Of a stretch of DNA of 64,000 bases, positions 1-64,000 are shown piece after piece. Origin of the DNA: Synechocystis sp. LKSZ1 (lineage in GTDB: Bacteria > Cyanobacteriota > Cyanobacteriia > Cyanobacteriales > Microcystaceae). The notes below the pieces were generated by a model that made no database searches, had not been told where the DNA came from, and saw only the letters and a program-made list of their open reading frames with translations. The position numbers and the translations under genes were made by a program. Numbering within the stretch: position 1 is the first letter of the stretch; every line of letters begins with the position of its first letter. Location of the stretch: NCBI RefSeq assembly GCF_040436315.1, contig NZ_AP031572.1:1240001-1304000 (forward strand), read 5' to 3'.

Positions 1-819
1 ATAATGGCTATTTTTTTGCTGGTTGACGGCGGTTTTAGCAATATGGAAACTATCCCCCGAATCGCGCTGATTACGGAGGTGGGTCAACTGGGCATTATCC
101 CCCAGAAAAATTTCCGCCACAATGTTGTTGAAGTAGGGCTGGTGTTGGGGCCGGTCGCTACAGTTATCGGTCACGGCTCCGTAGGATTCCGCTAGGGTCA
201 GGCGGCTATGGTCTTCCGCCACGACGAGCAGACGGGGTTGTACTAGGGCCGGTGTGTGTGCAACCGCCGTCAAAAAAAGGAGATGAACCGGGGTTTCCAG
301 CAGGGTTTCCGGCGGTAACCAAACCACAGCAACATCATCTAGGCCAGCGGTATTCAGAACGGTAAAGGCCTCCCCTAGGCCCTCGCTCTGTCCCAGGTAA
401 TCTAAGAGACGGGCTTGGCCCTGGGCCGGTAGTTGACTAAAGGGGCCCACAAAGACTGAGGCTGGCAAAGCACTCAGATCCGAACCGGCTACGTTATAGG
501 CTCCATTGATAAAGACCAGACGACTATGGCGGGCCTCCGGCAAAATAAAAGCCTCCAGTTGGTCTGGGGCCAGGGCCGGGGCAGGAAGGGTCTGAAATTC
601 GACCTTCACTAAATCAGCTAGATCCGTAAATCGCCACTCTTCATCCCGCTTGCTGGGGAGGGTTAGTCCAGAGGCCTGACTAAGGGCCTGTTGACGCAAG
701 GGGTTCAGGCCCTCGACGGCGGCAACGGTTTTGCTTTGACTGGAGCGGAGCAGTTTAGCCCAGTCATCAGCCGTTGAAGATTGACGTAATTCGCGCTCTA
801 GGGTGGCAATATCACTCAT
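1..819 (-). CDS. sufD: SufD, Fe-S cluster assembly scaffold subunit (3' end cut by window)
   Basis: The first 273 codons are present, starting at the ATG complementary to 817-819 (MSDIATLERELRQ), and the frame stays open to base 1. SufD pairs with SufB in the SufBC2D scaffold that assembles Fe-S clusters in the cytosol. Recognisable SufD features are the N-terminal helical region, the DEEWRFTDL stretch that opens the family core, and the start of the beta-helix (LAESYGA, HLRNQRDSGDSFHIA). It lies 57 bp downstream of sufC on the same strand, so it belongs to the sufBCD operon; sufS would be expected beyond the window. The family is about 450 residues, so roughly 40% is missing. The assignment is secure from order and sequence. 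Confidence 0.93.
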   Translation of the reverse strand, partial: MSDIATLERELRQSSTADDWAKLLRSSQSKTVAAVEGLNPLRQQALSQASGLTLPSKRDEEWRFTDLADLVKVEFQTLPAPALAPDQLEAFILPEARHSRLVFINGAYNVAGSDLSALPASVFVGPFSQLPAQGQARLLDYLGQSEGLGEAFTVLNTAGLDDVAVVWLPPETLLETPVHLLFLTAVAHTPALVQPRLLVVAEDHSRLTLAESYGAVTDNCSDRPQHQPYFNNIVAEIFLGDNAQLTHLRNQRDSGDSFHIAKTAVNQQKNSHY

Positions 820-876
820 GGGTTCGTCCCTAACGTGGTTCAAGACAGTTTAGTCGGTCAGTTTCGCCAGGTCTCC

Positions 877-1647
877 CTAGGCCGTAGTTAGCATCTTTTC
901 ATCGAGAAAATCGTAGCCCTTGGCTTCCAATTCCAGGGCCAATTCTTTACCACCACTCATGACAATTTGGCCATCGTACATGACATGGATCTGGTCAGGA
1001 ACAATGTAGTTGAGCAGGCGTTGATAGTGGGTAATCACCAGGGTGGCATTATCAGGAGTCTTGAGAGAATTAACGCCTTCGGAAACAATGCGCAGGGCGT
1101 CAATATCCAGACCCGAATCAATTTCATCGAGAATGGCCAAACTCGGTTCTAAAATCGCCATTTGCAGAATTTCATTGCGCTTTTTCTCACCCCCAGAGAA
1201 CCCCTCATTCAGACTACGTTCCAGGAAGCTAGGATTCATTTTGACGATCTCTAGTTTTTCCTGTACCAGATCTTCAAAATCAAAAGCATCGATTTCTTCA
1301 AGTCCCAAATACTTACACTTAGCGTTATAGGCAATGCGGAGAAAATCAAGGTTACTTACCCCAGGAATTTCCAAGGGATACTGAAAGGCCAAAAAAATGC
1401 CCAGTAGAGCACGTTCATGGGGTTCTTTTTCTAAAAGATTTTCTCCCTTGTAGAGAATTTCACCACCGGTTACTTCGTAATCAGGATGGCCCGTTAACAC
1501 CTTAGAAAAGGTACTTTTGCCCGAGCCGTTTCGGCCCATGATGGCATGGATTTCCCCGGCTTTAATCTCTAGATTCAGACCTTTTAAAATCGGGGTTCCT
1601 TCAACACTGGCAGTCAGATTTTTGACGGATAAAATGGGGGCACTCAT
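877..1647 (-). CDS. sufC: SufC, ATPase of the SufBCD complex
   Basis: A 256-residue ABC-type ATPase without membrane segments. Walker [10 protein letters not shown] is at residues 38-46. The ABC signature is the SufC-type [10 protein letters not shown], followed by Walker [17 protein letters not shown], the variant typical of SufC. SufC binds SufB and SufD, and its ATP hydrolysis drives the conformational change needed for cluster assembly. The length is normal. It lies between sufB (70 bp upstream) and sufD (57 bp downstream), and all three should share the SufR-controlled promoter upstream of sufB. Confidence 0.97.
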
Positions 1648-1717
1648 CAGATTAACAACAGAAGTAAATAGAAGACAAATGAAACGTATGATGATTGAAA
1701 TCAGGGCAATACAGGAC

Positions 1718-3160
1718 TTAACCGACGGTACCCTCTAGTTTCAAACTCAACAGCTTATCGGCCTCTGCAGCAAATTCCAGGGGTAATTCATTGAGAACTT
1801 CCTTGCAAAAGCCACTGACCAAGAGGGAAATGGCGTCTTCTTCCGAAATACCCCGCTGGGCAAAGTAGAAAAGCTGATCTTCGCCAATTTTTGATGTAGA
1901 GGCCTCATGCTCGACCTTGGCTGTATTATTATCGACTTGAATATAGGGAAAGGTATTGGCTTCCGCTCGGTCGCCGATCAGCATGGAATCACATTGAGAG
2001 TAATTACGAGCGCCCTTGGCTTGGGGGCCCATTTTCACCAGGCCACGATAACTATTTTGGGAATTCCCAGCAGAAATACCCTTGGAAATGATGGTACTGC
2101 GGGTATTTTTACCGATGTGGATCATCTTGGTGCCCGTGTCTGCCTGCTGCTTATTATTAGTCAACGCAATGGAATAAAATTCCCCAACGGAATGATCCCC
2201 CACCAGCACACAACTGGGGTATTTCCAGGTAATCGCTGAACCCGTTTCTACCTGCGTCCAGGAAATCTTCGAGTTAACGCCCTTACACAGGCCCCGCTTG
2301 GTGACGAAGTTGTAAATCCCTCCTTTGCCGTTGGCATCACCAGCGTACCAATTCTGCACTGTAGAGTACTTAATTTCGGCATTGTCCAAGGCCACTAATT
2401 CCACCACAGCGGCATGGAGTTGATTGCTGTCATACATGGGCGCTGTACAGCCTTCAAGGTATGAAACACTTGCTCCTTCTTCGGCTATGATTAATGTCCG
2501 TTCAAACTGGCCGGTATCGCCGTTATTAATACGGAAATAGGTCGATAAATCCATGGGGCATTTAATGCCTTTAGGAATAAAGACAAAGGAGCCATCGCTA
2601 AATACCGCAGAGTTCAAAGCGGCAAAGTAATTATCGGCAATGGGCACCACACTCCCCAAATATTTCTGCACCAGGTCTGGATGTTCCTGCAGGGCCTCGG
2701 AGATGGAGCAGAAAATAACCCCGTGTTCCGCTAGTTTTTCCTTAAAGGTCGTACCAATGGAAACACTGTCAAAAATGGCATCCACGGCCACATTACTCAG
2801 GCGTTTTTGTTCGGAGAGGGGAATTCCTAATTTCTCAAAGGTTTCCAACAAGGCCGGATCAACGTCATCCAGGCTGTCTAATTTTTCTTTCTTCTGTTTC
2901 GGCGCGGAATAGTAAATAATATCCTGGTAGTCGATGGCGGGATAGCTCACGTGCGGCCAGGTCGGCTCAGTCATGGTCAACCAGTGACGATAGGCCCGGA
3001 GCCGAAATTCCAGCATGAAGTCTGGTTCATTTTTCTTAGCGGAAATGAGCCGAATTACGTCTTCATTCAGGCCCCGAGGAATGGTATCCGCTTCAATCTC
3101 GGTGACAAAGCCGTATTTATAGGGTTGATTGACGAGGGTTTTGAGGTTGGTCGCACTCAT
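1718..3160 (-). CDS. sufB: SufB, Fe-S cluster assembly scaffold
   Basis: A 480-residue SufB of normal family length. The C-terminal beta-helix carries the QCDSML motif, whose cysteine matches the sulfur-accepting cysteine of SufB (Cys405 in E. coli), followed by [13 protein letters not shown] and the acidic/His surface [18 protein letters not shown] used in cluster chemistry. The N-terminal part has [13 protein letters not shown]. It is the first gene of the minus-strand suf operon. Its upstream region is shared with the divergent repressor gene sufR and holds two SufR-like half-site pairs. Confidence 0.97.
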
Positions 3161-3278
3161 CGGATGTTATGTTCTCCCGCAGGATTGGAAAGGGGTCAGC
3201 GAGTCAGACTCTAGAATCTAGATTTCGCGTCGTTGGGCTTAGGGATGGCCCGATTGTATTTCTCAAGGGGGACTTAAA

Positions 3279-3332
3279 CAACGATTTGCTTGCTTAAGTT
3301 TCCTTCAGGATAGATTAACAATGGCTAAGTTG
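3279..3332. promoter_or_regulatory. Two SufR-like operators in the sufB-sufR intergenic region
   Basis: Between the divergent sufB and sufR starts (about 330 bp) there are two near matches to the published SufR inverted repeat CAAC-N6-GTTG. The first is CAAC-GATTTG-CTTG at 3279-3292, nested in a larger palindrome ACTTAA(3272-3277)...TTAAGT(3294-3299). The second is CAAT-GGCTAA-GTTG at 3319-3332, inside the near-palindrome TTAACAA(3315-3321)...TTGTCAA(3330-3336). Each has one mismatch. Their centres are 40 bp apart, close to four helical turns. Binding is inferred from motif and position. No confident -10/-35 pair was assigned; the rest of the gap shows nothing else. Confidence 0.6.
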
Positions 3333-3491
3333 TCAAAGTTAAAATCTCCCTTAGAATGGCAATAGCGAGCGGATTGCATTTTTGCTCCTGCTCTAGTTTA
3401 CTGGCCCTTGTAAACTTAACTATATAATTTTCTACTATTTATTTTATTGTTTTCTCGTTTGCCCCTTGTGCCGCAATGGCCTGTGTCTGCT

Positions 3492-4136
3492 ATGACGATT
3501 TCCCCTGCTCCATCCACAAAAGCGGATATTCTAAACCACTTGCTGAAACAAGGACAAGCGACGGCCCACGCTTTGGCCCAGCATTTAAAGATTAGTCCCC
3601 AGGCTATCCGTCGTCATCTCAAGGATCTAGAAGGGGAAGGCCTGATCATTTTCCATGCAGTACAGGAAGGCATGGGCCGGCCCCAGCACTATTACCAACT
3701 AAGCAAGGAAGGGCGGGAACGTTTTCCCCAGCGCTACGGCGAGTTTGCCCTCTCCTTTCTGGATGCTCTGGTGGAAACCGTCGGCGAACAGCAGGTCGGT
3801 GTCGTTCTCCAAAAACAATGGCAACGCAAGGCCGAGACCTATCGGCGACAATTGGGAGACGGCCCCCGTCAGGCCCGGGTGCAAAAATTAGTAGAATTAC
3901 GCCAGCAGGAGGGTTACATGGCAGAACTCCACTCCCTAGAGCCGGCGGATAGTGAAACTTTTGTCTTGGCCGAACACCATTGCGCTATTGCGGAGGTGGC
4001 AGAATCCTACCCCACGGTGTGCGATCATGAACTGGAAATGTTTGCGGCAATCCTACCGGATTGCACCGTAGAGCGTACCCACTGGCTTAATAATGGAGAA
4101 CATAGCTGTGGCTATTTGATCCAGCCCAAGGTCTAG
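3492..4136 (+). CDS. sufR: SufR, Fe-S-sensing repressor of the suf operon
   Basis: A DeoR/ArsR-like N-terminal winged helix (ILNHLLKQGQATAHALAQHL then SPQAIRRHLKDLEGEGL) is followed by the SufR effector domain. The C-terminus has four cysteines spaced exactly C-X12-C-X13-C-X14-C (HHC, TVC, PDC, HSC), the hallmark of SufR for binding its Fe-S cofactor. Cluster-loaded SufR represses sufBCD and itself. I chose the ATG at 3492 (MTISPAPSTKAD, 214 residues) because family members are about 215 residues and the 15 upstream codons from 3447 look non-homologous; 3447 remains possible. It is divergent from sufB with operator-like repeats between. Confidence 0.95.
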   Translation: MTISPAPSTKADILNHLLKQGQATAHALAQHLKISPQAIRRHLKDLEGEGLIIFHAVQEGMGRPQHYYQLSKEGRERFPQRYGEFALSFLDALVETVGEQQVGVVLQKQWQRKAETYRRQLGDGPRQARVQKLVELRQQEGYMAELHSLEPADSETFVLAEHHCAIAEVAESYPTVCDHELEMFAAILPDCTVERTHWLNNGEHSCGYLIQPKV

Positions 4137-4143
4137 GGATTGT

Positions 4144-4578
4144 ATGTTAACGCAGTACCAAAACATTCTGACGATTCAGACGGCAGGGAAATCCCTGCAA
4201 CCCATTACCAGTCAAGTGCAAGCGGTGGTTAAGGCCTCGGGCGTTCAAACGGGCTTATGTACCTTATTTGTTCGACATACCTCGGCTTCACTCCTGATCC
4301 AGGAAAATGCGGATCCCGATGTTCTGAAGGATCTGGAAACCTTCTTTGCTCAACTAGTGCCGGAATCGCCCCACCGCTATCGCCACAGCACCGAGGGCCT
4401 AGATGATATGCCAGCCCATATTCGTTCGGCCCTGACCCAGACCTCAGAACAAATCCCCATTACCCAAGGACGATTAGCCCTGGGTACCTGGCAGGGGATT
4501 TACCTGTGGGAGCATCGTCAACGGCCCCAAGGCCGGTCAGTTATTGTTCATGTGAGTGGGCTGGATCGGGAGGATTAG
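4144..4578 (+). CDS. YjbQ/UPF0047 family protein
   Basis: A 144-residue single-domain protein of the UPF0047/YjbQ family. The signature is clear: RHTSASLLIQENADP in the middle, RHSTEGLDDMPAHIR, and the C-terminal LGTWQGIYLWEHR. Members form trimers with a metal-binding His cluster and show weak thiamine-phosphate synthase activity in vitro; the physiological role is unsettled. It starts 7 bp after sufR stops and ends 3 bp before the next ORF, so the three genes are probably cotranscribed, although no functional link to Fe-S regulation is known. Confidence 0.88.
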   Translation: MLTQYQNILTIQTAGKSLQPITSQVQAVVKASGVQTGLCTLFVRHTSASLLIQENADPDVLKDLETFFAQLVPESPHRYRHSTEGLDDMPAHIRSALTQTSEQIPITQGRLALGTWQGIYLWEHRQRPQGRSVIVHVSGLDRED

Positions 4579-4581
4579 ACC

Positions 4582-5229
4582 ATGTGGAGCTTTCCAGAAT
4601 TCTTTGAGCACTGCGATGGCTACTGGAGTATTGAGCGTACTTACCATACTCCCAGTACTGGGGAAGTCGAGCGTTCCCACACGGACTACCATGTCACCCC
4701 TTTGACCGATGGAGAAAAACTGCCCCTTCTGGCGGTGGCTGGAGGCCAAGTGGTTTTTGATCAGGCCCTCCTCCGCCAAAATCCGGCCCTGATACCGGGT
4801 TTTCAAATTACCTTTGAGACCCTTTCGGAAAAGGGAGAACGCCGGGCCATGGGCCTTAAGGCCCTCTTTGTGTCCGATACCTATCTTCAAAAAGACGACA
4901 GTTCTCCCCTGGCCCTGCCCCTGGCCGCTGCCGTTGGGCACGACCCTGAGATTATTCAAGGCTACTACCTTCGAGATCACGGGTACGAAGAAGCCGGGGC
5001 CATTGCAGGACGGTTTACCTACCAACCCCAGCGTCATTGCCTGGAGATGACGACCTACTACCAGCAATCCGTTGCCGTTGATCAAATGCACTTTCTCGAT
5101 GCCGCTACCCGGCTACGCACCATCACCACCTATCGACGTCCCTTGCTCAACGAAATCCCAACGGAGATTACCCTGGTGGGTTTTGGCCTGGAAAAGCGGT
5201 ACAAATTTGCCGAAGCGCCCCAGGCTTGA
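4582..5229 (+). CDS. CpcS/CpeS-family phycobiliprotein lyase-like protein
   Basis: A 215-residue lipocalin-type protein. The N-terminus FPEFFEHCDGYWSIERTYH matches the CpcS/CpeS opening (FF...G.W...RT.H), and the late motif LEMTTYYQQ followed by DAATRLRTITTYRR matches the end of the barrel. CpcS-type lyases attach phycocyanobilin to cysteine 82-type sites of phycobiliproteins. An SD-like GGAGG (about 4569-4573) overlaps the end of the YjbQ gene just ahead of the ATG. The linker around residues 100-140 is longer than in typical ~190-residue CpcS proteins, so it may be a divergent paralogue rather than the main CpcS or CpcU. Confidence 0.75.
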   Translation: MWSFPEFFEHCDGYWSIERTYHTPSTGEVERSHTDYHVTPLTDGEKLPLLAVAGGQVVFDQALLRQNPALIPGFQITFETLSEKGERRAMGLKALFVSDTYLQKDDSSPLALPLAAAVGHDPEIIQGYYLRDHGYEEAGAIAGRFTYQPQRHCLEMTTYYQQSVAVDQMHFLDAATRLRTITTYRRPLLNEIPTEITLVGFGLEKRYKFAEAPQA

Positions 5230-5254
5230 GTCTCGTGTGAGCAGAGAGATTTGG

Positions 5255-5260
5255 TATAAT
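5255..5260 (+). promoter_or_regulatory. Candidate -10 box upstream of ychF
   Basis: A perfect TATAAT lies at 5255-5260, about 45 bp upstream of the ychF ATG. No good -35 hexamer is seen 16-19 bp further upstream (5232-5237 is TCTCGT), so this is a plausible but unproven promoter. Confidence 0.4.
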
Positions 5261-5304
5261 ATAATGCCCTATTTTTCCAACCCCCACGGGTTACATCCCC
5301 ACCT

Positions 5305-6396
5305 ATGCTCAGAGCCGGAATTGTCGGATTACCCAACGTGGGTAAATCTACCCTGTTTAATGCCCTTGTTGCCAATGCGAAAGCAGAGGCGGCCAATTTC
5401 CCCTTTTGTACCATCGAACCCAATGTGGGGGTGGTTTCGGTTCCCGATGAGCGCTTAGGGATTCTAGCCAAGTTGTCTCAATCGGAGAAAGTCGTCCCGA
5501 CCCGCATTGAGTTTGTGGATATTGCTGGGTTAGTCAAGGGAGCCAGTCAGGGCGAGGGCCTGGGAAATCAATTTTTGGCCAATATCCGAGAAGTGGATGC
5601 CATTGTTCAAGTCGTGCGTTGTTTTGATGACGATGACATTATCCATGTGTCTGGTTCGGTCGATCCCGTGCGGGATATTGAAGTGATCAACCTAGAACTG
5701 GTGCTGGCAGATCTGGGCCAGGTCGAGCGGCGTTTAGAGCGCAGTCGCAAACAAGCCAAGGGCAATAAGGATTTTCAGGCGGAAGTGGCGGCCCTAGAAA
5801 AATTAGTGTCTGCCTTGAATGAAGGTATCCCGGCCCGGCAAGTGGCCCTGAGCGAAGAAGAAGCGGAGTTGATTAAACCCCTGGGATTGCTGACCCGGAA
5901 ACCAATCATCTATGCGACGAATGTTGCTGAGGAAGACCTGGCCACGGGCAATGCTTGGGTGGAACAAGTCCGACCCGTAGCGGCCCAGGATCAAGCCATG
6001 GTGGTGGTGATCTCGGCCCAGGTAGAATCGGAATTGGTGGAATTGCCGGAGGAAGAGCGTACCGATTACCTGGCTTCGTTGGGGGTGACAGAAGGAGGCC
6101 TTAAATCCTTGATTAAAGCCACCTACGAGCTTTTGGGTCTAAGAACCTATCTCACCACTGGCCCCCAGGAAACGCGGGCCTGGACAATTCGGGCTGGCAT
6201 GAAGGCCCCCCAGGCAGCCGGTGTGATCCATACTGACTTTGAGCGGGGGTTTATTCGGGCCGAAACCGTGGCTTATCAAGACCTCGTGGCCTGTGGTACG
6301 ATGCAGGCCGCCAAGGAAAAGGGCCTAGTTCGCAGTGAAGGCAAGGAATACGTCGTCCAGGAAGGCGATATCATGCTTTTCCGCTTTAATGTTTAA
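5305..6396 (+). CDS. ychF: YchF/OLA1-type ribosome-associated ATPase
   Basis: A 363-residue Obg-like P-loop NTPase. G1 is GLPNVGKSTLFNAL near residue 8, G3 is DIAGLV, and the G4 position reads NVAE rather than NKxD, the change that makes YchF prefer ATP over GTP. A coiled-coil insert (LGQVERRLERSRKQAKG) follows, and a TGS domain forms the C-terminus (TWTIRAG-type start, EGDIMLFRFNV end). YchF binds ribosomes and influences translation and stress responses. It is complete and its length is standard. Confidence 0.97.
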   Translation: MLRAGIVGLPNVGKSTLFNALVANAKAEAANFPFCTIEPNVGVVSVPDERLGILAKLSQSEKVVPTRIEFVDIAGLVKGASQGEGLGNQFLANIREVDAIVQVVRCFDDDDIIHVSGSVDPVRDIEVINLELVLADLGQVERRLERSRKQAKGNKDFQAEVAALEKLVSALNEGIPARQVALSEEEAELIKPLGLLTRKPIIYATNVAEEDLATGNAWVEQVRPVAAQDQAMVVVISAQVESELVELPEEERTDYLASLGVTEGGLKSLIKATYELLGLRTYLTTGPQETRAWTIRAGMKAPQAAGVIHTDFERGFIRAETVAYQDLVACGTMQAAKEKGLVRSEGKEYVVQEGDIMLFRFNV

Positions 6397-6464
6397 AGAT
6401 CGCTTGTTTCAGCATCACCCGTTGCTTTTTATCCACTGTACTTTTCTAATTCTGACGGAACTTC

Positions 6465-7247
6465 ATGGGAGAAACGATTACGCTACTGTCCCAACGGGAA
6501 ATTGAAAAAATGCGCCGGGCCGGCCGCTTAGCCGCTAAGCTCCTCGACCACCTGGCCCCGATGGTTAAGCCGGGGATCAGTACTCAGGAATTAAATGACG
6601 AGGCCGAGCGCTGGACGAAGGAACACGGGGCCATCAGTGCGCCCCTCGGTTATCCCGGTGCCCAGAATGCGCCGCCCTTCCCTAAATCTATTTGCACCAG
6701 CATTAATGAAGTCATCTGCCACGGTATTCCTAGCCCTGAGCGAATTTTGCAGGATGGCGACATTATCAACATTGATGTAACTCCTATCCTGGATGGCTAC
6801 CACGGCGATACCTCCCGGACATTTTTAGTGGGAACCCCTTCTCCCGTTGCCCAAAAACTGGTGGCAGTTACAGAAGAATGCCTACGCTTGGGGATTGCCG
6901 CGGTGAAACCCGGTGGACGGGTAGGCGATATTGGAGCTGCGATCCAGGCTTACGCAGAAAGTCACGGCTTTTCCGTGGTAAGGGACTTTGTGGGCCATGG
7001 GATTAGCAATATTTTCCATACGCCGCCTCAGATTCCCCATTACGGTACTAAGGGGAAGGGTAAAAAATTGCGGCCCGGCATGGTGTTTACCATTGAACCC
7101 ATGATTAACGAAGGCACTTGGGAACACACCTTGCTAGCGGATGGCTGGACGGCCGTTACCAAGGATGGCAAGCTCTCGGCCCAGTTTGAGCATACGGTTG
7201 CGGTAACGCAGTTTGGGGTAGAAATCCTGACCCACAACGATGATTGA
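6465..7247 (+). CDS. map: Methionine aminopeptidase, type I
   Basis: A 260-residue pita-bread-fold metallopeptidase that removes the initiator methionine from nascent proteins. All five metal ligands are present: Asp104 (NIDVT), Asp115 (GDTSRTF), His178 (GHGI), Glu211 (TIEPM) and Glu242 (FEHTV), each shifted +7 from E. coli numbering. The N-terminus lacks the zinc-finger extension of type Ic enzymes. Its stop overlaps the next ORF by 8 bp. Cyanobacteria often have several map paralogues; this one is full length. Confidence 0.96.
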   Translation: MGETITLLSQREIEKMRRAGRLAAKLLDHLAPMVKPGISTQELNDEAERWTKEHGAISAPLGYPGAQNAPPFPKSICTSINEVICHGIPSPERILQDGDIINIDVTPILDGYHGDTSRTFLVGTPSPVAQKLVAVTEECLRLGIAAVKPGGRVGDIGAAIQAYAESHGFSVVRDFVGHGISNIFHTPPQIPHYGTKGKGKKLRPGMVFTIEPMINEGTWEHTLLADGWTAVTKDGKLSAQFEHTVAVTQFGVEILTHNDD

Positions 7248-7599
7248 ACAGGCTTTTTTGACCATTGGTACCGAGCAATTTGAGACCGTGGTGGCTTTTT
7301 ATCAGGCCTGGCTCCAGCAAGGCCCTGACCGCTACCAAGCAGAGCGTTATGCCGAATTTCATCTGCCGGGTTTAACCCTCGGGATTTTTCGGCCCCAATC
7401 CAGCCATCAAAGGGAATTTCAGTCCTCGACGGGTAGTGGCTTTAGCCTGTGTCTGGAGGTCACGAATTTAGAAACAGCCATTGCCGAGTTAACGGCCCTG
7501 GGTTATCCGCCCCGAAACCCCATACAAGAAACCTCCCATGGTCGGGAGGTCTACGGCTATGACCCGGCGGGTAATCGCATTATTTTGCACCAGATCTAG
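7240..7599 (+). CDS. VOC (glyoxalase/bleomycin-resistance fold) protein
   Basis: A 119-residue protein with two beta-alpha-beta-beta-beta modules. The first half opens with AFLTIGTEQFETVVAFYQAWL, and the second has FSLCLEVTNLETAIAELTALG and ends YGYDPAGNRIILHQI, the usual VOC finish. The aspartate in DPAGN is common in the superfamily. Substrate and metal dependence cannot be deduced. It overlaps the map stop codon by 8 bp and so is translationally coupled to it. The 78 bp that follow separate it from the convergent rsmB and show no strong hairpin. Confidence 0.8.
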   Translation: MIEQAFLTIGTEQFETVVAFYQAWLQQGPDRYQAERYAEFHLPGLTLGIFRPQSSHQREFQSSTGSGFSLCLEVTNLETAIAELTALGYPPRNPIQETSHGREVYGYDPAGNRIILHQI

Positions 7600-7677
7600 T
7601 AAGGGGTTGAATTCGATACCCTCTAAGGCCTAGGCTATGATTGAGGACGTAATCGTTTGCACAGGTTGTTCAAGATA

Positions 7678-9036
7678 CTAATCCCGGATTGAGTTTTGAC
7701 GCTGTAACTTGGCAATAAAAAAGCCATCCCGCTGGTGCTGATGGGGCAAAATTTGTAGCCAGCCGGTGGGGTTGGCCCAGTTGTCTGTTGAGTTGGGCCA
7801 AATAATTGGTTCCAGTTGCCAAGTAGGATGCTGGGTCAAAAAATTCTGTACAATAGCCTGATTTTCCAGAGCGTTAAGGGTACAAGTCGCATAAACTATA
7901 CAGCCGTCCGGTTTTACCCAGGTTGCGGCCTGGGCCAACAGGGCCTGTTGTTGGGGAATCAGTTGCTGAATTTTTTCTGGGGCCTGGCGCCAACGAATAT
8001 CAGGATTATGGTTCAGCGTTCCCAGGCCAGAGCAGGGAGCATCCACTAACACTCGGTCGGCTTGTTCCCCCGACGGTAGAGAAAACTGACGGCTGTCCCC
8101 TACCCAAGTCTGGATACTCGTCAATCCCAAACGCTCCTGGGTGACCACGAGTTTCTTGAGGCGTGAGGCCGTTTGGTCTAGGGCATAGATGCGTCCCTGG
8201 TCTTGCATCAGTTCAGCGATGTGGGTGGTTTTGCCGCCGGGGGCCGCACAGGCATCAATGATCGTTTCCCCGGCTTGGGGGGCCAGGATATGGCCGATCA
8301 TCTGGGCGCTGGCATCCTGGACTGTCCACCAACCCTCCGTAAATCCTGGCAGGGCGGTAATGGCCCCGGCCCCCTTAATCAGCCGTAGGCCTTGGGGTAA
8401 ATCATCAACGATCGTTGTCGCAACCCCGTGACTTTCTAAGGCCTGGACGACCCTTTCTCGAGAAACTTGGAGAGGATTAATGCGGAGGGTAATACTGGGG
8501 GTTTGATTGAGGTAATGACAGATCTGCTCCGCTGTTTCTGCTCCCCATTGCGCTAAAAAAATATCCATAATCCAGTCAGGAAAACTATGGAGTAGGCCCA
8601 GGCGTTGGCTTGGGTTAGCCGGAAGTATTAACGGATCGGTGCCCTGGTCTTGTTTGCGCAAGTACTGGCGCAGGATACCATTCACGACTCCACTCAATTT
8701 GCCTAGGCCCTTGGTTTTGGCTAAATCTACCGTGCTATGGACAACGGCTGCTGGAGGGAGATGACAAAGGTAGCGCAACTGGTAGAGGCCCAGATGAAGA
8801 ATGCGGCGCAGATCAGGGGCCTGTTTTTGTATGGGTCGTTGGCTTAACTGTTCCACAAGCGCATCAAGGGTTCGTTGCCGTCGAATGACACCGTAGACTA
8901 ACTCAGTCACAAAACCTCGTTCCATCGGTTCTAGGCTAGTGGGGCGCAGGATACGGTCAAGGGCCTGGTCGGGATAGCTTTGACGCTGGTCTAGATCGCG
9001 CAGGGCCAGGAAGGCAAGGTAACGGGGGGAGGTCAT
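7678..9036 (-). CDS. rsmB: RsmB, 16S rRNA m5C967 methyltransferase
   Basis: About 452 residues from the chosen start. An N-terminal NusB-like RNA-binding domain (SPRYLAFLALRDLDQRQ...) is followed by a Rossmann methyltransferase: the SAM loop DACAAPGGKTTHIAEL, motif IV DAPCSGLGTLNHNPDIRW, and the catalytic-cysteine motif VI VYATCTLNALENQ. The two cysteines (PCSG and TCT) are the pair used by RNA m5C methyltransferases. The ORF extends 17 codons further upstream to 9087, but the ATG at 9036 (MTSPRYLAF) matches where homologues begin. It is divergent from the YtxH gene at 9159. Confidence 0.94.
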   Translation of the reverse strand: MTSPRYLAFLALRDLDQRQSYPDQALDRILRPTSLEPMERGFVTELVYGVIRRQRTLDALVEQLSQRPIQKQAPDLRRILHLGLYQLRYLCHLPPAAVVHSTVDLAKTKGLGKLSGVVNGILRQYLRKQDQGTDPLILPANPSQRLGLLHSFPDWIMDIFLAQWGAETAEQICHYLNQTPSITLRINPLQVSRERVVQALESHGVATTIVDDLPQGLRLIKGAGAITALPGFTEGWWTVQDASAQMIGHILAPQAGETIIDACAAPGGKTTHIAELMQDQGRIYALDQTASRLKKLVVTQERLGLTSIQTWVGDSRQFSLPSGEQADRVLVDAPCSGLGTLNHNPDIRWRQAPEKIQQLIPQQQALLAQAATWVKPDGCIVYATCTLNALENQAIVQNFLTQHPTWQLEPIIWPNSTDNWANPTGWLQILPHQHQRDGFFIAKLQRQNSIRD

Positions 9037-9158
9037 TGAAACGTGAGATAAAAACAGCAAAAAACGGCCGAGAGCCAAGAACGGCAAGAGTCTGAGCGAG
9101 TCACCGACGGATTCGCCGCTCTCCTCTACAATAGGGGATAATCATCGAGGCAAAGATT

Positions 9159-9509
9159 ATGGCAAAGGATAGCAAGGGCGGTGGTTTATGGGTCGGCCTG
9201 GTTGTGGGAGGACTCATCGGTACCGCAACCGGCCTCTTACTTGCTCCGCGCTCTGGTCGTGATACCCGCCGCATTCTCAAAAAATCCGCCGAGGCCCTCC
9301 CTGAGTTGGTCGAGGACTTGAGTACCATGCTCCAACTTCAAACGGGCCAGCTCTCCGAATCAGCCCAGAAAAATTGGCAAGAGACCCTCAATCGTCTGCA
9401 AGAGGCCATTACTGCCGGGATTGAGGCTAGTCAAATGGCGGCCATTCAAGAGGAAAACGCCCATAATAGTCCCGCCAATAGCAGTATGACCAATCAGCCC
9501 CGCCCATGA
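9159..9509 (+). CDS. YtxH-like small membrane protein
   Basis: A 116-residue protein with one N-terminal membrane segment (LWVGLVVGGLIGTATGLLLA, residues 10-29) followed by APRSGRDTRR, the APxSGxxTR motif of YtxH/gas-vesicle-associated small proteins, and an amphipathic helical tail. The family is linked to general stress in other bacteria, but no biochemical function is established. Its last four bases (ATGA) overlap the start of the next gene, so the two are translationally coupled. Confidence 0.8.
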   Translation: MAKDSKGGGLWVGLVVGGLIGTATGLLLAPRSGRDTRRILKKSAEALPELVEDLSTMLQLQTGQLSESAQKNWQETLNRLQEAITAGIEASQMAAIQEENAHNSPANSSMTNQPRP

Positions 9510-9925
9510 CCGAACCTCTATTCTGGCTCGCGCTATCCCTTGTTCTCGTATCCGTCAGTCTTGCTGCCGTTCTGGTCACGGCCCTACCAGCCCTACAAGA
9601 ATTGGGTCGGGCAGCCCGCAGTGCCGAAAAACTTTTCGATAGTCTGAACCGAGAATTTCCGCCAACCCTAGAGGCCATTCGCTTGACGGGTCTAGAAATT
9701 AGTGAATTAACCGATGAACTGGATCAAGGGGTTAAAAGTGCAACGGAATTTATCCAAACCGTTGATCAAGGCCTGACGACCGCTAAGGCCACTGTGACAA
9801 CCGTCCAGGGAACAAGCCAGCGTTTTTGGATAGGAGTTCGTACCGCTTGGCAAACTTGGCAGGGCCATCCCCCGGTAAAATACCAAGCAAAGCTCATTGA
9901 AAGACGTCGGGGCCGCGAGCGTTAG
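9506..9925 (+). CDS. DUF948-like membrane protein with helical tail
   Basis: 139 residues. A membrane segment at residues 5-28 (FWLALSLVLVSVSLAAVLV) is followed by a long amphipathic helix resembling DUF948 proteins (LSELTDELDQGV-type spacing, LTTAKATVTTVQGTSQRF). It is coupled to the upstream YtxH-like gene through an ATGA overlap. The YtxH/DUF948 pairing recurs in bacteria and suggests a two-protein membrane assembly, but the function is unknown. Confidence 0.7.
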   Translation: MTEPLFWLALSLVLVSVSLAAVLVTALPALQELGRAARSAEKLFDSLNREFPPTLEAIRLTGLEISELTDELDQGVKSATEFIQTVDQGLTTAKATVTTVQGTSQRFWIGVRTAWQTWQGHPPVKYQAKLIERRRGRER

Positions 9926-10198
9926 AATAGAATCGCCCGACCTAACTGTTTTAAACCCAGTTGGAATTGATCAGGACTGGGGAGATTTGTAGGTCATTGG
10001 TTGCAGATTTTACAGTTTAGCTATGCAAGAAAAGAATTAAAGAGTTTTGATAATTTATTAACTCTAAAGACAGGGCCTAATCTGGCTATGATGGGGGAGC
10101 AAAGACGATCGTCCCTGCCATAAATGTCGCCAAAAATACCATAGACAACGAGCCCTTTCGCTCACAATTGGCGTAGTATTCCATCCCTACCATTTTCT
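9926..10198 (+). promoter_or_regulatory. argZ leader/promoter region
   Basis: A 273-bp gap upstream of argZ, AT-rich around 10010-10070. A 6-bp inverted repeat AGAGTT(10041-10046)/AACTCT(10060-10065) with a 13-bp spacer lies just upstream of a TATGAT hexamer at 10087-10092 that could serve as a -10 box; no good -35 is visible. No NtcA consensus (GTA-N8-TAC) was found. The roles are guesses. Confidence 0.3.
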
Positions 10199-12322
10199 AT
10201 GACTGACCCTATCCGTATTTTGATGTGTGCCCCTGACCACTACGACGTGGATTATGTGATTAATCCCTGGATGGAAGGCAATATCCACAAATCTTCCCGT
10301 GACCGTGCCGTGGAACAGTGGCAGAAATTATATGAAGTCATTAAAGGCTGTGCCATTGTGGACTTGGTAGCCCCCGCGAAGGGATGGCCCGACATGGTAT
10401 TTACGGCTAATGCCGGATTAGTCCTGGGCAAAAACGTGGTTCTCAGTCGTTTTTTCCATAAGGAACGCCAGGGAGAAGAACCCTATTTCAAGGCCTGGTT
10501 TGCAGAAAATGGCTTTACCGTTTACGAATTACCCAAGGATCTGCCCTTTGAAGGGGCCGGTGATGCCCTCTTTGACCGGGAAGGACGCTGGTTATGGGCC
10601 GGCTACGGTTTTCGCTCTGAATTAGATTCCCATCCCTACATTGCCGAATGGCTAGATACCGAAGTCGTTTCCCTGCGTCTGATCGATGAGCGCTTCTACC
10701 ATCTAGATACTTGCTTTTGTCCCCTCACGGGCGGTTATCTGCTTTACTATCCACCGGCCTTTGATGCCTATTCCAACCGCGTGATTGAAATGCGGATTCC
10801 CCCTGAAAAGCGGATCGTAGTGGCGGAACCCGATGCGGTGAAGTTTGCCTGTAATGCGGTCAATATTCATCAGACCATCATTATGAATCAGGTCAGTCAA
10901 GACCTGAAAAATCGACTCCAAGCCGTGGGCTTTGAAGTAATTGAAACGCCCCTAAGTGAATTCCTCAAGGCCGGGGGAGCCGCGAAATGTCTCACCCTAC
11001 GGGTCACAGAGCCCATTCTCGAAACGGTTCATGCCAATGTTCCCATTGAGAGTCGGGTGGTACACATGGAGGGCCATTTGCTAGATGCCGGTCTCCTGAA
11101 CCAGGCCCTGGATACCATCGTTGAAAATAGCGGCAGTTTCCGCGTGCTGAACTTCAACTTAGGGGTTGAGCGCAACAGTGTTTCGTCGGCGGAAGTCCGA
11201 GTTTCGGCCCCATCCCACGACATTATGGAAGGCATTATGACCCAACTGATCGAGTTGGGGGCTGTGCCACCGCCCCAGGAACTCTGTGACATTAATACAG
11301 AGGTGGTTACCCAGGCCGGGGTTGCACCGGATGATTTCTATGTCAGTACGATTTACCCCACGGAAGTCCGGGTCAATTGTGAGTGGATGCGCGTAGAAAA
11401 CCAACGGATGGATGCGGCGATTGTGGTCGGTCAAACGGTCACTGGCCCTACGGCAACCTGTAAACTACTCCGGGATCTCCAGGTCGGAGACCGGGTGATG
11501 GTCGGCGTCGAAGGGATTCGAACCATTAAAAAAGTGGAATCCCACGAAGCAGGACGTAAGGAAAATAAAGAATTTGCCTTTATGGCCTCCGGAGTTTCGA
11601 GCGAACGCCGGGTGGAACTACTAGTAGAACAAGTAGCCTGGGAAATACGCAAAATTCGAGACCAGGGCGGCAAAATCGTGGTGACGGCCGGGCCGGTCGT
11701 GATTCATACCGGGGGTGCTCAACACCTGTCTCACCTGATTCGTGAGGGTTACGTTCATGCTCTCCTGGGAGGCAATGCCATCGCGGTTCATGACATGGAA
11801 CAGGCCGTGATGGGAACGTCCCTAGGGGTTGACATGCAACGGGGGATTCCGGTGCGAGGCGGCCACCGTCATCACCTCAAGGTGATTAATACCATCCGGC
11901 GCTATGGTGGGATTCGTCCGGCGGTGGAGGCCGGCTTTATTCGCAAAGGGGTCATGTACGAATGCATTAAAAATCAGGTTCCCTACTGTCTAGCGGGTTC
12001 CATCCGCGATGATGGCCCGCTACCGGATACGGAAATGGATCTGATCCAGGCCCAGGGCCGCTATGCCGAGTTAATCCAAGGGGCCGACATGATTCTGATG
12101 CTATCCAGTATGTTGCACTCCATTGGGGTCGGGAATATGACCCCCGCCGGCGTCAAGATGGTCTGTGTGGATATTAATCCCGCCGTGGTCACCAAGCTGA
12201 GCGACCGGGGTTCCGTCGAATCCATTGGCGTTGTCACGGATGTGGGGCTCTTCCTGAGTCTACTGGTACAACAACTCAACCACTTGACTCAGCCCTATAG
12301 CCAAGAACAAGTCCTAGTTTAG
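10199..12322 (+). CDS. argZ: ArgZ/AgrE, arginine dihydrolase fused to a LOR/SDH-type domain
   Basis: 707 residues. Residues 1-~280 form a guanidine-modifying (amidinotransferase-fold) domain that converts arginine to ornithine, CO2 and two NH3. The residues known from ArgZ/AgrE are in place at identical numbering: Asn71 (MVFTANAGL), His168 (RFYHLD) and catalytic Cys264 (GGAAKCLTLR). Residues ~285-700 are the TIGR00300-type LOR/SDH domain with a nucleotide-binding region (GGNAIAVHDMEQAVMGTSLG). In Anabaena AgrE this half turns ornithine into proline; in Synechocystis ArgZ it is described mainly as a dihydrolase. The enzyme starts the cyanobacterial ornithine-ammonia cycle that mobilises arginine and cyanophycin nitrogen. 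It is full length. Confidence 0.94.
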   Translation: MTDPIRILMCAPDHYDVDYVINPWMEGNIHKSSRDRAVEQWQKLYEVIKGCAIVDLVAPAKGWPDMVFTANAGLVLGKNVVLSRFFHKERQGEEPYFKAWFAENGFTVYELPKDLPFEGAGDALFDREGRWLWAGYGFRSELDSHPYIAEWLDTEVVSLRLIDERFYHLDTCFCPLTGGYLLYYPPAFDAYSNRVIEMRIPPEKRIVVAEPDAVKFACNAVNIHQTIIMNQVSQDLKNRLQAVGFEVIETPLSEFLKAGGAAKCLTLRVTEPILETVHANVPIESRVVHMEGHLLDAGLLNQALDTIVENSGSFRVLNFNLGVERNSVSSAEVRVSAPSHDIMEGIMTQLIELGAVPPPQELCDINTEVVTQAGVAPDDFYVSTIYPTEVRVNCEWMRVENQRMDAAIVVGQTVTGPTATCKLLRDLQVGDRVMVGVEGIRTIKKVESHEAGRKENKEFAFMASGVSSERRVELLVEQVAWEIRKIRDQGGKIVVTAGPVVIHTGGAQHLSHLIREGYVHALLGGNAIAVHDMEQAVMGTSLGVDMQRGIPVRGGHRHHLKVINTIRRYGGIRPAVEAGFIRKGVMYECIKNQVPYCLAGSIRDDGPLPDTEMDLIQAQGRYAELIQGADMILMLSSMLHSIGVGNMTPAGVKMVCVDINPAVVTKLSDRGSVESIGVVTDVGLFLSLLVQQLNHLTQPYSQEQVLV

Positions 12323-12388
12323 TCGCCGGGTCGATAAATCTTCGCTATGGTGGGAAGCGACCCAATTCCTAAACAGAGGGCCTTTTCA

Positions 12389-12484
12389 ATGACGAGTGAT
12401 CAATTACTAATGCTGGTGGTATTGCTAATCCCAGGCCTACTGCTATCTGCCCTAGTGATGGGGAGTTTTGCCAAGGGAGGTTAA
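12389..12484 (+). CDS. 31-residue single-span membrane ORF, unrecognised
   Basis: A small ORF in the 203-bp space between argZ and the convergent corA. It begins ATG at 12389 with an SD-like AGAGGG at 12375-12380, 8 bp upstream. The product starts MTSDQLLMLVVLLIP and ends MGSFAKGG: a short polar N-terminus, about 20 hydrophobic residues broken by Pro-Gly, and a basic tail, the layout of tiny photosystem, cytochrome b6f or NDH-1 subunits. It is not PsaM, PetG, PetL, PetN, PsbM or Psb30 as I know them. A well-placed ribosome site and a clean hydrophobic reading frame support it; function unknown. Confidence 0.55.
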   Translation: MTSDQLLMLVVLLIPGLLLSALVMGSFAKGG

Positions 12485-12525
12485 GGGGCCAGGGGGCCTT
12501 GTCGTTAGTCGGCTTGACGACGGGC

Positions 12526-13716
12526 TTACCCCCTGGTCTGCCGGCTCCTGAGGCCCAAGGGCTGACGCCGAAACCAGCCTCGTTTCCAGAAGATGAGTAA
12601 TAGGCTGGCCGCAATGATCAGCATTACCGTTAAACACAACGCGTAACCCCAATACCAATTCAACTCCGGCATATTGAAGGGAGATTTTTCCGTATTAAAA
12701 TTCATCCCGTAGATACCGGCAATAAAGGTTAGGGGAATAAAAACGGTGGAAATAATCGTCAAAACCTTCATAATCTCATTCATTTTCTGGCTCATTGCCG
12801 AGAGATAAACATCCATCAGGCTAGAGGCCAGCTCACGATAGGTTTCAATCACATCAATAATCTGGATCGTGTGATCGTAGCAATCCCGAAAATAATTAAT
12901 CACCGTTGGGGAAATTAATACGGCATTATCTCGAATCAAGGTATTAAAAATCTCCCGTTGGGGCCAGATGGTACGCCGCAGGGCCAATAATTCTCGACGA
13001 ACTTCATAGATCCCGTTGAGAGTGGTTTCATCGGGATGGGTGACGGCTTCCGTTTCTAGTTTTTCTAAACGATCACCGTACAGTTCTAAAACGGGGAAAA
13101 AATTATCAATAATGGCATCCAGCAGAGCGTAGCAAAGATAGTCCGCATTGAGGCGACGAATGGGCCCAATCCCTTTAGCTAGACGATGACGTACCGGCTC
13201 AAAAGGATCCCTGAGGGGTTCTTCTTGAAGCGTAATCAGATAGTTCTTGCCTAACACAAAGCTGATTTGTTCAATCCAAAAGCCATCCCCCGGCTTGGCG
13301 ATTACCATTTGGGCAATGATTAATAAAAAATCTTCGTGGTACTCAATCTTAGGCCGCTGAGGAACATTAACAATATCCTCTAAAATCAGGGGGGGTAAAT
13401 GGAAACAATCGGCTAACTCCCGGAGCAAAGGTTCGCTCCCCAGGCCCTGGACATCAATCCACGTAACCGAATCTTCTCCCTGGCTGAAGGCTAGACATTC
13501 CTTCGGGGATAAACGATGGGCACGATGGAGGTGCTCAGCACCGTAGTCAATCACCGAAATCTCGGTGGGATAGGCATCGGGAGCAATCTGTACCGTGCCG
13601 GGGGCACTACCAGGTTGATTATAGTAATAATCAAAAAGGTCAATTTCTTCGTTATTCAGAGAAGTTACAGAATTGGTCATAAAGTCATCAAAGGGAGATT
13701 TTTTCCATGAAATCAT
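12526..13716 (-). CDS. corA: CorA-type Mg2+/metal transporter
   Basis: 396 residues. A cytosolic N-terminal alpha/beta and helical funnel domain is followed by two C-terminal membrane helices. The first ends in the ion-selectivity motif YGMNF (IAGIYGMNFNTEKSPF), after the conserved pre-TM helix LSAMSQKMNEIMKVLTIIST. The C-terminus is basic, as required for CorA gating. It forms a pentameric channel for Mg2+ (or Co2+/Ni2+). The start could instead be Met13 (13680, MTNSVTSLNN), because the first 12 residues are not conserved. Confidence 0.93.
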   Translation of the reverse strand: MISWKKSPFDDFMTNSVTSLNNEEIDLFDYYYNQPGSAPGTVQIAPDAYPTEISVIDYGAEHLHRAHRLSPKECLAFSQGEDSVTWIDVQGLGSEPLLRELADCFHLPPLILEDIVNVPQRPKIEYHEDFLLIIAQMVIAKPGDGFWIEQISFVLGKNYLITLQEEPLRDPFEPVRHRLAKGIGPIRRLNADYLCYALLDAIIDNFFPVLELYGDRLEKLETEAVTHPDETTLNGIYEVRRELLALRRTIWPQREIFNTLIRDNAVLISPTVINYFRDCYDHTIQIIDVIETYRELASSLMDVYLSAMSQKMNEIMKVLTIISTVFIPLTFIAGIYGMNFNTEKSPFNMPELNWYWGYALCLTVMLIIAASLLLIFWKRGWFRRQPLGLRSRQTRG

Positions 13717-13975
13717 GGTTTTTCGGTGACCAAGCTGTCTTTAAGCTTTAATTTACATTGAACAAATAAATGCTCTGGCCATTGTATTTTTCAAGAAACA
13801 AATTCGCTACAATTTTCGCAGAAATATGATTGGTATTTTTAAGAAAATTAAAGTTTCGGATCTGAAACTGGAATTTGGCAATAATTCTAACTGTAAAATC
13901 TGTTCTCAGCAAGCATTACAAATAAGCATCTTTGTTTTACTTTTCTGCTAAAAGTTAGCCTCAACCACTGATTAA

Positions 13976-13993
13976 GTTGGCTTGTGAACCAAC
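13976..13993 (-). terminator. Weak hairpin after the ROK kinase gene
   Basis: GTTGG(13976-13980)/CCAAC(13989-13993) with an 8-nt loop lies directly downstream of the minus-strand stop codon at 13996. It is followed on that strand only by TTAAT, not a long T run, so termination would be weak. The remaining 13717-13975 is AT-rich and holds the promoter region of corA, with no recognisable site. Confidence 0.3.
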
Positions 13994-13995
13994 GT

Positions 13996-14889
13996 TTAGC
14001 CCTTCCCGATACTTTGCCAGGCTAGGCGGGCAGCTCCTAACATACCGGCTCGATTGCCCAATTCTGCCACCACAATGGTCAGATCTTCCCGTGTTGGGGC
14101 CAAGACTCGATCCTGAATTTCCGCCGTCAGGGCCGGTAAAAAATAGTCGGCACTGGCACTAATGCCCCCCCCTAAAATCACGGCCTGGGGCGTGAGCACG
14201 TAGAGCAAATTAGCCAGCCCTACCCCCAGTAATTGACCATAGCGTTCCCAGTAGGCCAGGGCCTCGGGAATCCCCTTAGCCGCTAATTGGGCCAATTCGG
14301 CTCCATTTTTGCCGGTTTCTCGCTGGATGGCCTGGGCGGAGACGTGCTGTTCCAGGGAACCCCGATTGCCACTATGACAATCCGGCCCGCGATAATCAAT
14401 ACTCAGCAGGCCCAATTCCCCGGCGGCTCCGTGGCGACCAACAAATAAATTGCCGCCCAGAAAAATGGCCCCGCCCACCCCCGTCCCCAAGGTGAGGAGA
14501 ATAAAATCTTGAAAGTGACGGCCGGCCCCCAGCCAGGCCTCCCCCAACCCCGCACAATTGGCATCATTTTCCAATACGACCGGCAGGCCAATAGCGGTCT
14601 CTAACCAATCGGCCAGGGGCACATTGTGCCATTGCGGAAGGTTAATGGCCAATTTGGCTAACCGTCTAGACGCATCGGTTGGCCCTGGCATCCCCACTCC
14701 CAGGGCCTGGCAATGCTCGGTTTTCAGTCGCTGAATTGCTGGAATTAAGGCCTGGAGAACCGCTTCGGGAAAAGCGGGTTGGGGCGTGGGAACTGAAAAG
14801 GACGCGAGACAGGTGCCATCAGCTAAAAAACGACCGAGCTTAATGGCAGTACCGCCGAGGTCAATACCCATCACTTGGGCCTGGTTCAT
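13996..14889 (-). CDS. ROK-family sugar kinase (probable glucokinase)
   Basis: About 297 residues from ATG 14889 (MNQAQVMGIDLGGTAIKLG); 11 unconserved codons extend to 14922. The phosphate-1 motif DLGGTAIKLG, the catalytic ENDANCAGLGE (Asp acts as general base) and the glycine motif LTLGTGVGGAIFL are intact. The ROK zinc motif CxCGxxGCxE is degenerate: GPDCHSGNRGSLEQ keeps the first cysteine but has serine in place of the other two. The EQHVSA sequence after it is retained. Glucose is the likely substrate from family membership. It is divergent from chlB. Confidence 0.85.
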   Translation of the reverse strand: MNQAQVMGIDLGGTAIKLGRFLADGTCLASFSVPTPQPAFPEAVLQALIPAIQRLKTEHCQALGVGMPGPTDASRRLAKLAINLPQWHNVPLADWLETAIGLPVVLENDANCAGLGEAWLGAGRHFQDFILLTLGTGVGGAIFLGGNLFVGRHGAAGELGLLSIDYRGPDCHSGNRGSLEQHVSAQAIQRETGKNGAELAQLAAKGIPEALAYWERYGQLLGVGLANLLYVLTPQAVILGGGISASADYFLPALTAEIQDRVLAPTREDLTIVVAELGNRAGMLGAARLAWQSIGKG

Positions 14890-15205
14890 AACAAAGGAAC
14901 AATAAGAGGACAAAAAGAACACTAGAATTGTTCAGCTTTTTTTAAGCATCTTTGGATTATCCATCAATTGTGTGAATAAACATTAAGAATTGTGTTATCA
15001 AAGTCAGCGGATTGCCTGGCCTGAAAAGCGGCAACATCCCGTGCCTAAATTATTTCAGCCATTGCCCCTAACCTTGGCCTGTAAAGTTCCCCCTCGACAA
15101 GCGCAATGCCCAGAACGACAATTCTAGACAGGATTTGGCTAGGTTCCTGTGATAGGGCCAGTCAAGTTGTGATGGATTTGCTGAAATTCTCCCCGAGATG
15201 GTTTT
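14890..15205. other. Divergent ROK kinase/chlB intergenic region
   Basis: 316 bp without a supported gene. An AT-rich stretch at about 14938-15002 contains two ATTGTGT direct repeats about 25 bp apart and probably carries the kinase promoter. The chlB-proximal part is mixed in composition with no clear -10/-35, NtcA or HLR1 motif. Nothing more specific is seen. Confidence 0.5.
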
Positions 15206-16732
15206 ATGAAATTAGCCTACTGGATGTATGCGGGCCCGGCTCACATTGGTACTCTCCGCATTGCTAGCTCCTTTAAAAATGTCCATGCCATCATGCACGC
15301 ACCCCTGGGGGACGATTACTTTAACGTCATGCGCTCGATGCTAGAGCGGGAACGCGATTTTACCCCCGTCACCGCCAGCGTGGTGGATCGCAATGTCCTG
15401 GCGCGGGGTTCCCAGGAAAAAGTGGTTAACAATATTGTCCGCAAAGACCAAGAGGAACGACCGGATCTGATCGTACTAACACCAACCTGTACCTCCAGTA
15501 TTTTGCAGGAAGACCTGAAAAACTTTGTGGATCGGGCCCAGATGGATGCTCAGGGCGATGTCCTACTAGCGGATGTCAATCACTACCGCTTCAATGAACT
15601 CCAGGCCGCCGATCGTACCCTCCAACAGATTGTCCAGTTCTACTTAGACAAGGCCCGTCGTCAAGGGGAATTGCCGACCGAGAAAACCGCAACCCCTTCG
15701 GTCAATATCATTGGTCTGACTACCCTGGGTTTCCACAACAATCACGACGCGACGGAACTCAAGCGCTTGATGACGGATCTCGGCATTCAGGTGAACGTGG
15801 TGGCCCCCGCTGGCGCAACGGTTGACCAATTAAAAGATCTGCCCAAAGCCTGGTTTAATCTCTGTCCCTACCGGGAAGTGGGCCAAATGACGGCCCAGTA
15901 TCTAGAGCGGGAATGGGGGATACCCTTTGTGGATATTACGCCCATGGGGGTGGTGGAAACAGCCCGCTGTATTCGTCAGATCCAAACGGTACTGAATGCC
16001 CAAGGGGCCGGGGTCGATTACGAAGACTACATCAATGAGCAAACCCTATTTATTTCCCAGGCGGCCTGGTTTTCCCGCTCCATCGATTGCCAAAATTTGA
16101 CCGGGAAAAAAGCGGTGGTCTTTGGGGATAACACCCACGCCGCGGCCATGACCAAAATCCTAGCCCGAGAAATGGGAATTAAGGTGGTACTCGCGGGGAC
16201 TTACTGCAAGTACGATGCTGAATGGTTCCAGGGCCAAGTCCAGGGCTATTGTGACGACGTTTTAATTAGCGATGATAACGGGGCCATTGCCGATGCTATT
16301 GCACGCTTGGAGCCTGCCGCTATTTTTGGAACCCAGATGGAACGTCATGTGGGCAAACGGCTCGATATTCCCTGCGGCGTGATTGCGGCTCCGATCCATA
16401 TTCAAAACTTTCCCCTGGGCTACAAACCCTTCCTCGGCTACGAAGGCACCAATCAAATTGCCGACCTGGTCTATAACTCCTTTACCCTGGGCATGGAGGA
16501 TCACCTCTTGGAAATCTTCGGTGGCCACGACACCAAGGAAGTCATTACCAAAGGCATTTCCGCCGACTCAGACCTGAGCTGGAACAAAGAGGCCCAGGCC
16601 GAATTGAATAAAATTCCGGGCTTTGTGCGGGGAAAAGTCAAGCGCAACACCGAGAAATTTGCTCGGGAGCGTCGGTTTGCTGAAATCACCCTAGAGGTGA
16701 TGTACGCCGCCAAGGAGGCTGTCGGGGCCTAG
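15206..16732 (+). CDS. chlB: ChlB, light-independent protochlorophyllide reductase subunit B
   Basis: 508 residues, the usual cyanobacterial length. The N-terminus [15 protein letters not shown] is diagnostic. Asp36 ([12 protein letters not shown]) is the aspartate that replaces a cysteine as ligand of the NB [4Fe-4S] cluster. The nitrogenase-like core ([12 protein letters not shown]-type cluster cysteine, [15 protein letters not shown]) and the C-terminal Ycf-type domain ([16 protein letters not shown]) are complete. With ChlN and ChlL it reduces protochlorophyllide in the dark. chlN and chlL are not in this window, so chlB stands alone here. Confidence 0.98.
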
Positions 16733-16760
16733 GGTTTGATCATTTTGTCGGAGGTGGGCC

Positions 16761-18332
16761 ATGACGGAACAAAACACCTATCTTGAATTCATCGACGAAG
16801 CCAGTAACGCTCATAAATTCTATGAAGTGAGGGTGATCGGTTCGACCGTTACCATTCGTTTTGGCCGTCTCCAGACCCAGGGCACCATCCAAGTCAAAAC
16901 CTACGCCACGCCCGAACAGGCCCAAGCCGAGGCCAACAAGAAAATTCGGGAAAAACAACGCAAGGGCTATGGTCTGGCCCCGGCTCCCCCAGTTACCCCA
17001 GGGCCAGAGGCAACAACGACCATTGCCCCTATTTCTCCACTCTCTGAGCCAGCGGCAACAACAACCGTTAGCCCGATGACCGAGACTCCTAAGCCGTCTA
17101 ATAATTCCTCAGCTGTCCTGGCTCAGACCCCTCCCACTATTTCCTTAAGTCAACCGGCCCCTTCTTCCTTGCCCCTGGCACCCTTCTCTCCGGCCAGGCC
17201 CCCGACACCGGAGATGATCCGCTGGCGCTTTGATTCGGGCTTTCCGGCCTTTGGCCTGGCGGTGGATGAAAACCATTGTTGGCTCGGCAATGAAAAGGGC
17301 CAAGTGTTTAAGCTGGATCACCAGGGCCAGGTCTTGCAAAAATATCAACTACCCGACGCGGTGAAATGTATTGTCACTGATGATATTTGGCTCTACGTGG
17401 GCTGTGACAATGGCAATATCTATGACCTAACTGGCAAATTTCCCTACCTGGCCTATGAGATCGAACGGGGCCTGGATCTCCTCTGGCTAGACATCTACGA
17501 CGGCATGCTAGGGGTTTCTGATGCCAATGGGGGCCTGAGTAAAACCGACCCCGAGGGGGAAGTCCTGTGGAATCGGCTGAGTGGGGGCCGACTGGGCTGG
17601 ATGCTCTGCTGTGATGCCCAGGGCTTTTACCATGGCCATACCAAAGGTGTCACCATGTACGAGTTTGAGACGGGTCGTCAAGCGTGGCATCAGGCCACCC
17701 TGGGGAAAGTACTCTTTGGTTGTCAAAACGGCGATCAGCTATTTGTGGCGACGAGCGGTAAGGTCGTCCAGAGCTTTCGTAAGACCGGAGAACCGCTGAT
17801 GACGTATCCTTGCGAAGCCTCGGTGTATTGCTGTACAACGGATGCGACCGGTTCCTACCTCTACGCGGCGGATAGCTCGGCTTTTATCTATTGTTTTAAT
17901 CAGGCGGGGGAACGGCTTTGGAAAGTAGCAACGGGGAATGGTTCGGCCCTATCGATGCAATTTTTTGACCAGGCCCTGTATTTTGTGACCAACCAAGGCC
18001 TGATGGTGGGCTGGGATTTGCAGGTGAAGGCCTCACCGGACTCCCCCCCGATCCAACCCCTAACCCCCGCGCCCAATCTCCCCAGTCAAGGCCTAGTGGC
18101 CCTCGAAACGACGACACAAAAGGGCCCAGGGGTGATTCTGGAATGTTTTCGTCAGGGCCAGCAATTGCGGGTACATCCCCTCTCGGAGGGCTATCATCGG
18201 GATTGGATGGTGCAATTTCCGCGAGATTTGCGGAGGGAAGGAGACCGCTACTGGGTGCAGGAACTGCGGGAAGCTAAACAGGGCGGCTACTACCGCACCT
18301 ACGGCGATATTAAACGTCTGGTGGAGGATTAA
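16761..18332 (+). CDS. WGR-domain protein with C-terminal beta-propeller
   Basis: 523 residues in three parts. Residues 1-75 are a WGR domain (FYEVRVIGSTVTIRFGRLQ, then AQAEANKKIREKQRKGYG). Residues ~78-150 are a Pro/Thr/Ser-rich linker. Residues ~150-430 are repeated Trp/Asp-rich blades of a WD/PQQ-like propeller (CWLGNEKGQVFKLDHQGQVL, WLYVGCDNGNIYDLTGKFP), followed by a short C-terminal module ending YRTYGDIKRLVED. WGR domains occur in PARPs and MolR-like regulators, where they contact nucleic acid or protein. No catalytic domain is present. A propeller paralogue follows after 9 bp. It starts 28 bp after chlB. Function unknown. Confidence 0.75.
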   Translation: MTEQNTYLEFIDEASNAHKFYEVRVIGSTVTIRFGRLQTQGTIQVKTYATPEQAQAEANKKIREKQRKGYGLAPAPPVTPGPEATTTIAPISPLSEPAATTTVSPMTETPKPSNNSSAVLAQTPPTISLSQPAPSSLPLAPFSPARPPTPEMIRWRFDSGFPAFGLAVDENHCWLGNEKGQVFKLDHQGQVLQKYQLPDAVKCIVTDDIWLYVGCDNGNIYDLTGKFPYLAYEIERGLDLLWLDIYDGMLGVSDANGGLSKTDPEGEVLWNRLSGGRLGWMLCCDAQGFYHGHTKGVTMYEFETGRQAWHQATLGKVLFGCQNGDQLFVATSGKVVQSFRKTGEPLMTYPCEASVYCCTTDATGSYLYAADSSAFIYCFNQAGERLWKVATGNGSALSMQFFDQALYFVTNQGLMVGWDLQVKASPDSPPIQPLTPAPNLPSQGLVALETTTQKGPGVILECFRQGQQLRVHPLSEGYHRDWMVQFPRDLRREGDRYWVQELREAKQGGYYRTYGDIKRLVED

Positions 18333-18341
18333 GCATTCATC

Positions 18342-19568
18342 ATGGCCTACCAGGACTATTACTTCCTGCATCGGGACGGCAAGGGTAGTTACCTGCTCCA
18401 ACACCAAGAATCGGGACTGGTGGCAGGATGTCCCTTCATGGGTATGCCGGGAGAAAGTGCCTATGCGTTCTCGCGGGACTACGGTTCCGTTTGGTATCCC
18501 GGCCAGGCCCTAAATTGGGCTGATTTTCCAGAATTGGCCGACGTGCCTTTTTTCACCATTGGTTCCTGTGACAGTCTCGATAACTACTTCCATCGCCCGG
18601 AATGTCAGCCGGTCTGGCCCCTGTTGGCCACCTTTGCCAAACAACTTGCCTATAGCCCCTCTTTAAAAATCCCGCTGCCCGTTCCCCCTCAACAGCAGTG
18701 GCAGTATCAAGTTCCCAACCCCCATGGTTCCTGGACTATTCCCATTCTGGATCTCTGGGTTGACGATCAGGGTTGCTGGCTCTGTCTCCGGGATGGCCGC
18801 ATTGTGGTGCTCAATCACCAGGGAGCCCTGATTCAGCAATACCAGTTACCGAAGGATAGTCATTGTTTGGCCCTTCTAGATGAAACACCCTACGTTGCTT
18901 GTCAGGACGGCAATCTCTACGAATTGACGGGGAAACTCCCCCAAGCCGTCTATGACCTCCGGCCCCTCAATCAGACCTACTACCAATATCTCATCCTGGC
19001 CCTGGAAGCCGGCCAGCATCATTTGGCCGTTGCCGATGCCTGCGGTTATCTAGAGGTTATCAATACCGAGTTAAGACGACAATGGCAACACCATGAACCC
19101 GACCATTGGCAAAGTTGGTTTCTCGGCAGTGATGAGCAAACGCTGTATCAGGGCCATTACCGAGGCGTCACGGCCTACGATTTAAGTACTGGAAAAAGAC
19201 AGTGGTTTCAGGCCCTGGAAACGCCCGTGCTCTGTGGTTTAGTTACTACTGATTCTCTGATCATTGCCTGCGGGAACCGGACGCTCTACCGCTTGGGAAA
19301 AGTACCCGACCTCAAAACCCAGGAGGTCTCCGTTACTCCCTTCTATACCAGCACGGATATTCCCTACTGTCTGGCCCTCGCCGAGGATAGAACGTCTTTT
19401 TGGTTGGGGACTCATAATAGCCGATTAGAGCGACTCGATTTCACTGGTACCGTCAAGGATGATATCCAATTAGGGGTCGGCGGCATTACCGCGATCCAGG
19501 CCTGGCGGGAGGCCCTTTATGCAACCACCGGCCAAGGAATTGTTGTTAGTTTGCAGATACGAGACTGA
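18342..19568 (+). CDS. Beta-propeller protein, paralogue of the upstream WGR protein
   Basis: 408 residues. Residues 1-120 are a distinct N-terminal module (YYFLHRDGKGSYLLQHQESG). Residues ~125-405 are propeller blades that track the upstream gene closely: CWLCLRDGRIVVLNHQGALI against CWLGNEKGQVFKLDHQGQVL, CQDGNLYELTGKLP against CDNGNIYDLTGKFP, and YQGHYRGVTAYDLSTGKRQW against YHGHTKGVTMYEFETGRQAW. The pair therefore arose by tandem duplication followed by domain exchange: WGR is lost or replaced here. The two are probably cotranscribed. Function unknown. Confidence 0.7.
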   Translation: MAYQDYYFLHRDGKGSYLLQHQESGLVAGCPFMGMPGESAYAFSRDYGSVWYPGQALNWADFPELADVPFFTIGSCDSLDNYFHRPECQPVWPLLATFAKQLAYSPSLKIPLPVPPQQQWQYQVPNPHGSWTIPILDLWVDDQGCWLCLRDGRIVVLNHQGALIQQYQLPKDSHCLALLDETPYVACQDGNLYELTGKLPQAVYDLRPLNQTYYQYLILALEAGQHHLAVADACGYLEVINTELRRQWQHHEPDHWQSWFLGSDEQTLYQGHYRGVTAYDLSTGKRQWFQALETPVLCGLVTTDSLIIACGNRTLYRLGKVPDLKTQEVSVTPFYTSTDIPYCLALAEDRTSFWLGTHNSRLERLDFTGTVKDDIQLGVGGITAIQAWREALYATTGQGIVVSLQIRD

Positions 19569-19713
19569 ATAGAACTGTGTATAAAGATGAAATCTAGAGG
19601 GAAAAGTAGCCAACAAGCATAAGCAAAATAGTTCGATTCTTCCCAAAAAATGGCCATAAGATCAGCAATATAGCTCTTGTATCCTTCTTTGTCGGGTTAG
19701 CGGTTCGTGCGCC

Positions 19714-22700
19714 ATGTTTTGGAAACCGATTGATTCCTTCTCGGCTGACCAATTGGATTATCAAGGTTCCTACGACCCCACATTGGTCTTGCTCTCGATT
19801 GCCATCGCTATTTTTACCAGCTATATGGCCTTCTTGATGGCCCAGTCGGCGGAATCGGTACCCAGTAGAGGTTTACGGACGATTCTGTTGGGCTTCAGTG
19901 GGGCAGTAATGGGAGTCGGTATTTGGGCCATGCACTTCATCGGTATGCTCAGCTTTGAGTTGCCCTGTCCGATCCGCTATCACTTGGGCATTACCGTTCT
20001 GTCGATGCTCCCAGCCATCGCCGCCAGTATTTATGTCTTGGGTTATCTGGGCCGTAGTCAACCCACCGTCAAACAATTGGCCTGGGGAGCTGTTTGGTTT
20101 GGCCTCGGGGTCGGCACGATGCACTACACCGGGATGGCGGCCCTAAGCCTCCATGGCAACATTTACTACGAAATTCCCCTCTTTCTGCTCTCCATTGTTG
20201 TTGCCGTCGTTTTAGCCTGGATCGCCCTCTGGTGCCACTTCTACGCCCACCGATTTTTCCATCAGCACAACCAATATCGACTCTGGAGTTCCGCCTTGGT
20301 CATGGGCCTAGCAACGACGGGAATGCACTACACGGCCATGACCGCCTCCCATTTTATCTGTAGTCCCTGGGCAGACCTCTTGATTCAAGGGATTGATATC
20401 CGCGAAGTGGCCATCGCCGTTGCCTTGGTGAGCATTCTCCTGACGGGGGGAGCGATGTCCATTGTCCTGCGGGAAAGCGTGGTTCAGCGCCAACAGCAAA
20501 AAGTCCTTTCCGATACTGAAGCCTGGTACCATCGCATCCTTGAACACGCCCCCGAAGGAATCCTGATTTTGGATGCCCAGGGCCAGATTATTCTGACCAA
20601 TCCCTCCCTGGAACGCATTTTTGGCTACAGCCCAGGAGCATTGATCGGGCAAACGATTGCTAGTCTCGGCCTCGAAGATCTCCTACAACAGGCCCTGCCG
20701 TGGCGCCATTCCAGCGAAACCCAGGGCCCGGTCTGTCTTCTAGAGCAACAGGAATTTGAGGTGATGGCTACCCGTCGTGATGGTTCAACGTTTCCCGTTG
20801 AAGTGGGCCTAGCGAGTTTTCCTTCCCTCCAACAAAAGGACATTAACATCTTCGCCTCTATCCATGACATTAGTGCGCGTCACCAAGCCCAGCAAGAAAT
20901 TCTGCAACAGCGCGAACATCTGCAATCCATTCTCGACCGGGCCCCCGTGGGGGTGGCCATTACCATCGACGGCATCACACGCTTTGCCAATCCCCATATC
21001 ATCGAGCTAGTGGATCTCAAGGTGGGAGATGCGCCCCAGAAAATCTATGCTGACCCCATGGAGCGAGAGCAGATGCTCCAGGAATTGTTGCAAACCGGTT
21101 TGAGCGAAGGGGGCTTTTATAAAATGTATGGCCCAGATGGTCAACTGCGGGATGTGATGGCCACCTTTATGACCACCGTCTACGAAGGCCAAGCGGGTAT
21201 TTTGGGCTGGCTGACTGATATTAGTAAAATCAAGGCCGCCGAAGCGGAAATGCAACGGGCGAAGGAACTGGCCGAAGAAGCGAACCAACTCAAAGCGGAT
21301 TTCCTCGCCAACATGAGTCACGAGATCCGTACCCCGATGAACGCCATTATTGGCATGACCCACCTGGCCCTGAAGACCGACCTCACCCCCCGTCAGCGGG
21401 AATATTTACAGAAAATTCAGACCTCGGGCCAGCATCTGTTGGGAGTGATCAACGACATCCTCGACTTTTCCAAAATTGAAGCCGGTAAACTGCCTATGGA
21501 AAGCATTGACTTCGACCTGGACAAGGTGCTGGATAATGTTTCGGCCTTGATTAGTGAAAAAGCCACGGATAAGGGTCTAGAGCTACTATTTGACATTGAC
21601 CGCAATCTGCCCCGTCACTTTATCGGCGATCCCCTGCGTTTGGGACAAATTTTGATTAACTATGCCAACAATGCCGTTAAATTCACAGAGACAGGGGATA
21701 TTACGATTGTCGTCAAATTGCAGGAATACCGTGACGAGGATGTCGTACTCTACCTCGCGGTGAAAGATACGGGCATTGGCCTCAAACCGGAACAAATGGG
21801 CAATCTTTTCAACAGTTTTCAACAGGCCGATAGCTCTACGACCCGTCGGTTTGGCGGAACTGGACTGGGTTTAGCTATTTGTAAGCGCATTGCTGAACTG
21901 ATGGGGGGCACCGTCGGGGTTGAGAGTGAATACAGCCAGGGTAGTACTTTTTGGGCCACAATCTGCCTGCGCAAGAGTAACCTGCCGCCCCGTCGCCTGG
22001 TCTTAAGCCAAGATATAGAAGGGAAAAAAGTCTTGATTGTTGATGATAACGACCATGCCTGCTTGGTCATGAAAGACTTGCTGGAGCCGATGAAATTTGT
22101 GGTGGATACGGTTCACTCTGGTCGGGAAGCCTTAGCCCTTGTGATCGAGAAAGATACCAGTGCCAATCCCTACGACCTCATTTTTGTGGATTGGCAAATG
22201 CCCAATATGGACGGCTTGGAAGTCGCGCGTCGTCTTGAAATAGCCGGTCTTCACCATCCGCCCTCAATTTTCATTGTGACGGCCTATGGTCGGGAAGAAC
22301 TGTTTGTTAAAGCGAAGACAATGGGTATCGTCGATGTCTTGGTAAAACCGATCAGCCCCTCCGTTTTGTTTGATAGTTTGGCCCGGGCCCTCGGAGATAC
22401 TTCAGGGATCGCAACAGAAACGAGGGAACTTCGAGAAACCCTGACAGAAGACTGGTCCTTGGAAAGACTCAAGAGGATTCGGGGGGCCCGCATTCTCTTG
22501 GTGGAAGATAATGACGTTAATCAGGAAGTGGCAGCTGAGCTATTAGAAGACGCGGGCTTTTTAGTAGATGTCGCAGCTAATGGCCAGATTGCAGTGGAAA
22601 AAGTACACTCCTCCCCCTACGCCTTGGTACTGATGGATATGCAAATGCCGGAAATGGATGGCGTTGAAGCCACGAGGATCATTCGTCAAAACCCCGATTA

Positions 22701-23529
22701 CGATACCTTGCCGATTGTGGCGATGACAGCCAATGTGATGGAAGGAGACCGACAACGTTGTTTGGAAGCCGGTATGAATGACCACCTCGGTAAACCGATT
22801 GAACCCGATGAACTCTGGAAAAAATTACTCCAGTGGCTCCCCGCTTCGTCCGAGACCCCAGCCCCCCCTGAGGGTTCCTCTGGCCCAGGGCCAACCATAA
22901 ATGAAGCGCTGGCCCTTCCCCAGGGGATTCCTGGCCTCAACCTCGAAGACGGCCTGCGACGAGTCCTGGGCAAGCAAACGCTCTACCTCAATATGCTTCG
23001 TAAATTTGTAGCTGGGCAAAAGTCCTTTGAGGCCGAGATCACTACGGCCCTCGATGGGGAAGATACGGCCCTCGCGGAACGTCTGGCCCATACCCTCAAG
23101 GGAGTTGCTGGTAATATTGGGGCCAGTGAAGTGCAACAGGCCGCCGCCTGCCTGGAAAAAGCGATCAAGGAGGGCCAACCTCGACGGGAAATTGAGGCCT
23201 ATCTCGCAGAGGTGACCTTTCCCCTGCATCAGGTGATCGAGGCCTTAGAAGCTCAACTAACACCGTCCTCCCCTACCCCTACTGTTCTCAGTCAATCCCC
23301 GGTGGATTTAGCACAAGTCAAATCTGTCTGTCAGCGCTTGGCCCAACTCCTCCAGGAGGATGATGCGGAGGCTGCGGATTTTCTGCAAAACCATCGTGAT
23401 CTGCTTAGCCAGGCCTTTCCCGGCCATTATGCGGCTATCGCCGCTGGCATCAATGCCTTTGACTTTGAAGCCGCCCTGATGGCCCTGAATTTGGCCCTGA
23501 CGGCAGAGACAGACTCACAACCAAATTAG
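19714..23529 (+). CDS. MHYT-domain hybrid sensor histidine kinase
   Basis: 1271 residues. Residues 1-255 are a seven-helix MHYT sensor with the three motifs at MH73 (MHFIGM), MH136 (MHYTGM) and MH204 (MHYTAM), proposed to bind a metal and sense a small gas or redox signal. Two PAS domains follow (~270-390 and ~400-505). A HisKA domain has phospho-accepting His536 ([16 protein letters not shown]), then a HATPase (~640-755; [16 protein letters not shown]). Two receiver domains follow (~770-890, DWQMPNMDG; ~925-1040, [10 protein letters not shown]), then an Hpt domain (~1090-1190, [12 protein letters not shown]). A phosphorelay can thus run within one chain. It heads a three-gene signalling cluster. 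Confidence 0.92.
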
Positions 23530-23629
23530 GCTAGAGTAGGTTGTGACTTTGATCGGTTCCCCACTCAGGTTATTGGGTCAGCAGTTCAGCTTTACCTCTA
23601 GCCGTCACTTCACTCCCCTCAATCAACTG

Positions 23630-24730
23630 ATGGATACCTCCTCCTCCCCTAACCTGAGAGCAACCATTCTCGTTGTTGATGATTCCCCCGACACCTTGAC
23701 CCTGATCAGTGGTTTACTCAGGGATCAATACCGCGTCAAAATTGCCAATCGAGGAGAACAGGCCCTGGCCATTGCCACTACTACGCCTCAGCCCGATCTG
23801 ATCCTCTTGGACATTATGATGCCAGAGATAGACGGTTACGAAGTCTGTACTCTACTGAAGGCCAAGGCCTCAACCCAGAATATTCCAGTGATTTTCCTAA
23901 CGGCTAAAACCGAGATTGAAGATGAGCAGTATGGCTTTGAACTGGGGGCTGTGGACTACATTACCAAACCCGTCAGTCCGCCCATTCTCTTGGCGCGGGT
24001 TAAAACTCACCTCAATCTCAAGAGTGCCTACGACCGTCTACAGCGTCTGCTTAAGTTTCGGGAAGATATGGTCAACATGATTGTCCATGACCTACGCAAC
24101 CCCCTCTCCAGCATTCTGCCCATCACCGATACCCTCCTAGAGAGTCCGGAGCTGCCCCCAGAACGTCGGCAAAAAATGCTCCAGTTAATTCAAACCGGCG
24201 GCCAGCAACTGCACATCCTGGTAGAAGACCTCCTACTCAAAGCCAAATTAGAATCCAGTACCCTAAGCCTCAAGCGTCAGCCCACCAACCTCTGTGACCT
24301 CTGTGAGTTGGCCCTGAAGGAATTAGAGGCTATGGCCGCTCGCAAGCAAATCCACCTCTGCACCCAATTCCCCCTACCCCCCCACCGCTTCATCAACGTT
24401 GATGCTCTACTGTTTCGGCGGGCCATCGAAAACCTGATTACCAATGCCATTAAATTTTCCCCCTCCCAGAGTGAAATAACGGTTTCAGTCCATTATCCCG
24501 AAACAAAGGGAGCCGTCATTTCCGTCGCCGATCAAGGCCCAGGCATTGAAAGTAGTCTACGGGAATGTATCTTTGAAAAGTACGAAATTGGCCCTACCCT
24601 AGATGGTGTTCCCCAGCTTGGTTTGGGACTAGCCTTTTGCAAAATTATTGTTGAAGCTCACGCCAGTAAAATCAGTGTGGCCGATAATCCCCCTCAAGGC
24701 TCGATATTCACTATTGAAATTGATCACTAA
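23630..24730 (+). CDS. Response regulator-histidine kinase fusion (REC-HisKA-HATPase)
   Basis: 366 residues from ATG 23630 (MDTSSSPNLRATILVVDDSPDT); an in-frame GTG at 23543 would add 29 unconserved residues. The receiver (~14-135) has DDSPD, phospho-acceptor Asp in LILLDIMMPEIDG and Lys in YITKPVSPP. HisKA follows (NMIVHDLRNPLSSILPI, H-box) with an HATPase (ENLITNAIKFSPSQ, DQGPGI, GLGLAFCKIIVEAH). This inverted order (receiver first) is common in cyanobacteria. It lies 100 bp after the MHYT kinase, whose Hpt domain could phosphorylate this receiver. Confidence 0.88.
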   Translation: MDTSSSPNLRATILVVDDSPDTLTLISGLLRDQYRVKIANRGEQALAIATTTPQPDLILLDIMMPEIDGYEVCTLLKAKASTQNIPVIFLTAKTEIEDEQYGFELGAVDYITKPVSPPILLARVKTHLNLKSAYDRLQRLLKFREDMVNMIVHDLRNPLSSILPITDTLLESPELPPERRQKMLQLIQTGGQQLHILVEDLLLKAKLESSTLSLKRQPTNLCDLCELALKELEAMAARKQIHLCTQFPLPPHRFINVDALLFRRAIENLITNAIKFSPSQSEITVSVHYPETKGAVISVADQGPGIESSLRECIFEKYEIGPTLDGVPQLGLGLAFCKIIVEAHASKISVADNPPQGSIFTIEIDH

Positions 24731-24760
24731 TCTTTCCCCATTACCTTGACATTTTTGTTT

Positions 24761-25879
24761 ATGGATGATGCTTTAGAGACTCACCCCAAAGCGACTCTTC
24801 TGGTGGTCGATGACACACCAGATAATTTGGCTTTTATGAGTGGATTATTAAAGGACTTCTACCGGGTCAAAATTGCTAATAATGGTGAAAAAGCGCTTAA
24901 AATTGCCCAAACTCTGCCATCACCAGACCTGATCTTGCTGGATATTATGATGCCCGGCATGGATGGTTATGAGGTTTGTTTCCGTCTCAAGGCCAACCCC
25001 GCTACCCAGTCAATTCCCGTGATCTTTTTAACCGCAAAGGCAGAAATGGAGGATGAACAAAAGGGCCTGGAATTAGGGGCCGCCGACTACCTCACTAAAC
25101 CCGTGAGTCCTCCGATCCTCATGGCCCGTGTCAAAACCCAATTGGCCCTCAAGGCCTCCGCGGATTTTCTGCGGGATAAAAATGCTTTTTTAGAGCAGGA
25201 AGTGGCCAGACGCACCCAGGAGATCATGGCCATTCAGGATGTCACTATTCAGGTCATGGCCTCCCTGGCGGAAACCCGCGACAACGAAACGGGAAATCAT
25301 ATCCGCCGCACCCAAAATTACGTCCGGGCCCTAGCGGAACAGTTAAGAAATCATCCCCGCTTCCAGGCTTTTTTGACAGATCACACTATTAAGATGCTCT
25401 ATAAATCTGCGCCCCTCCACGACATCGGTAAAGTGGGTATTCCAGACCGTATTTTGCTGAAGCCCGGTCGCCTGACCCCGGAGGAGTTCGAGATCATAAA
25501 AACCCACACCACCCTAGGGCGGGATGCCATTGTCCAAGCGGAGAAAAGTTTGGGAATGAAGGTGGGCTTTTTGCAAATGGCTAAGGAAATTGCCTATTCT
25601 CACCAGGAAAAATGGGACGGTACAGGCTATCCCGAGGGCCTATCGGGAGAGGATATTCCCATCTCAGCTCGTTTAATGGCCCTGGCAGATGTCTATGATG
25701 CACTGATTAGTCGCCGGGTCTATAAGGAACCCATACCCCACGAGCAAGCCATTGAGATTATTCAAGCCGGTCGGGGCCAGCATTTTGATCCCGATATAGT
25801 AGAGGCGTTTCTGGCCATACACCATACCTTTAAAGCAATTGCTGAACAGTTTGTCGATGACCATAACAAGACGCCTTAG
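24761..25879 (+). CDS. REC-HD-GYP response regulator, candidate c-di-GMP phosphodiesterase
   Basis: 372 residues from ATG 24761 (MDDALETHPKATLL). The receiver (~12-135; DDTPDN, LILLDIMMPGMDG, YLTKPVSPP) is very similar to the receiver of the preceding gene. A coiled linker and an HD-GYP domain (~170-365) follow with LHDIGKVGIPDRILLKPG (HD pair) and HQEKWDGTGYPEGL (GYP). HD-GYP proteins hydrolyse cyclic di-GMP. The stop overlaps the convergent mscS stop by 4 bp. It is probably the output of the cluster. Confidence 0.9.
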   Translation: MDDALETHPKATLLVVDDTPDNLAFMSGLLKDFYRVKIANNGEKALKIAQTLPSPDLILLDIMMPGMDGYEVCFRLKANPATQSIPVIFLTAKAEMEDEQKGLELGAADYLTKPVSPPILMARVKTQLALKASADFLRDKNAFLEQEVARRTQEIMAIQDVTIQVMASLAETRDNETGNHIRRTQNYVRALAEQLRNHPRFQAFLTDHTIKMLYKSAPLHDIGKVGIPDRILLKPGRLTPEEFEIIKTHTTLGRDAIVQAEKSLGMKVGFLQMAKEIAYSHQEKWDGTGYPEGLSGEDIPISARLMALADVYDALISRRVYKEPIPHEQAIEIIQAGRGQHFDPDIVEAFLAIHHTFKAIAEQFVDDHNKTP

Positions 25880-27243
25880 TCGTTCTGCTCTATAGACTGA
25901 AAAATCAACCCTTTACCAAGGCTAGTTGATAGTTCATCATTGTAAAGATGAAGATCTCGCTGGGGGAAAGGAATACTAATTTGATGCTCATTAAAAACCT
26001 CTAAAATTGCACAGTTCAAATCGCTAATAACTCGTTTTTTATTATTGATATCATCTAGCCAAAACTTGAGTTCAAAATTCAAGCAAGAATCACCAAAACC
26101 GAGAAAAAAAGCAACAGGATTAGGGTCAGCAAGAATTTTAGGATGATTGGTTGCAATCGCTAATAGAAGTTGAATCACTTCTTCAGATTTCGATTCATAA
26201 CCAACCCCAATGGACACTGAACAATAGACCAGACGATCACTCCCTGTATAGGTAGTTAAATCTGAGGTAAAAAACTTTTGATTAGGAATAACTTTTTCAG
26301 CATTATCTAATAAACGAACCACTGTTGTTGCCCGAATACCAAGCCTCGTTACGCGACAGGTATCCCCATCCACACTCACCACATCCCCTGGTCTTAAAAC
26401 CCCTTCAAACAGTAAAAGAATGCCACTGACAAAATTACTGACAACCTGCTGTAACCCAAAACCAATACCAACGGATAGGCCCCCCGTAATCGCGGCAACA
26501 GCCGTTCCATTTACCCCAACAGCTCCCAGAATAATCACAATCCCCAGACTAATTAAAAAATAACGAATTAACAATAAGCTGGCTTCAATTTTGCCACGTT
26601 CTAGTTCCGCTTTAGAGTTCAAAAGATTGAGGGTAATTTCTTCTAGAATTACAACGGTTACAATCCAAAAATAAAAGCCTGTGATTAACCCAATCAGAGA
26701 GCCAATTGTAACCACACTGCCAAACAATTTAAAGAGATAAATTTGAAATAAGGACTGAAGATTGTCATTTAACGTGGCCATACTACCGACGATAAATAAG
26801 ACGATTAGAGGGGTGAAGAGACGACTTTGATAAGCGCGAATAATTCTCACTGGGAAAAGATTGTAGAGAGCCATCATCCCCAAACGATAAATAACGTAAA
26901 CTATCATTAAACGGAAGGCTCTAATCACTAAACCATCCGTCCATTCTAAGGAATAAAAGAGGAGACGGCCTAATCCCAATAGTCCTAAACCAAGTAGGGG
27001 AAAATCTAAGGATTGAATGAAAAACGCTCGGTATTCTCGCCAGGAAAGTCGTTTATCTCCTAGGGAAAAATTAGTAAAATTTGGGAATTTATGCTGGAGC
27101 CAATGCCACAAAAATTTGGAGAAAAACCAGGCAAAAATTAAGGAAGAAAAAATCACTATCCACTGATGTTGTACCTCTGGACGACGCAGAAAAATGCCTT
27201 GTCGCAGGAAAAGGTCTGATAGGGTGGGAATTTGAGTTTCCAT
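25876..27243 (-). CDS. MscS-family mechanosensitive channel
   Basis: 455 residues with several N-terminal membrane helices, then the MscS pore helix (TAVAAITGGLSVGIGFGLQQ) and beta domain (LRPGDVVSVDGDTCRVTRLG, VIPNQKF) and a cytosolic C-terminal domain. The extra N-terminal helices make it longer than E. coli MscS (286), as in many cyanobacterial homologues. It releases osmolytes during hypo-osmotic shock. It is the last gene of the long minus-strand block. Base composition is more AT-rich than the signalling genes before it. Confidence 0.9.
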   Translation of the reverse strand: METQIPTLSDLFLRQGIFLRRPEVQHQWIVIFSSLIFAWFFSKFLWHWLQHKFPNFTNFSLGDKRLSWREYRAFFIQSLDFPLLGLGLLGLGRLLFYSLEWTDGLVIRAFRLMIVYVIYRLGMMALYNLFPVRIIRAYQSRLFTPLIVLFIVGSMATLNDNLQSLFQIYLFKLFGSVVTIGSLIGLITGFYFWIVTVVILEEITLNLLNSKAELERGKIEASLLLIRYFLISLGIVIILGAVGVNGTAVAAITGGLSVGIGFGLQQVVSNFVSGILLLFEGVLRPGDVVSVDGDTCRVTRLGIRATTVVRLLDNAEKVIPNQKFFTSDLTTYTGSDRLVYCSVSIGVGYESKSEEVIQLLLAIATNHPKILADPNPVAFFLGFGDSCLNFELKFWLDDINNKKRVISDLNCAILEVFNEHQISIPFPQRDLHLYNDELSTSLGKGLIFQSIEQND

Positions 27244-27260
27244 TGGTAAAAATAGAGAAT

Positions 27261-28604
27261 CTAATGGGTTGGGGAAGAGCTAGTGGGTTTCATGGTAAGT
27301 CCTAGTTGGCGGTTAATTAATTCAGTCAGTTCTTGGGCTGCTTGCTCAGTCGAAATTTCGCCTGCGATCGCCGACTGATAGAGTGATTCTGCCACATCAA
27401 AACTGGGAAGAATTTTCGCTAAATTATCGAGGCGAATGGCAACGGCTGTCTTGGCTTGCTCTAGTAAAACGGATTCAATCGGTAAAAAGGCTTGATCCAT
27501 TAACACTTGGCGATTGGTAGGAATAAGACTTTCGGTTTGAACAATACCTTGAAGTTGATGTTCGGGATTCGTTAAAAATTTGCCGAGGGCAATCGCCAAA
27601 GCACTTTCATTGTCCGACGTGCTCCGATTAATCATCAAGGTTTCTGTATAAAGAAAAGGAGTTGCTTTAAAGGGTTTGTTTCCAGGTAACAGTGCCACTT
27701 TTAGATTCTCTTTTAAGATTTTTTTAAAGGTAGCAATTTCAGAGGAATTGCAGACATAATAGGTTAAAAATCCCTTAAGAAATGCTTTGTCCAGGATTTT
27801 ATGATCCGTTCTCAGTATCACAAAATTTCGTTGCGTAACTGCTTGTTTGAGCCAGGTTAACCATTTGCTCCAGGCGGCTAAACTAATTTCTATTTGACCC
27901 TGATCATTGACCAAGTAGCCACCAAAATTACCGATTCCCCAAAAGGTATCTTCAAAGTTAGAAACCATGCCAATGGAATAGCCTTTTTTTGCTCTTTCTA
28001 TTAATTCATCTAGGGTTTTTGGTGGTTGACTGAGGCTAGAATTATCACTGTTTTGTAATTTTGCCTGGTTATAGCATAGCACTTGAGTACTGGATTTTAA
28101 AGGGATACCATAGAGTTTATCTTGATAACGAATTTGTTGGATATTGGCAGGGAAATAGCGATTTAGATCCATCTCGGCAGGGGCGATCGCCCGAAGACGC
28201 TTACTTTCAATTAAGGCTGGTAAGTTGCGGTTCAATTCGATCAAGGCACTAGCACCAAATCCCTTTTGAGATTGCCCAATAAACTTCGAGATAATTTGCT
28301 CTTTAGGAAGGTGAATACTTTGGATTTTAACATTAGGGTTAAGTTGTTCAAATTCTTGAAAACTATCATTAATTAATTTGGCCGCCTCAGGCTCTAAAGA
28401 ATGCCAGATCAATAAATTACCTTGAAGTTGATTACCCGTTAGAGGAACTTCCTCATTACTACAAGCTGTAATACAAGTCAAAGAAAAAACAAGCAGTAAA
28501 AGTAAATATCTCCATGTTAGCCATTTTTTAAAAGAAAATTCTGTCTTTAATTGCTTTTTAGCTATGGCCAAAATATCTCTCACTGGCGTTAACAGAGCAA
28601 ACAT
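27261..28604 (-). CDS. Family 1 extracellular solute-binding lipoprotein, orphan
   Basis: 447 residues. A long n-region is followed by the hydrophobic LLLLLVFSLT and lipobox ITAC (Cys48), so the mature protein is lipid-anchored. The fold resembles maltose/glycerol-3-phosphate-type binding proteins (LLIWHSLEPEAAKLINDSFQEF opening, ALIELNRNLPALIESKRLR, YGIPLKSSTQVLCYN). No ABC permease or ATPase gene is adjacent, so it is an orphan binding protein or partners with distant genes. It lies 17 bp upstream of mscS on the same strand. A HIP1 octamer at 27364-27371 and another at 28183-28190 lie inside it. The substrate is unknown. Confidence 0.82.
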   Translation of the reverse strand: MFALLTPVRDILAIAKKQLKTEFSFKKWLTWRYLLLLLVFSLTCITACSNEEVPLTGNQLQGNLLIWHSLEPEAAKLINDSFQEFEQLNPNVKIQSIHLPKEQIISKFIGQSQKGFGASALIELNRNLPALIESKRLRAIAPAEMDLNRYFPANIQQIRYQDKLYGIPLKSSTQVLCYNQAKLQNSDNSSLSQPPKTLDELIERAKKGYSIGMVSNFEDTFWGIGNFGGYLVNDQGQIEISLAAWSKWLTWLKQAVTQRNFVILRTDHKILDKAFLKGFLTYYVCNSSEIATFKKILKENLKVALLPGNKPFKATPFLYTETLMINRSTSDNESALAIALGKFLTNPEHQLQGIVQTESLIPTNRQVLMDQAFLPIESVLLEQAKTAVAIRLDNLAKILPSFDVAESLYQSAIAGEISTEQAAQELTELINRQLGLTMKPTSSSPTH

Positions 28605-28713
28605 TTTGACAATCCTTTTTCTTGAAAATCAGAAATCGTACAGGGCAACAAGTTATTAAACAAGGAGGAAAAGTAATTACCATTTTTTACCAAGTCCTAC
28701 TTTTTGACAAAGA

Positions 28714-30375
28714 TCAAGGATTTTCCTGCTTGAATTTTTTAATGGCATCAATTAACTTTTGCACAGAAGCCTGACTAATAAAATCCAACTTAAACTGTTC
28801 ACCCTGGCTCAAATATTCCGCATAAGCAGATTGTAAATAGGGACGAAATTTTTCATTTTGATTAATATAAACTTCAAAAAAAGAAATCTCAATAGCCGCC
28901 GTGTAATCAGTGATTAAATTCTGACTGGGTAAAGTTAATTGGGTCACAGTTTCAATGCTTTTACTCAGACCTGCATCCAATTCCGAAAAGTTAACGTGGG
29001 CTTGCCCTTCGACCATGGCCCAATATTTTTTGGGGCTTCCCAACCAGGTAAAAGAGGCGGCTTGTTCTAAGGCAGGCGGAGCGGCAGGATCATAGCTTCC
29101 TGAACCCAACATGATAGGAATGGTAATTTTACTTAGTCCCTTGGGGCCAAAAATGCCGCGATTGACAGGATTGGCCGCAAACACCGCTTTAACTCGATTA
29201 TCTCGAAAGTTATAGGTTTGTCGGGGTAAATCTAAGGCACGACATTCTAGTAAAAGAGCAATGTTAACACCACCATAAAGTTGATCGCATTCCTGTTTAA
29301 GATAGTCAAAATCAATTTCTGCACCGGCGATCGCTAGGGCCGTATACCCCCCGAAGGAATGGCCGCCCATGCCCACATTTTGCAAATCTAACCTATTTTG
29401 AAACTCAGCAGCATTACGCCGTTCTAGCTCATCAATGACAAAGCTAATATCTTTAGGACGGTTAATAAAATCATTGAGATCAAAAGCGTCCCGATGGTAG
29501 CCTTCCAGCACTTCCTTGGCCCAAATACTATCACTACCAGGATGTTGGGGAGCCGCCACCAAAAAACCGTAGGACGCTAAACGCTCTAAAGCTTGGCCAT
29601 AATCTTCAGGACGGGAGGCTAACCCATGGGAAAAAACCACCACCGGCCTTTTTCCGTCAGTGGATTGGGGAATATAAACATCCACATAAAAGGAGCGATC
29701 GCGGCTTTTATCAGTTAAATTCCAAACTTGTTTAGTAACTTTATAGGGGCCAACCTGACGCAGATCCGTTAACTGGGAATAGTCCACAGGGCGATCGGTG
29801 GCAGCTTCCTGGGCAGTCAACTGACGAAGTTCACTAATCAGAGTTTCCGTTGCTAGGATAAATTTATTAGCCTCCTGAGCAAAACCCAACAATAGTTCTC
29901 CCTGGAACTGCATGTTAGTCGGCAATTTTTTTAGGACATTGATCAAGGTAAAACCTTGAGGATCAAAAGCCGCTTGAACCAAAGCAGCTCTAAGAGCAGA
30001 CTTCCCATTACTGCCTCCCTGAATTGTAATACCTCTACCTAGACGAGTGAGAATATCTTCACCAATACTAGTATTGAAAAAACGAGATACAACTACTGGC
30101 GATAAATCAATCTTTTTAGTCAGGGCCTCTCGAAAGGCAGCTTTTTGTTCGGGTGTTGTAAACTGAAGATAAAATTCGAGATTTTTATTGATCTTTCCTT
30201 CTTTGGCAAACAATTCCAATGAACTAATCTCAACGGAAAAGTTCAGGGGATTATAGATAAAAAATAGCTTTTCAGCAGCCTGCACTGGCATTACTGTTAA
30301 ACAAGTAGCTCCGATTGCTAACAAAAAGGAGCTTATTTTCCCTATTGGATACCGTAAATCATGAGCTTTAAGCAT
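28714..30375 (-). CDS. Exported alpha/beta hydrolase with DUF1400 domain
   Basis: 553 residues. The signal peptide appears to end near PVQAAEK (residue ~34). Residues ~35-165 are the cyanobacterial DUF1400 domain (FFIYNPLNFSVEISSLELFA). The alpha/beta hydrolase domain follows with oxyanion-region VVFSHGLASRPEDY, nucleophile motif GGHSFGGYTAL (Ser in GHSFGG) and a late His in GQAHVNFSE. Homologues annotated as dienelactone hydrolase or PAF-acetylhydrolase-like suggest an esterase or lipase in the periplasm. It lies downstream of the outer-membrane protein gene. Two HIP1 sites lie inside it (29327, 29695). Confidence 0.85.
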   Translation of the reverse strand: MLKAHDLRYPIGKISSFLLAIGATCLTVMPVQAAEKLFFIYNPLNFSVEISSLELFAKEGKINKNLEFYLQFTTPEQKAAFREALTKKIDLSPVVVSRFFNTSIGEDILTRLGRGITIQGGSNGKSALRAALVQAAFDPQGFTLINVLKKLPTNMQFQGELLLGFAQEANKFILATETLISELRQLTAQEAATDRPVDYSQLTDLRQVGPYKVTKQVWNLTDKSRDRSFYVDVYIPQSTDGKRPVVVFSHGLASRPEDYGQALERLASYGFLVAAPQHPGSDSIWAKEVLEGYHRDAFDLNDFINRPKDISFVIDELERRNAAEFQNRLDLQNVGMGGHSFGGYTALAIAGAEIDFDYLKQECDQLYGGVNIALLLECRALDLPRQTYNFRDNRVKAVFAANPVNRGIFGPKGLSKITIPIMLGSGSYDPAAPPALEQAASFTWLGSPKKYWAMVEGQAHVNFSELDAGLSKSIETVTQLTLPSQNLITDYTAAIEISFFEVYINQNEKFRPYLQSAYAEYLSQGEQFKLDFISQASVQKLIDAIKKFKQENP

Positions 30376-30455
30376 TTGGAGTGGCTAATGGATGACTAAA
30401 TTTATTTAAGTTGTACGATGGTCGAGATAAATGTACAGAGGGAAATACACCAAAA

Positions 30456-32264
30456 CTAAAAATGAAAGCTAGCAGAAAGAAAGGGGCCATTAAAACTTTC
30501 GGAAAAGCCAAAGGCATTACTACCACTGCCGTTCTGATAATTGATTTCATAGAAACGATATCCTAGTTGCAGGGAGATATTTTCCCGCACCCAATAATCC
30601 ATACCAAAGAGTAGATTCCAACTATAGTCAGTGTCTCCTGCAAGGCCAAAGCCTGAGTAATCTCCCCGTAACCAGAGGGAAATGGGATCGGAAAGTTGAA
30701 TCCCCACCTTTGCGCCGAGCAAAGGCTCAAACCATAGCTTACTCGCTTGATAGGTATTTTGGGCCGTCCCTTCAAGATTGACCAGCGTGCTCGAAATTTG
30801 ATAATTGATGGTGTTTTCTAGACTTAAATTGAGACTATTGAGCCGAGTGCCAACAATAGGTTGAAACCAGATTCTCGGGAAGCTTTGGCCCGATGGCTCC
30901 TTTGGCAAGCTGATCGGCGGTGTGTCACCAAAATTATAGGTAAGCGCAAAATCATAAATACCCTGATTAAACGTGAGGCTACTACTAATATCATTGGCAA
31001 CCTGTTGCGGGTCTCGATTCTCGACAAAATCTTGAATCGTTTCTAGTTTTTCAAGTTTCTGATTCACCTGAGCTTGGGTTTCCTCCAAGGCCCCTTGCAG
31101 TTGTTTTAAGGGTTCACTATCTTGGATTTGGCGTAGTTCATCTATTTTTTGTCGAGTTTCTGTCAGGGTTGCTTGGAGCGCTTGGAGATTTTGTCGTACT
31201 TGATCTAGGCTCGGTGGCTGACCAATTCGCTCAATTTTATCCTGGATATCTTGAAGCTTATCCTGGTTTTTAGCAATGGCACTATTAATCGCAATGGCCG
31301 CTTTTACTTTTTGATCTGCATCGAGTTCAAACCCCGCTTCCCGAAAATTTTTAAGGTCTTCTACTTTTGCTGTCAACGTTTCTAAGCGCTGTTCTTTTTG
31401 GGCAAAATCGTCCTTGGCTTGATCAATGCGGCCCGCTAAATTCCCGAGAGCGTCCCTATCCTGCCCAAGCGTTTCCTTCAGCGTTTTAAGATTATTTGTC
31501 AGCGTCGCTAACTTGGTCTGGATCTCGGTTGCTTTAAGCTCCTTGGTCTCTCTGAACGTTTGAACCTGCTGATCGAATTGATCGGCAAATGCTCCTAGGT
31601 TCGTGTTAATTCCCCGGCTTAAAAGATAGTCCACCGTATTAAAGACACTCGGCGTGCGCGTATTGACCCGTTGAATGCTATTGACAGCCCCTAAGTTGGC
31701 ATAATAGCCATCAATAATGAAACCCCAATTTCCTTTCCAAGCTTCCACTCGACCACTAGCCGTAAATTTTAGAGATTGCAACAGAGAGCCCAGACCCAGG
31801 CTATAGTTCACCGTTCGACCTCTAACCGTCGCACTGCCGTAGGTACTTACAGGCACCGTAACATAGGGCTGAAAGGTAAACCGCCAGCGATTATCATCTT
31901 GAATTGGTGAGGACTGACTCAACTCAGGAGACGCGGGGGCCGGTGCCGGCGGGGGTAAAAATTTCTGAGAAATTAGGGTATTTGGTGTTGTAGATAGAAT
32001 TTCTAAATCCGAGGCGCAGGAACTCGTCGGAGCGGGCAAGGGTTGATCTTCTTCCAAACTGGATTCGGTCGGTGCAATCGCATTTAATTTCGGGATAGCC
32101 CTATTGCAGGAACTAACTAATTTTTCTGCTGTGGTTATTGAAGATAGTTGAACAGGGTTAGCCAGTACTTTTTGTGCCAATATTCCAGATGCGCCAATTA
32201 AAAATCCTTGGATGATTAATGTTAATGTGATGGATTTTTTTTTATTTTTAGACACGGTGATCAT
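30456..32264 (-). CDS. Outer-membrane beta-barrel protein with internal coiled coil
   Basis: An ORF of 618 codons from 32312; the likelier start is ATG 32264 (MITVSKNKKK) or GTG 32255 with AGGA 9 bp upstream. A signal peptide (TLIIQGFLIGASGILAQ...VLANP) precedes a Pro/Ser-rich linker. In numbering from 32312, residues ~143-205 are amphipathic strands (WRFTFQPYVTVPV), ~236-432 a continuous heptad-rich helical region (LATLTNNLKTLKETLGQDRD), and ~443-618 more strands ending in SASFHF, the terminal aromatic of outer-membrane barrels. The barrel thus seems split by a ~200-residue coiled coil. No family recognised. Confidence 0.75.
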   Translation of the reverse strand: MITVSKNKKKSITLTLIIQGFLIGASGILAQKVLANPVQLSSITTAEKLVSSCNRAIPKLNAIAPTESSLEEDQPLPAPTSSCASDLEILSTTPNTLISQKFLPPPAPAPASPELSQSSPIQDDNRWRFTFQPYVTVPVSTYGSATVRGRTVNYSLGLGSLLQSLKFTASGRVEAWKGNWGFIIDGYYANLGAVNSIQRVNTRTPSVFNTVDYLLSRGINTNLGAFADQFDQQVQTFRETKELKATEIQTKLATLTNNLKTLKETLGQDRDALGNLAGRIDQAKDDFAQKEQRLETLTAKVEDLKNFREAGFELDADQKVKAAIAINSAIAKNQDKLQDIQDKIERIGQPPSLDQVRQNLQALQATLTETRQKIDELRQIQDSEPLKQLQGALEETQAQVNQKLEKLETIQDFVENRDPQQVANDISSSLTFNQGIYDFALTYNFGDTPPISLPKEPSGQSFPRIWFQPIVGTRLNSLNLSLENTINYQISSTLVNLEGTAQNTYQASKLWFEPLLGAKVGIQLSDPISLWLRGDYSGFGLAGDTDYSWNLLFGMDYWVRENISLQLGYRFYEINYQNGSGSNAFGFSESFNGPFLSASFHF

Positions 32265-32447
32265 TCCTATGAGTTTTTTTAAATGCAATCCATTTAACCA
32301 GGGGCTACGCATCTAATTTGTAAAAAGCAGATTAGACAAGGGTTTGAGAAGTTACTTGAGTTTTTCAGTAAATCCCAGAACCATTGCCAGATATGGGTTT
32401 GATAATTTAAATGCGTTTACCCTGTCCATTTAACCTGCGTTCGAGGA

Positions 32448-33950
32448 TTAGTGACTGGTAATGCCGTCCATAATTTTTTCCATTACCTGGTCAACCGTAA
32501 AGCTGGCAGCTTTTTGGCGCGGAGGAAACTCCTCAAAAGTTGAAATAAATTGAGCAACCAACGGTTGAGCCGCTAATACCAAAGGAATGTGATCAAACAT
32601 CCAATCCCAATAGGTATTCGAGGTAATATCGGCACGTTCATAGGGATCGGTGCGGAGATTGAACAGTTTTGGCACGCGCAATACGACAAAAGGTTCAGCC
32701 CAAATTTGACAAGTACCTTGTACTCGTTGTTCCATGAAAACGGTTTTCCAATGATCATAACGTAGGGCCATTAAGTTGCCATCATCACTAAAGTAGAAAT
32801 ATTCTAAGCGTGGGCTTTTTTCAACTTCTCCTTTCAGGTAAGGAACAAGGTTATAGCCATCAAGATGTACCTTGAAAGTTTTATTCCCTGCCTGATGACC
32901 CTTGAGTAGTTTTTCCTTAATCTCTGGATCACCCGCGATCGCCAGCAAAGTCGGCAACCAATCCAGATGACTGACAATTTCATTGGAGATCGTACCCGGT
33001 TCAATCACACCAGGCCAGCGAATCAGTTCAGGAACCCGAAAGGCTCCTTCCCAGTTCGTATTTTTTTCACTGCGAAAAGGAGTCATCCCTGCATCGGGCC
33101 AGGAATTCATGTGGGGGCCGTTATCGGTGCTATACATAACAAACGTATTATCCGTAATACCGAGAGCATCGAGATAATCGAGCAATTCACCCACACATTT
33201 ATCGTGGTCAATCATCACATCGTGGTATTCCGACTGCCAACGTCCCGACTGCCCTAAACTCTCAGGTTTCGCATGGGTGCGGAAGTGCATATGGGTCGTA
33301 TTAAACCAGACAAAGAAGGGAATATCGGCCTTGACTTGGCGATCGATAAAATCCTTAGCTTTCGCTAGAACTTCATCATCAATAGTTTGCATCCGCTTTT
33401 TAGTCAATGCGCCCGTATCAACAATGCTTTGGGTCCCGTCGGGGTTCGCTTTACAGTCCAGTACACCGCGTGGGCCAAAATTTTTCTTGTAATTGGGAAA
33501 ATCAGCAGCAGGAGGATAGTCTCGTAGTTCGGGTTCTTCTTCGGCGTTGAGGTGATAGAGATTGCCGAAAAATTCATCAAAGCCGTGATTAGTCGGCAAC
33601 ATTTCATCTTTATCGCCCAGATGATTTTTACCAAATTGACCTGTGGCGTAACCCATCGGTTTCAGTAATTCGGCGATCGTGGGGTCTTCGGAACGCATTC
33701 CTAAATTGGCTCCAGGCATTCCGACTTTACTTAAGCCTGTGCGAAAAACGCATTGACCTGTAATAAAAGCCGATCGCCCTGCGGTACAACTTTGTTCGGC
33801 GTAGGAATCAGTGAATAGCATTCCTTCTTTAGCAATACGATCAATATTCGGGGTTTTGTAACCCATTAAGCCATGGGTGTAACAACTGAGATTGGATTGA
33901 CCAATATCGTCACCCCAGATAATCAAAATATTGGGTTGTTTTGTTGACAT
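32448..33950 (-). CDS. Sulfatase, apparently cytosolic, motif CTAGR
   Basis: 500 residues from ATG 33950 (MSTKQPNILIIWGDD); a six-codon upstream extension is possible. Alkaline-phosphatase superfamily sulfatase: metal-binding GDDIGQSN, modification motif QSCTAGRSAFITG (cysteine codon at 33786-33788), His pair FGKNHLGD, and FVMYSTDNGPHMNSW. The cysteine would be converted to formylglycine; the third motif position is Ala rather than the usual Pro. Unlike the larger sulfatase upstream, there is no signal peptide. The substrate is not deducible. Confidence 0.88.
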   Translation of the reverse strand: MSTKQPNILIIWGDDIGQSNLSCYTHGLMGYKTPNIDRIAKEGMLFTDSYAEQSCTAGRSAFITGQCVFRTGLSKVGMPGANLGMRSEDPTIAELLKPMGYATGQFGKNHLGDKDEMLPTNHGFDEFFGNLYHLNAEEEPELRDYPPAADFPNYKKNFGPRGVLDCKANPDGTQSIVDTGALTKKRMQTIDDEVLAKAKDFIDRQVKADIPFFVWFNTTHMHFRTHAKPESLGQSGRWQSEYHDVMIDHDKCVGELLDYLDALGITDNTFVMYSTDNGPHMNSWPDAGMTPFRSEKNTNWEGAFRVPELIRWPGVIEPGTISNEIVSHLDWLPTLLAIAGDPEIKEKLLKGHQAGNKTFKVHLDGYNLVPYLKGEVEKSPRLEYFYFSDDGNLMALRYDHWKTVFMEQRVQGTCQIWAEPFVVLRVPKLFNLRTDPYERADITSNTYWDWMFDHIPLVLAAQPLVAQFISTFEEFPPRQKAASFTVDQVMEKIMDGITSH

Positions 33951-34008
33951 TTTTGATTCCCCATTCAATATTAAATCGGAACTATTCGATTATAAATTAA
34001 TAAGCGGT

Positions 34009-34446
34009 TTAGAAATCTAAAGATTTAATAATGACTCCAATAAAACTAATGAAGCCAATCACTAATAAGGCTACCCCAACAATTTCCGCGCTGTGAGACT
34101 CTTCGTAGGTATAGCGATCACGTTGAATTTGCTTCAATAATTGACGGTGTTCTTTCAATCCTAAAGCCATTCCTAACATTCCTGTGCCAATAAAAGCCAA
34201 ACCGACAATTACCGAAAATCTGACAGGATCAACGTGATGAACCACTTCAGTACGCTCAATGGTTCTCACAATTGTAGGAATGCCAAAACCAAAACCAATC
34301 AGAGATAAAGAAGTACGAATCCAAGCCATTAAGGTACGGTCAGCGGCGGCTCGACTTCTATATTTAGCCAGTTCAGTGCGATCGCTGGCTAATTCATTAG
34401 TAGAAAGTGGCTTAGAGGGTTCAGGATCCTTAGGAAATTGATTCAT
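34009..34446 (-). CDS. DUF202 membrane protein
   Basis: 145 residues. The DUF202 hallmark TELAKYRSRAAADRTLMAWIRTSLSLIGFGFGI is present in parts, with three membrane segments (near residues 48-68, 80-100 and 118-138) and the charged loop ALGLKEHRQLLKQI. In yeast Vtc1 and bacterial YidH-type proteins this fold forms small membrane subunits; bacterial function is not established. It starts 2 bp after the DUF1622 gene ends, so the two are tightly coupled. HIP1 at 34378. Confidence 0.85.
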   Translation of the reverse strand: MNQFPKDPEPSKPLSTNELASDRTELAKYRSRAAADRTLMAWIRTSLSLIGFGFGIPTIVRTIERTEVVHHVDPVRFSVIVGLAFIGTGMLGMALGLKEHRQLLKQIQRDRYTYEESHSAEIVGVALLVIGFISFIGVIIKSLDF

Positions 34447-34448
34447 AA

Positions 34449-34859
34449 TTATTGCAACAAAAATAAGGGTTTAATGCTTATAAATAATCTATGATTATTC
34501 GTTTTTTGTTGAGACTGGGATTCTAATTCTTTGGTTAAAAAATGATTTAAAAAAGTTCGGATTAGGGCGACGATTCCAAGTTTGCCTAAAGAATCAAAGG
34601 AAGAACTTAAAGTTGTAGTAAGAATATCGGCCCCTAACTGAAATTCTAAAGCCATTACCAACCACATCCCAAATTCTAGTCGGATTTGCGAAAATTTGTT
34701 TGGGCCATGATGACGATTAAGGGTGATCGCGAGTTGTCCTATTTTTACGATCCCTAAGATAATACAAAATACAGCAATAGCTTCTAGTAAGAACTTAAAC
34801 AAGGTAATAACCAGAGCTAATCCACCTTCTAAATGTTCCAATAACTCCACTAAGTTCAC
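34449..34859 (-). CDS. DUF1622 membrane protein
   Basis: 136 residues with three hydrophobic helices. The conserved core is IRLEFGMWLVMALEFQLGADIL, then LGKLGIVALIRTFLNHFL, characteristic of DUF1622. The family is uncharacterised. It lies 18 bp downstream of the BASS-type transporter gene and 2 bp upstream of the DUF202 gene, forming a three-gene membrane cassette. Confidence 0.85.
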   Translation of the reverse strand: MNLVELLEHLEGGLALVITLFKFLLEAIAVFCIILGIVKIGQLAITLNRHHGPNKFSQIRLEFGMWLVMALEFQLGADILTTTLSSSFDSLGKLGIVALIRTFLNHFLTKELESQSQQKTNNHRLFISIKPLFLLQ

Positions 34860-34877
34860 CTCATTTTCAACTAAATA

Positions 34878-35729
34878 TTAGGTTGCTATTTTCAGTTTGT
34901 GCTTATACCAAATTGAATATAAAATGCCAAAAACAGATCCTAAAATTAGGTAAGCAATCAAAGTAGGAACAACTTGCTTTTGTATGTCATTTAAAACTGC
35001 AATAAATAAGGCTAAACCGACATTACGAGCAATACAGGAAATGGCTAAAATAGACCGTTTATCTCCATCAGAGCCGCCTAAAAAATGTCCAATTGCTAGA
35101 GATATAATGACCATAATTGTGATCGCAACGAGAGGTAATCCCCAAATTTTAAACATCAAAGGAAGCCCAACAATAGAGGCTAGAATAATCACCACTAAAA
35201 ATAAACCATTGGAAACAATTGTTAACGGACGAGCGATTGCCTCTGCATACTTAGTCCCAAATTTTTGTAACAAAAGACCGAGAGAAACAGGCAAAAATTG
35301 TACTAGTGTGACTTGTCGTGCAACTTCTAAAATCTTTACTTTGTCTGGAATTCCTTGAAAGAAAACAGAAAAAATACTTAAGGTTACAGGGGTAATGATA
35401 ACGGAAAGTAAAGCCAAAGTTAATTGAAGACTGGCCGAATAGCGAAATCTGGCTCCTGCCATTTGCGATCGCTTTGTGGTTAGAGGCGCACCAGGAGAAG
35501 CGGCTAAAAAAGCTAATCCGATCATGACTTCGGAGGGTAAATGGAACAACTTGAGCAGGATAACAACGACAAGCGGAACTAGTACTGCCACTGCGAAAAG
35601 TGCGCGAAAGAGTAAAGCAGGTTTTTGCCAAAAAGAGAGCATTTTCTCTAGGGAGAAATTAACCCCTGTCGATAACATTAGAGAAAAGATGGTAGCTTTG
35701 ACAAGAAGCATTAAAAAAAGATGGTTCAT
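34878..35729 (-). CDS. BASS-type (bile acid:Na+ symporter-like) transporter
   Basis: 283 residues, 8-10 membrane helices. The overall pattern and the motifs LAASPGAPLTTKRS and ARNVGLALFIAVLN (unwound-helix crossover regions) fit the BASS/SbtA-like superfamily rather than ABC or MFS types. Members carry organic anions with Na+. Context with sulfatases suggests uptake of an organic anion or of a product of ester cleavage, but this is inference. It heads the BASS-DUF1622-DUF202 cassette. Confidence 0.72.
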   Translation of the reverse strand: MNHLFLMLLVKATIFSLMLSTGVNFSLEKMLSFWQKPALLFRALFAVAVLVPLVVVILLKLFHLPSEVMIGLAFLAASPGAPLTTKRSQMAGARFRYSASLQLTLALLSVIITPVTLSIFSVFFQGIPDKVKILEVARQVTLVQFLPVSLGLLLQKFGTKYAEAIARPLTIVSNGLFLVVIILASIVGLPLMFKIWGLPLVAITIMVIISLAIGHFLGGSDGDKRSILAISCIARNVGLALFIAVLNDIQKQVVPTLIAYLILGSVFGILYSIWYKHKLKIAT

Positions 35730-35773
35730 CGTTTTAAGTTACCATTTTAATTTCAACTACCGACTGATGAAAC

Positions 35774-36316
35774 TTAGAAAGTTTGATAAAAACTCAATCT
35801 TCCCACGCCCATATCAAAGCCAATGGGATTTGGCCCCGCAGGAAACGTTGTCACGGAAAATAAATAGGTTCCTGACACTGATGGATTTTGATTAGCTTCT
35901 AAGCGAATACTAAAGCCTGTTCCTGGTGGAATGGGAGGATCGAAAATGACAGCGATCGCCTGCGTTTTGGGATCTTGGCTGGCTTTTAAAGCGAAGGCTT
36001 GCCCCTGACTATTTTGAGTGCCTTGAAAAGCAGTGGTATTCGCTAAATTAAACTGGATCGTCTGAACATTAGGTTGGGGTTGAATGGTTACTTTTCCTAA
36101 CGATTGAACAGAATTTTTAGGCAGATCAAACGTGAAATAGTAATGGGCATTGGGCCAGTTTATTCGGCTGTCGGGAGTTTCTGTTGTTACTAGGTTAGGT
36201 GGCTGACCTGTAAAAAAGGTGCTGTTTTCAGGAAAAGGTAAAGTTTGAGCGAATCCACTAGGAATAGATAAACTCAAACTGCTGATCGCGCTAATCGCAA
36301 ATACTAAGAGACGCAT
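35774..36316 (-). CDS. Secreted DUF2808 protein
   Basis: About 180 residues from ATG 36316 (MRLLVFAISAISSLSLS); an alternative GTG at 36349 overlaps the upstream gene. The signal peptide ends near GFAQT. The mature part has WPNAHYYFTFDLPKNSVQ and IPPGTGFSIRLEANQNPS, then FPAGPNPIGFDMGVGRLSFY, the GxxP-Y-G-rich end typical of the cyanobacterial DUF2808 family. Function unknown; a surface or periplasmic role is likely. Two HIP1 sites lie nearby (35465 in the neighbouring gene, 35952 here). Confidence 0.82.
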   Translation of the reverse strand: MRLLVFAISAISSLSLSIPSGFAQTLPFPENSTFFTGQPPNLVTTETPDSRINWPNAHYYFTFDLPKNSVQSLGKVTIQPQPNVQTIQFNLANTTAFQGTQNSQGQAFALKASQDPKTQAIAVIFDPPIPPGTGFSIRLEANQNPSVSGTYLFSVTTFPAGPNPIGFDMGVGRLSFYQTF

Positions 36317-36332
36317 AGAAAATTTATCACGC

Positions 36333-36944
36333 TTATCGTGCAGGGCCACCGTAACCGCCCGTCAGTCCAACCCCGCGAGTTCCTGCTCCGACTCCATGAA
36401 AACCAGGGCCAACCCCACCACCAGCACCAATCCAATCAATAAACAAAGCCGTTGCACCACCTGATTTTGGCAGTTCACCTTCAATAATTTTATACTTATA
36501 AATTAGGTCTTTGCCTTCCATCACAGGATTACTGATTTCGATCACAGCCAACGTATTTTCTTGATTGCTGCCTTCATAGACAGAGAGGGTGGCATTGGGA
36601 GGATCATTTTTAAAGTTGTCTGCCCCCGCTTTATCTGTCCATTCATCGAAATAGGCAGGCATAGTGAGATTTCCTGCTACTCGTTTCGGGCGATCAGAAA
36701 AATATAGAGTTTGGGGGTTAACATTGACTAAACGCAGGGTTTTATCTTTCGGGTTAGCCTTAAAATTTTCTGACGTTTGTACGAACATTAATTGTACTTT
36801 TTGATCAGAAGTACTTTCTTGTTTTATGGGCTTGCTCTGAGCAGAGCTAATAACAGGAAATGCCCAGGGAGTTATTGTCAATAGAGCAGTAACTAGAAAA
36901 AGAACAGGATGAGTCGAGTGTTGAATGAGTTTCATAGACTTCAT
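36333..36944 (-). CDS. Secreted conserved hypothetical with glycine-rich tail
   Basis: 203 residues. Signal peptide (LFLVTALLTITPWAFPVISSAQS). The mature domain contains TLYFSDRPKRVAGNL and NDPPNATLSVYEGSNQE, then KYKIIEGELPKSGG, motifs I recall from small secreted proteins of diverse bacteria that lack an assigned function. The C-terminal ~35 residues are Gly-rich (GAGGGVGPGFHGVGAG). It lies between the large sulfatase and DUF2808 genes on the same strand. Confidence 0.65.
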   Translation of the reverse strand: MKSMKLIQHSTHPVLFLVTALLTITPWAFPVISSAQSKPIKQESTSDQKVQLMFVQTSENFKANPKDKTLRLVNVNPQTLYFSDRPKRVAGNLTMPAYFDEWTDKAGADNFKNDPPNATLSVYEGSNQENTLAVIEISNPVMEGKDLIYKYKIIEGELPKSGGATALFIDWIGAGGGVGPGFHGVGAGTRGVGLTGGYGGPAR

Positions 36945-37036
36945 GGTGAGATTGATCCTTAAAATTGATTGTGGTTAAAGGCCATCGCTCTCTCCCAATT
37001 CGAGAAAAAGCGATCGCCAATTCTGGTTTGTTTTAA

Positions 37037-39601
37037 CTACTCGGAAACGTGATTGTTTCGTTGGGCAGATTCGAGTTTCTTGATGTCTTGCGGTGACAGT
37101 TGCGGGCGATCGAGTTTCACCGTCAACTTGTTGAGCTTGCCAGTGAAAGCGAATGGCGGCTGATAATCTGCGTCGTTAACGCCGGTCAAGGTATCGGAGC
37201 CAATGTCGAAGCTCTCGTCCCATTGCAGGATCATCGGCAGGGTCTTGGGCATCGTCTTAGTAGCCACCACATTGCCGTCAACTTTGAGCGTACCAACGCC
37301 AGGTCGTCCAACACCGGAGAAGTCATTGAAAGCAAGGGTGCCGGCCCCGAGACCATCGTACTTGAAGTCGAACTCCACAGTGTGCTTGCCAGGGGAGAGC
37401 GCCTCGGTTCCCTCCCATTTTAGTCGCTCCAGGTCAACCATATTCCAGAGCCACACCGGTTTACCCTTGAGTAGGTAAAAGCCATAGCCACCAAAGCGTC
37501 CGCCGGAGGTCAGCATGATACCCTCCGCACCACCTTGGGGCACCTCAATGTCCGCCGTGACGGAATAGGAGGTGTTGAGCAGGAGTGGTGAATCGCCCTG
37601 GGGCAGGCCGACCATCGGCCGGGTGTAAACGAACTCGCTACGGCCTGCGGTGATGTTGGGTCGAGGTGCGACGATGCGGGCCGCCACCGAGGCATCCAAT
37701 GGGAAGACCTGGTGTTTCCGGGCCTCGGCAACGAACTCCTGCCTCATTTCCTTCACCTTCTGCGGGTTTTGCGCCGCAATGTCTTGAGCTTGGGTGAATT
37801 CATTGTTCAGGTTGTAGAGCTGGAATACTTGGTTGTTGAGCGGATCGGGATTAGCGGGGCCAAATGCGTCCCAGGGAGCGCGATTTACCTTAGTGCTGAG
37901 TACCCAACCGTCCTTATATAACGCCCACTGGCCCATCATTTCAAAGTACTGAGTAGTGTGACGCGAAGGGGCCTTGGCGTTCTTAGAGTCGAAGGTGTAG
38001 AGGAAACTGGTGCCTTCAATCGGCGACTGCCGGATGCCGTCAACCACTTCGGGGGGTCGGATGCCAGCGGCTTCGAGGATTGTCGGCACGACATCGATCA
38101 CATGGACAAACTGCTGGCGCAAAGCACCTTTATCCTTAATGCGCGCCGGCCACGACACCACCATGTTCTGGTTAATGCCGCCCAGCCGCGACGCATTTTG
38201 TTTGAACCAGTCAAATGGGGTATCGAAGGCCCACGACCAGCCAGCAGACATATGGTTGTAGGTCTGCTCAGTACCCCAAACATCATAAAACTTCAGCTGT
38301 ACATCGGCGGGCAATTTATTCAAGCCATTGAAGAAAGCCACCTCGTTTGGCGTACCCAGAGGGCCCCCCTCGGCACTGGTCCCGTTGTCGCCGTTGATGT
38401 AGATGATTAGTGTGTTGTCGAGCTTGCCGAGATCCTGGAATTGCTGAACCACTCGCCCGATCTCGTGATCGCTATAGGCGGCGTAGGCGGCGAAGACCTC
38501 GACCTGACGAATGAAGAGCTTCTTCTCGTCAGCCGTGAGTTGATCCCACGGTTTCAGGATGTCACTGGGCCAGGGCGTTAACTTGGCATCCTGGGGAATT
38601 ACGCCGAGTTTCTTCTGGTTCTCAAAGATGCGTTCCCGCAGTTTTTCATAGCCGTCGTCAAACAAGTGCAGGTTGTGAATTTTATCCACCCATTCTTTGG
38701 TCGGATGGTGCGGTGCATGGGTGGCGCCAGGGGCGTACTTGATGAAGATCGGCTTGCTTGGACTGATCTGATTCATTCGCGTCATGTAGTCGATCGCATC
38801 GTCAGCCATGGCGGTGATCAGGTTCCAACTGCCTTCCTGACCCTTGAAGGGATAAATCTGCGTCGTGTTGCGGAATAGGTTGGGTTGCCACTGGTTAGCA
38901 TCGCCACCGACAAAGCCATAGAAGTACTCGAAGCCCATGCCGGTCGGCCACTGGTCAAAGGGGCCAACCTGACTGGCCTGGAACGCGGGCACATTGTGAT
39001 CCTTACCAAACCAAGCGGTGGAATAGCCGTTGTCCTTTAGTATTCGGCCAATCGTCGCTTTGTCTCGTTCAATGATGCTGTTATAGCCGGGGAAGCCGGT
39101 GGACTGCTCAGAAATCACGCCAAACCCGGCAGAGTGATGATTACGTCCGGTAATCAGCGCCGCCCGTGTCGGTGAACACAATGCCGTCGAGAACATCCGG
39201 TTATAACGCAGGCCCTCTCTGGCAATGCGATCCATGGTCGGGGTTGGAATCACTCCGCCGAAGGTGCTCGGTACGCCGAACCCAGCGTCGTCAGTGATGA
39301 TCAGCAGTACGTTGGGGGCATCCTGGGGCGGTACAATGCGGGGTGCCCACCAGGGTTTGGACTGTAGGGCATCGTCCTTGATCACCCCGCCAAATTTGGG
39401 AGCAGGAGCAGGAAGTTGCTCCCCACTGATGGACATGGTGGCACTGGGCGAACCCGGTACGCCGTTAATTTTTTGGGCGAGGACAGGAAACCACCAGAAA
39501 CTAGAGGTCATGACCATCACCAGGGAGAGAAATCCCGCAAAGATTGGCTGAAAATGACCTGGCAGGAGGTACTTCAGAAGAGATTTGAGTTTGCTGAGCA
39601 T
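37037..39601 (-). CDS. Large exported arylsulfatase with C-terminal beta-sandwich
   Basis: 854 residues. An N-terminal signal or anchor helix (FAGFLSLVMVMTSSFWWFPV) precedes the sulfatase domain: metal site ITDDAGFG, canonical formylglycine motif CSPTRAALITGR with Cys142, His of WFGKDHNVPA, and INGDNGTSAEGG. Residues ~690-845 form a beta-sandwich resembling lectin-like domains (GGRFGGYGFYLLKG, TVEFDFKYDG). The maturase FGE is encoded 52 bp upstream on the same strand. The gene looks more GC-rich than both flanks and contains no HIP1 octamer, suggesting separate acquisition. Confidence 0.92.
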   Translation of the reverse strand: MLSKLKSLLKYLLPGHFQPIFAGFLSLVMVMTSSFWWFPVLAQKINGVPGSPSATMSISGEQLPAPAPKFGGVIKDDALQSKPWWAPRIVPPQDAPNVLLIITDDAGFGVPSTFGGVIPTPTMDRIAREGLRYNRMFSTALCSPTRAALITGRNHHSAGFGVISEQSTGFPGYNSIIERDKATIGRILKDNGYSTAWFGKDHNVPAFQASQVGPFDQWPTGMGFEYFYGFVGGDANQWQPNLFRNTTQIYPFKGQEGSWNLITAMADDAIDYMTRMNQISPSKPIFIKYAPGATHAPHHPTKEWVDKIHNLHLFDDGYEKLRERIFENQKKLGVIPQDAKLTPWPSDILKPWDQLTADEKKLFIRQVEVFAAYAAYSDHEIGRVVQQFQDLGKLDNTLIIYINGDNGTSAEGGPLGTPNEVAFFNGLNKLPADVQLKFYDVWGTEQTYNHMSAGWSWAFDTPFDWFKQNASRLGGINQNMVVSWPARIKDKGALRQQFVHVIDVVPTILEAAGIRPPEVVDGIRQSPIEGTSFLYTFDSKNAKAPSRHTTQYFEMMGQWALYKDGWVLSTKVNRAPWDAFGPANPDPLNNQVFQLYNLNNEFTQAQDIAAQNPQKVKEMRQEFVAEARKHQVFPLDASVAARIVAPRPNITAGRSEFVYTRPMVGLPQGDSPLLLNTSYSVTADIEVPQGGAEGIMLTSGGRFGGYGFYLLKGKPVWLWNMVDLERLKWEGTEALSPGKHTVEFDFKYDGLGAGTLAFNDFSGVGRPGVGTLKVDGNVVATKTMPKTLPMILQWDESFDIGSDTLTGVNDADYQPPFAFTGKLNKLTVKLDRPQLSPQDIKKLESAQRNNHVSE

Positions 39602-39653
39602 AGTTAGTCCATAGGGTTGAAGCTGATTTTAGGTTTTACTTAATGCGAGAAAT

Positions 39654-40634
39654 CTAGGATGTCTCCTCTGGAGTGGCCAAACGAAACCCGATATGGGAAG
39701 TCCCGGTATCAGGGGATTGGGCCTCTCGCGCCGAGGGCCGGTAACGACTGCAATAATTTTTAGCGCAGAGAAAGGAACCGCCTTTGATAACGTGTTTAGT
39801 AACGCCGGGATCGCGGGGATCAAAGCTCTGTTTTTTGTCAGCAACCCAGGGATTAATTTTTCCCGCCAACTCATCATGGCCGGGGGCATACCAGTCTTGA
39901 GTCCACTCCCACACATTGCCGGTCATGTCGTACAGGCCGTAACCGTTAGGGGAAAAGGAAGCGACGGGAGCTGTACCTAAATAGCCGTCCTTTCGGGTAT
40001 TGGTGACTGGAAATTTTCCCTGCCAAGTATTAGCCTTTTGAGGGGAATAGGTACTACCCCAGCTAAAAACCTGGTCAGTTAAGCCCCCCCGCGCTGCGAA
40101 TTCCCATTGGGCTTCCGTTGGCAAGGATTTACCGGCCCAGGCCGCGTAGGCTTGGGCATCCTCGTAGGCGATATGAACGACAGGATGATTTTCACGACCG
40201 GTAAGGTCACTATCAGGCCCCTCCGGATGTCGCCAGTTGGCCCCAGTCACCCAATGCCACCAACTAAGTTCGGTAACGGGTTGATCGGGAGGGACGGGAC
40301 GAAACACCACCGAACCGGGTTGTCGTTCTTCCTCGCTGAGGTCAGGAAACTGTTCTACCGAAAGGGGACGTTCGGCGACCGTGACATAACCAGTTGCCTG
40401 AACAAATTGAGCAAATTGGGCGTTGGTGATTTCATGACTATCCATACAAAACGCATTCACTGTAACGGCTTCGGCAGCTCGTTCCTCTATCCATTGGTTA
40501 TCGGCTCCCATCCGAAATGTTCCCCCAGGAATGACCACCATCTCTTCAGGGCAAGCTAAAACCATTGGCTCTAGCAATAGCCAGGCAATAATCGCTAAAC
40601 CCAAAATCCATAATTGCTTCGGAAATACAGCCAT
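39654..40634 (-). CDS. Formylglycine-generating enzyme, apparently exported
   Basis: 326 residues of SUMF1/FGE fold. Family motifs: PGGTFRMGAD, FCMDSHEITNAQFAQFV, HPVVHIAYEDAQAYAAWAGK, LPTEAQWEFAARGG, GNVWEWTQDWY and the active region GGSFLCAKNYCSRYRPSARE with Cys290 and Cys295, matching the copper-binding Cys336/Cys341 pair of human FGE. It converts the cysteine of CxPxR sulfatases to formylglycine. Residues 8-28 are strongly hydrophobic and end VLAC, a loose lipobox, so the enzyme seems exported or lipid-anchored, unlike most bacterial FGEs. It lies directly upstream of the large sulfatase. Confidence 0.93.
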   Translation of the reverse strand: MAVFPKQLWILGLAIIAWLLLEPMVLACPEEMVVIPGGTFRMGADNQWIEERAAEAVTVNAFCMDSHEITNAQFAQFVQATGYVTVAERPLSVEQFPDLSEEERQPGSVVFRPVPPDQPVTELSWWHWVTGANWRHPEGPDSDLTGRENHPVVHIAYEDAQAYAAWAGKSLPTEAQWEFAARGGLTDQVFSWGSTYSPQKANTWQGKFPVTNTRKDGYLGTAPVASFSPNGYGLYDMTGNVWEWTQDWYAPGHDELAGKINPWVADKKQSFDPRDPGVTKHVIKGGSFLCAKNYCSRYRPSAREAQSPDTGTSHIGFRLATPEETS

Positions 40635-40707
40635 AAAACCCGTTGATTAGTGGGATGAACGCATTACCTTTAATGTCGTTTAGGACGATAAATAACTTGT
40701 TTGTTGT

Positions 40708-42048
40708 TTAAGCAATTTTTTGGATAGCGGGTGGATTCCACGTTCCATTTAAGACGGCGGGTTTAGGAGAATACAAACGCAGGGTAACTCCCAATTGACC
40801 CTGGGGAGGAGAGGGCAACCAATTCGTTTCTTGATCCTTGCCAGGGGATTGGGCTTGAATGTAAATATCCAAAGAACCATCGGCATTGTATTGCAAATTA
40901 GAGCGATCGCCTAAGGCAAAACGATTGAGGGAATTGGGGACTTGATACCCTTCGGCATCGTACATCGTAATAGACCAAAACGCCTCTACAGGAGGTAGTT
41001 CCTCTGGCTCAAAATGCAAGATATAGTTATTCTCCCCTTGTAAGGGTTTGCCCTCCGCATCACAAACATTTAAAGGATAAATGGCATCCTCAGGGCAATT
41101 TGCCCCTAAACCCACCATCGTAATAATGGCCCGTTTGAGATAATCATTCCCATACACGCCTACCGTATTGGTATTCATCTGCCAACCATTAATAACTGGA
41201 GCAAGGGTTGGCGTTTTCTCCTTCATGATCTGCAATCCATCTACTACCGCCCGTTTTAATCCAGCTTGTATGGCCGAAGAAGCATTATTAAAATCAAAAC
41301 TTTCCCCTACTTTCAGCCCAATACGCTCTAAACGGGCCAGAATAGACCAATCAGTAACGTGAGGAGTGTGTAATTTCATCAACTCTGCTCCGTAGCTGAA
41401 ATACTGTTCTGCTGTCAGGGTGTTGACCTGAGTCAGAGGATCCGTTTTCATATCTACGGTGGGATCAATTACGGTTTTGACAGGAGTAACAGTTTTACCC
41501 CATTGCGAAAGTGGCGTTAATTTAAGGCTATCCTGAAGGTGATTCACTGCTCCATAGTCTTCGACCCCATTGGTTTGAATTCGTCCAATAATCCAGAAGT
41601 AGGGCGTGGGAGACTCAATTTTCCCGACACCTTCAGGTAATTCCCCTTGCCATTTTTGCGGGACAACGGCGTAATTTTGGGCATGGGTGCCACTGGTACG
41701 CTTACCAGGAACCGCAAACACATCCGTCCACATATCCAAGAGAGGCAGAAGATAATACCGTCCCTGGGTATCTGGCAGAGACAGGATCATCGGCTCCGGA
41801 GTAATATCAACCCATGCCAGCGTATATAACGTATCGAAATTGGGACGCACGACAACTCGTAAATCGGCAGGAGGAAATTGTCGCAAACTCTGAAATTCAT
41901 TCACAGGGCCAAATCCAGGCTTTTCTCCTGATAGATAGTTGGTAAAAACCTTGCGGGATACATCCATCGTGATTAAGGGATAGAAATAGTGATAAGCCTC
42001 AATACCGATTTCATAGGCTTGTTTTTCGCTGACAAGGTTCATATTCAT
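40708..42048 (-). CDS. DUF1254/DUF1214 protein, no signal peptide
   Basis: 446 residues. The N-terminal DUF1254 domain (QAYEIGIEAYHYFYPLITMD, RPNFDTLYTLAWVDIT) is followed by a C-terminal DUF1214 domain (AFWSITMYDAEGYQVPNSLNRFALGDR, DIYIQAQSPG, LGVTLRLYSP). No signal peptide precedes the domain, unlike the second copy at 42781-44403. These proteins occur widely near sulfatases and hydrolases, but no reaction is established. HIP1 at 40913. Confidence 0.85.
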   Translation of the reverse strand: MNMNLVSEKQAYEIGIEAYHYFYPLITMDVSRKVFTNYLSGEKPGFGPVNEFQSLRQFPPADLRVVVRPNFDTLYTLAWVDITPEPMILSLPDTQGRYYLLPLLDMWTDVFAVPGKRTSGTHAQNYAVVPQKWQGELPEGVGKIESPTPYFWIIGRIQTNGVEDYGAVNHLQDSLKLTPLSQWGKTVTPVKTVIDPTVDMKTDPLTQVNTLTAEQYFSYGAELMKLHTPHVTDWSILARLERIGLKVGESFDFNNASSAIQAGLKRAVVDGLQIMKEKTPTLAPVINGWQMNTNTVGVYGNDYLKRAIITMVGLGANCPEDAIYPLNVCDAEGKPLQGENNYILHFEPEELPPVEAFWSITMYDAEGYQVPNSLNRFALGDRSNLQYNADGSLDIYIQAQSPGKDQETNWLPSPPQGQLGVTLRLYSPKPAVLNGTWNPPAIQKIA

Positions 42049-42110
42049 AGATTATTTCATCTTTTAGGAATGGATAAAAAAACGATCGCAATAGTATTAG
42101 GAAAGAAATC

Positions 42111-42144
42111 GCAATATGTATTGCTAGTCGCTTATAAAAGCGAC
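42111..42144 (-). other. Two tandem perfect hairpins between pilin-like and DUF1254 genes
   Basis: GCAATA-TG-TATTGC (42111-42124) and GTCGCTT-ATAA-AAGCGAC (42127-42144) stand two bases apart in the 105-bp gap. Neither is followed by a T run on the minus strand, so simple intrinsic termination is unlikely; an mRNA-processing or attenuation element, or a small mobile palindrome, are alternatives. Confidence 0.5.
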
Positions 42145-42153
42145 CCATGTAAC

Positions 42154-42681
42154 CTATTCATTAACCATTGATGCAGGAACTTGTACGGAGAAATCTCCAC
42201 AAATTACAGCCAGCTTAGTCGGATTATTCAGGTCAGTTCCTCTGACTAGTTGGGGATCCGCCGGCCGGGTTTGACCGGGTTGGGTATTTTGACAAATGAT
42301 AGTCGTAATTTGGGGATTTTGGCCGGGGGTAATAAAAGCGGCGCCAACGTAGGCCTTGAGTTGGCTCGACAGGGGAGATTGGGCAGGAATTAGATAACTG
42401 TAGGCAGCTTCCGAGGTAGTCCGCACCGCGTAGTCAAAGGTATTCGGTAAAGTAATACCAAAATCCTGCTGAATATTGTCAACTTGGGCTCGGAAATTGC
42501 CATTATTTTGGTAGTAGGTTCGCTGGCCCTCTGTCATTTTGGCGACAGCCTTGAGGGCCGCATTTTGGGCTTGATCCACGGAGGTATCCTGAGCAGAGAC
42601 AGGGGCCATGGCTAAAAAACTTGGTTCTGAAAAGCCCAAGACTGTCAAAGGTGTTACTGCTAGTAAAAAAAGAGAGAATTT
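42154..42681 (-). CDS. Secreted type IV pilin-like (G/H family) protein
   Basis: About 175 residues from ATG 42681 (MKFSLFLLAVTPLTVLG); 11 codons may extend upstream. The body resembles cyanobacterial type IV pilin-like G/H proteins: AAVAKMTEGQRTYYQNNG-type segment, FDYAVRTT, YLIPAQ and AYVGAAF. The N-terminus, however, is an ordinary Sec signal (ending near PVSAQD) with no prepilin GFTLVE motif, so it cannot be processed by prepilin peptidase and is probably a free periplasmic or secreted protein. It lies between two DUF1254 genes. Confidence 0.75.
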   Translation of the reverse strand, partial: KFSLFLLAVTPLTVLGFSEPSFLAMAPVSAQDTSVDQAQNAALKAVAKMTEGQRTYYQNNGNFRAQVDNIQQDFGITLPNTFDYAVRTTSEAAYSYLIPAQSPLSSQLKAYVGAAFITPGQNPQITTIICQNTQPGQTRPADPQLVRGTDLNNPTKLAVICGDFSVQVPASMVNE

Positions 42682-42780
42682 CATTAAATTTACCAATTTA
42701 CTTGATGAAGACACTGAGTAAAAACTCTAATCCTGTAAGGAATAGGAAAGCGTATGGAGACAACTCGTCAATCCAGCAGA

Positions 42781-44403
42781 TTATTTCAGTAATTCGATCT
42801 CCCCTGGTCGCCAAGTTTTGTCAAACCAAGGTTCTAATGGGCCGTAAAGCCGAAGAATCGTGTTCCAACCCGTGCCCGGAATCGTCTGCACCCAATTATT
42901 CTCCTTACCAGCGGCCGGTTTTGGCCCGAAATAGATATCCACAGATCCATCAGCATTAACCAAAAGCCCCTTCGTCTGACTACTGACACTGGGAAACTGT
43001 TGATCCGTCTGAATCTGCGATCGCGTCTGGTTGCTATAAAGAATGACTGACCAGAAATCTTTAACAGGAATATTGGGCGGTAAACGGAGACGATAACTCT
43101 TGCCACCATCGAGGAGATTACCCGTGTTATCACGGGCTGTCCAAGCATATTGAGAACCCAATCCGACCATTTTTTCTTCCATCGCAGGAGTAACCCCCGT
43201 CGCCATGAAATAGTAATAGATATAAGCATCCAGGTTCAGAACATCAGGCTGGGTTTGGAACTTATAGCCACCAATGAAAGGTAACTGCCAAGCACTGTTC
43301 GGATAGTAATAAGCCTCCTTCTGTCGATTGTGAAAGGAAATTGCCCGTGCCGTCGCATCCCCCACTGCCGCCGCTTCCGTCAGAATTTTTTTCATCCGTT
43401 CATCAGGCTTGAAAGGTTTGCCTTTTTGAATACCAATAGAGGCGTAGTAACCCAGTCGAATTTGATCGAGAGATTCACTCGGCTCTTCTTGTACCACTTG
43501 ATTGAGCAGTTCCCAGAAACGATAATCGGCAGGTGCAACCGTATTAAACGGCTTGCCCGACATATTCACAAAATTCAAAGCAGGGGGATTGTTGGCACTG
43601 TTGAGGGGATAAATTTTTGTGTTCTTTGTCACCAACTCAACCCCCGGTTTCGGGTCGCCCTTGACCAAAAAACTGCGCCAAGGAATCCAAATATTAAAAG
43701 TCGGTGATTTCACCACGTTGTAACCCGAGGGAATTTCTCCTTTGTAGCCTGGGGGTAAAAACAGGTACTTTCCGCCTTGTCCCTTATCAGGGCCAGTAAT
43801 GCCGACATCAATCACCCAGCGAAACCAAGTATCATTAACGGTTCCTAATACTTTTGGGGGAACTTCTAAGACTAACGGCCCCTTCGTCAGATCAAGCCAT
43901 GTCCAACTATAAACGGTGTTGTCATTGGCAGTCAGGAAAATTGATCGCGAATCCAAAAGTTGCTCGAAAATTGGCACAACGGTATTCACTGGCCCCAAGG
44001 TACGGATCGCGTTACGGTTGGCCGCTTGGCTAACGGCAGGTATTGCCAATAAGTAAGCTTGAACAGCCCGTTGAAAGTCGAGGTTATCGTAGAGTTTTTT
44101 CGCTGTTGCTTCGTCTGGAAAACCATCAAAGAAATTGAGCGTTCCTAGACGAGTCTCCACTTTGGCGGGTGACGCAATTCCTGGGGGGAGGGGAGTTGAG
44201 AACTTTAATTTAGGGTTGGCAGGATCACCTGTCAGAGATTGTCCGTTACTGGGGGAAGCTATCGCTATCAAGTTGGCTGTGACAATTAGCAATCCAATGG
44301 TTAGCCTGTTGAGTGATACACGCTTGTTCGTATTTTGTTTTTTGGCGAGTTGCAGTTGCTTAAACCACAGCCAATACAGGGAAGAGAAGAAATAGGAAAG
44401 CAT
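42781..44403 (-). CDS. Exported DUF1254/DUF1214 protein
   Basis: 540 residues. A hydrophobic N-terminal segment (LTIGLLIVTANLIAIASPS, residues 33-51) indicates export. DUF1254 spans roughly residues 120-250 (DNTVYSWTWLDLTKGPLVLE) and DUF1214 roughly 410-535 (KDFWSVILYSNQTRSQIQ, DIYFGPKPAAGKENNW, NTILRLYGPLEPWF). It is a divergent paralogue of the 446-residue protein downstream; the compartments differ. HIP1 at 43017-43024. No catalytic mechanism is known for the family. Confidence 0.85.
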   Translation of the reverse strand: MLSYFFSSLYWLWFKQLQLAKKQNTNKRVSLNRLTIGLLIVTANLIAIASPSNGQSLTGDPANPKLKFSTPLPPGIASPAKVETRLGTLNFFDGFPDEATAKKLYDNLDFQRAVQAYLLAIPAVSQAANRNAIRTLGPVNTVVPIFEQLLDSRSIFLTANDNTVYSWTWLDLTKGPLVLEVPPKVLGTVNDTWFRWVIDVGITGPDKGQGGKYLFLPPGYKGEIPSGYNVVKSPTFNIWIPWRSFLVKGDPKPGVELVTKNTKIYPLNSANNPPALNFVNMSGKPFNTVAPADYRFWELLNQVVQEEPSESLDQIRLGYYASIGIQKGKPFKPDERMKKILTEAAAVGDATARAISFHNRQKEAYYYPNSAWQLPFIGGYKFQTQPDVLNLDAYIYYYFMATGVTPAMEEKMVGLGSQYAWTARDNTGNLLDGGKSYRLRLPPNIPVKDFWSVILYSNQTRSQIQTDQQFPSVSSQTKGLLVNADGSVDIYFGPKPAAGKENNWVQTIPGTGWNTILRLYGPLEPWFDKTWRPGEIELLK

Positions 44404-44443
44404 CCAATTTTACCTATTGATAATTATGAAGAAAAACTAACCA

Positions 44444-45223
44444 TTAAGGGGCCGGAACCACCCGGTAATAAATGCCATTGGCCCCGTAGGACGGACTGAA
44501 CCAAACTCCGTTGTAGAGATAGTAGGTGGTATTGCCAATGGTCTGAAGCATGGCTCCCATGGGTAAGGTCGGGTAAATGGCCCCCATCGCATAAGCTGTA
44601 CTAGCGGCAGTGGCTCCGGCCGTATAACCGTCGGTATAGGCATTATTGGTGGCAGCAGTCGCTGTAGCGGCCCCAATGACGGCCCCGGTTGCAGCGGCCC
44701 CGGCCGCGGCCCAGCCGCCACAGTTATAACAGCCTGCACCATAGGTATTGACTACCGTTGGCGGATGGTAGGTGGCGTAGTCCCCCCCGTAGTAACGGTT
44801 GTAACCACCATAAACTGACGTACCGTAGGCACTAGTTCCTTGCCAATAGCCATCACCCCCCGAGGCCGTTCCGCCTCGATACCCAGTACCACTCCAGGAA
44901 CCATCACTTCCCGAGGCCGTCCCCCCGCGAAAACCATCTGCACTCCAAGAGCCATCATCCCCAGAGGCCGTCGTGCCCCGAAAACCCGTACCACTCCAGG
45001 AGCCGTCACTTCCGGAAGCGGTTCCTCCTCGATAGCCACTGGCACTCCAGGAACCATCACTTCCCGAGGCCGTTCCTCGAAAACCACTCGCACTCCAAGA
45101 GCCTCCTCCGGCATGCATCCAAGCCGTTGCGGGCCGACAAAAGAGAGGAAGCGATACAGCTGTTGCAAGGAGGCCGATGGTTAGGCTGATTACAAGCTGA
45201 TCATTGGTTTTAGGTTTAATCAT
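44444..45223 (-). CDS. Secreted Gly/Ser repeat protein with Ala-rich middle and conserved tail
   Basis: 259 residues. After a signal segment (LVISLTIGLLATAVSLPLF) come five 16-17-residue repeats of the type GSWSASGYRGGTASGSD (residues 41-124), then a Tyr/Gly-rich segment, an Ala-rich low-complexity stretch (~160-215) and a compact tail NTTYYLYNGVWFSPSYG...YYRVVPAP that looks like a small cell-wall or surface module. The start overlaps the upstream DUF2092 stop (ATGA). It is probably secreted or surface-exposed; function unknown. Confidence 0.72.
   Translation of the reverse strand: MIKPKTNDQLVISLTIGLLATAVSLPLFCRPATAWMHAGGGSWSASGFRGTASGSDGSWSASGYRGGTASGSDGSWSGTGFRGTTASGDDGSWSADGFRGGTASGSDGSWSGTGYRGGTASGGDGYWQGTSAYGTSVYGGYNRYYGGDYATYHPPTVVNTYGAGCYNCGGWAAAGAAATGAVIGAATATAATNNAYTDGYTAGATAASTAYAMGAIYPTLPMGAMLQTIGNTTYYLYNGVWFSPSYGANGIYYRVVPAP
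44852..45103 (-). repeat. Five tandem 48-51-bp coding repeats
   Basis: In-frame repeats encoding GSW-S-x-x-G-[FY]-RG-T-ASG-x-D units inside the secreted repeat protein. The unit length is a multiple of three and substitutions are mostly conservative, so these are protein repeats and not a CRISPR or intergenic array. Confidence 0.85.
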
Positions 45224-46056
45224 TGGGGTTCTCCTGATGGGGATTTAGTCTTGGCCGGGACTTTGGGCTCGGGCCGGGCAAAGGGAATGGGGGCGGCCTT
45301 TTTAAGATGGGCCGGACTAAAGGCATCGGCGGCGATCGCCGGATTCAGATCCCAGTTGCTAAATTCCACTAGATGCCGCAACCGTGAAGGATCATCTCGA
45401 TAAACCACACGCATTGCCCGAGGCAGTTTATCTTCTACGCCGATCCAGATTTGGGCAAAAACCTGATTATTAGCGATTGCCACAATATCGGTCTTCGTTC
45501 CCCCCACAATGTTGGACTGGCCGACTACAAAGGCCGTTTTCAACCCCTCCACCATGTCTTTGTAGGGATCACTGACAATCACGTCACTGAAGGGAAAGTA
45601 AATATCAGCAGTACGGTAGGCTTCCCTCAAGGCCGCATCCAAGGTTCCAGGGGCCTTGGCCATCGCCACCAAATTTTCGGCGGTCGCATAGGCCGCCATC
45701 ATGGTGCCATCGTAGTAAAACTCCGTAGCGGGGCCATCCCCTAGCGTCAAAACTTGCAATTGATTAGGACGCTGTAATGTGACCTCTGAGCGAGTCATAT
45801 AGGCCAGGGCCGGCCCAATGAGACTAGGACTTTCATAGGTTGCGATTGCTGTAAAACGCAATGATTTCGCCCCGGAGAGGCGATCACTCATGGCCTTAAG
45901 AATGGCGAGGGCCTTGGGTTCAAGGGTGACTTGGGCTGGGGACAGGGGAGTAGAAGGCTTGGTTAACGGTTGGGCCGAAGCCATCAATGGTATTGCACTG
46001 AAGACACTCAGCAGAATGGGTAGGGATAGAGAATAAAACCGGGCCAGTATCATCAT
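45220..46056 (-). CDS. Exported DUF2092 protein
   Basis: 278 residues. Signal peptide (LSLPILLSVFSAIPLMASAQP). The mature part is a LolA-like DUF2092 domain: ALAILKAMSDRLSGAKSLRF start, VTLQRPNQLQVLTLGDG, FYYDGTMMAAYA, and QIWIGVEDKLPRAMRVVYRDD. Such domains bind lipids or act as periplasmic carriers by analogy with LolA/LolB, but this family is untested. It is coupled by ATGA overlap to the downstream repeat protein. HIP1 at 45332. Confidence 0.85.
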   Translation of the reverse strand: MMILARFYSLSLPILLSVFSAIPLMASAQPLTKPSTPLSPAQVTLEPKALAILKAMSDRLSGAKSLRFTAIATYESPSLIGPALAYMTRSEVTLQRPNQLQVLTLGDGPATEFYYDGTMMAAYATAENLVAMAKAPGTLDAALREAYRTADIYFPFSDVIVSDPYKDMVEGLKTAFVVGQSNIVGGTKTDIVAIANNQVFAQIWIGVEDKLPRAMRVVYRDDPSRLRHLVEFSNWDLNPAIAADAFSPAHLKKAAPIPFARPEPKVPAKTKSPSGEPQ

Positions 46057-46114
46057 CTTGGGATTGCCATGGATAGTTGTGTTTCAGTCTGTCCTTATGT
46101 TGGATCGGTCGTTG

Positions 46115-46489
46115 TTATTCTTGGGGTGGCACCAGCCCACATTCAAATAACTTGGTTAAAACCGGCGTTGCAATTTGACTGAAAAATTCCTGGGTCAATT
46201 GGGGGTCTTGGCGTAGGCGTTGGACAAAACGAGCCGTTAATTGATCTTTTAAGGTTGGGGGTTGGCCACTGCTTTGGACAGCATGTTGTTGGGCCATCGA
46301 GGCAGCCAGATCTTGACAGGAAGAACCACCAAATTTTTGAATCGTTTTCTGGGCAATCGCATTAACAACTTCTTCTGGAAGAGGATCAGAGGATTGAGCC
46401 CAAACAGCCATCGGCATCATGCTAGGAATTACAACAATTGAAACTATTACCTCAAAAAAATATGGATTTTTAAAAAATGGAAGTCTCAT
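46115..46489 (-). CDS. Small secreted protein, unrecognised
   Basis: 124 residues with an N-terminal hydrophobic signal (FEVIVSIVVIPSMMPMAVWAQ) and a helical mature part containing two cysteines (SSCQDLAASMAQQ and FECGLVP) that could form a disulfide. It resembles small periplasmic all-helical proteins. It is the first gene of the minus-strand block and is divergent from the AraC regulator. No family recognised. Confidence 0.6.
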   Translation of the reverse strand: MRLPFFKNPYFFEVIVSIVVIPSMMPMAVWAQSSDPLPEEVVNAIAQKTIQKFGGSSCQDLAASMAQQHAVQSSGQPPTLKDQLTARFVQRLRQDPQLTQEFFSQIATPVLTKLFECGLVPPQE

Positions 46490-46570
46490 GACACATTTGT
46501 AAAGATTTTTTGCAAAAAAAAGCGAATATAGCCGACAGACTTGTCTAACGCCCGTTGATCATAGATAGTT

Positions 46571-46600
46571 TTGCCAAGATATTCTTGCCATTTGGTGCCA
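46571..46600. promoter_or_regulatory. Direct repeats in the AraC divergent promoter region
   Basis: TTGCCA at 46571-46576 and again at 46585-46590, plus GTGCCA at 46595-46600, lie 41-70 bp upstream of the AraC ATG in the only divergent gap (151 bp) bordering the accessory block. AraC-family proteins bind direct repeats on one DNA face, so these are candidate half-sites; the spacings (14 and 10 bp) are not a textbook match. Confidence 0.3.
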
Positions 46601-46640
46601 GGAGTCCCATCGGTTATTATTCTTAATCTTAATTAATAAA

Positions 46641-47642
46641 ATGGCTCCCCCGATTCCTCTTCTTCGCGTCGTCAACCTGTCCCCCATCATCACCTTTTTA
46701 GAAGAACAGGGAACCCCCACCGAACAATTCCTACGACGGGCCAAACTCCCTGTCTATGCCTTGGATGATCCCTATACCCTCCTGCCCTGCCATCAAGTGA
46801 TTGCCTTTCTCGAAGATGTCAGCCATCAAGAAGGCATTGATAACCTCGGCTGGAGAGTGGAAAACCGGGTATCTCTGACAGAGTACGGAGCCTTTGGCCG
46901 ATTGATTTTGCAGTCCTTAACCCTGGGAGAAGCCCTCTTAACCAGTATTCGCACCTTGAGATTGTTTAATTCTGGGGTGCATTTGTGGCTACAGGTTCGG
47001 GGGGAACAGGCATGGTTTGGGCATCAATTCACGCAACTAAATGGTCTTGATTTTCCCTGCGGTATTCAAATTGCTCTGTTGTTAATGCTTGACCTAATCC
47101 AAAAAGCGGCAGGTCGTCATTGGTATCCCCAGGAAATTTACTTGCAAACCCCGCAAATCAGCAACCTGAACCATCATCCCCTCTCCTGCACCCGCATTGA
47201 CCAGACGCAAGGGTTTACTGCTATTGTTTTTCCTCGCTCCTTCCTTAGCCTGCCCTTGGGTCAGACGCCACTGGCTGATCATCAAGCCGATCTCGACCTC
47301 TTGCAATCTTTGGCCCCCGCCCTGGACTTTGTTGGTTCCCTCCAGCAGGCTCTTACACCTTTGTTGCGCGAGAATTATCCCACCATTGAGGTTGCCGCCG
47401 AAATTGCCCAAATAAGTGTGCGAACTCTACAGCGGCGACTAGCTGAAGAAGGCCTAACCTATTCCCAACTCATCTCTCGCCTCCGTTACCAGAGAGCCAT
47501 TTACTGGTTAGTCAATTCCGACCTCAAAATGATCGAAATTGCCGCCGAATTAGGCTATCAGGATGCAGCCCATTTTACTCGGGCCTTTAAGCGCTGGACT
47601 GGCGTCTCCCCCCAAGCCTTTCGGCGTGATCGCCAAAGCTAA
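46641..47642 (+). CDS. AraC-family transcriptional regulator
   Basis: 333 residues. The N-terminal ~200 residues resemble the Arabinose_bd-type effector domain found in OruR-like AraC members (LRVVNLSPIITFLEEQG, LTEYGAFGRLILQSLTLGEAL). The C-terminal double helix-turn-helix is intact (ISVRTLQRRLAEEGLTYSQ and MIEIAAELGYQDAAHFTRAF, then WTGVSPQAFRR). AraC proteins with this N-domain often respond to small hydrophobic or amino-acid-like ligands and activate adjacent divergent operons. Its position suggests it controls the sulfatase/DUF1254 block. Confidence 0.93.
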   Translation: MAPPIPLLRVVNLSPIITFLEEQGTPTEQFLRRAKLPVYALDDPYTLLPCHQVIAFLEDVSHQEGIDNLGWRVENRVSLTEYGAFGRLILQSLTLGEALLTSIRTLRLFNSGVHLWLQVRGEQAWFGHQFTQLNGLDFPCGIQIALLLMLDLIQKAAGRHWYPQEIYLQTPQISNLNHHPLSCTRIDQTQGFTAIVFPRSFLSLPLGQTPLADHQADLDLLQSLAPALDFVGSLQQALTPLLRENYPTIEVAAEIAQISVRTLQRRLAEEGLTYSQLISRLRYQRAIYWLVNSDLKMIEIAAELGYQDAAHFTRAFKRWTGVSPQAFRRDRQS

Positions 47643-47699
47643 TATCCAGAATGAATAAGATAATCTAGACATTAAACCTGTTAATTCATTCCATCGAGG

Positions 47700-48194
47700 T
47701 CAATTTGATTTCGGGGGCTGAAAGAAGAATTTACTGAGATTACCCTTGCCCAGATACCGATCCAGTTCTTGGAAAATATTATGAATGAGAAAAATAATGG
47801 AAACACCGAGTAAAATCCCTAAAAATCGAGAAAAACTCCGTGTTTCTAAGAATAGAGTTAGGGCAGGAATCAAGGCTTTCGCTTCTTGATAAGCGTGAAA
47901 GAGATTTTCAAGCCCACTCAACACAAACACTGCAAAGGTATAAACTGCTGTTTTGTATAGCACTTGAAGGTAGCGGGCAGATTGGGAAAAGCGATTGAGC
48001 CAGGGGGTCATATCCATAATGGCAACGGACTTAGCCGAAATCAGTGCATAAATCACTGCTTTACCTACAATCGTCACATCAACTTCAAACTCCTTTAGAA
48101 AAAGCTTCATCAATAGGAGAATATAACCATAGCCAACAAAGAAAAAAAGACTCAAAGAGCCAACTTTCTGGATTTCATGTTTTAGAGATTGCAT
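47700..48194 (-). CDS. Small multi-span membrane protein, unrecognised
   Basis: About 164 residues from ATG 48194 (MQSLKHEIQKVGS), after the TAA of the upstream gene; the ORF itself extends to 48245 but would then overlap that gene. It has four predicted membrane helices (LSLFFFVGYGYILLLMKLF, VIYALISAKSVAIMDM, VLYKTAVYTFAVFVLSGL, FLGILLGVSIIFLIHNIF). No family motif recognised. Confidence 0.65.
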   Translation of the reverse strand: MQSLKHEIQKVGSLSLFFFVGYGYILLLMKLFLKEFEVDVTIVGKAVIYALISAKSVAIMDMTPWLNRFSQSARYLQVLYKTAVYTFAVFVLSGLENLFHAYQEAKALIPALTLFLETRSFSRFLGILLGVSIIFLIHNIFQELDRYLGKGNLSKFFFQPPKSN

Positions 48195-48198
48195 CATA

Positions 48199-48690
48199 TT
48201 AATTAACGGTGTAACCCCGTCCTTGCATACAAGTTGTCCAAGCACGATAGTAATTAGCTAATTGTTGTTGTTCTGCGGCTTGTAATTGAGCCTGGGCTTG
48301 AGCCTGTTGCTGTTGTTCCTCACGTCTGCGAAATAATCCAGTCAAGGCCCCTACCCCTGCACCGATAGCGGCCCCTTCCCCTACATTGCCCCCGATCGCG
48401 CCTCCAACAACTCCCAGGAGAGAGCCTCTTGCCGCGCCTTGTACCATTTGACCTTGTTGGGAGGATTGAGCTGTGGTCATTGGGGATAGTTGGGAGGGAT
48501 CCACCCCAGTTTGTTGTTTTGCCCAGCTATAGCAAGCAAAATGATCTTGTTGTTGTTGTTCCTGGGTTTGTCCTTTCGTCGGGTAGGCAAACGGTTCGGG
48601 CAATTGGGTCTGGGCCAGCGCCATCCCCTCAATGGAACATAGAAATAGAGTCAAAAAGAAACGGGATGGAACTGAAGACAACATTGTCAT
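48199..48690 (-). CDS. Glycine-zipper envelope protein
   Basis: 163 residues. A signal peptide (FFLTLFLCSIEGMALAQ) precedes a segment with FACYSWAKQQTG. A glycine-zipper stretch follows (GSLLGVVGGAIGGNVGEGAA, then IGAGVGALTGLF), then a Gln-rich helix and YRAWTTCMQGRGYTV. The FACYSWA...TTCMQGRGYTV pairing, with a conserved cysteine in each part, is shared by many proteobacterial and cyanobacterial glycine-zipper proteins of the outer envelope. Function unknown. Only 1-4 bp separate it from the downstream membrane protein gene. Confidence 0.78.
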   Translation of the reverse strand: MTMLSSVPSRFFLTLFLCSIEGMALAQTQLPEPFAYPTKGQTQEQQQQDHFACYSWAKQQTGVDPSQLSPMTTAQSSQQGQMVQGAARGSLLGVVGGAIGGNVGEGAAIGAGVGALTGLFRRREEQQQQAQAQAQLQAAEQQQLANYYRAWTTCMQGRGYTVN

Positions 48691-48798
48691 AGGAGGTATT
48701 TTGGCTAAAACAAAAATTATTCAAAAACGGAATCTTAAGGGGTCAGGGCAAGGATACAAAACTACAATGACGCTTGCTTGCCATTTCGTGCCAAGTTT

Positions 48799-51528
48799 CT
48801 ATGGCAATAGTGAGAAGTGGTGTTGAAGCCATTGTCGGGCCTGTTCTCGATGGGCCAGTTCTCCATCCAAGGTCGCGCTTAAGGCCTGATCCAAAATTTG
48901 TTTGTACAGCGGCCCTGGCCGGTAACCCCATTGTTTCAGGTCTTCCCCCGTCATGGGGGCCTGGACTTGCCGTAATCTTGTCCAGTAATGCCAGAGCTGA
49001 CGGCGTAGGCTCCGATGGGCCCGAGTGGCCACCAGAATTAACATTTCTAGAGGGTGGGGCCGCAAAAGTTTGACAATCTGACTCGGCTTTCGGCATTGGG
49101 GTAATGCTTGGCTAATGGTTCTTTCCACGACTGCTAATCGGCCCAGAATATCGACCCAGGCCTTGGGGAGCTGTAAATTACTGGCAATCACGGCCCGTTC
49201 AGGTTCCGGCACTGTGGCTAACAGGAGGGACAGGCGCACTAACCAGTGCTCTACGGTATCTTGGGGATCTAAATAATGGAGCCCACGGTCTGCATAACGT
49301 AGTTGCTGAGTAAGGGCCGGTGTTAGGGTGAGATCAGGGTGTAGACATTTCAAGGCCCCTAAATCCGAGAGCAGGGCCAGGGCCGGTTGCCAATAGGAAG
49401 AGCGCAAAATCACCGACAGTTCCGCCTTTAGGCGTGTGGTTAGGGCTGGGGCCGGATGATTGCCCAAGCGTAGGCGTTCATAGACACCGCTTTCTAGGGC
49501 ATGGCGGATAAATCGTTCCGTTTCTGGTTCAAACTCAAAGCCGAGACGTACCGCAAAGCGCACCCCTCGATAAATACGGGTCGGATCTTCGATAAAACTA
49601 TTGGCATGGAGTACCCGCAGTTGCCGGGCCTGGAGGTCAAGCAGGCCCCCAAAAAAGTCCAGGACTTCCCCCTGGCGCGGTGGCGTTAAGCGCACAGCGA
49701 GGGCATTAATGGTGAAATCCCGACGGTAGAGGTCTTGGCGAATGGAACTGGCCTCTACTTCAGGATTCGCGGCGGGGTAGGGATAAAATTCCGTGCGGGC
49801 CGTGGCAATATCCATCCAGAGGGAACCCAAAACCGGGTCTTTATGCCAGAGCAGGGCCGCTGTTTGGAATTCCCCATGCACCGAGAGTTTGGTCTGGGGA
49901 TAGGCCCGTTGTAGTTCCGTTGCCAGGGCCACCCCGGCTCCGACGTCAGCGGCCCGATGGAAACCATCCACCACCAGGTCAATGTCCTGGAGTCCTAGAT
50001 GAGTTCCCTCCTCCGCCAGTAAAATATCCCGCACGGCCCCGCCCACGAGATAGAGATGCCAGCCTTGGGCCTGAGCCCAAAGGGCCGCTTGTTCCAGTAA
50101 TTGCCAGAGGGCCGGTTGCAGACGGCTTTTCAATAACTCCAGGGCTCGTTGTACTGACGGGAGTAAACAACTATCTCTATCGTCTAAACTACCTTGGAGA
50201 GCAGCCCGGTCTTGGTGAAGTTGCCGCAAAATATCGGTGCGAGTGACGATGCCCACCAACTTTCCTTGCTCCACCACCGGCAGGCGGCCGATGTCGTAGG
50301 TTACCATCAGTTTTTCAATATCGGGCAGTTGGGTATCCGGCGTAATCGTTTTGAGATTACGGCTCATATAGCCTTTGACTGGCGCATGGCTAAAACCATG
50401 GTGCAGGGCCAGATCCAAATCCCGCCGAGAAATAATGCCCACCAGTCGATCCTGTTCATCAACGACTGATAGACCGGAGTGACCATAGCGGAAAAGCACT
50501 CGCTGGGCCTGGTCAATGGTGGTTTGGGGCCGGATGGTTCGCACTGGAGAGGACATCAAATCTCGCGCTGTCAGGGGTGGCGGAATTTGCTCAATCAGTT
50601 TTTGCTGAAGCGTTGTCAGTAGGCCCGTCGGCTCGACTCCCCGTAGATTCACTGATGCGGCCTGGGCATGGCCACCACCCCCAAGCGGCACAAACAGGCT
50701 CGTTAAATCGGTTCCAGGAATGCGGGTACGACCAATCACCGTCAGTCGGCCCTCGGGATAGGCGACTTCTTCCCGCCGTTTGGTGTAATAGTGGCCCAAC
50801 AGCAAAGCGTCTAATTCCGTTAATTCAAGGAGTCGTTCCGCCAGGTGGGAGAGGCCCGGTACGAAAGCTTCTGTGTTTAGCAAAACCGAGCCGAGGTGAT
50901 AACTGCCAACGGTTTTGGATTGCAGGGCCTGCAGGGCCTCCGTAAACAAAAATTGCAGGGGAGGCGCAAAACCAGGGTCAGCATACTCGGCAATTACCCG
51001 CAGATTTGCCCCCTGTTCCATCAACCAGGCCAAGGCCCGGGCATCTCGGGCGTTACTTTGTTCAAAGGTCAAGGAACCTGTATCTACATGAATGCCCAGG
51101 GCCATCACCGTGGCCTCCACCGGCGCGAGGGCAATCTGTTCTGCCTGGAGTTTTTCCACAATTAAAGTCGTGGTGGCCCCGACGGCTTCTACCTGAATTT
51201 GACTGGCGGGAATATCCGACTCGACCCCCAGATGATGGTCATAGATTTCTATTCTTTCTAAATGGGGCAGGTCTAACCAAGCCTGGGCCTTACCGAGACG
51301 TTCCCGTTGTTGACTATCCACTACCCGGATCGAACGTAGGCGCTTGGGATTAACACTGCGTAATTCGATCAGGGCCAACTCATCTCGGTGCAGGGCCAGA
51401 AAATCCCGTACCGCTGGATGGGCTCCGCCCGTTAGGACAATACGACTGCCCCAGTAGAGCCGCGACAGCCCCACCGCCGCCCCTAGAGCATCAAAATCCG
51501 CTGTTTGGTGACACAAAATGACATCCAT
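48799..51528 (-). CDS. DHH-CBS-CBS-tRNA nucleotidyltransferase fusion
   Basis: 909 residues in four parts. A DHH/DHHA1 phosphoesterase-like domain (residues 1-~310; [41 protein letters not shown]) is followed by two CBS domains (~319-434; [36 protein letters not shown]). The class II nucleotidyltransferase head (~480-620; [12 protein letters not shown] with [22 protein letters not shown]) and the helical C-terminal tRNA-binding domain follow. This architecture is known from cyanobacteria and thermophiles, where such enzymes add A or CCA to tRNA 3' ends. Whether this one is A-adding or CCA-adding cannot be told here. Confidence 0.93.
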
Positions 51529-51663
51529 CCCTCCATTCTAGAGAGTTTGGGCCTGGCCCTCTGCTGACCGGGTTGACTCCCCCTAGTTGGTCGCCCCGAA
51601 AGCACTTTGCTTAGAGCACTAAAATATTTTTGTCAAGATATGTTGCACGACTCTTAACATTGT

Positions 51664-51681
51664 GTTACATTTATTTACATA
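51664..51681 (+). promoter_or_regulatory. HLR1 (RpaB) box upstream of hli
   Basis: GTTACATTTATTTACATA at 51664-51681 fits every position of the HLR1 consensus (two [G/T]TTACA[T/A][T/A] units separated by two bases), about 37 bp upstream of the hli ATG. RpaB binds HLR1 and controls high-light genes. Binding is inferred from the match; the -10 and start of transcription were not assigned. Confidence 0.85.
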
Positions 51682-51717
51682 AAGAAAACAAACCCCTCAT
51701 TCAACAGGAAACAAACC

Positions 51718-51927
51718 ATGACTCGCGGATTTAGACTTGATTCTGACCAACGCCTCAACAACTTTGCCATTGAGCCTCAGGTTTACGTTGATGACTCCGT
51801 GCAAGCTGGCTGGACAGAATACGCCGAAAAACTCAACGGTCGCTTCGCCATGATCGGCTTCGTTGCGCTTCTGGCCATGGAAGTAATTACCGGCCACGGT
51901 GTTATCGGCTGGCTGACCAGTCTCTAG
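51718..51927 (+). CDS. hli: High-light-inducible protein (Hli/Scp)
   Basis: 69 residues, one membrane helix with the chlorophyll-binding motif [12 protein letters not shown] (Glu37, Asn40, Arg42, Met45, Gly47). Hli proteins bind chlorophyll and carotenoid, associate with photosystem II assembly complexes and quench energy under high light. The N-terminus [16 protein letters not shown] is typical of the HliA/HliB type. It is preceded by a perfect HLR1 box and followed by an 82-residue membrane protein and a terminator, so the two form an operon. Confidence 0.95.
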
Positions 51928-52013
51928 GTTTTAACCGCTAGACCGCACGGGCCGATGGAATTCGACTGCCTTGGCCCCTTCTATACAAGCTTTTTATACT
52001 TTTGGAGGTTCCT

Positions 52014-52262
52014 ATGAACGCCGACTATGACATCTTGCAAAACCCCAACCTGTTTGCCCCGGTGGTATTTCGCGATGATTTTAATCGCTTTGAAACCATC
52101 AATGCCAACCAGGCCTGGTCTCTCTTTTTCACCGCTGGCCAAGAAGACAAAGAACTGGGTTTCAATCCTGAACTCGGCCGCTTCTTTACCAATATTTTGC
52201 TAGCGGTCGCTGTGACGGGCGGTATCTGGGCCTACGTCTTTAGCCACCAACCCATCCTTTAA
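52014..52262 (+). CDS. 82-residue single-span protein cotranscribed with hli
   Basis: Starts at ATG 52014 with SD GGAGG a few bases upstream; the frame extends to 52002 but the spacing favours 52014. The soluble N-terminal part (NPNLFAPVVFRDDFNRFETI, then NQAWSLFFTAGQEDKEL) precedes a membrane helix at ~58-76 (FFTNILLAVAVTGGIWAYVF). It lacks the ExxNxRxAM chlorophyll motif and is not a second Hli. Given the shared HLR1 promoter, a role in high-light or photosystem assembly is inferred. I do not recognise the family. Confidence 0.75.
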   Translation: MNADYDILQNPNLFAPVVFRDDFNRFETINANQAWSLFFTAGQEDKELGFNPELGRFFTNILLAVAVTGGIWAYVFSHQPIL

Positions 52263-52306
52263 GGTTTTCTTCCCAAGCTCCTTCTTTCGACAATGAACTC
52301 AAGGTC

Positions 52307-52336
52307 TCCCCTAGATAACTCTGGGGGGATTTTTTT
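52307..52336 (+). terminator. Intrinsic terminator after the hli operon
   Basis: TCCCCTAGA(52307-52315)-TAAC-TCTGGGGGGA(52320-52329) forms a strong stem with one small mismatch, followed by seven T residues (52330-52336). It ends the hli unit 45 bp after the second gene. Confidence 0.8.
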
Positions 52337-52395
52337 AGTTTGGAGGTAAGCGTCGGGAGGATGTTACCGAGTACTGTTGCACCTTTGCTTCTGAA

Positions 52396-52467
52396 AGCCG
52401 ATGATGGGATTTGAACCCACGACCAACTGATTACGAATCAGCTACTCTACCGCTGAGCTACATCGGC
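52396..52467 (-). tRNA. tRNA-Thr (anticodon CGU)
   Basis: 72-nt cloverleaf on the minus strand. Acceptor GCCGATG (from 52467) pairs with CATCGGC at the 3' end, discriminator U. D arm GCTC...GAGT, anticodon stem GCTGA/TCAGT with loop TTCGTAA giving anticodon CGU, T arm GTGGG-TTCAAAT-CCCAT. CCA is not encoded. It reads ACG codons. The gene stands alone between the hli operon terminator and the DUF3493 gene. Confidence 0.95.
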
Positions 52468-52532
52468 ATTGTTTACAGGCACTATATCATAGCACTGAAT
52501 CAAGGGTTCGCCAACCCATAACCTAGAGAACG

Positions 52533-52787
52533 ATGGACAAGATCAAACCCAAGACAAAGCTGGACGCGGATCGGTATGCACGCCTCCGGGCCGAAGCCGA
52601 ATCTCCCTACCGGGGATTACGTAAATTTATCTACGTTGGCCTAGGAGCCTCGGGTTTCATTGGCCTGATCACCTTTGGGGCTCAACTCTTAGCCGGCCAA
52701 GACCCCCAACGGGTTTTACCCAATCTGGCCCTGCAAGCGGGAGTCGTGGCCCTTATGGTCTGGCTGTTTCGGCGGGAAAAATCCTAG
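52533..52787 (+). CDS. DUF3493 membrane protein
   Basis: 84 residues: a charged N-terminus with YARLRAEAESPYRGLRKFIY (the DUF3493 signature), then two hydrophobic helices (VGLGASGFIGLITFGAQLL and LALQAGVVALMVWLF). The family is restricted to cyanobacteria and plastids and is related to LPA-type proteins associated with photosystem II; the exact function is not known. It is convergent with pyrFE, 3 bp apart. Confidence 0.85.
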   Translation: MDKIKPKTKLDADRYARLRAEAESPYRGLRKFIYVGLGASGFIGLITFGAQLLAGQDPQRVLPNLALQAGVVALMVWLFRREKS

Positions 52788-52790
52788 GGT

Positions 52791-54227
52791 TTAGTGCTGG
52801 AGGGATTGGTATTGCTCCTCCGTGATGCGGCCGGCTGCGTAGAGGGTTTGGGTGATGTCGGAAATCTTGAGCACCGCATGGGCCTGATAGCCAGCTTGCT
52901 GAATGCGGTCTGTAACTCCCCCTTCATGGTCGATTAAGACCACGATATCCTCGACCTTCAGGCCAGCGGACTCGATTTTTTGGGCCCCTTCCAGGGCGCT
53001 TTTACCGGAAATAAGCACATCATCCACAATGACAACCGTTTCCCCCGGTTGATAATTCCCCTCGATTAAGCGGCGAGTTCCATGGGCCTTGACTTCCTTT
53101 CTGGGATAGATCATAGGGTGATGCAAGAGCAAAGAAAGGCCCGTCGCCGTGGGCAGGGAGCCGTAGGGAATGCCGGCAATGCGGTCAAACTGAAGGGTTT
53201 GCAAAATTTCCGCGTAGGCGGCGAGGACTTGGTGGAAAATTTGGGGGTTGGAGATAATGCGGCGCAGGTCGATGTAGTAGGAAAAGGTGGCCCCGGAGGC
53301 CTGAACGTACTCGCCAAATAAAAGGCAATCAATATCGAACAGTTGCAGGATTAAGTCTTGGTGGGGGTGGGGGGCCAAGAAACAGAGGTCGGGAGTCCAG
53401 AGGTCACAGTGGGAATCGTTGGGGATGGCTTGTTGACGTAGGCGTGTGATTTCTGTATTAAGGCTTTGTAGTTTCTCTCCTAAGTCTGGGGCCTGGAGAT
53501 AGTCTTGGGGAACGGGCAGTAATAACCCCTCACCTTGGGCATTGAGACCGGCCTGTAAAATAGCCTCTAGATCACTCCCCTCGGCCCAGATACTGCGAAG
53601 AAGCAGGGTGCGCTCGGGGGCCGCTTGGCGAATTTGACGCAGGACATCCGGGTCATGGGTACCGACTTCTAGGTAGAGTTGCTCCAGTGGCCCCCAGGTC
53701 TGGACTTCGTGAACCACTTGGAGGTAGAAGGGATTGTCAGCGGCGGGAAAATTTTGCAGGGCCAAAGCACCAGGATTGGAAGTATGGCAAAGAATGAAAA
53801 CTCCCTTCTCTGGATAGACCAAAAAAGGGGCGCTATGATCCTGGCCAGCAAAGGGCGTCAAGGTGACGGCATCGACGCACCAATCTTCAAAAATGGCCCG
53901 CGCGAAAATAGTGCTGGTATTTAAATCACTGTGCTTGGCATCCAGAATAACGGGAATGGTCGGGGGAATATGGGCCAAAACCGTCTGCAACAGGGCCAGG
54001 CCCTCAGGCCCCAACGCCTCATAAAACCCAAGGGTGGGCTTATAGGCACAGACTTGATGCTGACTTTGCTCAATAATCTCTAACAGCCATTGTTCAAGCT
54101 GTTGGCTGAGGGATTGCTGGCCGGCCGAATGCGCCGGGGGCATCATTTCTGGATTGGGGTCTAGGGCCACCACCAATAGACTCTGCTGGGCCGCGATGCT
54201 TTGGCTGAGTTTTTCCGAAAAGCTCAT
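52791..54227 (-). CDS. Fused orotidine-5'-phosphate decarboxylase / orotate phosphoribosyltransferase
   Basis: 478 residues. PyrF of the subfamily 2 type fills residues 1-~265 (LVVALDPNPEMMPP, PVILDAKHSDLNTS with catalytic DAKHSD, GEGLLLPVPQDY). PyrE fills ~290-478 (IAGIPYGSLPTATGLSLL, MIYPRKEVKAHGTRRLIEG, PRPP loop VVIVDDVLISGKS). Together they catalyse the last two steps of UMP synthesis. The order is PyrF then PyrE, the reverse of animal UMP synthase. The start overlaps the Ycf66 stop by 4 bp (ATGA). Confidence 0.95.
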   Translation of the reverse strand: MSFSEKLSQSIAAQQSLLVVALDPNPEMMPPAHSAGQQSLSQQLEQWLLEIIEQSQHQVCAYKPTLGFYEALGPEGLALLQTVLAHIPPTIPVILDAKHSDLNTSTIFARAIFEDWCVDAVTLTPFAGQDHSAPFLVYPEKGVFILCHTSNPGALALQNFPAADNPFYLQVVHEVQTWGPLEQLYLEVGTHDPDVLRQIRQAAPERTLLLRSIWAEGSDLEAILQAGLNAQGEGLLLPVPQDYLQAPDLGEKLQSLNTEITRLRQQAIPNDSHCDLWTPDLCFLAPHPHQDLILQLFDIDCLLFGEYVQASGATFSYYIDLRRIISNPQIFHQVLAAYAEILQTLQFDRIAGIPYGSLPTATGLSLLLHHPMIYPRKEVKAHGTRRLIEGNYQPGETVVIVDDVLISGKSALEGAQKIESAGLKVEDIVVLIDHEGGVTDRIQQAGYQAHAVLKISDITQTLYAAGRITEEQYQSLQH

Positions 54228-55549
54228 AGGGCAGTATCGGTGGGCTCTGAGTTGGATGGTTCCGCGTCTCCTGGGTCTGATGCATCCGAGGCGTTTTCTG
54301 AGGAAGCGGTTACAGCGTCATCAACGGGCCTTTCCAGTACTGTTTCAAGTTCAGGACTGACGATATCATCATCATCCAGGAGGTCATCTAAATCGTCGAG
54401 CAGGCTGGTTTCCTCTACGGGCTCGACATCCATTGGTTCCCTAACAGCGGGATTATCGTCGTTATCCTCTGCTCCAAGGCCTAGACTCTCTTCGGCTTCC
54501 AAGGACACAACCGGCGTGGTCGCCATGGCTTCAACCGGCTCAGACATTTCCGTATTATCGGCATTATCAATGGTCTCGGTCAGTTCAGCGGTGACGCTCT
54601 CCTCTGTTTCTACCGGCACGCTTAGGTCTTCATTGATGGTTTCAACCGGAGCAACGGTTTCCCCTTCCACTTCAGTGACGACGGGCATTTCTGGTGAATC
54701 TTCATTGGTTTCTTGGGGGGACTCCTCAACGGCCAGTTCGAGATCGTCTAGTTCATCAAGCTCATCAAGCTCATCATCTATCTCCTCCTGGGCGACGCTA
54801 TCCAAGGCCTCTCGAATGGTTGGGGGCGGAGTTGAACGACGGCCAAAAAGACGACTGAAAAAGCCGGGTTTGCTGGGTTTGGCACTGGGGGACGGAGTCG
54901 TAAGGGGGGGACTGGTTTTCGGGGCAGTTTCTATCGCTTGATCAGGGCCTGCTGATTCAATCAGTTCCGGTTCCATGGAGGGAGAAACCGGCGTTTCACC
55001 AGTATCGCTGGTGGTCTCGGGAAGCGATTCGCTGATAGTTTCCGGTTCTAGGCTGGTCGTACTGACTTCGACAATGTCTTCGACGACTTCAAGGACTTCT
55101 TCTACTGTCTCAGCTATAACCTCTGCTGGTTGCTCCGTCTTGACCATGGCCTCTGGCTCAGTGGCTGATTCGAGTTCCGGTTCCGTCGGTTCCGTTGGGG
55201 CTTGGGGGGGTTGGGGTTTGACGGTTTTGGGTTTGCGTCGGCCCCCGCTCAACCAATCCAATAGAGAAAAGCTTTTGAACTCCGGTAAATTCTCGGCATT
55301 GGCGATGATGGCCCGGAGCTTCAGGGTCTGCCAAGCAAAACTCAAAATCAAAACAGTCGCCGCGCCTTGGCCCAGCAGAACCCCCCCGGTTAAACGCTGG
55401 GAGCAAATCCAGAGGACAAGGGCGTAGAAGAAACCGACCCCGCTCCAGAGAAAATCATCTTTGCGGTGTAATTTGGGGGCAAAAAAAGCCGAAAAGAAAA
55501 AAACAAGACTGGCTAGGCCAACGGTGAGCGCAAGAATAACAGCCAACAT
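54224..55549 (-). CDS. ycf66: Ycf66 family protein with long acidic tail
   Basis: 441 residues. The N-terminal ~90 residues are the Ycf66 domain with three hydrophobic helices (LALTVGLASLVFFFSAFF, KDDFLWSGVGFFYALVLW, LGQGAATVLILSFAWQTL). Residues ~110-441 are a low-complexity acidic region rich in Glu, Thr, Pro and Ser (DELDELDELDDLELAVEE) that is surely disordered. Ycf66 is conserved in cyanobacteria and some plastids; function unknown. It is coupled to pyrFE downstream by ATGA. The tail is unusually long compared with plastid Ycf66. Confidence 0.88.
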   Translation of the reverse strand: MLAVILALTVGLASLVFFFSAFFAPKLHRKDDFLWSGVGFFYALVLWICSQRLTGGVLLGQGAATVLILSFAWQTLKLRAIIANAENLPEFKSFSLLDWLSGGRRKPKTVKPQPPQAPTEPTEPELESATEPEAMVKTEQPAEVIAETVEEVLEVVEDIVEVSTTSLEPETISESLPETTSDTGETPVSPSMEPELIESAGPDQAIETAPKTSPPLTTPSPSAKPSKPGFFSRLFGRRSTPPPTIREALDSVAQEEIDDELDELDELDDLELAVEESPQETNEDSPEMPVVTEVEGETVAPVETINEDLSVPVETEESVTAELTETIDNADNTEMSEPVEAMATTPVVSLEAEESLGLGAEDNDDNPAVREPMDVEPVEETSLLDDLDDLLDDDDIVSPELETVLERPVDDAVTASSENASDASDPGDAEPSNSEPTDTAL

Positions 55550-55687
55550 GCAACGTTGCTCCGTCGAGAATCCACTCCCCTATCTTAAGATGTCGGGTGA
55601 AGACCCCTGCCATGTTTTTTGGGCCAAAGCAGAAAGAGCGTCGCTCCCATAGACTTTAGTGCATTGAGTAGTTCAGACAATGGCTCG

Positions 55688-56386
55688 TTACAGGCCCTGG
55701 TCGGCTTGAGTTTTAAGCATATCCCGCAGAATGGTTTCCGTCAGCGTTGCTAATTGGTTCAATTGGGTTTTTAGCTGAGCTTCCCGTTGCTGGTAGTCGC
55801 GCTTTTTGTGGAGGGCCGCCCGGGCCAGATCTTCCCGTTGTTGCTGGAGGGCCTGTTGAGCAACGGCCTGCCAGGCCTGGACTTCCGCCTGAGCTTGTTG
55901 GTATTGGGGCTGGAGTTCATTCCAGGATAAACGAATGTCGCCGAGGGCCTCGTTGAGCAAGCGTTGGGCATTGCGGGGATCGGTACCCTGGAGGGCCTGG
56001 GTGAGGGGGTCTTTGAGGCCTTCCAGAGGAAGATTGTCGATCAGGGGCAGAAAGCGACGAATCTGCTGGCTTTCGCTGATGCCGGTTTTGCACCAGGTAG
56101 CAAAATGCTCACAATTATTGAATAGGAGATTATATTTTTGTTCCCCCAGACGGCTCTGGGCCCGCTCCACAACAATTTCTGGCAGAAAACAAAAGCGTTG
56201 GCCCTCGGCCAGACGTTGGACGGGTTGGCCCCGGCTAAAGGTCTGCCAACTGGTACGCTCGATGCGCTCGCTGGGTTTGCGGTAGTGAATGACAGAACCA
56301 TCGCCACAATCGATACCATGGTGCTCGTAGAGGCCGTCCAGGGTCAGCCATTCCCGCAGGACATAAATTTGATCCCCTAGTCCCAT
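55688..56386 (-). CDS. LRAT/H-rev107-like (NlpC/P60 superfamily) protein
   Basis: 232 residues. The LRAT-type active site is recognisable: His23 in EHHGIDCGDG, His34 in VIHYRK, and Cys92 in NNCEHFATWC, giving the His/Cys pair of this permuted papain fold, which forms acyl-thioester intermediates in eukaryotic LRAT and HRASLS proteins. A C-terminal coiled coil (~130-230; YQQAQAEVQAWQAVAQQALQ) follows. Bacterial substrates are unknown; acyltransferase or phospholipase activity is possible. It begins inside the end of the GntR gene (10-bp overlap). Confidence 0.85.
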   Translation of the reverse strand: MGLGDQIYVLREWLTLDGLYEHHGIDCGDGSVIHYRKPSERIERTSWQTFSRGQPVQRLAEGQRFCFLPEIVVERAQSRLGEQKYNLLFNNCEHFATWCKTGISESQQIRRFLPLIDNLPLEGLKDPLTQALQGTDPRNAQRLLNEALGDIRLSWNELQPQYQQAQAEVQAWQAVAQQALQQQREDLARAALHKKRDYQQREAQLKTQLNQLATLTETILRDMLKTQADQGL

Positions 56387-57372
56387 GATTCTCCCAGGCC
56401 AAGTTCCCGTTTCAGAGTCGTGATAGATTTTTCACCAATGTAATGTTGCGTACAAATTACTTCTGGCCGACGGATCAGGTCGTCCCGCTCCGCGGTAATG
56501 GTCTGGAGTACCATGGGCTGGCTGGCGGGGTCGGTGATAATCGTGTGGGCAGTACGTACCAAATGGCGTAACTTGTGGTTGTCACTGACGAGGGCCGATT
56601 TCAAAAATAAATCATCCCCCCGCAGGCTATGGATCAGGATTTCCGCAATGCTTAAAATGCCGGGACTCAGGCTCACAATGCCGAGGCAGTTATCCTTCGG
56701 TAGTTTCTTAATCAATGCCAGTTCCTGGCTATAGTCATAGATATCAATGGGGATGACGCGCACGGCGTAGGGACTGGCGACGGCTTCGGCCTCTGCTAAA
56801 AAGTAGCGACTGGTGACCACCGTACCGGCATTCATTTCTGCCAGGGTCGCGGCCAGGTCTTCTAAGGGAACCAACTGGACAGGAATCACCAGGGCCTGTT
56901 CTAGTTCCTGCAAGATCAGTTCACCGGCCCCTAAATCTCGTTGGGGCACCGTCACTAAAACCCGTGCTGTACTGCGGAGCCGCCAATCCACCACCGTCAA
57001 AAAGAGTTCCCTCACCTGGGATAAACTCAAACCCTGGCTCAAGAGTTCATCGAGACTTTTTTGGATCAACTGACTGGCCGCCGGATAGTCCTGAAAGAGG
57101 GGATTATCCCGTTGGCCGGCCCCCTCGGGGTTGGGGACTTTGACGTAGATGCCAGAACCCGCAATGGATTCCACCAGACTGTTTTCCTCCAGTTGTTGAT
57201 ATACCTTGCTGATGGTATTGCGATGGAGGCCGGTAATCATGGCCAACTGCCGGGTACTGGGTAAACGATGTCCAGGGGGGTACTGCCGGGACGCGATGGC
57301 AAACCGGATTTGGTCAAATAACTGTTTGGAAGCGGGGATTTCGCTATCGTTTTGGATCTGGAACTGCAACAT
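56377..57372 (-). CDS. GntR-family regulator
   Basis: 331 residues. The N-terminal winged helix (FDQIRFAIASRQYPPGHRLP, STRQLAMITGLHRNTISKVY, SIAGSGIYV) is typical GntR. The long C-terminal part (~95-331) resembles a periplasmic-binding-like or MocR-unlike effector domain (VRVIPIDIYDYSQELALIKK, NCLGIVSLSPGILSIAEI) but the ligand is unknown. It overlaps the LRAT-like gene and is divergent from the cupin gene at 57541, so it may regulate either. Confidence 0.85.
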   Translation of the reverse strand: MLQFQIQNDSEIPASKQLFDQIRFAIASRQYPPGHRLPSTRQLAMITGLHRNTISKVYQQLEENSLVESIAGSGIYVKVPNPEGAGQRDNPLFQDYPAASQLIQKSLDELLSQGLSLSQVRELFLTVVDWRLRSTARVLVTVPQRDLGAGELILQELEQALVIPVQLVPLEDLAATLAEMNAGTVVTSRYFLAEAEAVASPYAVRVIPIDIYDYSQELALIKKLPKDNCLGIVSLSPGILSIAEILIHSLRGDDLFLKSALVSDNHKLRHLVRTAHTIITDPASQPMVLQTITAERDDLIRRPEVICTQHYIGEKSITTLKRELGLGESWD

Positions 57373-57540
57373 TGTTATTAATGGATCATAGAGAGGAGTA
57401 AGGCAAGCCGGAACTCGTTCCCTATGCTGGCAGAAAAAGCTGAAAATTGGTGAAGAATAGAAGTAAAATTCAAGGCCAAGTTCGAGTCTTGATTTCCCAG
57501 GCCTATCCCCTCCACTATTTGGGAAATTCCCCTAATCCCC

Positions 57541-57933
57541 ATGAATAATCCCGTCTATCCCGATGTCACCCCGGCCGCAGAACCCCTTAACCATGACCAT
57601 GCGGGCCAAACCCGTAACCCGCCCTGGGGCACCGTGACTATCCTGGAGGAAGGCCCCCGCTATCGCATCAACCGCATTGTGATCAAGCCAGGCCAACATA
57701 TGAGTACCCAAATGCATTACCATCGCAGTGAACATTGGGTAGTGGTTTCAGGAACGGCCCGCGTACTCTGTAACGGCGAAGAAAAACTGCTCAAGCAAAA
57801 GGAATCCACCTACGTTCCCATGAATACTCCCCATCGGGTTGAAAATCCAGGGGTGATCGATTTGGTGATGATTGAAGTCCAGAATGGAGAATATTTAGGG
57901 GATGATGACATTGTCCGCTTTCCCGAAGACTAG
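57541..57933 (+). CDS. Single-domain cupin (mannose-6-phosphate isomerase II-like)
   Basis: 130 residues matching the C-terminal cupin of type II phosphomannose isomerase / mannose-1-phosphate guanylyltransferase: RYRINRIVIKPGQHMSTQMH, YHRSEHWVVVSGTARVLC, TYVPMNTPHRVENPG. The metal-binding set (HYHRSEHW, then a later His in TPHRVENPG) is intact. The guanylyltransferase half is absent, so this is a stand-alone isomerase or sugar-binding cupin. It is divergent from gntR; the stop overlaps the convergent lhgO stop. Confidence 0.88.
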   Translation: MNNPVYPDVTPAAEPLNHDHAGQTRNPPWGTVTILEEGPRYRINRIVIKPGQHMSTQMHYHRSEHWVVVSGTARVLCNGEEKLLKQKESTYVPMNTPHRVENPGVIDLVMIEVQNGEYLGDDDIVRFPED

Positions 57934-59123
57934 ATGGGCTCTGGAATACGGGCCACGATGGCCTTCCCGATCTCCAAGGAGGCCGTTGCCGCTGGCGAAG
58001 GCGCATTGCAGACATGGAGGGCCTGGTCCGCTTCAATAATCCAAAAATCCTCCACCAAGCGGCCATCCTGCTGTAGGGCCTGGGCGCGAATACCAGCCGG
58101 ATTGGGAATGATGTCGTCTTCCGTCACCTCGGGAATGAGTTGTTGTAGGCTCCGCACAAAGGCCGGTTTGCTCCAGGAACGGATGATTTCCTGCAGGCCC
58201 TCTTGCCAATGCCGACGGGCCAAACGCCAAAAGCCAGGATAGGTGAGGACTTCCCCGAGATCCTTCAGATCTACCTCGAGTTTGCCGTAGCCCTCCCGCT
58301 TCAGATTTAAGACCGCATTGGGGCCAGCGTGGATACTACCATCGATCATGCGGGTGAAATGTACGCCCAAAAAGGGAAATTCTGGGTTGGGAACCGGATA
58401 AATTAACCCTTTGACGAGGTAACGTTTTTCGGGCCGGAGTTCGTAGTATTCTCCCCGGAAAGGGACAATTTTCGCCTCTGGTTCTAGGCCGGCTAAACGG
58501 GCCAGGCGGTCACTCTGAAGTCCGGCACAGTTAATTAAAAAACGGGCCGACATCTCTCCCTGATTGGTCTCTAGGGTATAACCCGTGCTGGTTTTTAGAA
58601 TATTCAGTACCTGGTGCTGGAGGCGAATCTCTCCCCCCTGCTGTTGGATCAGTTCGGCATACTTTTGGCAGACTTGGCGATAGTCCACAATACCGGAGGT
58701 AGGCACATAAATCCCCCCCAGACAATGGACGTAGGGTTCGTGTTCCTTAACCTGTTCCGAGCTGAGTTTTTGAACAGCCAAACCATTTTGCAGGCCGCGT
58801 TGGTAAAGATTTTCCAGCAAAGGGAGTTCCGTAGGTTGGGTAGCGACAATCACCTTGCCACAAACCTCGTAGGGAAGATCATGGGTCTGGCAAAATTCCA
58901 CCATGGCCTGGTTGCCGGCTTTGGTAAATTGGGCCTTGAAACTGCCTGGTTTGTAGTAGATGCCCGAATGGATGACCCCGCTATTGTGGCCGGTTTGATG
59001 AAAGGCAAGCCGCGCTTCTTTTTCCAGGACTAGCACTGTCGCCTGGGGGAAACGCTGGCCCAAAAACAGCGCCGTCGCTAGGCCAACAATACCGCCACCA
59101 ATCACAACAAAATCATGGGTCAT
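57930..59123 (-). CDS. lhgO: L-2-hydroxyglutarate oxidase/dehydrogenase
   Basis: 397 residues, FAD-dependent DAO-family enzyme. Dinucleotide-binding VIGGGIVGLATALFLG at residues ~6-21, then HQTGHNSGVIHSGIYYKPGS, FLINCAGLQSDRLARLAG, VPFRGEYYEL and the C-terminal HVCNAPSPAATASLEIG match LhgO/L2HGDH. It oxidises L-2-hydroxyglutarate to 2-oxoglutarate, removing a side product of central metabolism. The length is standard. It is convergent with the cupin gene (4-bp overlap). Confidence 0.93.
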   Translation of the reverse strand: MTHDFVVIGGGIVGLATALFLGQRFPQATVLVLEKEARLAFHQTGHNSGVIHSGIYYKPGSFKAQFTKAGNQAMVEFCQTHDLPYEVCGKVIVATQPTELPLLENLYQRGLQNGLAVQKLSSEQVKEHEPYVHCLGGIYVPTSGIVDYRQVCQKYAELIQQQGGEIRLQHQVLNILKTSTGYTLETNQGEMSARFLINCAGLQSDRLARLAGLEPEAKIVPFRGEYYELRPEKRYLVKGLIYPVPNPEFPFLGVHFTRMIDGSIHAGPNAVLNLKREGYGKLEVDLKDLGEVLTYPGFWRLARRHWQEGLQEIIRSWSKPAFVRSLQQLIPEVTEDDIIPNPAGIRAQALQQDGRLVEDFWIIEADQALHVCNAPSPAATASLEIGKAIVARIPEPI

Positions 59124-59189
59124 AGAATATCTATCAATAAATCAACAAGCTAGCTTTTGCGACAATTGCCCTTACCCGGCATCACAAAA

Positions 59190-59504
59190 TCAACTGATTT
59201 CCGACTTCATCCGCTCTAGGGTTAGGTTCATTTGGTCAAACATTTGTTGGGGTGTCATACCAAACTGGCCAAGTTGGGTTTTTAATTGCTCGACCGTCAT
59301 TTTAGCCATAAAATCTTCTGAGAGTTCAAAACGCTTCATAAAAATTTTGTAGCGATCCATTAACTCTTCCATTTTGTCAATAAAAATTTTTTTCCCTTCC
59401 CGGTCAAACTTACCGTACTCTCCCCCCAGTTGCACCAGAGATTGATAATCTTCAAAGAGTTTTTTAGCTTCTTGTTGAACGACTTCTGAATCAAAAAATC
59501 CCAT
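59190..59504 (-). CDS. DUF1825 protein
   Basis: 104 residues, all helical and cytosolic: MGFFDSEVVQQEAKKLFEDY at the start, GKKIFIDKMEELMDRYKIFM and FGMTPQQMFDQMNLTLERMK. It is a nearly universal cyanobacterial protein of unknown function (DUF1825). A clean single-gene unit with 67 bp to lhgO. Confidence 0.92.
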   Translation of the reverse strand: MGFFDSEVVQQEAKKLFEDYQSLVQLGGEYGKFDREGKKIFIDKMEELMDRYKIFMKRFELSEDFMAKMTVEQLKTQLGQFGMTPQQMFDQMNLTLERMKSEIS

Positions 59505-59753
59505 GATTTAGATGCTCCCAACCGCAGTAATTAAGGCCCGCAAAACATCAGGGGTTTTGCTGTGTGTCCATTGTAAACTCATTTGAAGAAACTGATAGCC
59601 ATCCTCAAGATACGGTTTTCCGTATTACTGCTGAAGGCCAGGATTCAGGGGCCATTTGGGGGTCATCGAACAGGGCCAAGGGGGCCAGCAACGGTACACT
59701 GGGGAGAGATTAGGCTACCTCCTGCAGATAGTCAAGTTTTGTGGAAATCCCTG

Positions 59754-60755
59754 ATGCCGTCCTGTAATCTCCAGTCCCGCCTCACATTAGACAATTACCT
59801 GTTGACCCATCCCCTCAGCTATACCGACCGGGGAGAAGATGTGATTCTGGGCCTCAGCCAACCACCGAAATCCCTACCGCCTCACTATTTCTACGATGAC
59901 CTCGGCTCGATGCTGTTTGAAAAAATCTGCACCCTGCCGGAATACTATCCCACTCGCACGGAAGCACAAATTTTGGCCCAGCAAGCTCCAGCCATTGCCC
60001 ATTGCACTGGCCCCTGTGACTTGATGGAACTGGGAAGCGGCAGTTCCACGAAAACCCGCCTACTTCTGGATGCCTATACCCAGCTTGGTTATGGCCTCCA
60101 CTATCTGCCCGTTGATGTTAGCGAGGGCCTGTTGACGGATACGGCCCAGGCCCTTTTGGAAGACTATCCCCAACTCACCATTCATGGCCTGGTGAGCACC
60201 TACGAACTCGCCTTTGCTGAATTGCCCCCGCCCCAATTTTCCCGACGCCTGATGGTCTTTTTAGGCAGTACCCTGGGTAATTTTTCCCCTGGTCAAACCC
60301 AACAATTTTTTCAACAAGTCCAGGGGGCCCTCCAGACGGGAGACTATTTTTTACTCGGGGTGGATTTACAAAAGCCAGTGGAGATTATCGAAGCTGCCTA
60401 CAACGATTCTCAGGGGATTACGGCAGAATTTAATCTTAATATGCTGCGGCATTTAAATTGGCGCTTTGAAGGTAATTTTAACCTGGACTATTTTCAGCAT
60501 CGGGCCATTTTTAATACGGAAAAGTCACAAATTGAAATGTATCTGGTGAGCCAAGTTCCCCAAACTGTTAGCCTCAAAAAATTGGCTCTGACGGTGCAAT
60601 TTGAGGCGGGGGAATCTCTACTGACGGAAATTTCTCGAAAATTTAATCTCCAGACCCTGGTCACAGCATTGACCCAGTACCATCTCCCTCCCCAACAGGT
60701 GTGGACAGACCCCCAACATTGGTTTGGCCTGTTACTCTGTCAGCGGCAATCTTAG
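59754..60755 (+). CDS. egtD: EgtD, L-histidine N-alpha-methyltransferase
   Basis: About 333 residues from ATG 59754 (MPSCNLQSRLTLDNYL); the open frame reaches 59583 but those 57 codons are basic and not EgtD-like. Motifs: LPPHYFYDDLGSMLFEKICT, LPEYYPTRTEAQIL, the SAM site MELGSGSSTKTRLLLDAY, YLPVDVSEGLL and FLGSTLGNFSPGQTQQFF. It trimethylates histidine to hercynine, the first step of ergothioneine synthesis. No egtB is adjacent in this window. Confidence 0.93.
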   Translation: MPSCNLQSRLTLDNYLLTHPLSYTDRGEDVILGLSQPPKSLPPHYFYDDLGSMLFEKICTLPEYYPTRTEAQILAQQAPAIAHCTGPCDLMELGSGSSTKTRLLLDAYTQLGYGLHYLPVDVSEGLLTDTAQALLEDYPQLTIHGLVSTYELAFAELPPPQFSRRLMVFLGSTLGNFSPGQTQQFFQQVQGALQTGDYFLLGVDLQKPVEIIEAAYNDSQGITAEFNLNMLRHLNWRFEGNFNLDYFQHRAIFNTEKSQIEMYLVSQVPQTVSLKKLALTVQFEAGESLLTEISRKFNLQTLVTALTQYHLPPQQVWTDPQHWFGLLLCQRQS

Positions 60756-60765
60756 TACGGTTGAC

Positions 60766-61659
60766 ATGAAAGGAAAAACTTGGGGATGTTTGACCAAACT
60801 CCTGCTCCTGCTGGTGTTAATGGCAGGGGCTGGGCTGGGGGGATGGTACGGCGGTCGCTGGTTGCTGGCTCGCTGGTATGCCCCGGATCTGACAGAAAAA
60901 GCCCCCCCAACCTCGGCCATGGAAGAAAACCTAAAAGCCAAAAATGAGATCCGGGCCCGTCGTCTCAACCTCGGTATTTCCCCTCAATTACTAGCGGCCC
61001 TGGTGCGGGAGAGTTTAGGCTTCGAGACCGAAATGAATCTAGACGGCCCCAGTCCTGGCCCTATTGATGATGCGGCCTGGAATCAACGGGCTAATGAATG
61101 GCTCGACCTCTTGGCCAGCCTTAGTCCGGAAACGCGCCAACAGCTAGAAAGTCAGGCTCTAGTCTCTCCCCAGCATTGGGTGAGTCGCGTCAATCAACTG
61201 CGGTTGAGTAGTCGCAGTTTGAGGGATTTAGTCCAAGTCCAGTGGTCTTTTTATCTGCCCCAGGTGGCCTCAGAAAATCTGAAAGTAGGGCCCCTTAGCC
61301 AGGCCTGGCAGGCCGTCACAGCGGATGTGGTGACTCGTCTGGAATCCGGTGCCGCCTACGAAAAATTGAGTTTTAATCCAGGGGAACATCAACTGACCAC
61401 TACTGGCCAACTGCCACCGGGCCAAGGTAAAGCCTTTGTGATTGCCCTCGAAGCCCAACAAATCTTGACCCTCAAGCTCTCGGCTCCAACGGGAGGACGA
61501 CTCTCCCTCTATTCCCCAACGGGCCAGGCTGTTTTACTAGAGAACAGTCCCCAGTATCAGTGGTCTGGAAGCTTGCCGGAAACGGGCTATTACGAACTGG
61601 TGCTCACCAATCTCCAAGCGGAAAACCTCGACTATCAACTGGCCCTCGACCTCCCCTAG
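60766..61659 (+). CDS. Membrane-anchored protein with PPC-like C-terminal domain
   Basis: 297 residues from ATG 60766 (MKGKTWGCLTKLLLLLVLMA); 14 more codons to 60724 would overlap egtD. An N-terminal anchor or signal is followed by an alpha-helical region (~60-195) and a C-terminal beta-sandwich resembling bacterial pre-peptidase C-terminal domains (LEAQQILTLKLSAPTGGRLS, SLPETGYYELVLTN). It probably sits in the periplasm or thylakoid lumen. No enzyme motif is seen. Function unknown. Confidence 0.72.
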   Translation: MKGKTWGCLTKLLLLLVLMAGAGLGGWYGGRWLLARWYAPDLTEKAPPTSAMEENLKAKNEIRARRLNLGISPQLLAALVRESLGFETEMNLDGPSPGPIDDAAWNQRANEWLDLLASLSPETRQQLESQALVSPQHWVSRVNQLRLSSRSLRDLVQVQWSFYLPQVASENLKVGPLSQAWQAVTADVVTRLESGAAYEKLSFNPGEHQLTTTGQLPPGQGKAFVIALEAQQILTLKLSAPTGGRLSLYSPTGQAVLLENSPQYQWSGSLPETGYYELVLTNLQAENLDYQLALDLP

Positions 61660-61689
61660 ATTGCACCAAAGCCAAGGCCAGAACGTCCT

Positions 61690-61695
61690 ATAATG
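61690..61695 (+). promoter_or_regulatory. Candidate -10 box upstream of pdhB
   Basis: A perfect TATAAT lies 49 bp upstream of the pdhB ATG. TTGCAC at 61661-61666 is 23 bp away, too far for a standard spacer, so only the -10 is supported. Confidence 0.4.
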
Positions 61696-61743
61696 GCGAA
61701 GTGTTAGTATTCGTGATTGCTGAAACCCTAGAACCCAGAGACC

Positions 61744-62718
61744 ATGGCAGAAACTCTGTTATTTAATGCCCTCAGACAAGCCCTTGATGAAGAAATGGGA
61801 CGGGATGACACCGTCTTTGTCCTTGGTGAAGATGTGGGCCACTACGGTGGTTCCTATAAGGTGACGAAAGATTTATATCAAAAGTACGGCGAATGGCGGG
61901 TTCTGGATACTCCCATTGCTGAAAATAGCTTTACGGGGATGGCTGTGGGGGCTGCTATGACGGGCCTGCGGCCGGTGATCGAAGGCATGAACATGGGCTT
62001 TCTGCTCCTAGCCTTTAACCAAATTGCTAACAATGCCGGGATGTTACGCTACACCTCCGGCGGAAATTTCAAAATTCCCATGGTGATTCGGGGGCCAGGG
62101 GGAGTCGGTCGGCAACTAGGGGCCGAGCATTCCCAGCGTCTAGAGGCCTATTTCCATGCGGTGCCGGGCCTGAAAATTGTCGCCTGTTCCACCCCCTACA
62201 ATGCCAAGGGCCTGCTCAAGGCCGCCATTCGAGATGACAACCCGGTGCTTTTCTTTGAGCATGTTCTGCTCTACAACCTCAAGGAAAACCTGCCGGATCA
62301 CGAATACATTGTGCCTCTGGACAAGGCGGAAATTGTGCGCCCCGGTAAAGACGTGACAATTTTGACCTATTCCCGGATGCGCCACCACTGTCTCCAGGCC
62401 CTGAAGCAATTGGAAAAGGACGGCTACGACCCGGAAATTATTGACCTCATCTCCCTCAAGCCCTTTGACATGGAGACAATTAGTGCCTCCATTCGCAAAA
62501 CCCATCGGGTGATCATTGTGGAAGAGTGCATGAAAACCGGGGGGATTGCTGCAGAATTGATTGCCCTGATTAACGACCAACTCTTCGACGAACTGGATGG
62601 GCCGGTGGTTCGCCTCTCCTCCCAGGATATCCCCACCCCCTACAATGGCGCCCTAGAGCGTTTGACCATTGTTCAGCCGCCCCAGATCGTAGATACGGTG
62701 AAGCAGTTAGTGGGTTAG
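61744..62718 (+). CDS. pdhB: PdhB, pyruvate dehydrogenase E1 beta subunit
   Basis: 324 residues, transketolase-type fold. [39 protein letters not shown], the [20 protein letters not shown] metal/core region and [17 protein letters not shown] are characteristic of E1 beta. Part of the complex that makes acetyl-CoA from pyruvate. Its pdhA partner is elsewhere, as is usual in cyanobacteria. recJ follows after 10 bp. Confidence 0.96.
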
Positions 62719-62728
62719 GCTCCCGATC

Positions 62729-64000
62729 ATGGCCCCGGCCCACTGGCAGATTCAGCCCCCCGCTAACCTCCCGGCCCAATTTTGGCAGGCGGTGTCCCGC
62801 TACTGTGCCCAGTCCAACGGTTATTTTGCGGCCCAACTGCTGTGGCAACGCGGGATTCGGGATGAGGCCCAACTCCAGGCCTTTGTTGATGCCCAGGCCT
62901 ACCGCCCCACCAGCCCCTTTGCCTTTGGCCAGGAAATGAAGTGGGCTGTCCAGCGTTTGCACCAGGCCCGCGAAACCGGGGAAAAGGTGGTCATCTGGGG
63001 GGATTTTGATGCCGATGGGGTTACGGCCACCAGTGTGTTGTGGGAGGGCCTGGGCCAGTTTTTTCCCCAGGGAGAGCAGTTAACCTACTATATTCCCCAC
63101 CGTCTCCGGGAATCCCATGGCCTGAATCTGCCCCAACTGGAACGCCTGGCCGGAGAAGGGGTGCGTCTAATTGTCACCTGTGATACGGGTAGTACTTCCC
63201 TCCGAGAAATTGACCAGGCCCTGGCTTGGGGCCTAGACCTGATCATCACCGATCACCATACCTTGCCGGAGGAGCGTCCCCCGGTGGTGGCCATGATCAA
63301 CCCCCGCTACTTTGCCGAAAACCATCCCCTGTACCATCTCTCCGGTGTGGCGGTGGCCTATAAATTGGTGGAGGCTCTTTATGAAAGTTTTCCGACCATT
63401 CCCCAGCAACCCCTGAGTGACCTCCTGGATCTAGTGGCCATTGGTCTGATCGCTGATCTCGTGCAACTAACAGGGGACTGTCGTTACCTGGCCCAAAAGG
63501 GCATCGAACAACTGCAAAAACAACCTCAAACCCAGTCCCGCCCGGGGGTGGCTAAACTCTTGGAATACTGTAAGGGCAACGGCGACCGCCCGACGGATAT
63601 TTCCTTTGGCATTGGCCCCCGCATTAATGCCATTAGTCGTATCCATGGCGACGCCAGCTTTGGGGTGGAACTGCTCACCAGTCGTCAATCAGAGCGCTGT
63701 GCAGCCCTGGCGGAGGCCACGGAACTGGCCAATAGTCGCCGCAAAAGTCTGCAAAAAACCATCAGCGCGGAGGTAGAGAAACAAGTCCAACGGCTGGATC
63801 TTTCGACTACAGGGGTGATTGTCCTCGAAGATCCCCAATGGCCGGCAGGAATTCTGGGCCTGGTGGCCAGCAAAATTGCCCAGGATTATGGCCGTCCGAC
63901 CATTCTCCTCTGTCGTCAGTTGGAAGCGACAGGGACTATTGTCCGAGGCTCGGCCCGCTCAATTCGCAATATCGATCTCTACGACCTACTCCAGTCCCAA
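62729..64000 (+). CDS. recJ: RecJ single-strand 5'-3' exonuclease (3' end cut by window)
   Basis: The first 424 codons are present (start ATG 62729, MAPAHWQIQPPANLP), open to the window end. DHH-family motifs: GDFDADGVTATSVLWEG (motif I), ITDHHTLPEERP (motif III DHH), VAIGLIADLVQL (motif IV), FGIGPRINAISRI and the beginning of the DHHA1 domain WPAGILGLVASKIAQDYGRP with GSARSI. RecJ acts in recombination and mismatch repair. Motif I reads DFDADG rather than the common DYDxDG, still retaining the aspartates. It is probably cotranscribed with pdhB. Confidence 0.93.
   Translation, partial: MAPAHWQIQPPANLPAQFWQAVSRYCAQSNGYFAAQLLWQRGIRDEAQLQAFVDAQAYRPTSPFAFGQEMKWAVQRLHQARETGEKVVIWGDFDADGVTATSVLWEGLGQFFPQGEQLTYYIPHRLRESHGLNLPQLERLAGEGVRLIVTCDTGSTSLREIDQALAWGLDLIITDHHTLPEERPPVVAMINPRYFAENHPLYHLSGVAVAYKLVEALYESFPTIPQQPLSDLLDLVAIGLIADLVQLTGDCRYLAQKGIEQLQKQPQTQSRPGVAKLLEYCKGNGDRPTDISFGIGPRINAISRIHGDASFGVELLTSRQSERCAALAEATELANSRRKSLQKTISAEVEKQVQRLDLSTTGVIVLEDPQWPAGILGLVASKIAQDYGRPTILLCRQLEATGTIVRGSARSIRNIDLYDLLQSQ

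Follow-up and report, generated by a model that had tools for sequence, protein, structure and literature searches.

A predicted exported formylglycine-generating enzyme encoded beside a Sec-type sulfatase in Synechocystis sp. LKSZ1

Introduction

In the textbook view, the prokaryotic formylglycine-generating enzyme (FGE) belongs to the reducing cytosol. A 64,000-nucleotide stretch of Synechocystis sp. LKSZ1 (NZ_AP031572.1, positions 1,240,001 to 1,304,000; hereafter the window, in whose own numbering all coordinates are given) carries an FGE gene that appears to begin with a signal peptide, and the gene beside it encodes a sulfatase that appears to do the same. This arrangement raises the question of the compartment in which the enzyme meets its substrate. 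An earlier reading of the DNA, referred to here as the original prediction, had proposed that both proteins are exported and had regarded such an FGE as an exception among bacteria. Here we examine the gene, its neighbor and their relatives.

Results

The window gene encodes a catalytic FGE

The open reading frame at 39654–40634 on the minus strand opens with ATG and encodes a protein of 326 amino acids. Its product matches the FGE-sulfatase domain PF03781 far above the Pfam cut-off (275.8 bits against 23.3, E 5e-82), and its top match in the PDB is human FGE (SUMF1; E 3e-79). An AlphaFold2 model of the mature chain, computed from 42 aligned sequences with a pLDDT of 85.7, has the human, T. 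curvata and S. coelicolor FGEs as its nearest folds, and the Foldseek comparison with the human enzyme (E 3.5e-30, TM 0.78) places it within the FGE fold. The catalytic C-x4-C pair is found in the motif GGSFLCAKNYC and is kept in all 122 FGEs that we aligned. Namely, these are Cys290 (codon 39765–39767, minus strand) and Cys295 (39750–39752, minus strand), which we take to be the catalytic, copper-binding residues, as known from solved FGEs. Scores against the NCBIfam models of related families were well below their cut-offs, at 86 of 500 bits for PvdO, 161 of 350 for GldK and 98 of 360 for EgtB. Judged by sequence and modeled fold, the product is a true copper-type FGE and the predicted maturase of the CSPTR sulfatase encoded 52 bp away.

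The FGE carries a translated export signal

The protein starts with MAVFPKQLWILGLAIIAWLLLEPMVLA followed by C, the hydrophobic N-terminus ending in VLAC that the original prediction had described. Residues 1–27 (40554–40634, minus strand) form a putative signal peptide with probable SPI cleavage between VLA and C. As a measure of export we used a heuristic rather than SignalP, calling a signal where the 12-residue Kyte-Doolittle mean near the N-terminus was ≥2.0. The hydrophobic core of the window FGE reaches 2.90, equal to the exported proteins of the window, and the threshold is passed by 44/44 FGEs of the window clade and 0/48 FGEs of the cytosolic type. Among 18 window open reading frames assumed to be cytosolic, 17 score <2.0, the exception being an FAD enzyme at 2.37. 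The cytosolic prokaryotic FGE, as defined in print, has no export signal; the window FGE has a signal peptide.

The original prediction had itself named a true start beyond the hydrophobic stretch as its weak point, and this objection fails. The ATG, which has an in-frame stop five codons upstream, aligns with zero indels with the ATG of an orthologue from the same genus (locus L119 of genome G078). Over the first 27 codons the two genes differ by 6, 8 and 16 substitutions at codon positions 1, 2 and 3, whereas only 20 of the 60 bases upstream of the ATG are identical. Because the substitutions are biased towards the third position and no indel occurs, against upstream bases that are poorly kept, the hydrophobic stretch must be translated, which rules out a start downstream of it. 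Sequence comparison supports export of the window FGE, with a Sec-type sulfatase as its partner.

The partner sulfatase contains a single cysteine

The partner gene lies at 37037–39601 on the same, minus strand, downstream of the FGE gene, and the 52 bp between the two reading frames are as originally predicted. It encodes a type I (FGly) sulfatase of 854 amino acids, with a PF00884 match of 174.5 bits (E 4e-51) and the C-x-P-x-R signature in the form CSPTRAALITG. The sulfatase also has the signal sequence of its own that had been claimed for it; its N-terminus scores 2.54, and from hydrophobicity and inspection of the sequence we assign the signal peptide to residues 1–42 (39476–39601, minus strand), with cleavage placed by eye after FPVLA. 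Cys142 (codon 39176–39178, minus strand), predicted from the motif to be the formylglycine site, is the only cysteine in the protein.

This scarcity of cysteine extends to the relatives. Among 46 sulfatases beside exported FGEs, the median number of cysteines other than the catalytic one is 0, and 31 have none; in unsignalled sulfatases the number is 3–10 (19 counted). Tat sulfatases are likewise poor in cysteine (median 0.5, 12 counted), as expected of proteins that end up outside. Two rows with exported FGEs and one with a cytosolic FGE, either cut off or with an unparsable motif, were omitted from these counts, as were five picocyanobacterial rows.

A cysteine pair marks the exported cyanobacterial FGEs

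The FGEs of the window clade share two further cysteines, Cys28 (codon 40551–40553, minus strand) and Cys63 (40446–40448, minus strand), with an identical distribution in the alignment of 122 sequences. Both are present in 44/44 members of the exported cyanobacterial clade and in 0/78 sequences outside it, comprising 48 cytosolic and 30 other exported FGEs. Because the pair covaries and is confined to the exported clade, it is probably a disulfide. The FGE domain holds 3–6 cysteines in the exported type and 5–12 in the cytosolic type, and an insert with vicinal Cys-Cys upstream of the catalytic motif, found in 46/48 and 45/48 cytosolic FGEs, is absent from the exported ones. The Cys28/Cys63 pair and the single-cysteine sulfatase are signs independent of the signal peptide, and they point to an oxidizing compartment.

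Exported FGEs form one side of the sampled FGE tree

Relatives were gathered by scanning one genome per species, which gave 80 loci, and by scanning 386 cyanobacterial genomes, of which 45 had an FGE match and 40 loci were taken with their flanks; the resulting set is biased towards the kin of the window. Of the 122 catalytic FGEs, 69 were exported by rule, and 74 after five borderline cases (L031, L053, L056, L077 and L080) were moved by eye from unsignalled to exported; the other 48 are cytosolic. The exported side includes Cyanobacteriota, Pseudomonadota, Bacteroidota, Planctomycetota, Verrucomicrobiota and Armatimonadota. The view that bacterial FGEs act in the cytosol is stated in print, in the available portion of a study that used S. 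coelicolor FGE and describes the prokaryotic enzyme as cytosolic and copper-using (PMC4505483), but 74/122 relatives carry an export signal, and the window FGE is a member of one whole side of the tree, not the oddity that it had been taken for.

In a quick tree of the FGE domain (128 rows), a single branch divides exported from cytosolic FGEs with an SH-aLRT of 99. Taken alone, one state change in 128 sequences would suggest a single origin of exported FGEs. This reading is undercut by the human and T. curvata enzymes, which, when added to the tree, fall on the exported side as sisters (60% identical) and not with the window clade. The T. curvata FGE is taken as cytosolic. There is therefore a third, unsampled FGE branch in this tree; the count of one change depends on sampling and the split is not final. 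On the cytosolic side, closely related unsignalled sulfatases accompany the FGEs of a member of the Nostocaceae (L033) and one of the Cellvibrionaceae (L048), a likeness that suggests transfer of an FGE-sulfatase pair between phyla.

Exported FGEs adjoin Sec-type sulfatases

We then compared each FGE with the nearest sulfatase encoded ≤3 kb away. By rule, the sulfatases beside exported FGEs were 45 Sec, 3 without signal and 0 Tat, and those beside cytosolic FGEs were 23 without signal, 10 Tat and 4 Sec. Eight sulfatase labels were changed by eye (L006, L073, L123, L065 and L084 to Sec; L041 and L145 to Tat; L048 to unsignalled). With these corrections the exported FGEs were paired with Sec-type sulfatases in 48/48 cases (45 by rule, 3 by eye), and none had a Tat or unsignalled nearest sulfatase. 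The cytosolic FGEs, with the corrections and five picocyanobacterial pairs added, adjoined 20 unsignalled, 12 Tat and 10 Sec sulfatases (n=42). These counts leave out seven sulfatase ORFs without a parsable domain start (one each at L045, L060, L017, L036 and L071, two at L006), 37 FGEs without a sulfatase ≤3 kb away, and L229, where the gap is >3 kb.

Fisher's test gives 6e-16 for this pattern but ignores relatedness, and we do not rely on it. On the sulfatase tree, 2–5 independent pairs go the same way and 0 the opposite way (median p 0.125), so that the tree-corrected association is consistent but underpowered and not significant. The converse rule, that a cytosolic FGE never stands beside a Sec-type sulfatase, is broken by the 10/42 cases noted above, five from Proteobacteria and five from picocyanobacteria (L228, L230, L231, L232 and L248). 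Since such pairs exist, an exported FGE is not obligatory for a Sec sulfatase. In the picocyanobacterial pairs, a divergent, unsignalled FGE on a long branch adjoins a CAPTR sulfatase of Sec or lipoprotein type.

Maturases and sulfatases within single genomes

All 24 cyanobacterial genomes with an exported FGE also encode a Sec-type sulfatase (in G170 by eye), and none was found in the ten genomes whose only FGE is a cytosolic one of non-picocyanobacterial type. In this survey one sulfatase of G169, Tat by rule, was reassigned to Sec by eye (core 2.98, with RR right at the start), and six sulfatase ORFs without a recognized motif were left out of the rule-based classes. Of the 24 genomes, 18 have neither a cytosolic FGE nor an anaerobic-type maturase (anSME) over the cut-off, and in these the exported FGE is, as far as their sequences tell, the only known candidate sulfatase maturase. 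Four others (G147, G174, G302 and G312) encode two FGEs, an exported and a cytosolic one, and the sulfatase next to either is of the kind that corresponds to it. In G078, from the genus of the window, and in G033, an anSME (505 and 519 bits, cut-off 349) is encoded close to an unsignalled sulfatase. Like FGE, anSME makes formylglycine in bacterial sulfatases; it is a cytosolic radical SAM enzyme.

A simple rule by which every genome keeps a maturase for each compartment fails in eight genomes, the window genome among them. A second sulfatase at 32448–33968 (minus strand) is unsignalled, has the motif CTAGR and contains six cysteines, and the genome yielded neither a cytosolic FGE nor an anSME above the cut-off. 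The only strong match to TIGR03942 (G000:C1:3619895-3620926) was rejected as a GrrM/OscB radical SAM peptide maturase, with 621 bits to TIGR04261. Seven further genomes (G076, G101, G143, G151, G243, G336 and G374) share this state, giving 8/24 exported-FGE genomes that have an unsignalled Cys-type sulfatase and no visible cytosolic maturase.

Six of these eight unsignalled sulfatases belong to the class CSPTRSC or close variants. The same class is present in eight genomes without an FGE match at E 1e-40 (G027, G045, G070, G099, G103, G125, G129 and G326; G197, with an unparsed motif, was left out), and no anSME was found in them at E 1e-60. The class therefore seems independent of the exported FGE. 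Unsignalled CSPTRSC sulfatases without an FGE match or anSME are seen at L238–L242 and L245, and the class also occurs in six exported-FGE genomes. The unsignalled sulfatases of the window genome and of G143 are of the CTAGR type; they may be matured by some FGE active in the cytosol, or may themselves be inactive.

Other features of the neighborhood were recorded in passing. The G078 homologue of the 32448–33968 sulfatase lies near the anSME gene (L224 6187-7434), beside a symporter-like gene. Two DUF1254/DUF1214 proteins are encoded beside the window FGE (40708–42048 and 42781–44403, minus strand), only one of which has a signal sequence, and a look-alike was noticed by eye ~6.4 kb from the anSME gene in L225.

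Discussion

Sec exports its chains unfolded. The explanation that we favor, and consider likely, is that the window FGE is exported by Sec, folds outside and makes formylglycine at Cys142 of the sulfatase after translocation. The copper-dependent enzyme would leave the cytoplasm unfolded and would fold beyond the cytoplasmic membrane, where Cys28 and Cys63 would form a structural disulfide and copper would be acquired. The adjoining sulfatase would also come through Sec as an unfolded chain, its Cys142 having no other cysteine to pair with, and the FGE would oxidize Cys142 to formylglycine before or during sulfatase folding. If the FGE acts outside on the incoming sulfatase, then formylglycine would be made in the compartment in which the sulfatase folds. 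The signal sequences, the catalytic and clade-specific cysteine pairs, the cysteine-poor sulfatase and the pairing pattern are all features of sequence, and from them we infer the location, the disulfide, the copper loading and the post-export conversion of Cys142. The simplest account of these features is that Cys142 is modified once the sulfatase has been translocated.

A different account, which we regard as unlikely, is that a fraction of the signal-peptide FGE folds in the cytosol and acts there prior to export, modifying nascent sulfatases both signalled and unsignalled. This would explain the unsignalled sulfatase at 32448–33968, for which the genome offers no other maturase, as well as the similar case of G143; the unsignalled sulfatases without a cytosolic maturase in the window genome and seven others fit some FGE working in the cytosol, and elsewhere cytosolic FGEs do adjoin Sec-type sulfatases. 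However, the invariant Cys28/Cys63 pair suggests a protein that works oxidized, the nearest sulfatase of an exported FGE is Tat or unsignalled in 0/48 cases, and the cyanobacterial cytosol contains little copper according to the accessible part of PMC4192464.

It is also rather improbable that the FGE is held at the membrane, either as a periplasm-facing lipoprotein (SPII at Cys28) or by an uncleaved anchor, with the mechanism otherwise as we propose. VLAC fits a loose lipobox, and some Bacteroidota relatives resemble lipoproteins (L049, L055, L069, L070 and L079). In the window clade, however, a lipobox at the conserved cysteine is found in 0/44 FGEs in its strict form and in 7/44 in its loose form, the only form that the window FGE fits, and the conserved Cys28 position lies up to 32 residues past the hydrophobic core. 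We therefore rejected the lipoprotein reading of VLAC; with the lipobox unconserved and Cys28 covarying with Cys63, Cys28 is more plausibly one partner in a conserved disulfide.

The exported proteins of FGE fold include PvdO, which acts on pyoverdine precursors. That the window protein likewise has another substrate and stands beside the sulfatase incidentally is highly improbable: PvdO and OCTIN are indeed exported FGE-fold proteins without sulfatase roles (for OCTIN, the consulted part of PMC5915273, which also reports that it has no catalytic cysteines), but the catalytic pair is universal among the relatives, PvdO, GldK, EgtB and the other NCBIfam families matched score far under their cut-offs, the best fold matches are genuine FGEs, and 24/24 cyanobacterial genomes with an exported FGE have a Sec-type sulfatase.

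The proposed route of FGE and sulfatase through the membrane has its closest parallel in human FGE, which shares the fold, the catalytic cysteine pair and a signal peptide, and acts on sulfatases after their translocation into an oxidizing compartment, as the window FGE would. It differs in being only ~43% identical, in lacking the Cys28/Cys63 pair and in belonging to the eukaryotic ER. The studied bacterial FGEs, from S. coelicolor, T. curvata and M. tuberculosis, share family, fold and copper chemistry with the window FGE, which is distinguished by its predicted export. Closer in sequence (50–57% identical) and also encoded beside sulfatases are the cytosolic FGEs of Nostocales and Cyanobium-type cyanobacteria. 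Unlike the window FGE, these have no signal peptide and no Cys28/Cys63, possess the extra vicinal cysteine pair and mostly adjoin Tat or unsignalled sulfatases. GldK/PorK, like PvdO and OCTIN, places the FGE fold outside the cytoplasm; none of the three is a sulfatase maturase.

A precedent for the choice of compartment exists in Synechocystis itself. As described in the portion of PMC4192464 available, Cu-CucA folds in the periplasm after Sec export, whereas Mn-MncA folds in the cytosol and leaves by Tat, avoiding copper; the choice of Sec or Tat sets where each protein folds and with it the access to copper, although these are metal cupins and not maturases. For the cyanobacterial genomes studied in Shark Bay mats, export was predicted for every sulfatase, and the accessible text gives localization for the sulfatases only and not for FGEs (PMC9723792). 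Within the open-access literature that we searched, we found no description of an exported catalytic bacterial FGE.

Considering the family as a whole, we lean towards the view that bacterial FGEs form two compartment-specific branches. One would be cytosolic and serve cytosolic, Tat and some Sec sulfatases; the other, spread over at least six phyla, would be exported and serve Sec sulfatases, with formylglycine made outside the cytoplasm as in the ER. The compartment of the maturase would then follow the compartment in which the sulfatase folds, some cyanobacteria keeping one maturase for each. If a large branch of FGEs does work outside the cytosol, formylglycine formation would be post-translocational in bacteria too, and the periplasmic supply of copper would limit sulfatase activation. 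Many of the Sec sulfatases left unmodified on expression in E. coli may then require an FGE that suits their compartment, and why the ER enzyme operates in an oxidizing compartment would become a question accessible to bacterial genetics.

Follow-up and report, generated by a model that had tools for sequence, protein, structure and literature searches.

A run of 18 minus-strand genes in Synechocystis sp. LKSZ1 is a locus of secreted proteins and sulfatases, and probably specifies an envelope module, matured by an exported formylglycine-generating enzyme (FGE), for the binding and desulfation of amphipathic or aromatic sulfate esters. The window analysed is the whole stretch of 64,000 nucleotides from contig NZ_AP031572.1 (positions 1,240,001 to 1,304,000). 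According to the gene calls, the run spans 25876-46489 with no intergenic gap above 135 bp, and its upstream boundary is a divergent AraC gene. An earlier note, made from the sequence alone, had singled out a shorter block at 40708-46056, co-directional and close to that regulator. Gene calls and Pfam matches confirm the genes it named, their strand and their positions, including FGE and sulfatase downstream; the end at 40708 was misplaced, as the run reaches 25876 and includes a second sulfatase. The parts are as follows.

48199..48690, minus strand: Gly-zipper secreted protein (relatives in L028 and L054)
46641..47642, plus strand: divergent AraC-family regulator (Pfam Arabinose_bd and HTH_18)
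46115..46489, minus strand: SmallSP, small secreted protein of 124 aa that opens the run (relatives)
45220..46056, minus strand: secreted DUF2092 protein, predicted LolA fold (Pfam E 2.8e-57; model)
44444..45223, minus strand: Gly/Ser/Ala-rich secreted repeat protein with a DUF6515-like C-terminal module (C-terminal profile)
42781..44403, minus strand: DUF1254/DUF1214 protein A, exported, VPA0735 type (Pfam, 3vb9, model)
42154..42714, minus strand: secreted Pilin_GH-domain protein without prepilin motif (Pfam PF16734, 5.3e-17)
40708..42048, minus strand: DUF1254/DUF1214 protein B, VPA0106 type, no signal peptide (Pfam, 3u07)
39654..40634, minus strand: FGE with N-terminal export signal (Pfam 5e-82, 2aii)
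37037..39601, minus strand: SULF1, secreted Cys-type S1 sulfatase (CSPTR), 854 aa (Pfam PF00884, 4.2e-51)
36333..36944, minus strand: SP203, small secreted protein (relatives)
35774..36349, minus strand: DUF2808 secreted protein (Pfam 4e-46)
34878..35729, minus strand: SBF/BASS-type organic anion:Na+ symporter (Pfam SBF 7e-18)
34449..34859, minus strand: DUF1622 membrane protein (Pfam 6e-24)
34009..34446, minus strand: DUF202 membrane protein (Pfam 7e-16)
32448..33968, minus strand: SULF2, second Cys-type sulfatase (CTAGR), no signal peptide (Pfam 9e-47, motif, N-terminus)
30456..32312, minus strand: OMP618, outer-membrane-type protein with coiled-coil insert (relatives; Pfam matches weak only)
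28714-30375, minus strand: DUF1400 alpha/beta-hydrolase (Pfam)
27261-28604, minus strand: solute-binding protein (Pfam)
25876-27243, minus strand: MscS channel, last gene of the run (Pfam)

This genome has only two DUF1254 genes and only two sulfatase genes, and all four sit in the window. Many of the remaining parts have relatives in comparable settings elsewhere. Relatives of the AraC gene adjoin related clusters at L025, L026, L030, L031, L032 and L085, and those of SmallSP occur in L025, L026 and the Burkholderiales locus L049, where the gene lies directly upstream of DUF2092. SP203 relatives adjoin SULF1, FGE or DUF1254 in L026, L031, L032, L033 and L048, SBF symporter relatives adjoin SULF2 in L028 and L044, and OMP618 relatives are found in L025, L026, L028, L031, L032 and L033. 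The Gly-zipper protein, outside the run, is a probable satellite of the module: a 78% identical relative lies inside the L028 cluster and a similar protein is encoded in L054, two genes upstream of SULF1. A promoter and terminator scan of the run gave counts no higher than shuffled sequence and so neither supports nor splits an operon; the co-directional arrangement suggests that the 18 genes may form a single one. The protein at 42154-42714, previously described as pilin-like, was rejected as a type IV pilin, since the prepilin cleavage motif is absent from it and from its five relatives; its N-terminus is ordinary and signal-like, and Pfam found no other pilus gene among 20 scanned window proteins. 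It adjoins DUF1254 B likewise in L028, L031 and L032.

The association of DUF1254 with SULF1 recurs well beyond this window. Among 291 cyanobacterial genomes, DUF1254 was found in 24, SULF1 in 42 and both in 18 (Fisher p 1.4e-12, a value that ignores kinship); in 15 of the 18 genomes with both, the two lie within 20 kb of each other against an expectation of 0.37, with separations of 10-18 kb in several cyanobacteria. Across 80 VPA0735-type DUF1254 loci, drawn from seven phyla or more, the slot immediately upstream of DUF1254 holds a sulfatase in 19 of 73 cases and the slot immediately downstream does so in 3 of 78, compared with 17 of 782 more distant slots (adjacent-slot excess p 4e-9). SULF1 is clearly the most frequent neighbour family: at 25 loci it lies on the strand of DUF1254 no more than 3 kb away, whereas the next family reaches 5, and where it neighbours DUF1254 it is usually the gene directly upstream. 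About two-thirds of the 80 loci have no SULF1 within 3 kb, indicating that the partnership is not obligate, and the trees of adjacent pairs agree weakly (r 0.20, with 211 of 5000 permutations as high), indicating that pairs have been reshuffled. The larger set of SULF1, DUF1254, DUF2092 and low-complexity protein occurs together in L054, L070, L085, L111 and L121 and recurs in Gamma- and Deltaproteobacteria. Lack of co-occurrence in other genomes had been named as grounds for abandoning the earlier proposal of an undescribed system, and the recurrence of these neighbourhoods clearly goes the other way; with the short gaps and the DUF1254-SULF1 linkage in cyanobacteria and across at least seven phyla, the proposal of a sulfatase-linked system gains support well past what the earlier note inferred. 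The searchable literature, as far as its text was accessible, yielded no description of this association or of the sulfatase link of DUF1254, DUF2092 or DUF6515.

SULF1 is a predicted S1 (formylglycine) sulfatase. It combines a Sulfatase domain with CSPTR, an instance of the C/S-x-P-x-R motif, its metal-site residues D104/D105 and D405/N406 are invariant across 17 relatives, and its profile matches the P. aeruginosa arylsulfatase 4cxk (E 4.7e-79). FGE matches human SUMF1 (2aii, E 3.1e-79) and retains both catalytic cysteines in addition to the FGE domain, SFLCAKNYC aligning with human SYMCHRSYC. The view that none of the genes has a known reaction fails for these two. The CSPTR sulfatase of the window is paired with FGE; in L070 the motif is SSPTR, and an anaerobic maturase directly follows DUF1254 in place of FGE. 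This tracking of active-site type by maturase type suggests, from sequence, that the sulfatases in these modules are meant to be active.

DUF1254/DUF1214 structures have been solved since 2007. Protein A carries an N-terminal export signal and protein B does not, an in-frame TAA being visible by eye two codons upstream of its ATG, so that the description of one exported and one non-exported protein is upheld. Protein A, with DUF1254 followed by DUF1214 over the curated cut-offs, matches 3vb9 (VPA0735) end to end (E 2.3e-83), and its model (pLDDT 88) has the VPA0735 fold (2p3y, Z 42.9, 2.4 A over 452 residues); protein B matches 3u07 (VPA0106, E 1.6e-31). Beyond the family, the fold search returned 6ans, a Burkholderia protein without known function, at Z 13.1; its other matches (MSCRAMM adhesins, CBMs and a RetS domain) all have Z under 6 and were not taken as functional evidence. 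An alignment of DUF1254 sequences chosen by conserved peptides contains no fully conserved His or Cys, which argues for a binder or presenter over a classical metal or serine hydrolase. DUF1254/DUF1214 is treated as a separate fold class in the accessible text of PMC2744874, and a passage of a paper on Caulobacter iron carries "Phosphatidylserine decarboxylase (DUF1254)" as an annotation, without a test in that passage. The literature searched held no published function of DUF1254/DUF1214, VPA0735 and VPA0106 included.

Since DUF2092 found no match among PDB sequences up to E 1, its fold was predicted by modelling. The model (pLDDT 83) adopts a LolA fold, an open barrel with a helical lid as in the LolA/LppX superfamily, its top match being the LolA-family structure 4mxt (Z 16.8, 3.0 A over 179 residues), with X. 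campestris LolA 8orn at Z 15.5. A LolA-like assignment has already been published (PMC4520260), and the carrier-like character proposed in the earlier note gains support from both. Identification as LolA proper was rejected, as the protein scores 14.2 bits with NCBIfam lolA, whose cut-off is 112. The start of the repeat-protein gene and the stop of DUF2092 share 4 bp (ATGA), the coupling reported before, and this pairing recurs: the gene after DUF2092 nearly always encodes a secreted low-complexity protein that ends in a DUF6515-like module, and of 16 DUF6515 matches in 120 genomes, 15 are no more than 1.7 kb from a DUF2092. The window repeat protein has no Pfam match and falls short of the PF20125 (DUF6515) cut-off, which some partner proteins pass; its C-terminus fits a profile of the partner proteins (E 8.8e-23), itself being among the sequences from which the profile was built. 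DUF2092 is linked both to this partner and to DUF1254, in keeping with its earlier inclusion in the system.

In the mechanism we favour, the AraC-type regulator probably turns on the long minus-strand operon. SULF1 would be exported and, given that FGE also has a signal peptide, probably acquires its formylglycine from the active-site Cys outside the cytoplasm, after which it would cleave sulfate from an exogenous ester. DUF1254/DUF1214 protein A may share the compartment of SULF1 and act on its substrate or product, more likely as a binding or presenting partner than as a classical hydrolase. DUF2092 would be a LolA-like carrier with a hydrophobic pocket whose closest partner is the low-complexity protein encoded directly after it, the two forming a dedicated chaperone and client that capture amphipathic material or pass it on at the outer membrane. 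The second half (the SBF symporter, DUF202, DUF1622, signal-less SULF2 and perhaps DUF1254 B) would import the ester or a fragment and desulfate it inside the cell. The presence of both a LolA-fold carrier and an SBF symporter points to amphipathic organic anions, and we infer an amphipathic or aromatic sulfate ester as substrate rather than a polysaccharide. Taken as a whole, the earlier interpretation is partly supported: the evidence backs a sulfatase-linked system with a LolA-like carrier, while a cell-surface polymer or lipid as the substrate, and any shuttling of it, stay a proposal.

Gly/Ser-rich secreted proteins are frequently matrix proteins, and the repeat protein could be a matrix component in a module for sulfated polysaccharides, in which the sulfatases would serve to remodel sulfated slime made by the cell itself or to scavenge sulfated glycans of algae, and DUF1254/DUF1214 would bind carbohydrate. 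Sugars are the substrates of many S1 sulfatases (PMC5066984; PMC10154612), cyanobacterial mats contain sulfated EPS according to the accessible part of PMC9723792, and a weak similarity of the DUF1214 fold to the sugar-binding CBM4 and CBM28 (Z <5) would suit a glycan. We nonetheless consider this unlikely: Pfam found no glycoside hydrolase, polysaccharide lyase, other CAZyme or SusC/D among 20 window proteins scanned, so that a polysaccharide utilisation locus was rejected, the SULF1 profile is nearer to the arylsulfatase of P. aeruginosa than to PDB entries named as glycan sulfatases, the carrier and symporter suggest another class of substrate, and in the Rhizobiales locus L076 the gene after DUF1254 encodes a Phenol_MetA_deg outer-membrane protein.

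A division into two side-by-side systems, a SULF1/FGE/DUF1254 sulfatase unit and an independent DUF2092/DUF6515-type chaperone-client unit, is possible, if somewhat doubtful. DUF2092 and its partner stand alone in many genomes (e.g., L036) and at a second place in this one (G000, about 2.08 Mb); against this, the DUF2092 clade nearest that of the window (55-58% identical) is DUF1254-linked in all three relatives fetched (G036, G059, G112), and five loci hold both units. It is improbable that the genes merely cohabit in an exchangeable island of envelope genes, regulated and transferred together yet serving no common biochemical pathway. Shuffled gene order and content between relatives, the weak tree agreement, and loci with DUF2092, partner and DUF1254 but no sulfatase (L025, L027, L030) would fit such a pool; the concentration of sulfatases in the directly adjacent slot across phyla and the matched maturase of L070 speak against it.

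As the same partners recur together in distant bacteria, families so far known by structure or name, with no role assigned, become testable within a single sulfate-ester system. The cross-phylum link to one sulfatase type offers a direct and cheap test of DUF1254/DUF1214, and the near-obligate DUF2092/DUF6515-like pair a further way into two families that still lack a name. A broader proposal can be put forward only tentatively, and we rate it as unlikely at present: that DUF1254/DUF1214 is an unrecognised kind of catalyst or substrate-presenter required by a class of secreted sulfatases, DUF2092 and the DUF6515-like protein a LolA-type chaperone with a low-complexity client, and the two jointly a widely transferred bacterial system for capturing sulfate esters. 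If the favoured module is right, it would represent a widespread, so far unrecognised bacterial route to sulfur from organic sulfate esters, or to their processing, at the envelope.

Among known systems, SULF1 resembles AtsA (PDB 1hdh, 4cxk; SulfAtlas S1_4) in its S1 profile, CSPTR motif and adjoining FGE, but differs in about 300 extra C-terminal residues, a Sec-type signal, an FGE that itself bears a signal peptide, and the presence of DUF1254/DUF2092 partners. Sulfatase-rich polysaccharide utilisation loci likewise cluster sulfatases with their maturation enzyme and with an outer-membrane protein, whereas the window block is without CAZymes and SusC/D. The DUF2092 model shares its fold with the carriers LolA, LppX and RseB at a sequence identity of about 7-17%; it differs from them in its pairing with a low-complexity secreted protein and in that no LolB or LolCDE gene was seen alongside. 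Proteins A and B belong to the same DUF1254/DUF1214 families as the structural-genomics targets VPA0735 and VPA0106 (2p3y, 3vb9, 3u07), from which they are set apart by adjoining sulfatases.

The host genome (3.67 Mb in one contig) has its full complement of DUF1254 genes, two in number, and its full complement of sulfatase genes, likewise two, inside a single minus-strand run of 18 genes that extends from 46489 down to 25876 with intergenic gaps of -17 to 135 bp.

Genes of the run in order, with the divergent regulator
start 46641, divergent from the run: AraC gene
46115-46489 (-): SmallSP, small secreted protein
45220-46056 (-): DUF2092 protein
44444-45223 (-): repeat protein, secreted
42781-44403 (-): DUF1254 A
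42154-42714 (-): Pilin_GH protein
40708-42048 (-): DUF1254 B
39654-40634 (-): FGE, formylglycine-generating enzyme
37037-39601 (-): SULF1, long secreted sulfatase
36333-36944 (-): SP203, small secreted protein
then (-): DUF2808, SBF symporter, DUF1622, DUF202
32448-33968 (-): SULF2, second sulfatase
30456-32312 (-): OMP618, outer-membrane-type protein
then (-): DUF1400 hydrolase, solute-binding protein, MscS

The window genes recur in relatives with their order shuffled. Genome G036, from a sibling in the same genus, carries FGE, DUF2092, repeat, SmallSP, DUF1254 A, SULF1, SP203 and OMP618 as a single run (G036:C54), and the order in G117 is FGE, SP203, TM181, DUF2808, SULF1, SP203, Pilin_GH, DUF1254 B, OMP618 and solute-binding protein. 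Among 291 cyanobacterial genomes, DUF1254 and SULF1 co-occur far above expectation, with a p-value that is optimistic because many of these genomes are related. The earlier note had read the block as one candidate system, and its genes are indeed found together elsewhere: DUF1254 and SULF1 are linked in 15 of the 18 genomes with both, and DUF1254 and DUF2092 in 5 of 8. A group comprising SULF2, DUF202, DUF1622 and SBF/BASS (window 32448-35729; L028, L031, L042, L044) is also conserved in several cyanobacterial families, and the G036 copy of the group (L042) has an anaerobic sulfatase maturase (TIGR03942) close to SULF2.

Scanning an alignment of DUF1254 A against one-genome-per-species contigs confirmed 476 relatives, and 80 loci were examined, from Alpha-, Beta-, Gamma- and Deltaproteobacteria, Acidobacteria, Planctomycetes, Verrucomicrobia, Bacteroidetes, Gemmatimonadetes, Cyanobacteria and MAGs labelled methanogens. 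SULF1 was the dominant recurrent neighbor. A sulfatase was the gene directly upstream of DUF1254 in 19 of the 73 loci having such a gene, and sulfatases favored the two directly neighboring slots together over more distant ones (odds ratio 7.7), in a sample picked by conserved peptides whose fractions need not apply to all DUF1254 proteins.

Window SULF1 has a CSPTR motif, as in most loci, and profile comparison places it close to the P. aeruginosa arylsulfatase. FGE keeps both catalytic cysteines. Judged by eye, as were all signal peptides here, the window FGE opens with a signal-like segment and so do related FGEs at these loci, which points to sulfatases being matured outside the cytoplasm, as happens in the ER of eukaryotes; the FGE of Bradyrhizobium (L124) lacks such a segment. 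Three deltaproteobacterial SULF1 proteins adjoining DUF1254 (L070, L080, L106) carry SSPTR, and in L070 an anaerobic sulfatase maturase gene directly follows DUF1254 (TIGR03942, 489 bits, cut-off 349). Active formylglycine thus seems important for the module no matter which maturase supplies it, the maturase part coming from one locus, L070. FGE export signals ending near A-C occur in several cyanobacteria (window 39654-40634, L026, L031, L032, L039).

DUF1254 A, which by eye has an N-terminal export signal, aligns in sequence searches along its whole length with VPA0735, a solved structure, and its predicted model (pLDDT 88) superposes on 2p3y with Z 42.9. DUF1254 B better matches VPA0106 and lacks a signal in the window, one being present in some relatives as judged from N-termini. 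Across 53 aligned relatives of DUF1254 A, full conservation among polar residues is confined to Asn, Tyr, Trp, Arg, Ser and Thr and extends to no His or Cys, which speaks against a hydrolase of the classical metal or Ser-His-Asp kind. DUF1254 genes in tandem, as adjoining pairs or triplets, are common in other phyla (L050, L051, L117, L119, L124) and occur in one cyanobacterial family (f41). Pilin_GH directly precedes DUF1254 B in the window, L028, L031 and L032, and neither it nor five relatives has a prepilin motif. Secreted Gly-zipper proteins of similar sequence (window 48199-48690, L028:8976, L040:9868, L054:6165), near SULF1 or directly after DUF2092, may be a further component.

Fold comparison of a predicted model gives DUF2092 a LolA fold, an assignment already proposed (PMC4520260). 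At 22 of 25 DUF2092 loci, a neighboring gene downstream codes for a secreted protein rich in Gly, Ala and Ser; these partners have a C-terminal module in common, recognized as DUF6515 in several. Of the other three loci, two have no partner and one is cut short; the tally includes one locus under two handles (L026 and L046) and one partner that lies only in part on its contig. In the window, Burkholderiales L049 and Methylococcaceae L054, the start of the partner and the DUF2092 stop share 4 bp. Independently, 120 genomes gave 16 DUF6515 matches, 15 of them within 1.7 kb of a DUF2092 and the 16th on another contig. In L054, L070, L085, L111 and L121 the pair, SULF1 and DUF1254 lie together in a single stretch of co-directional genes. 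A second DUF2092 and DUF6515 pair in the host genome, at about 2.08 Mb (L036), is away from any sulfatase. An ORF of 98 aa in L025 (11230-11526) fuses a start similar to the window DUF2092 N-terminus with the repeat-protein C-terminal module and resembles what a deletion in the pair would leave behind.

In the working judged most likely, exported FGE would mature exported SULF1, which would desulfate an ester with DUF1254 A as its partner, while DUF2092 and its client would bind amphipathic material and the SBF symporter and SULF2 would form the inner half. SBF is a family of organic-anion carriers. We infer an aromatic or amphipathic substrate from this symporter, from the affinity of SULF1 to the arylsulfatase, from the LolA fold and from the gene for a Phenol_MetA_deg protein after DUF1254 in L076; a polysaccharide is a possible alternative.

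Sulfatase clusters with maturases are already known. No description of a partnership of DUF1254, DUF2092 and a DUF6515-like protein was found in the open-access literature searched.
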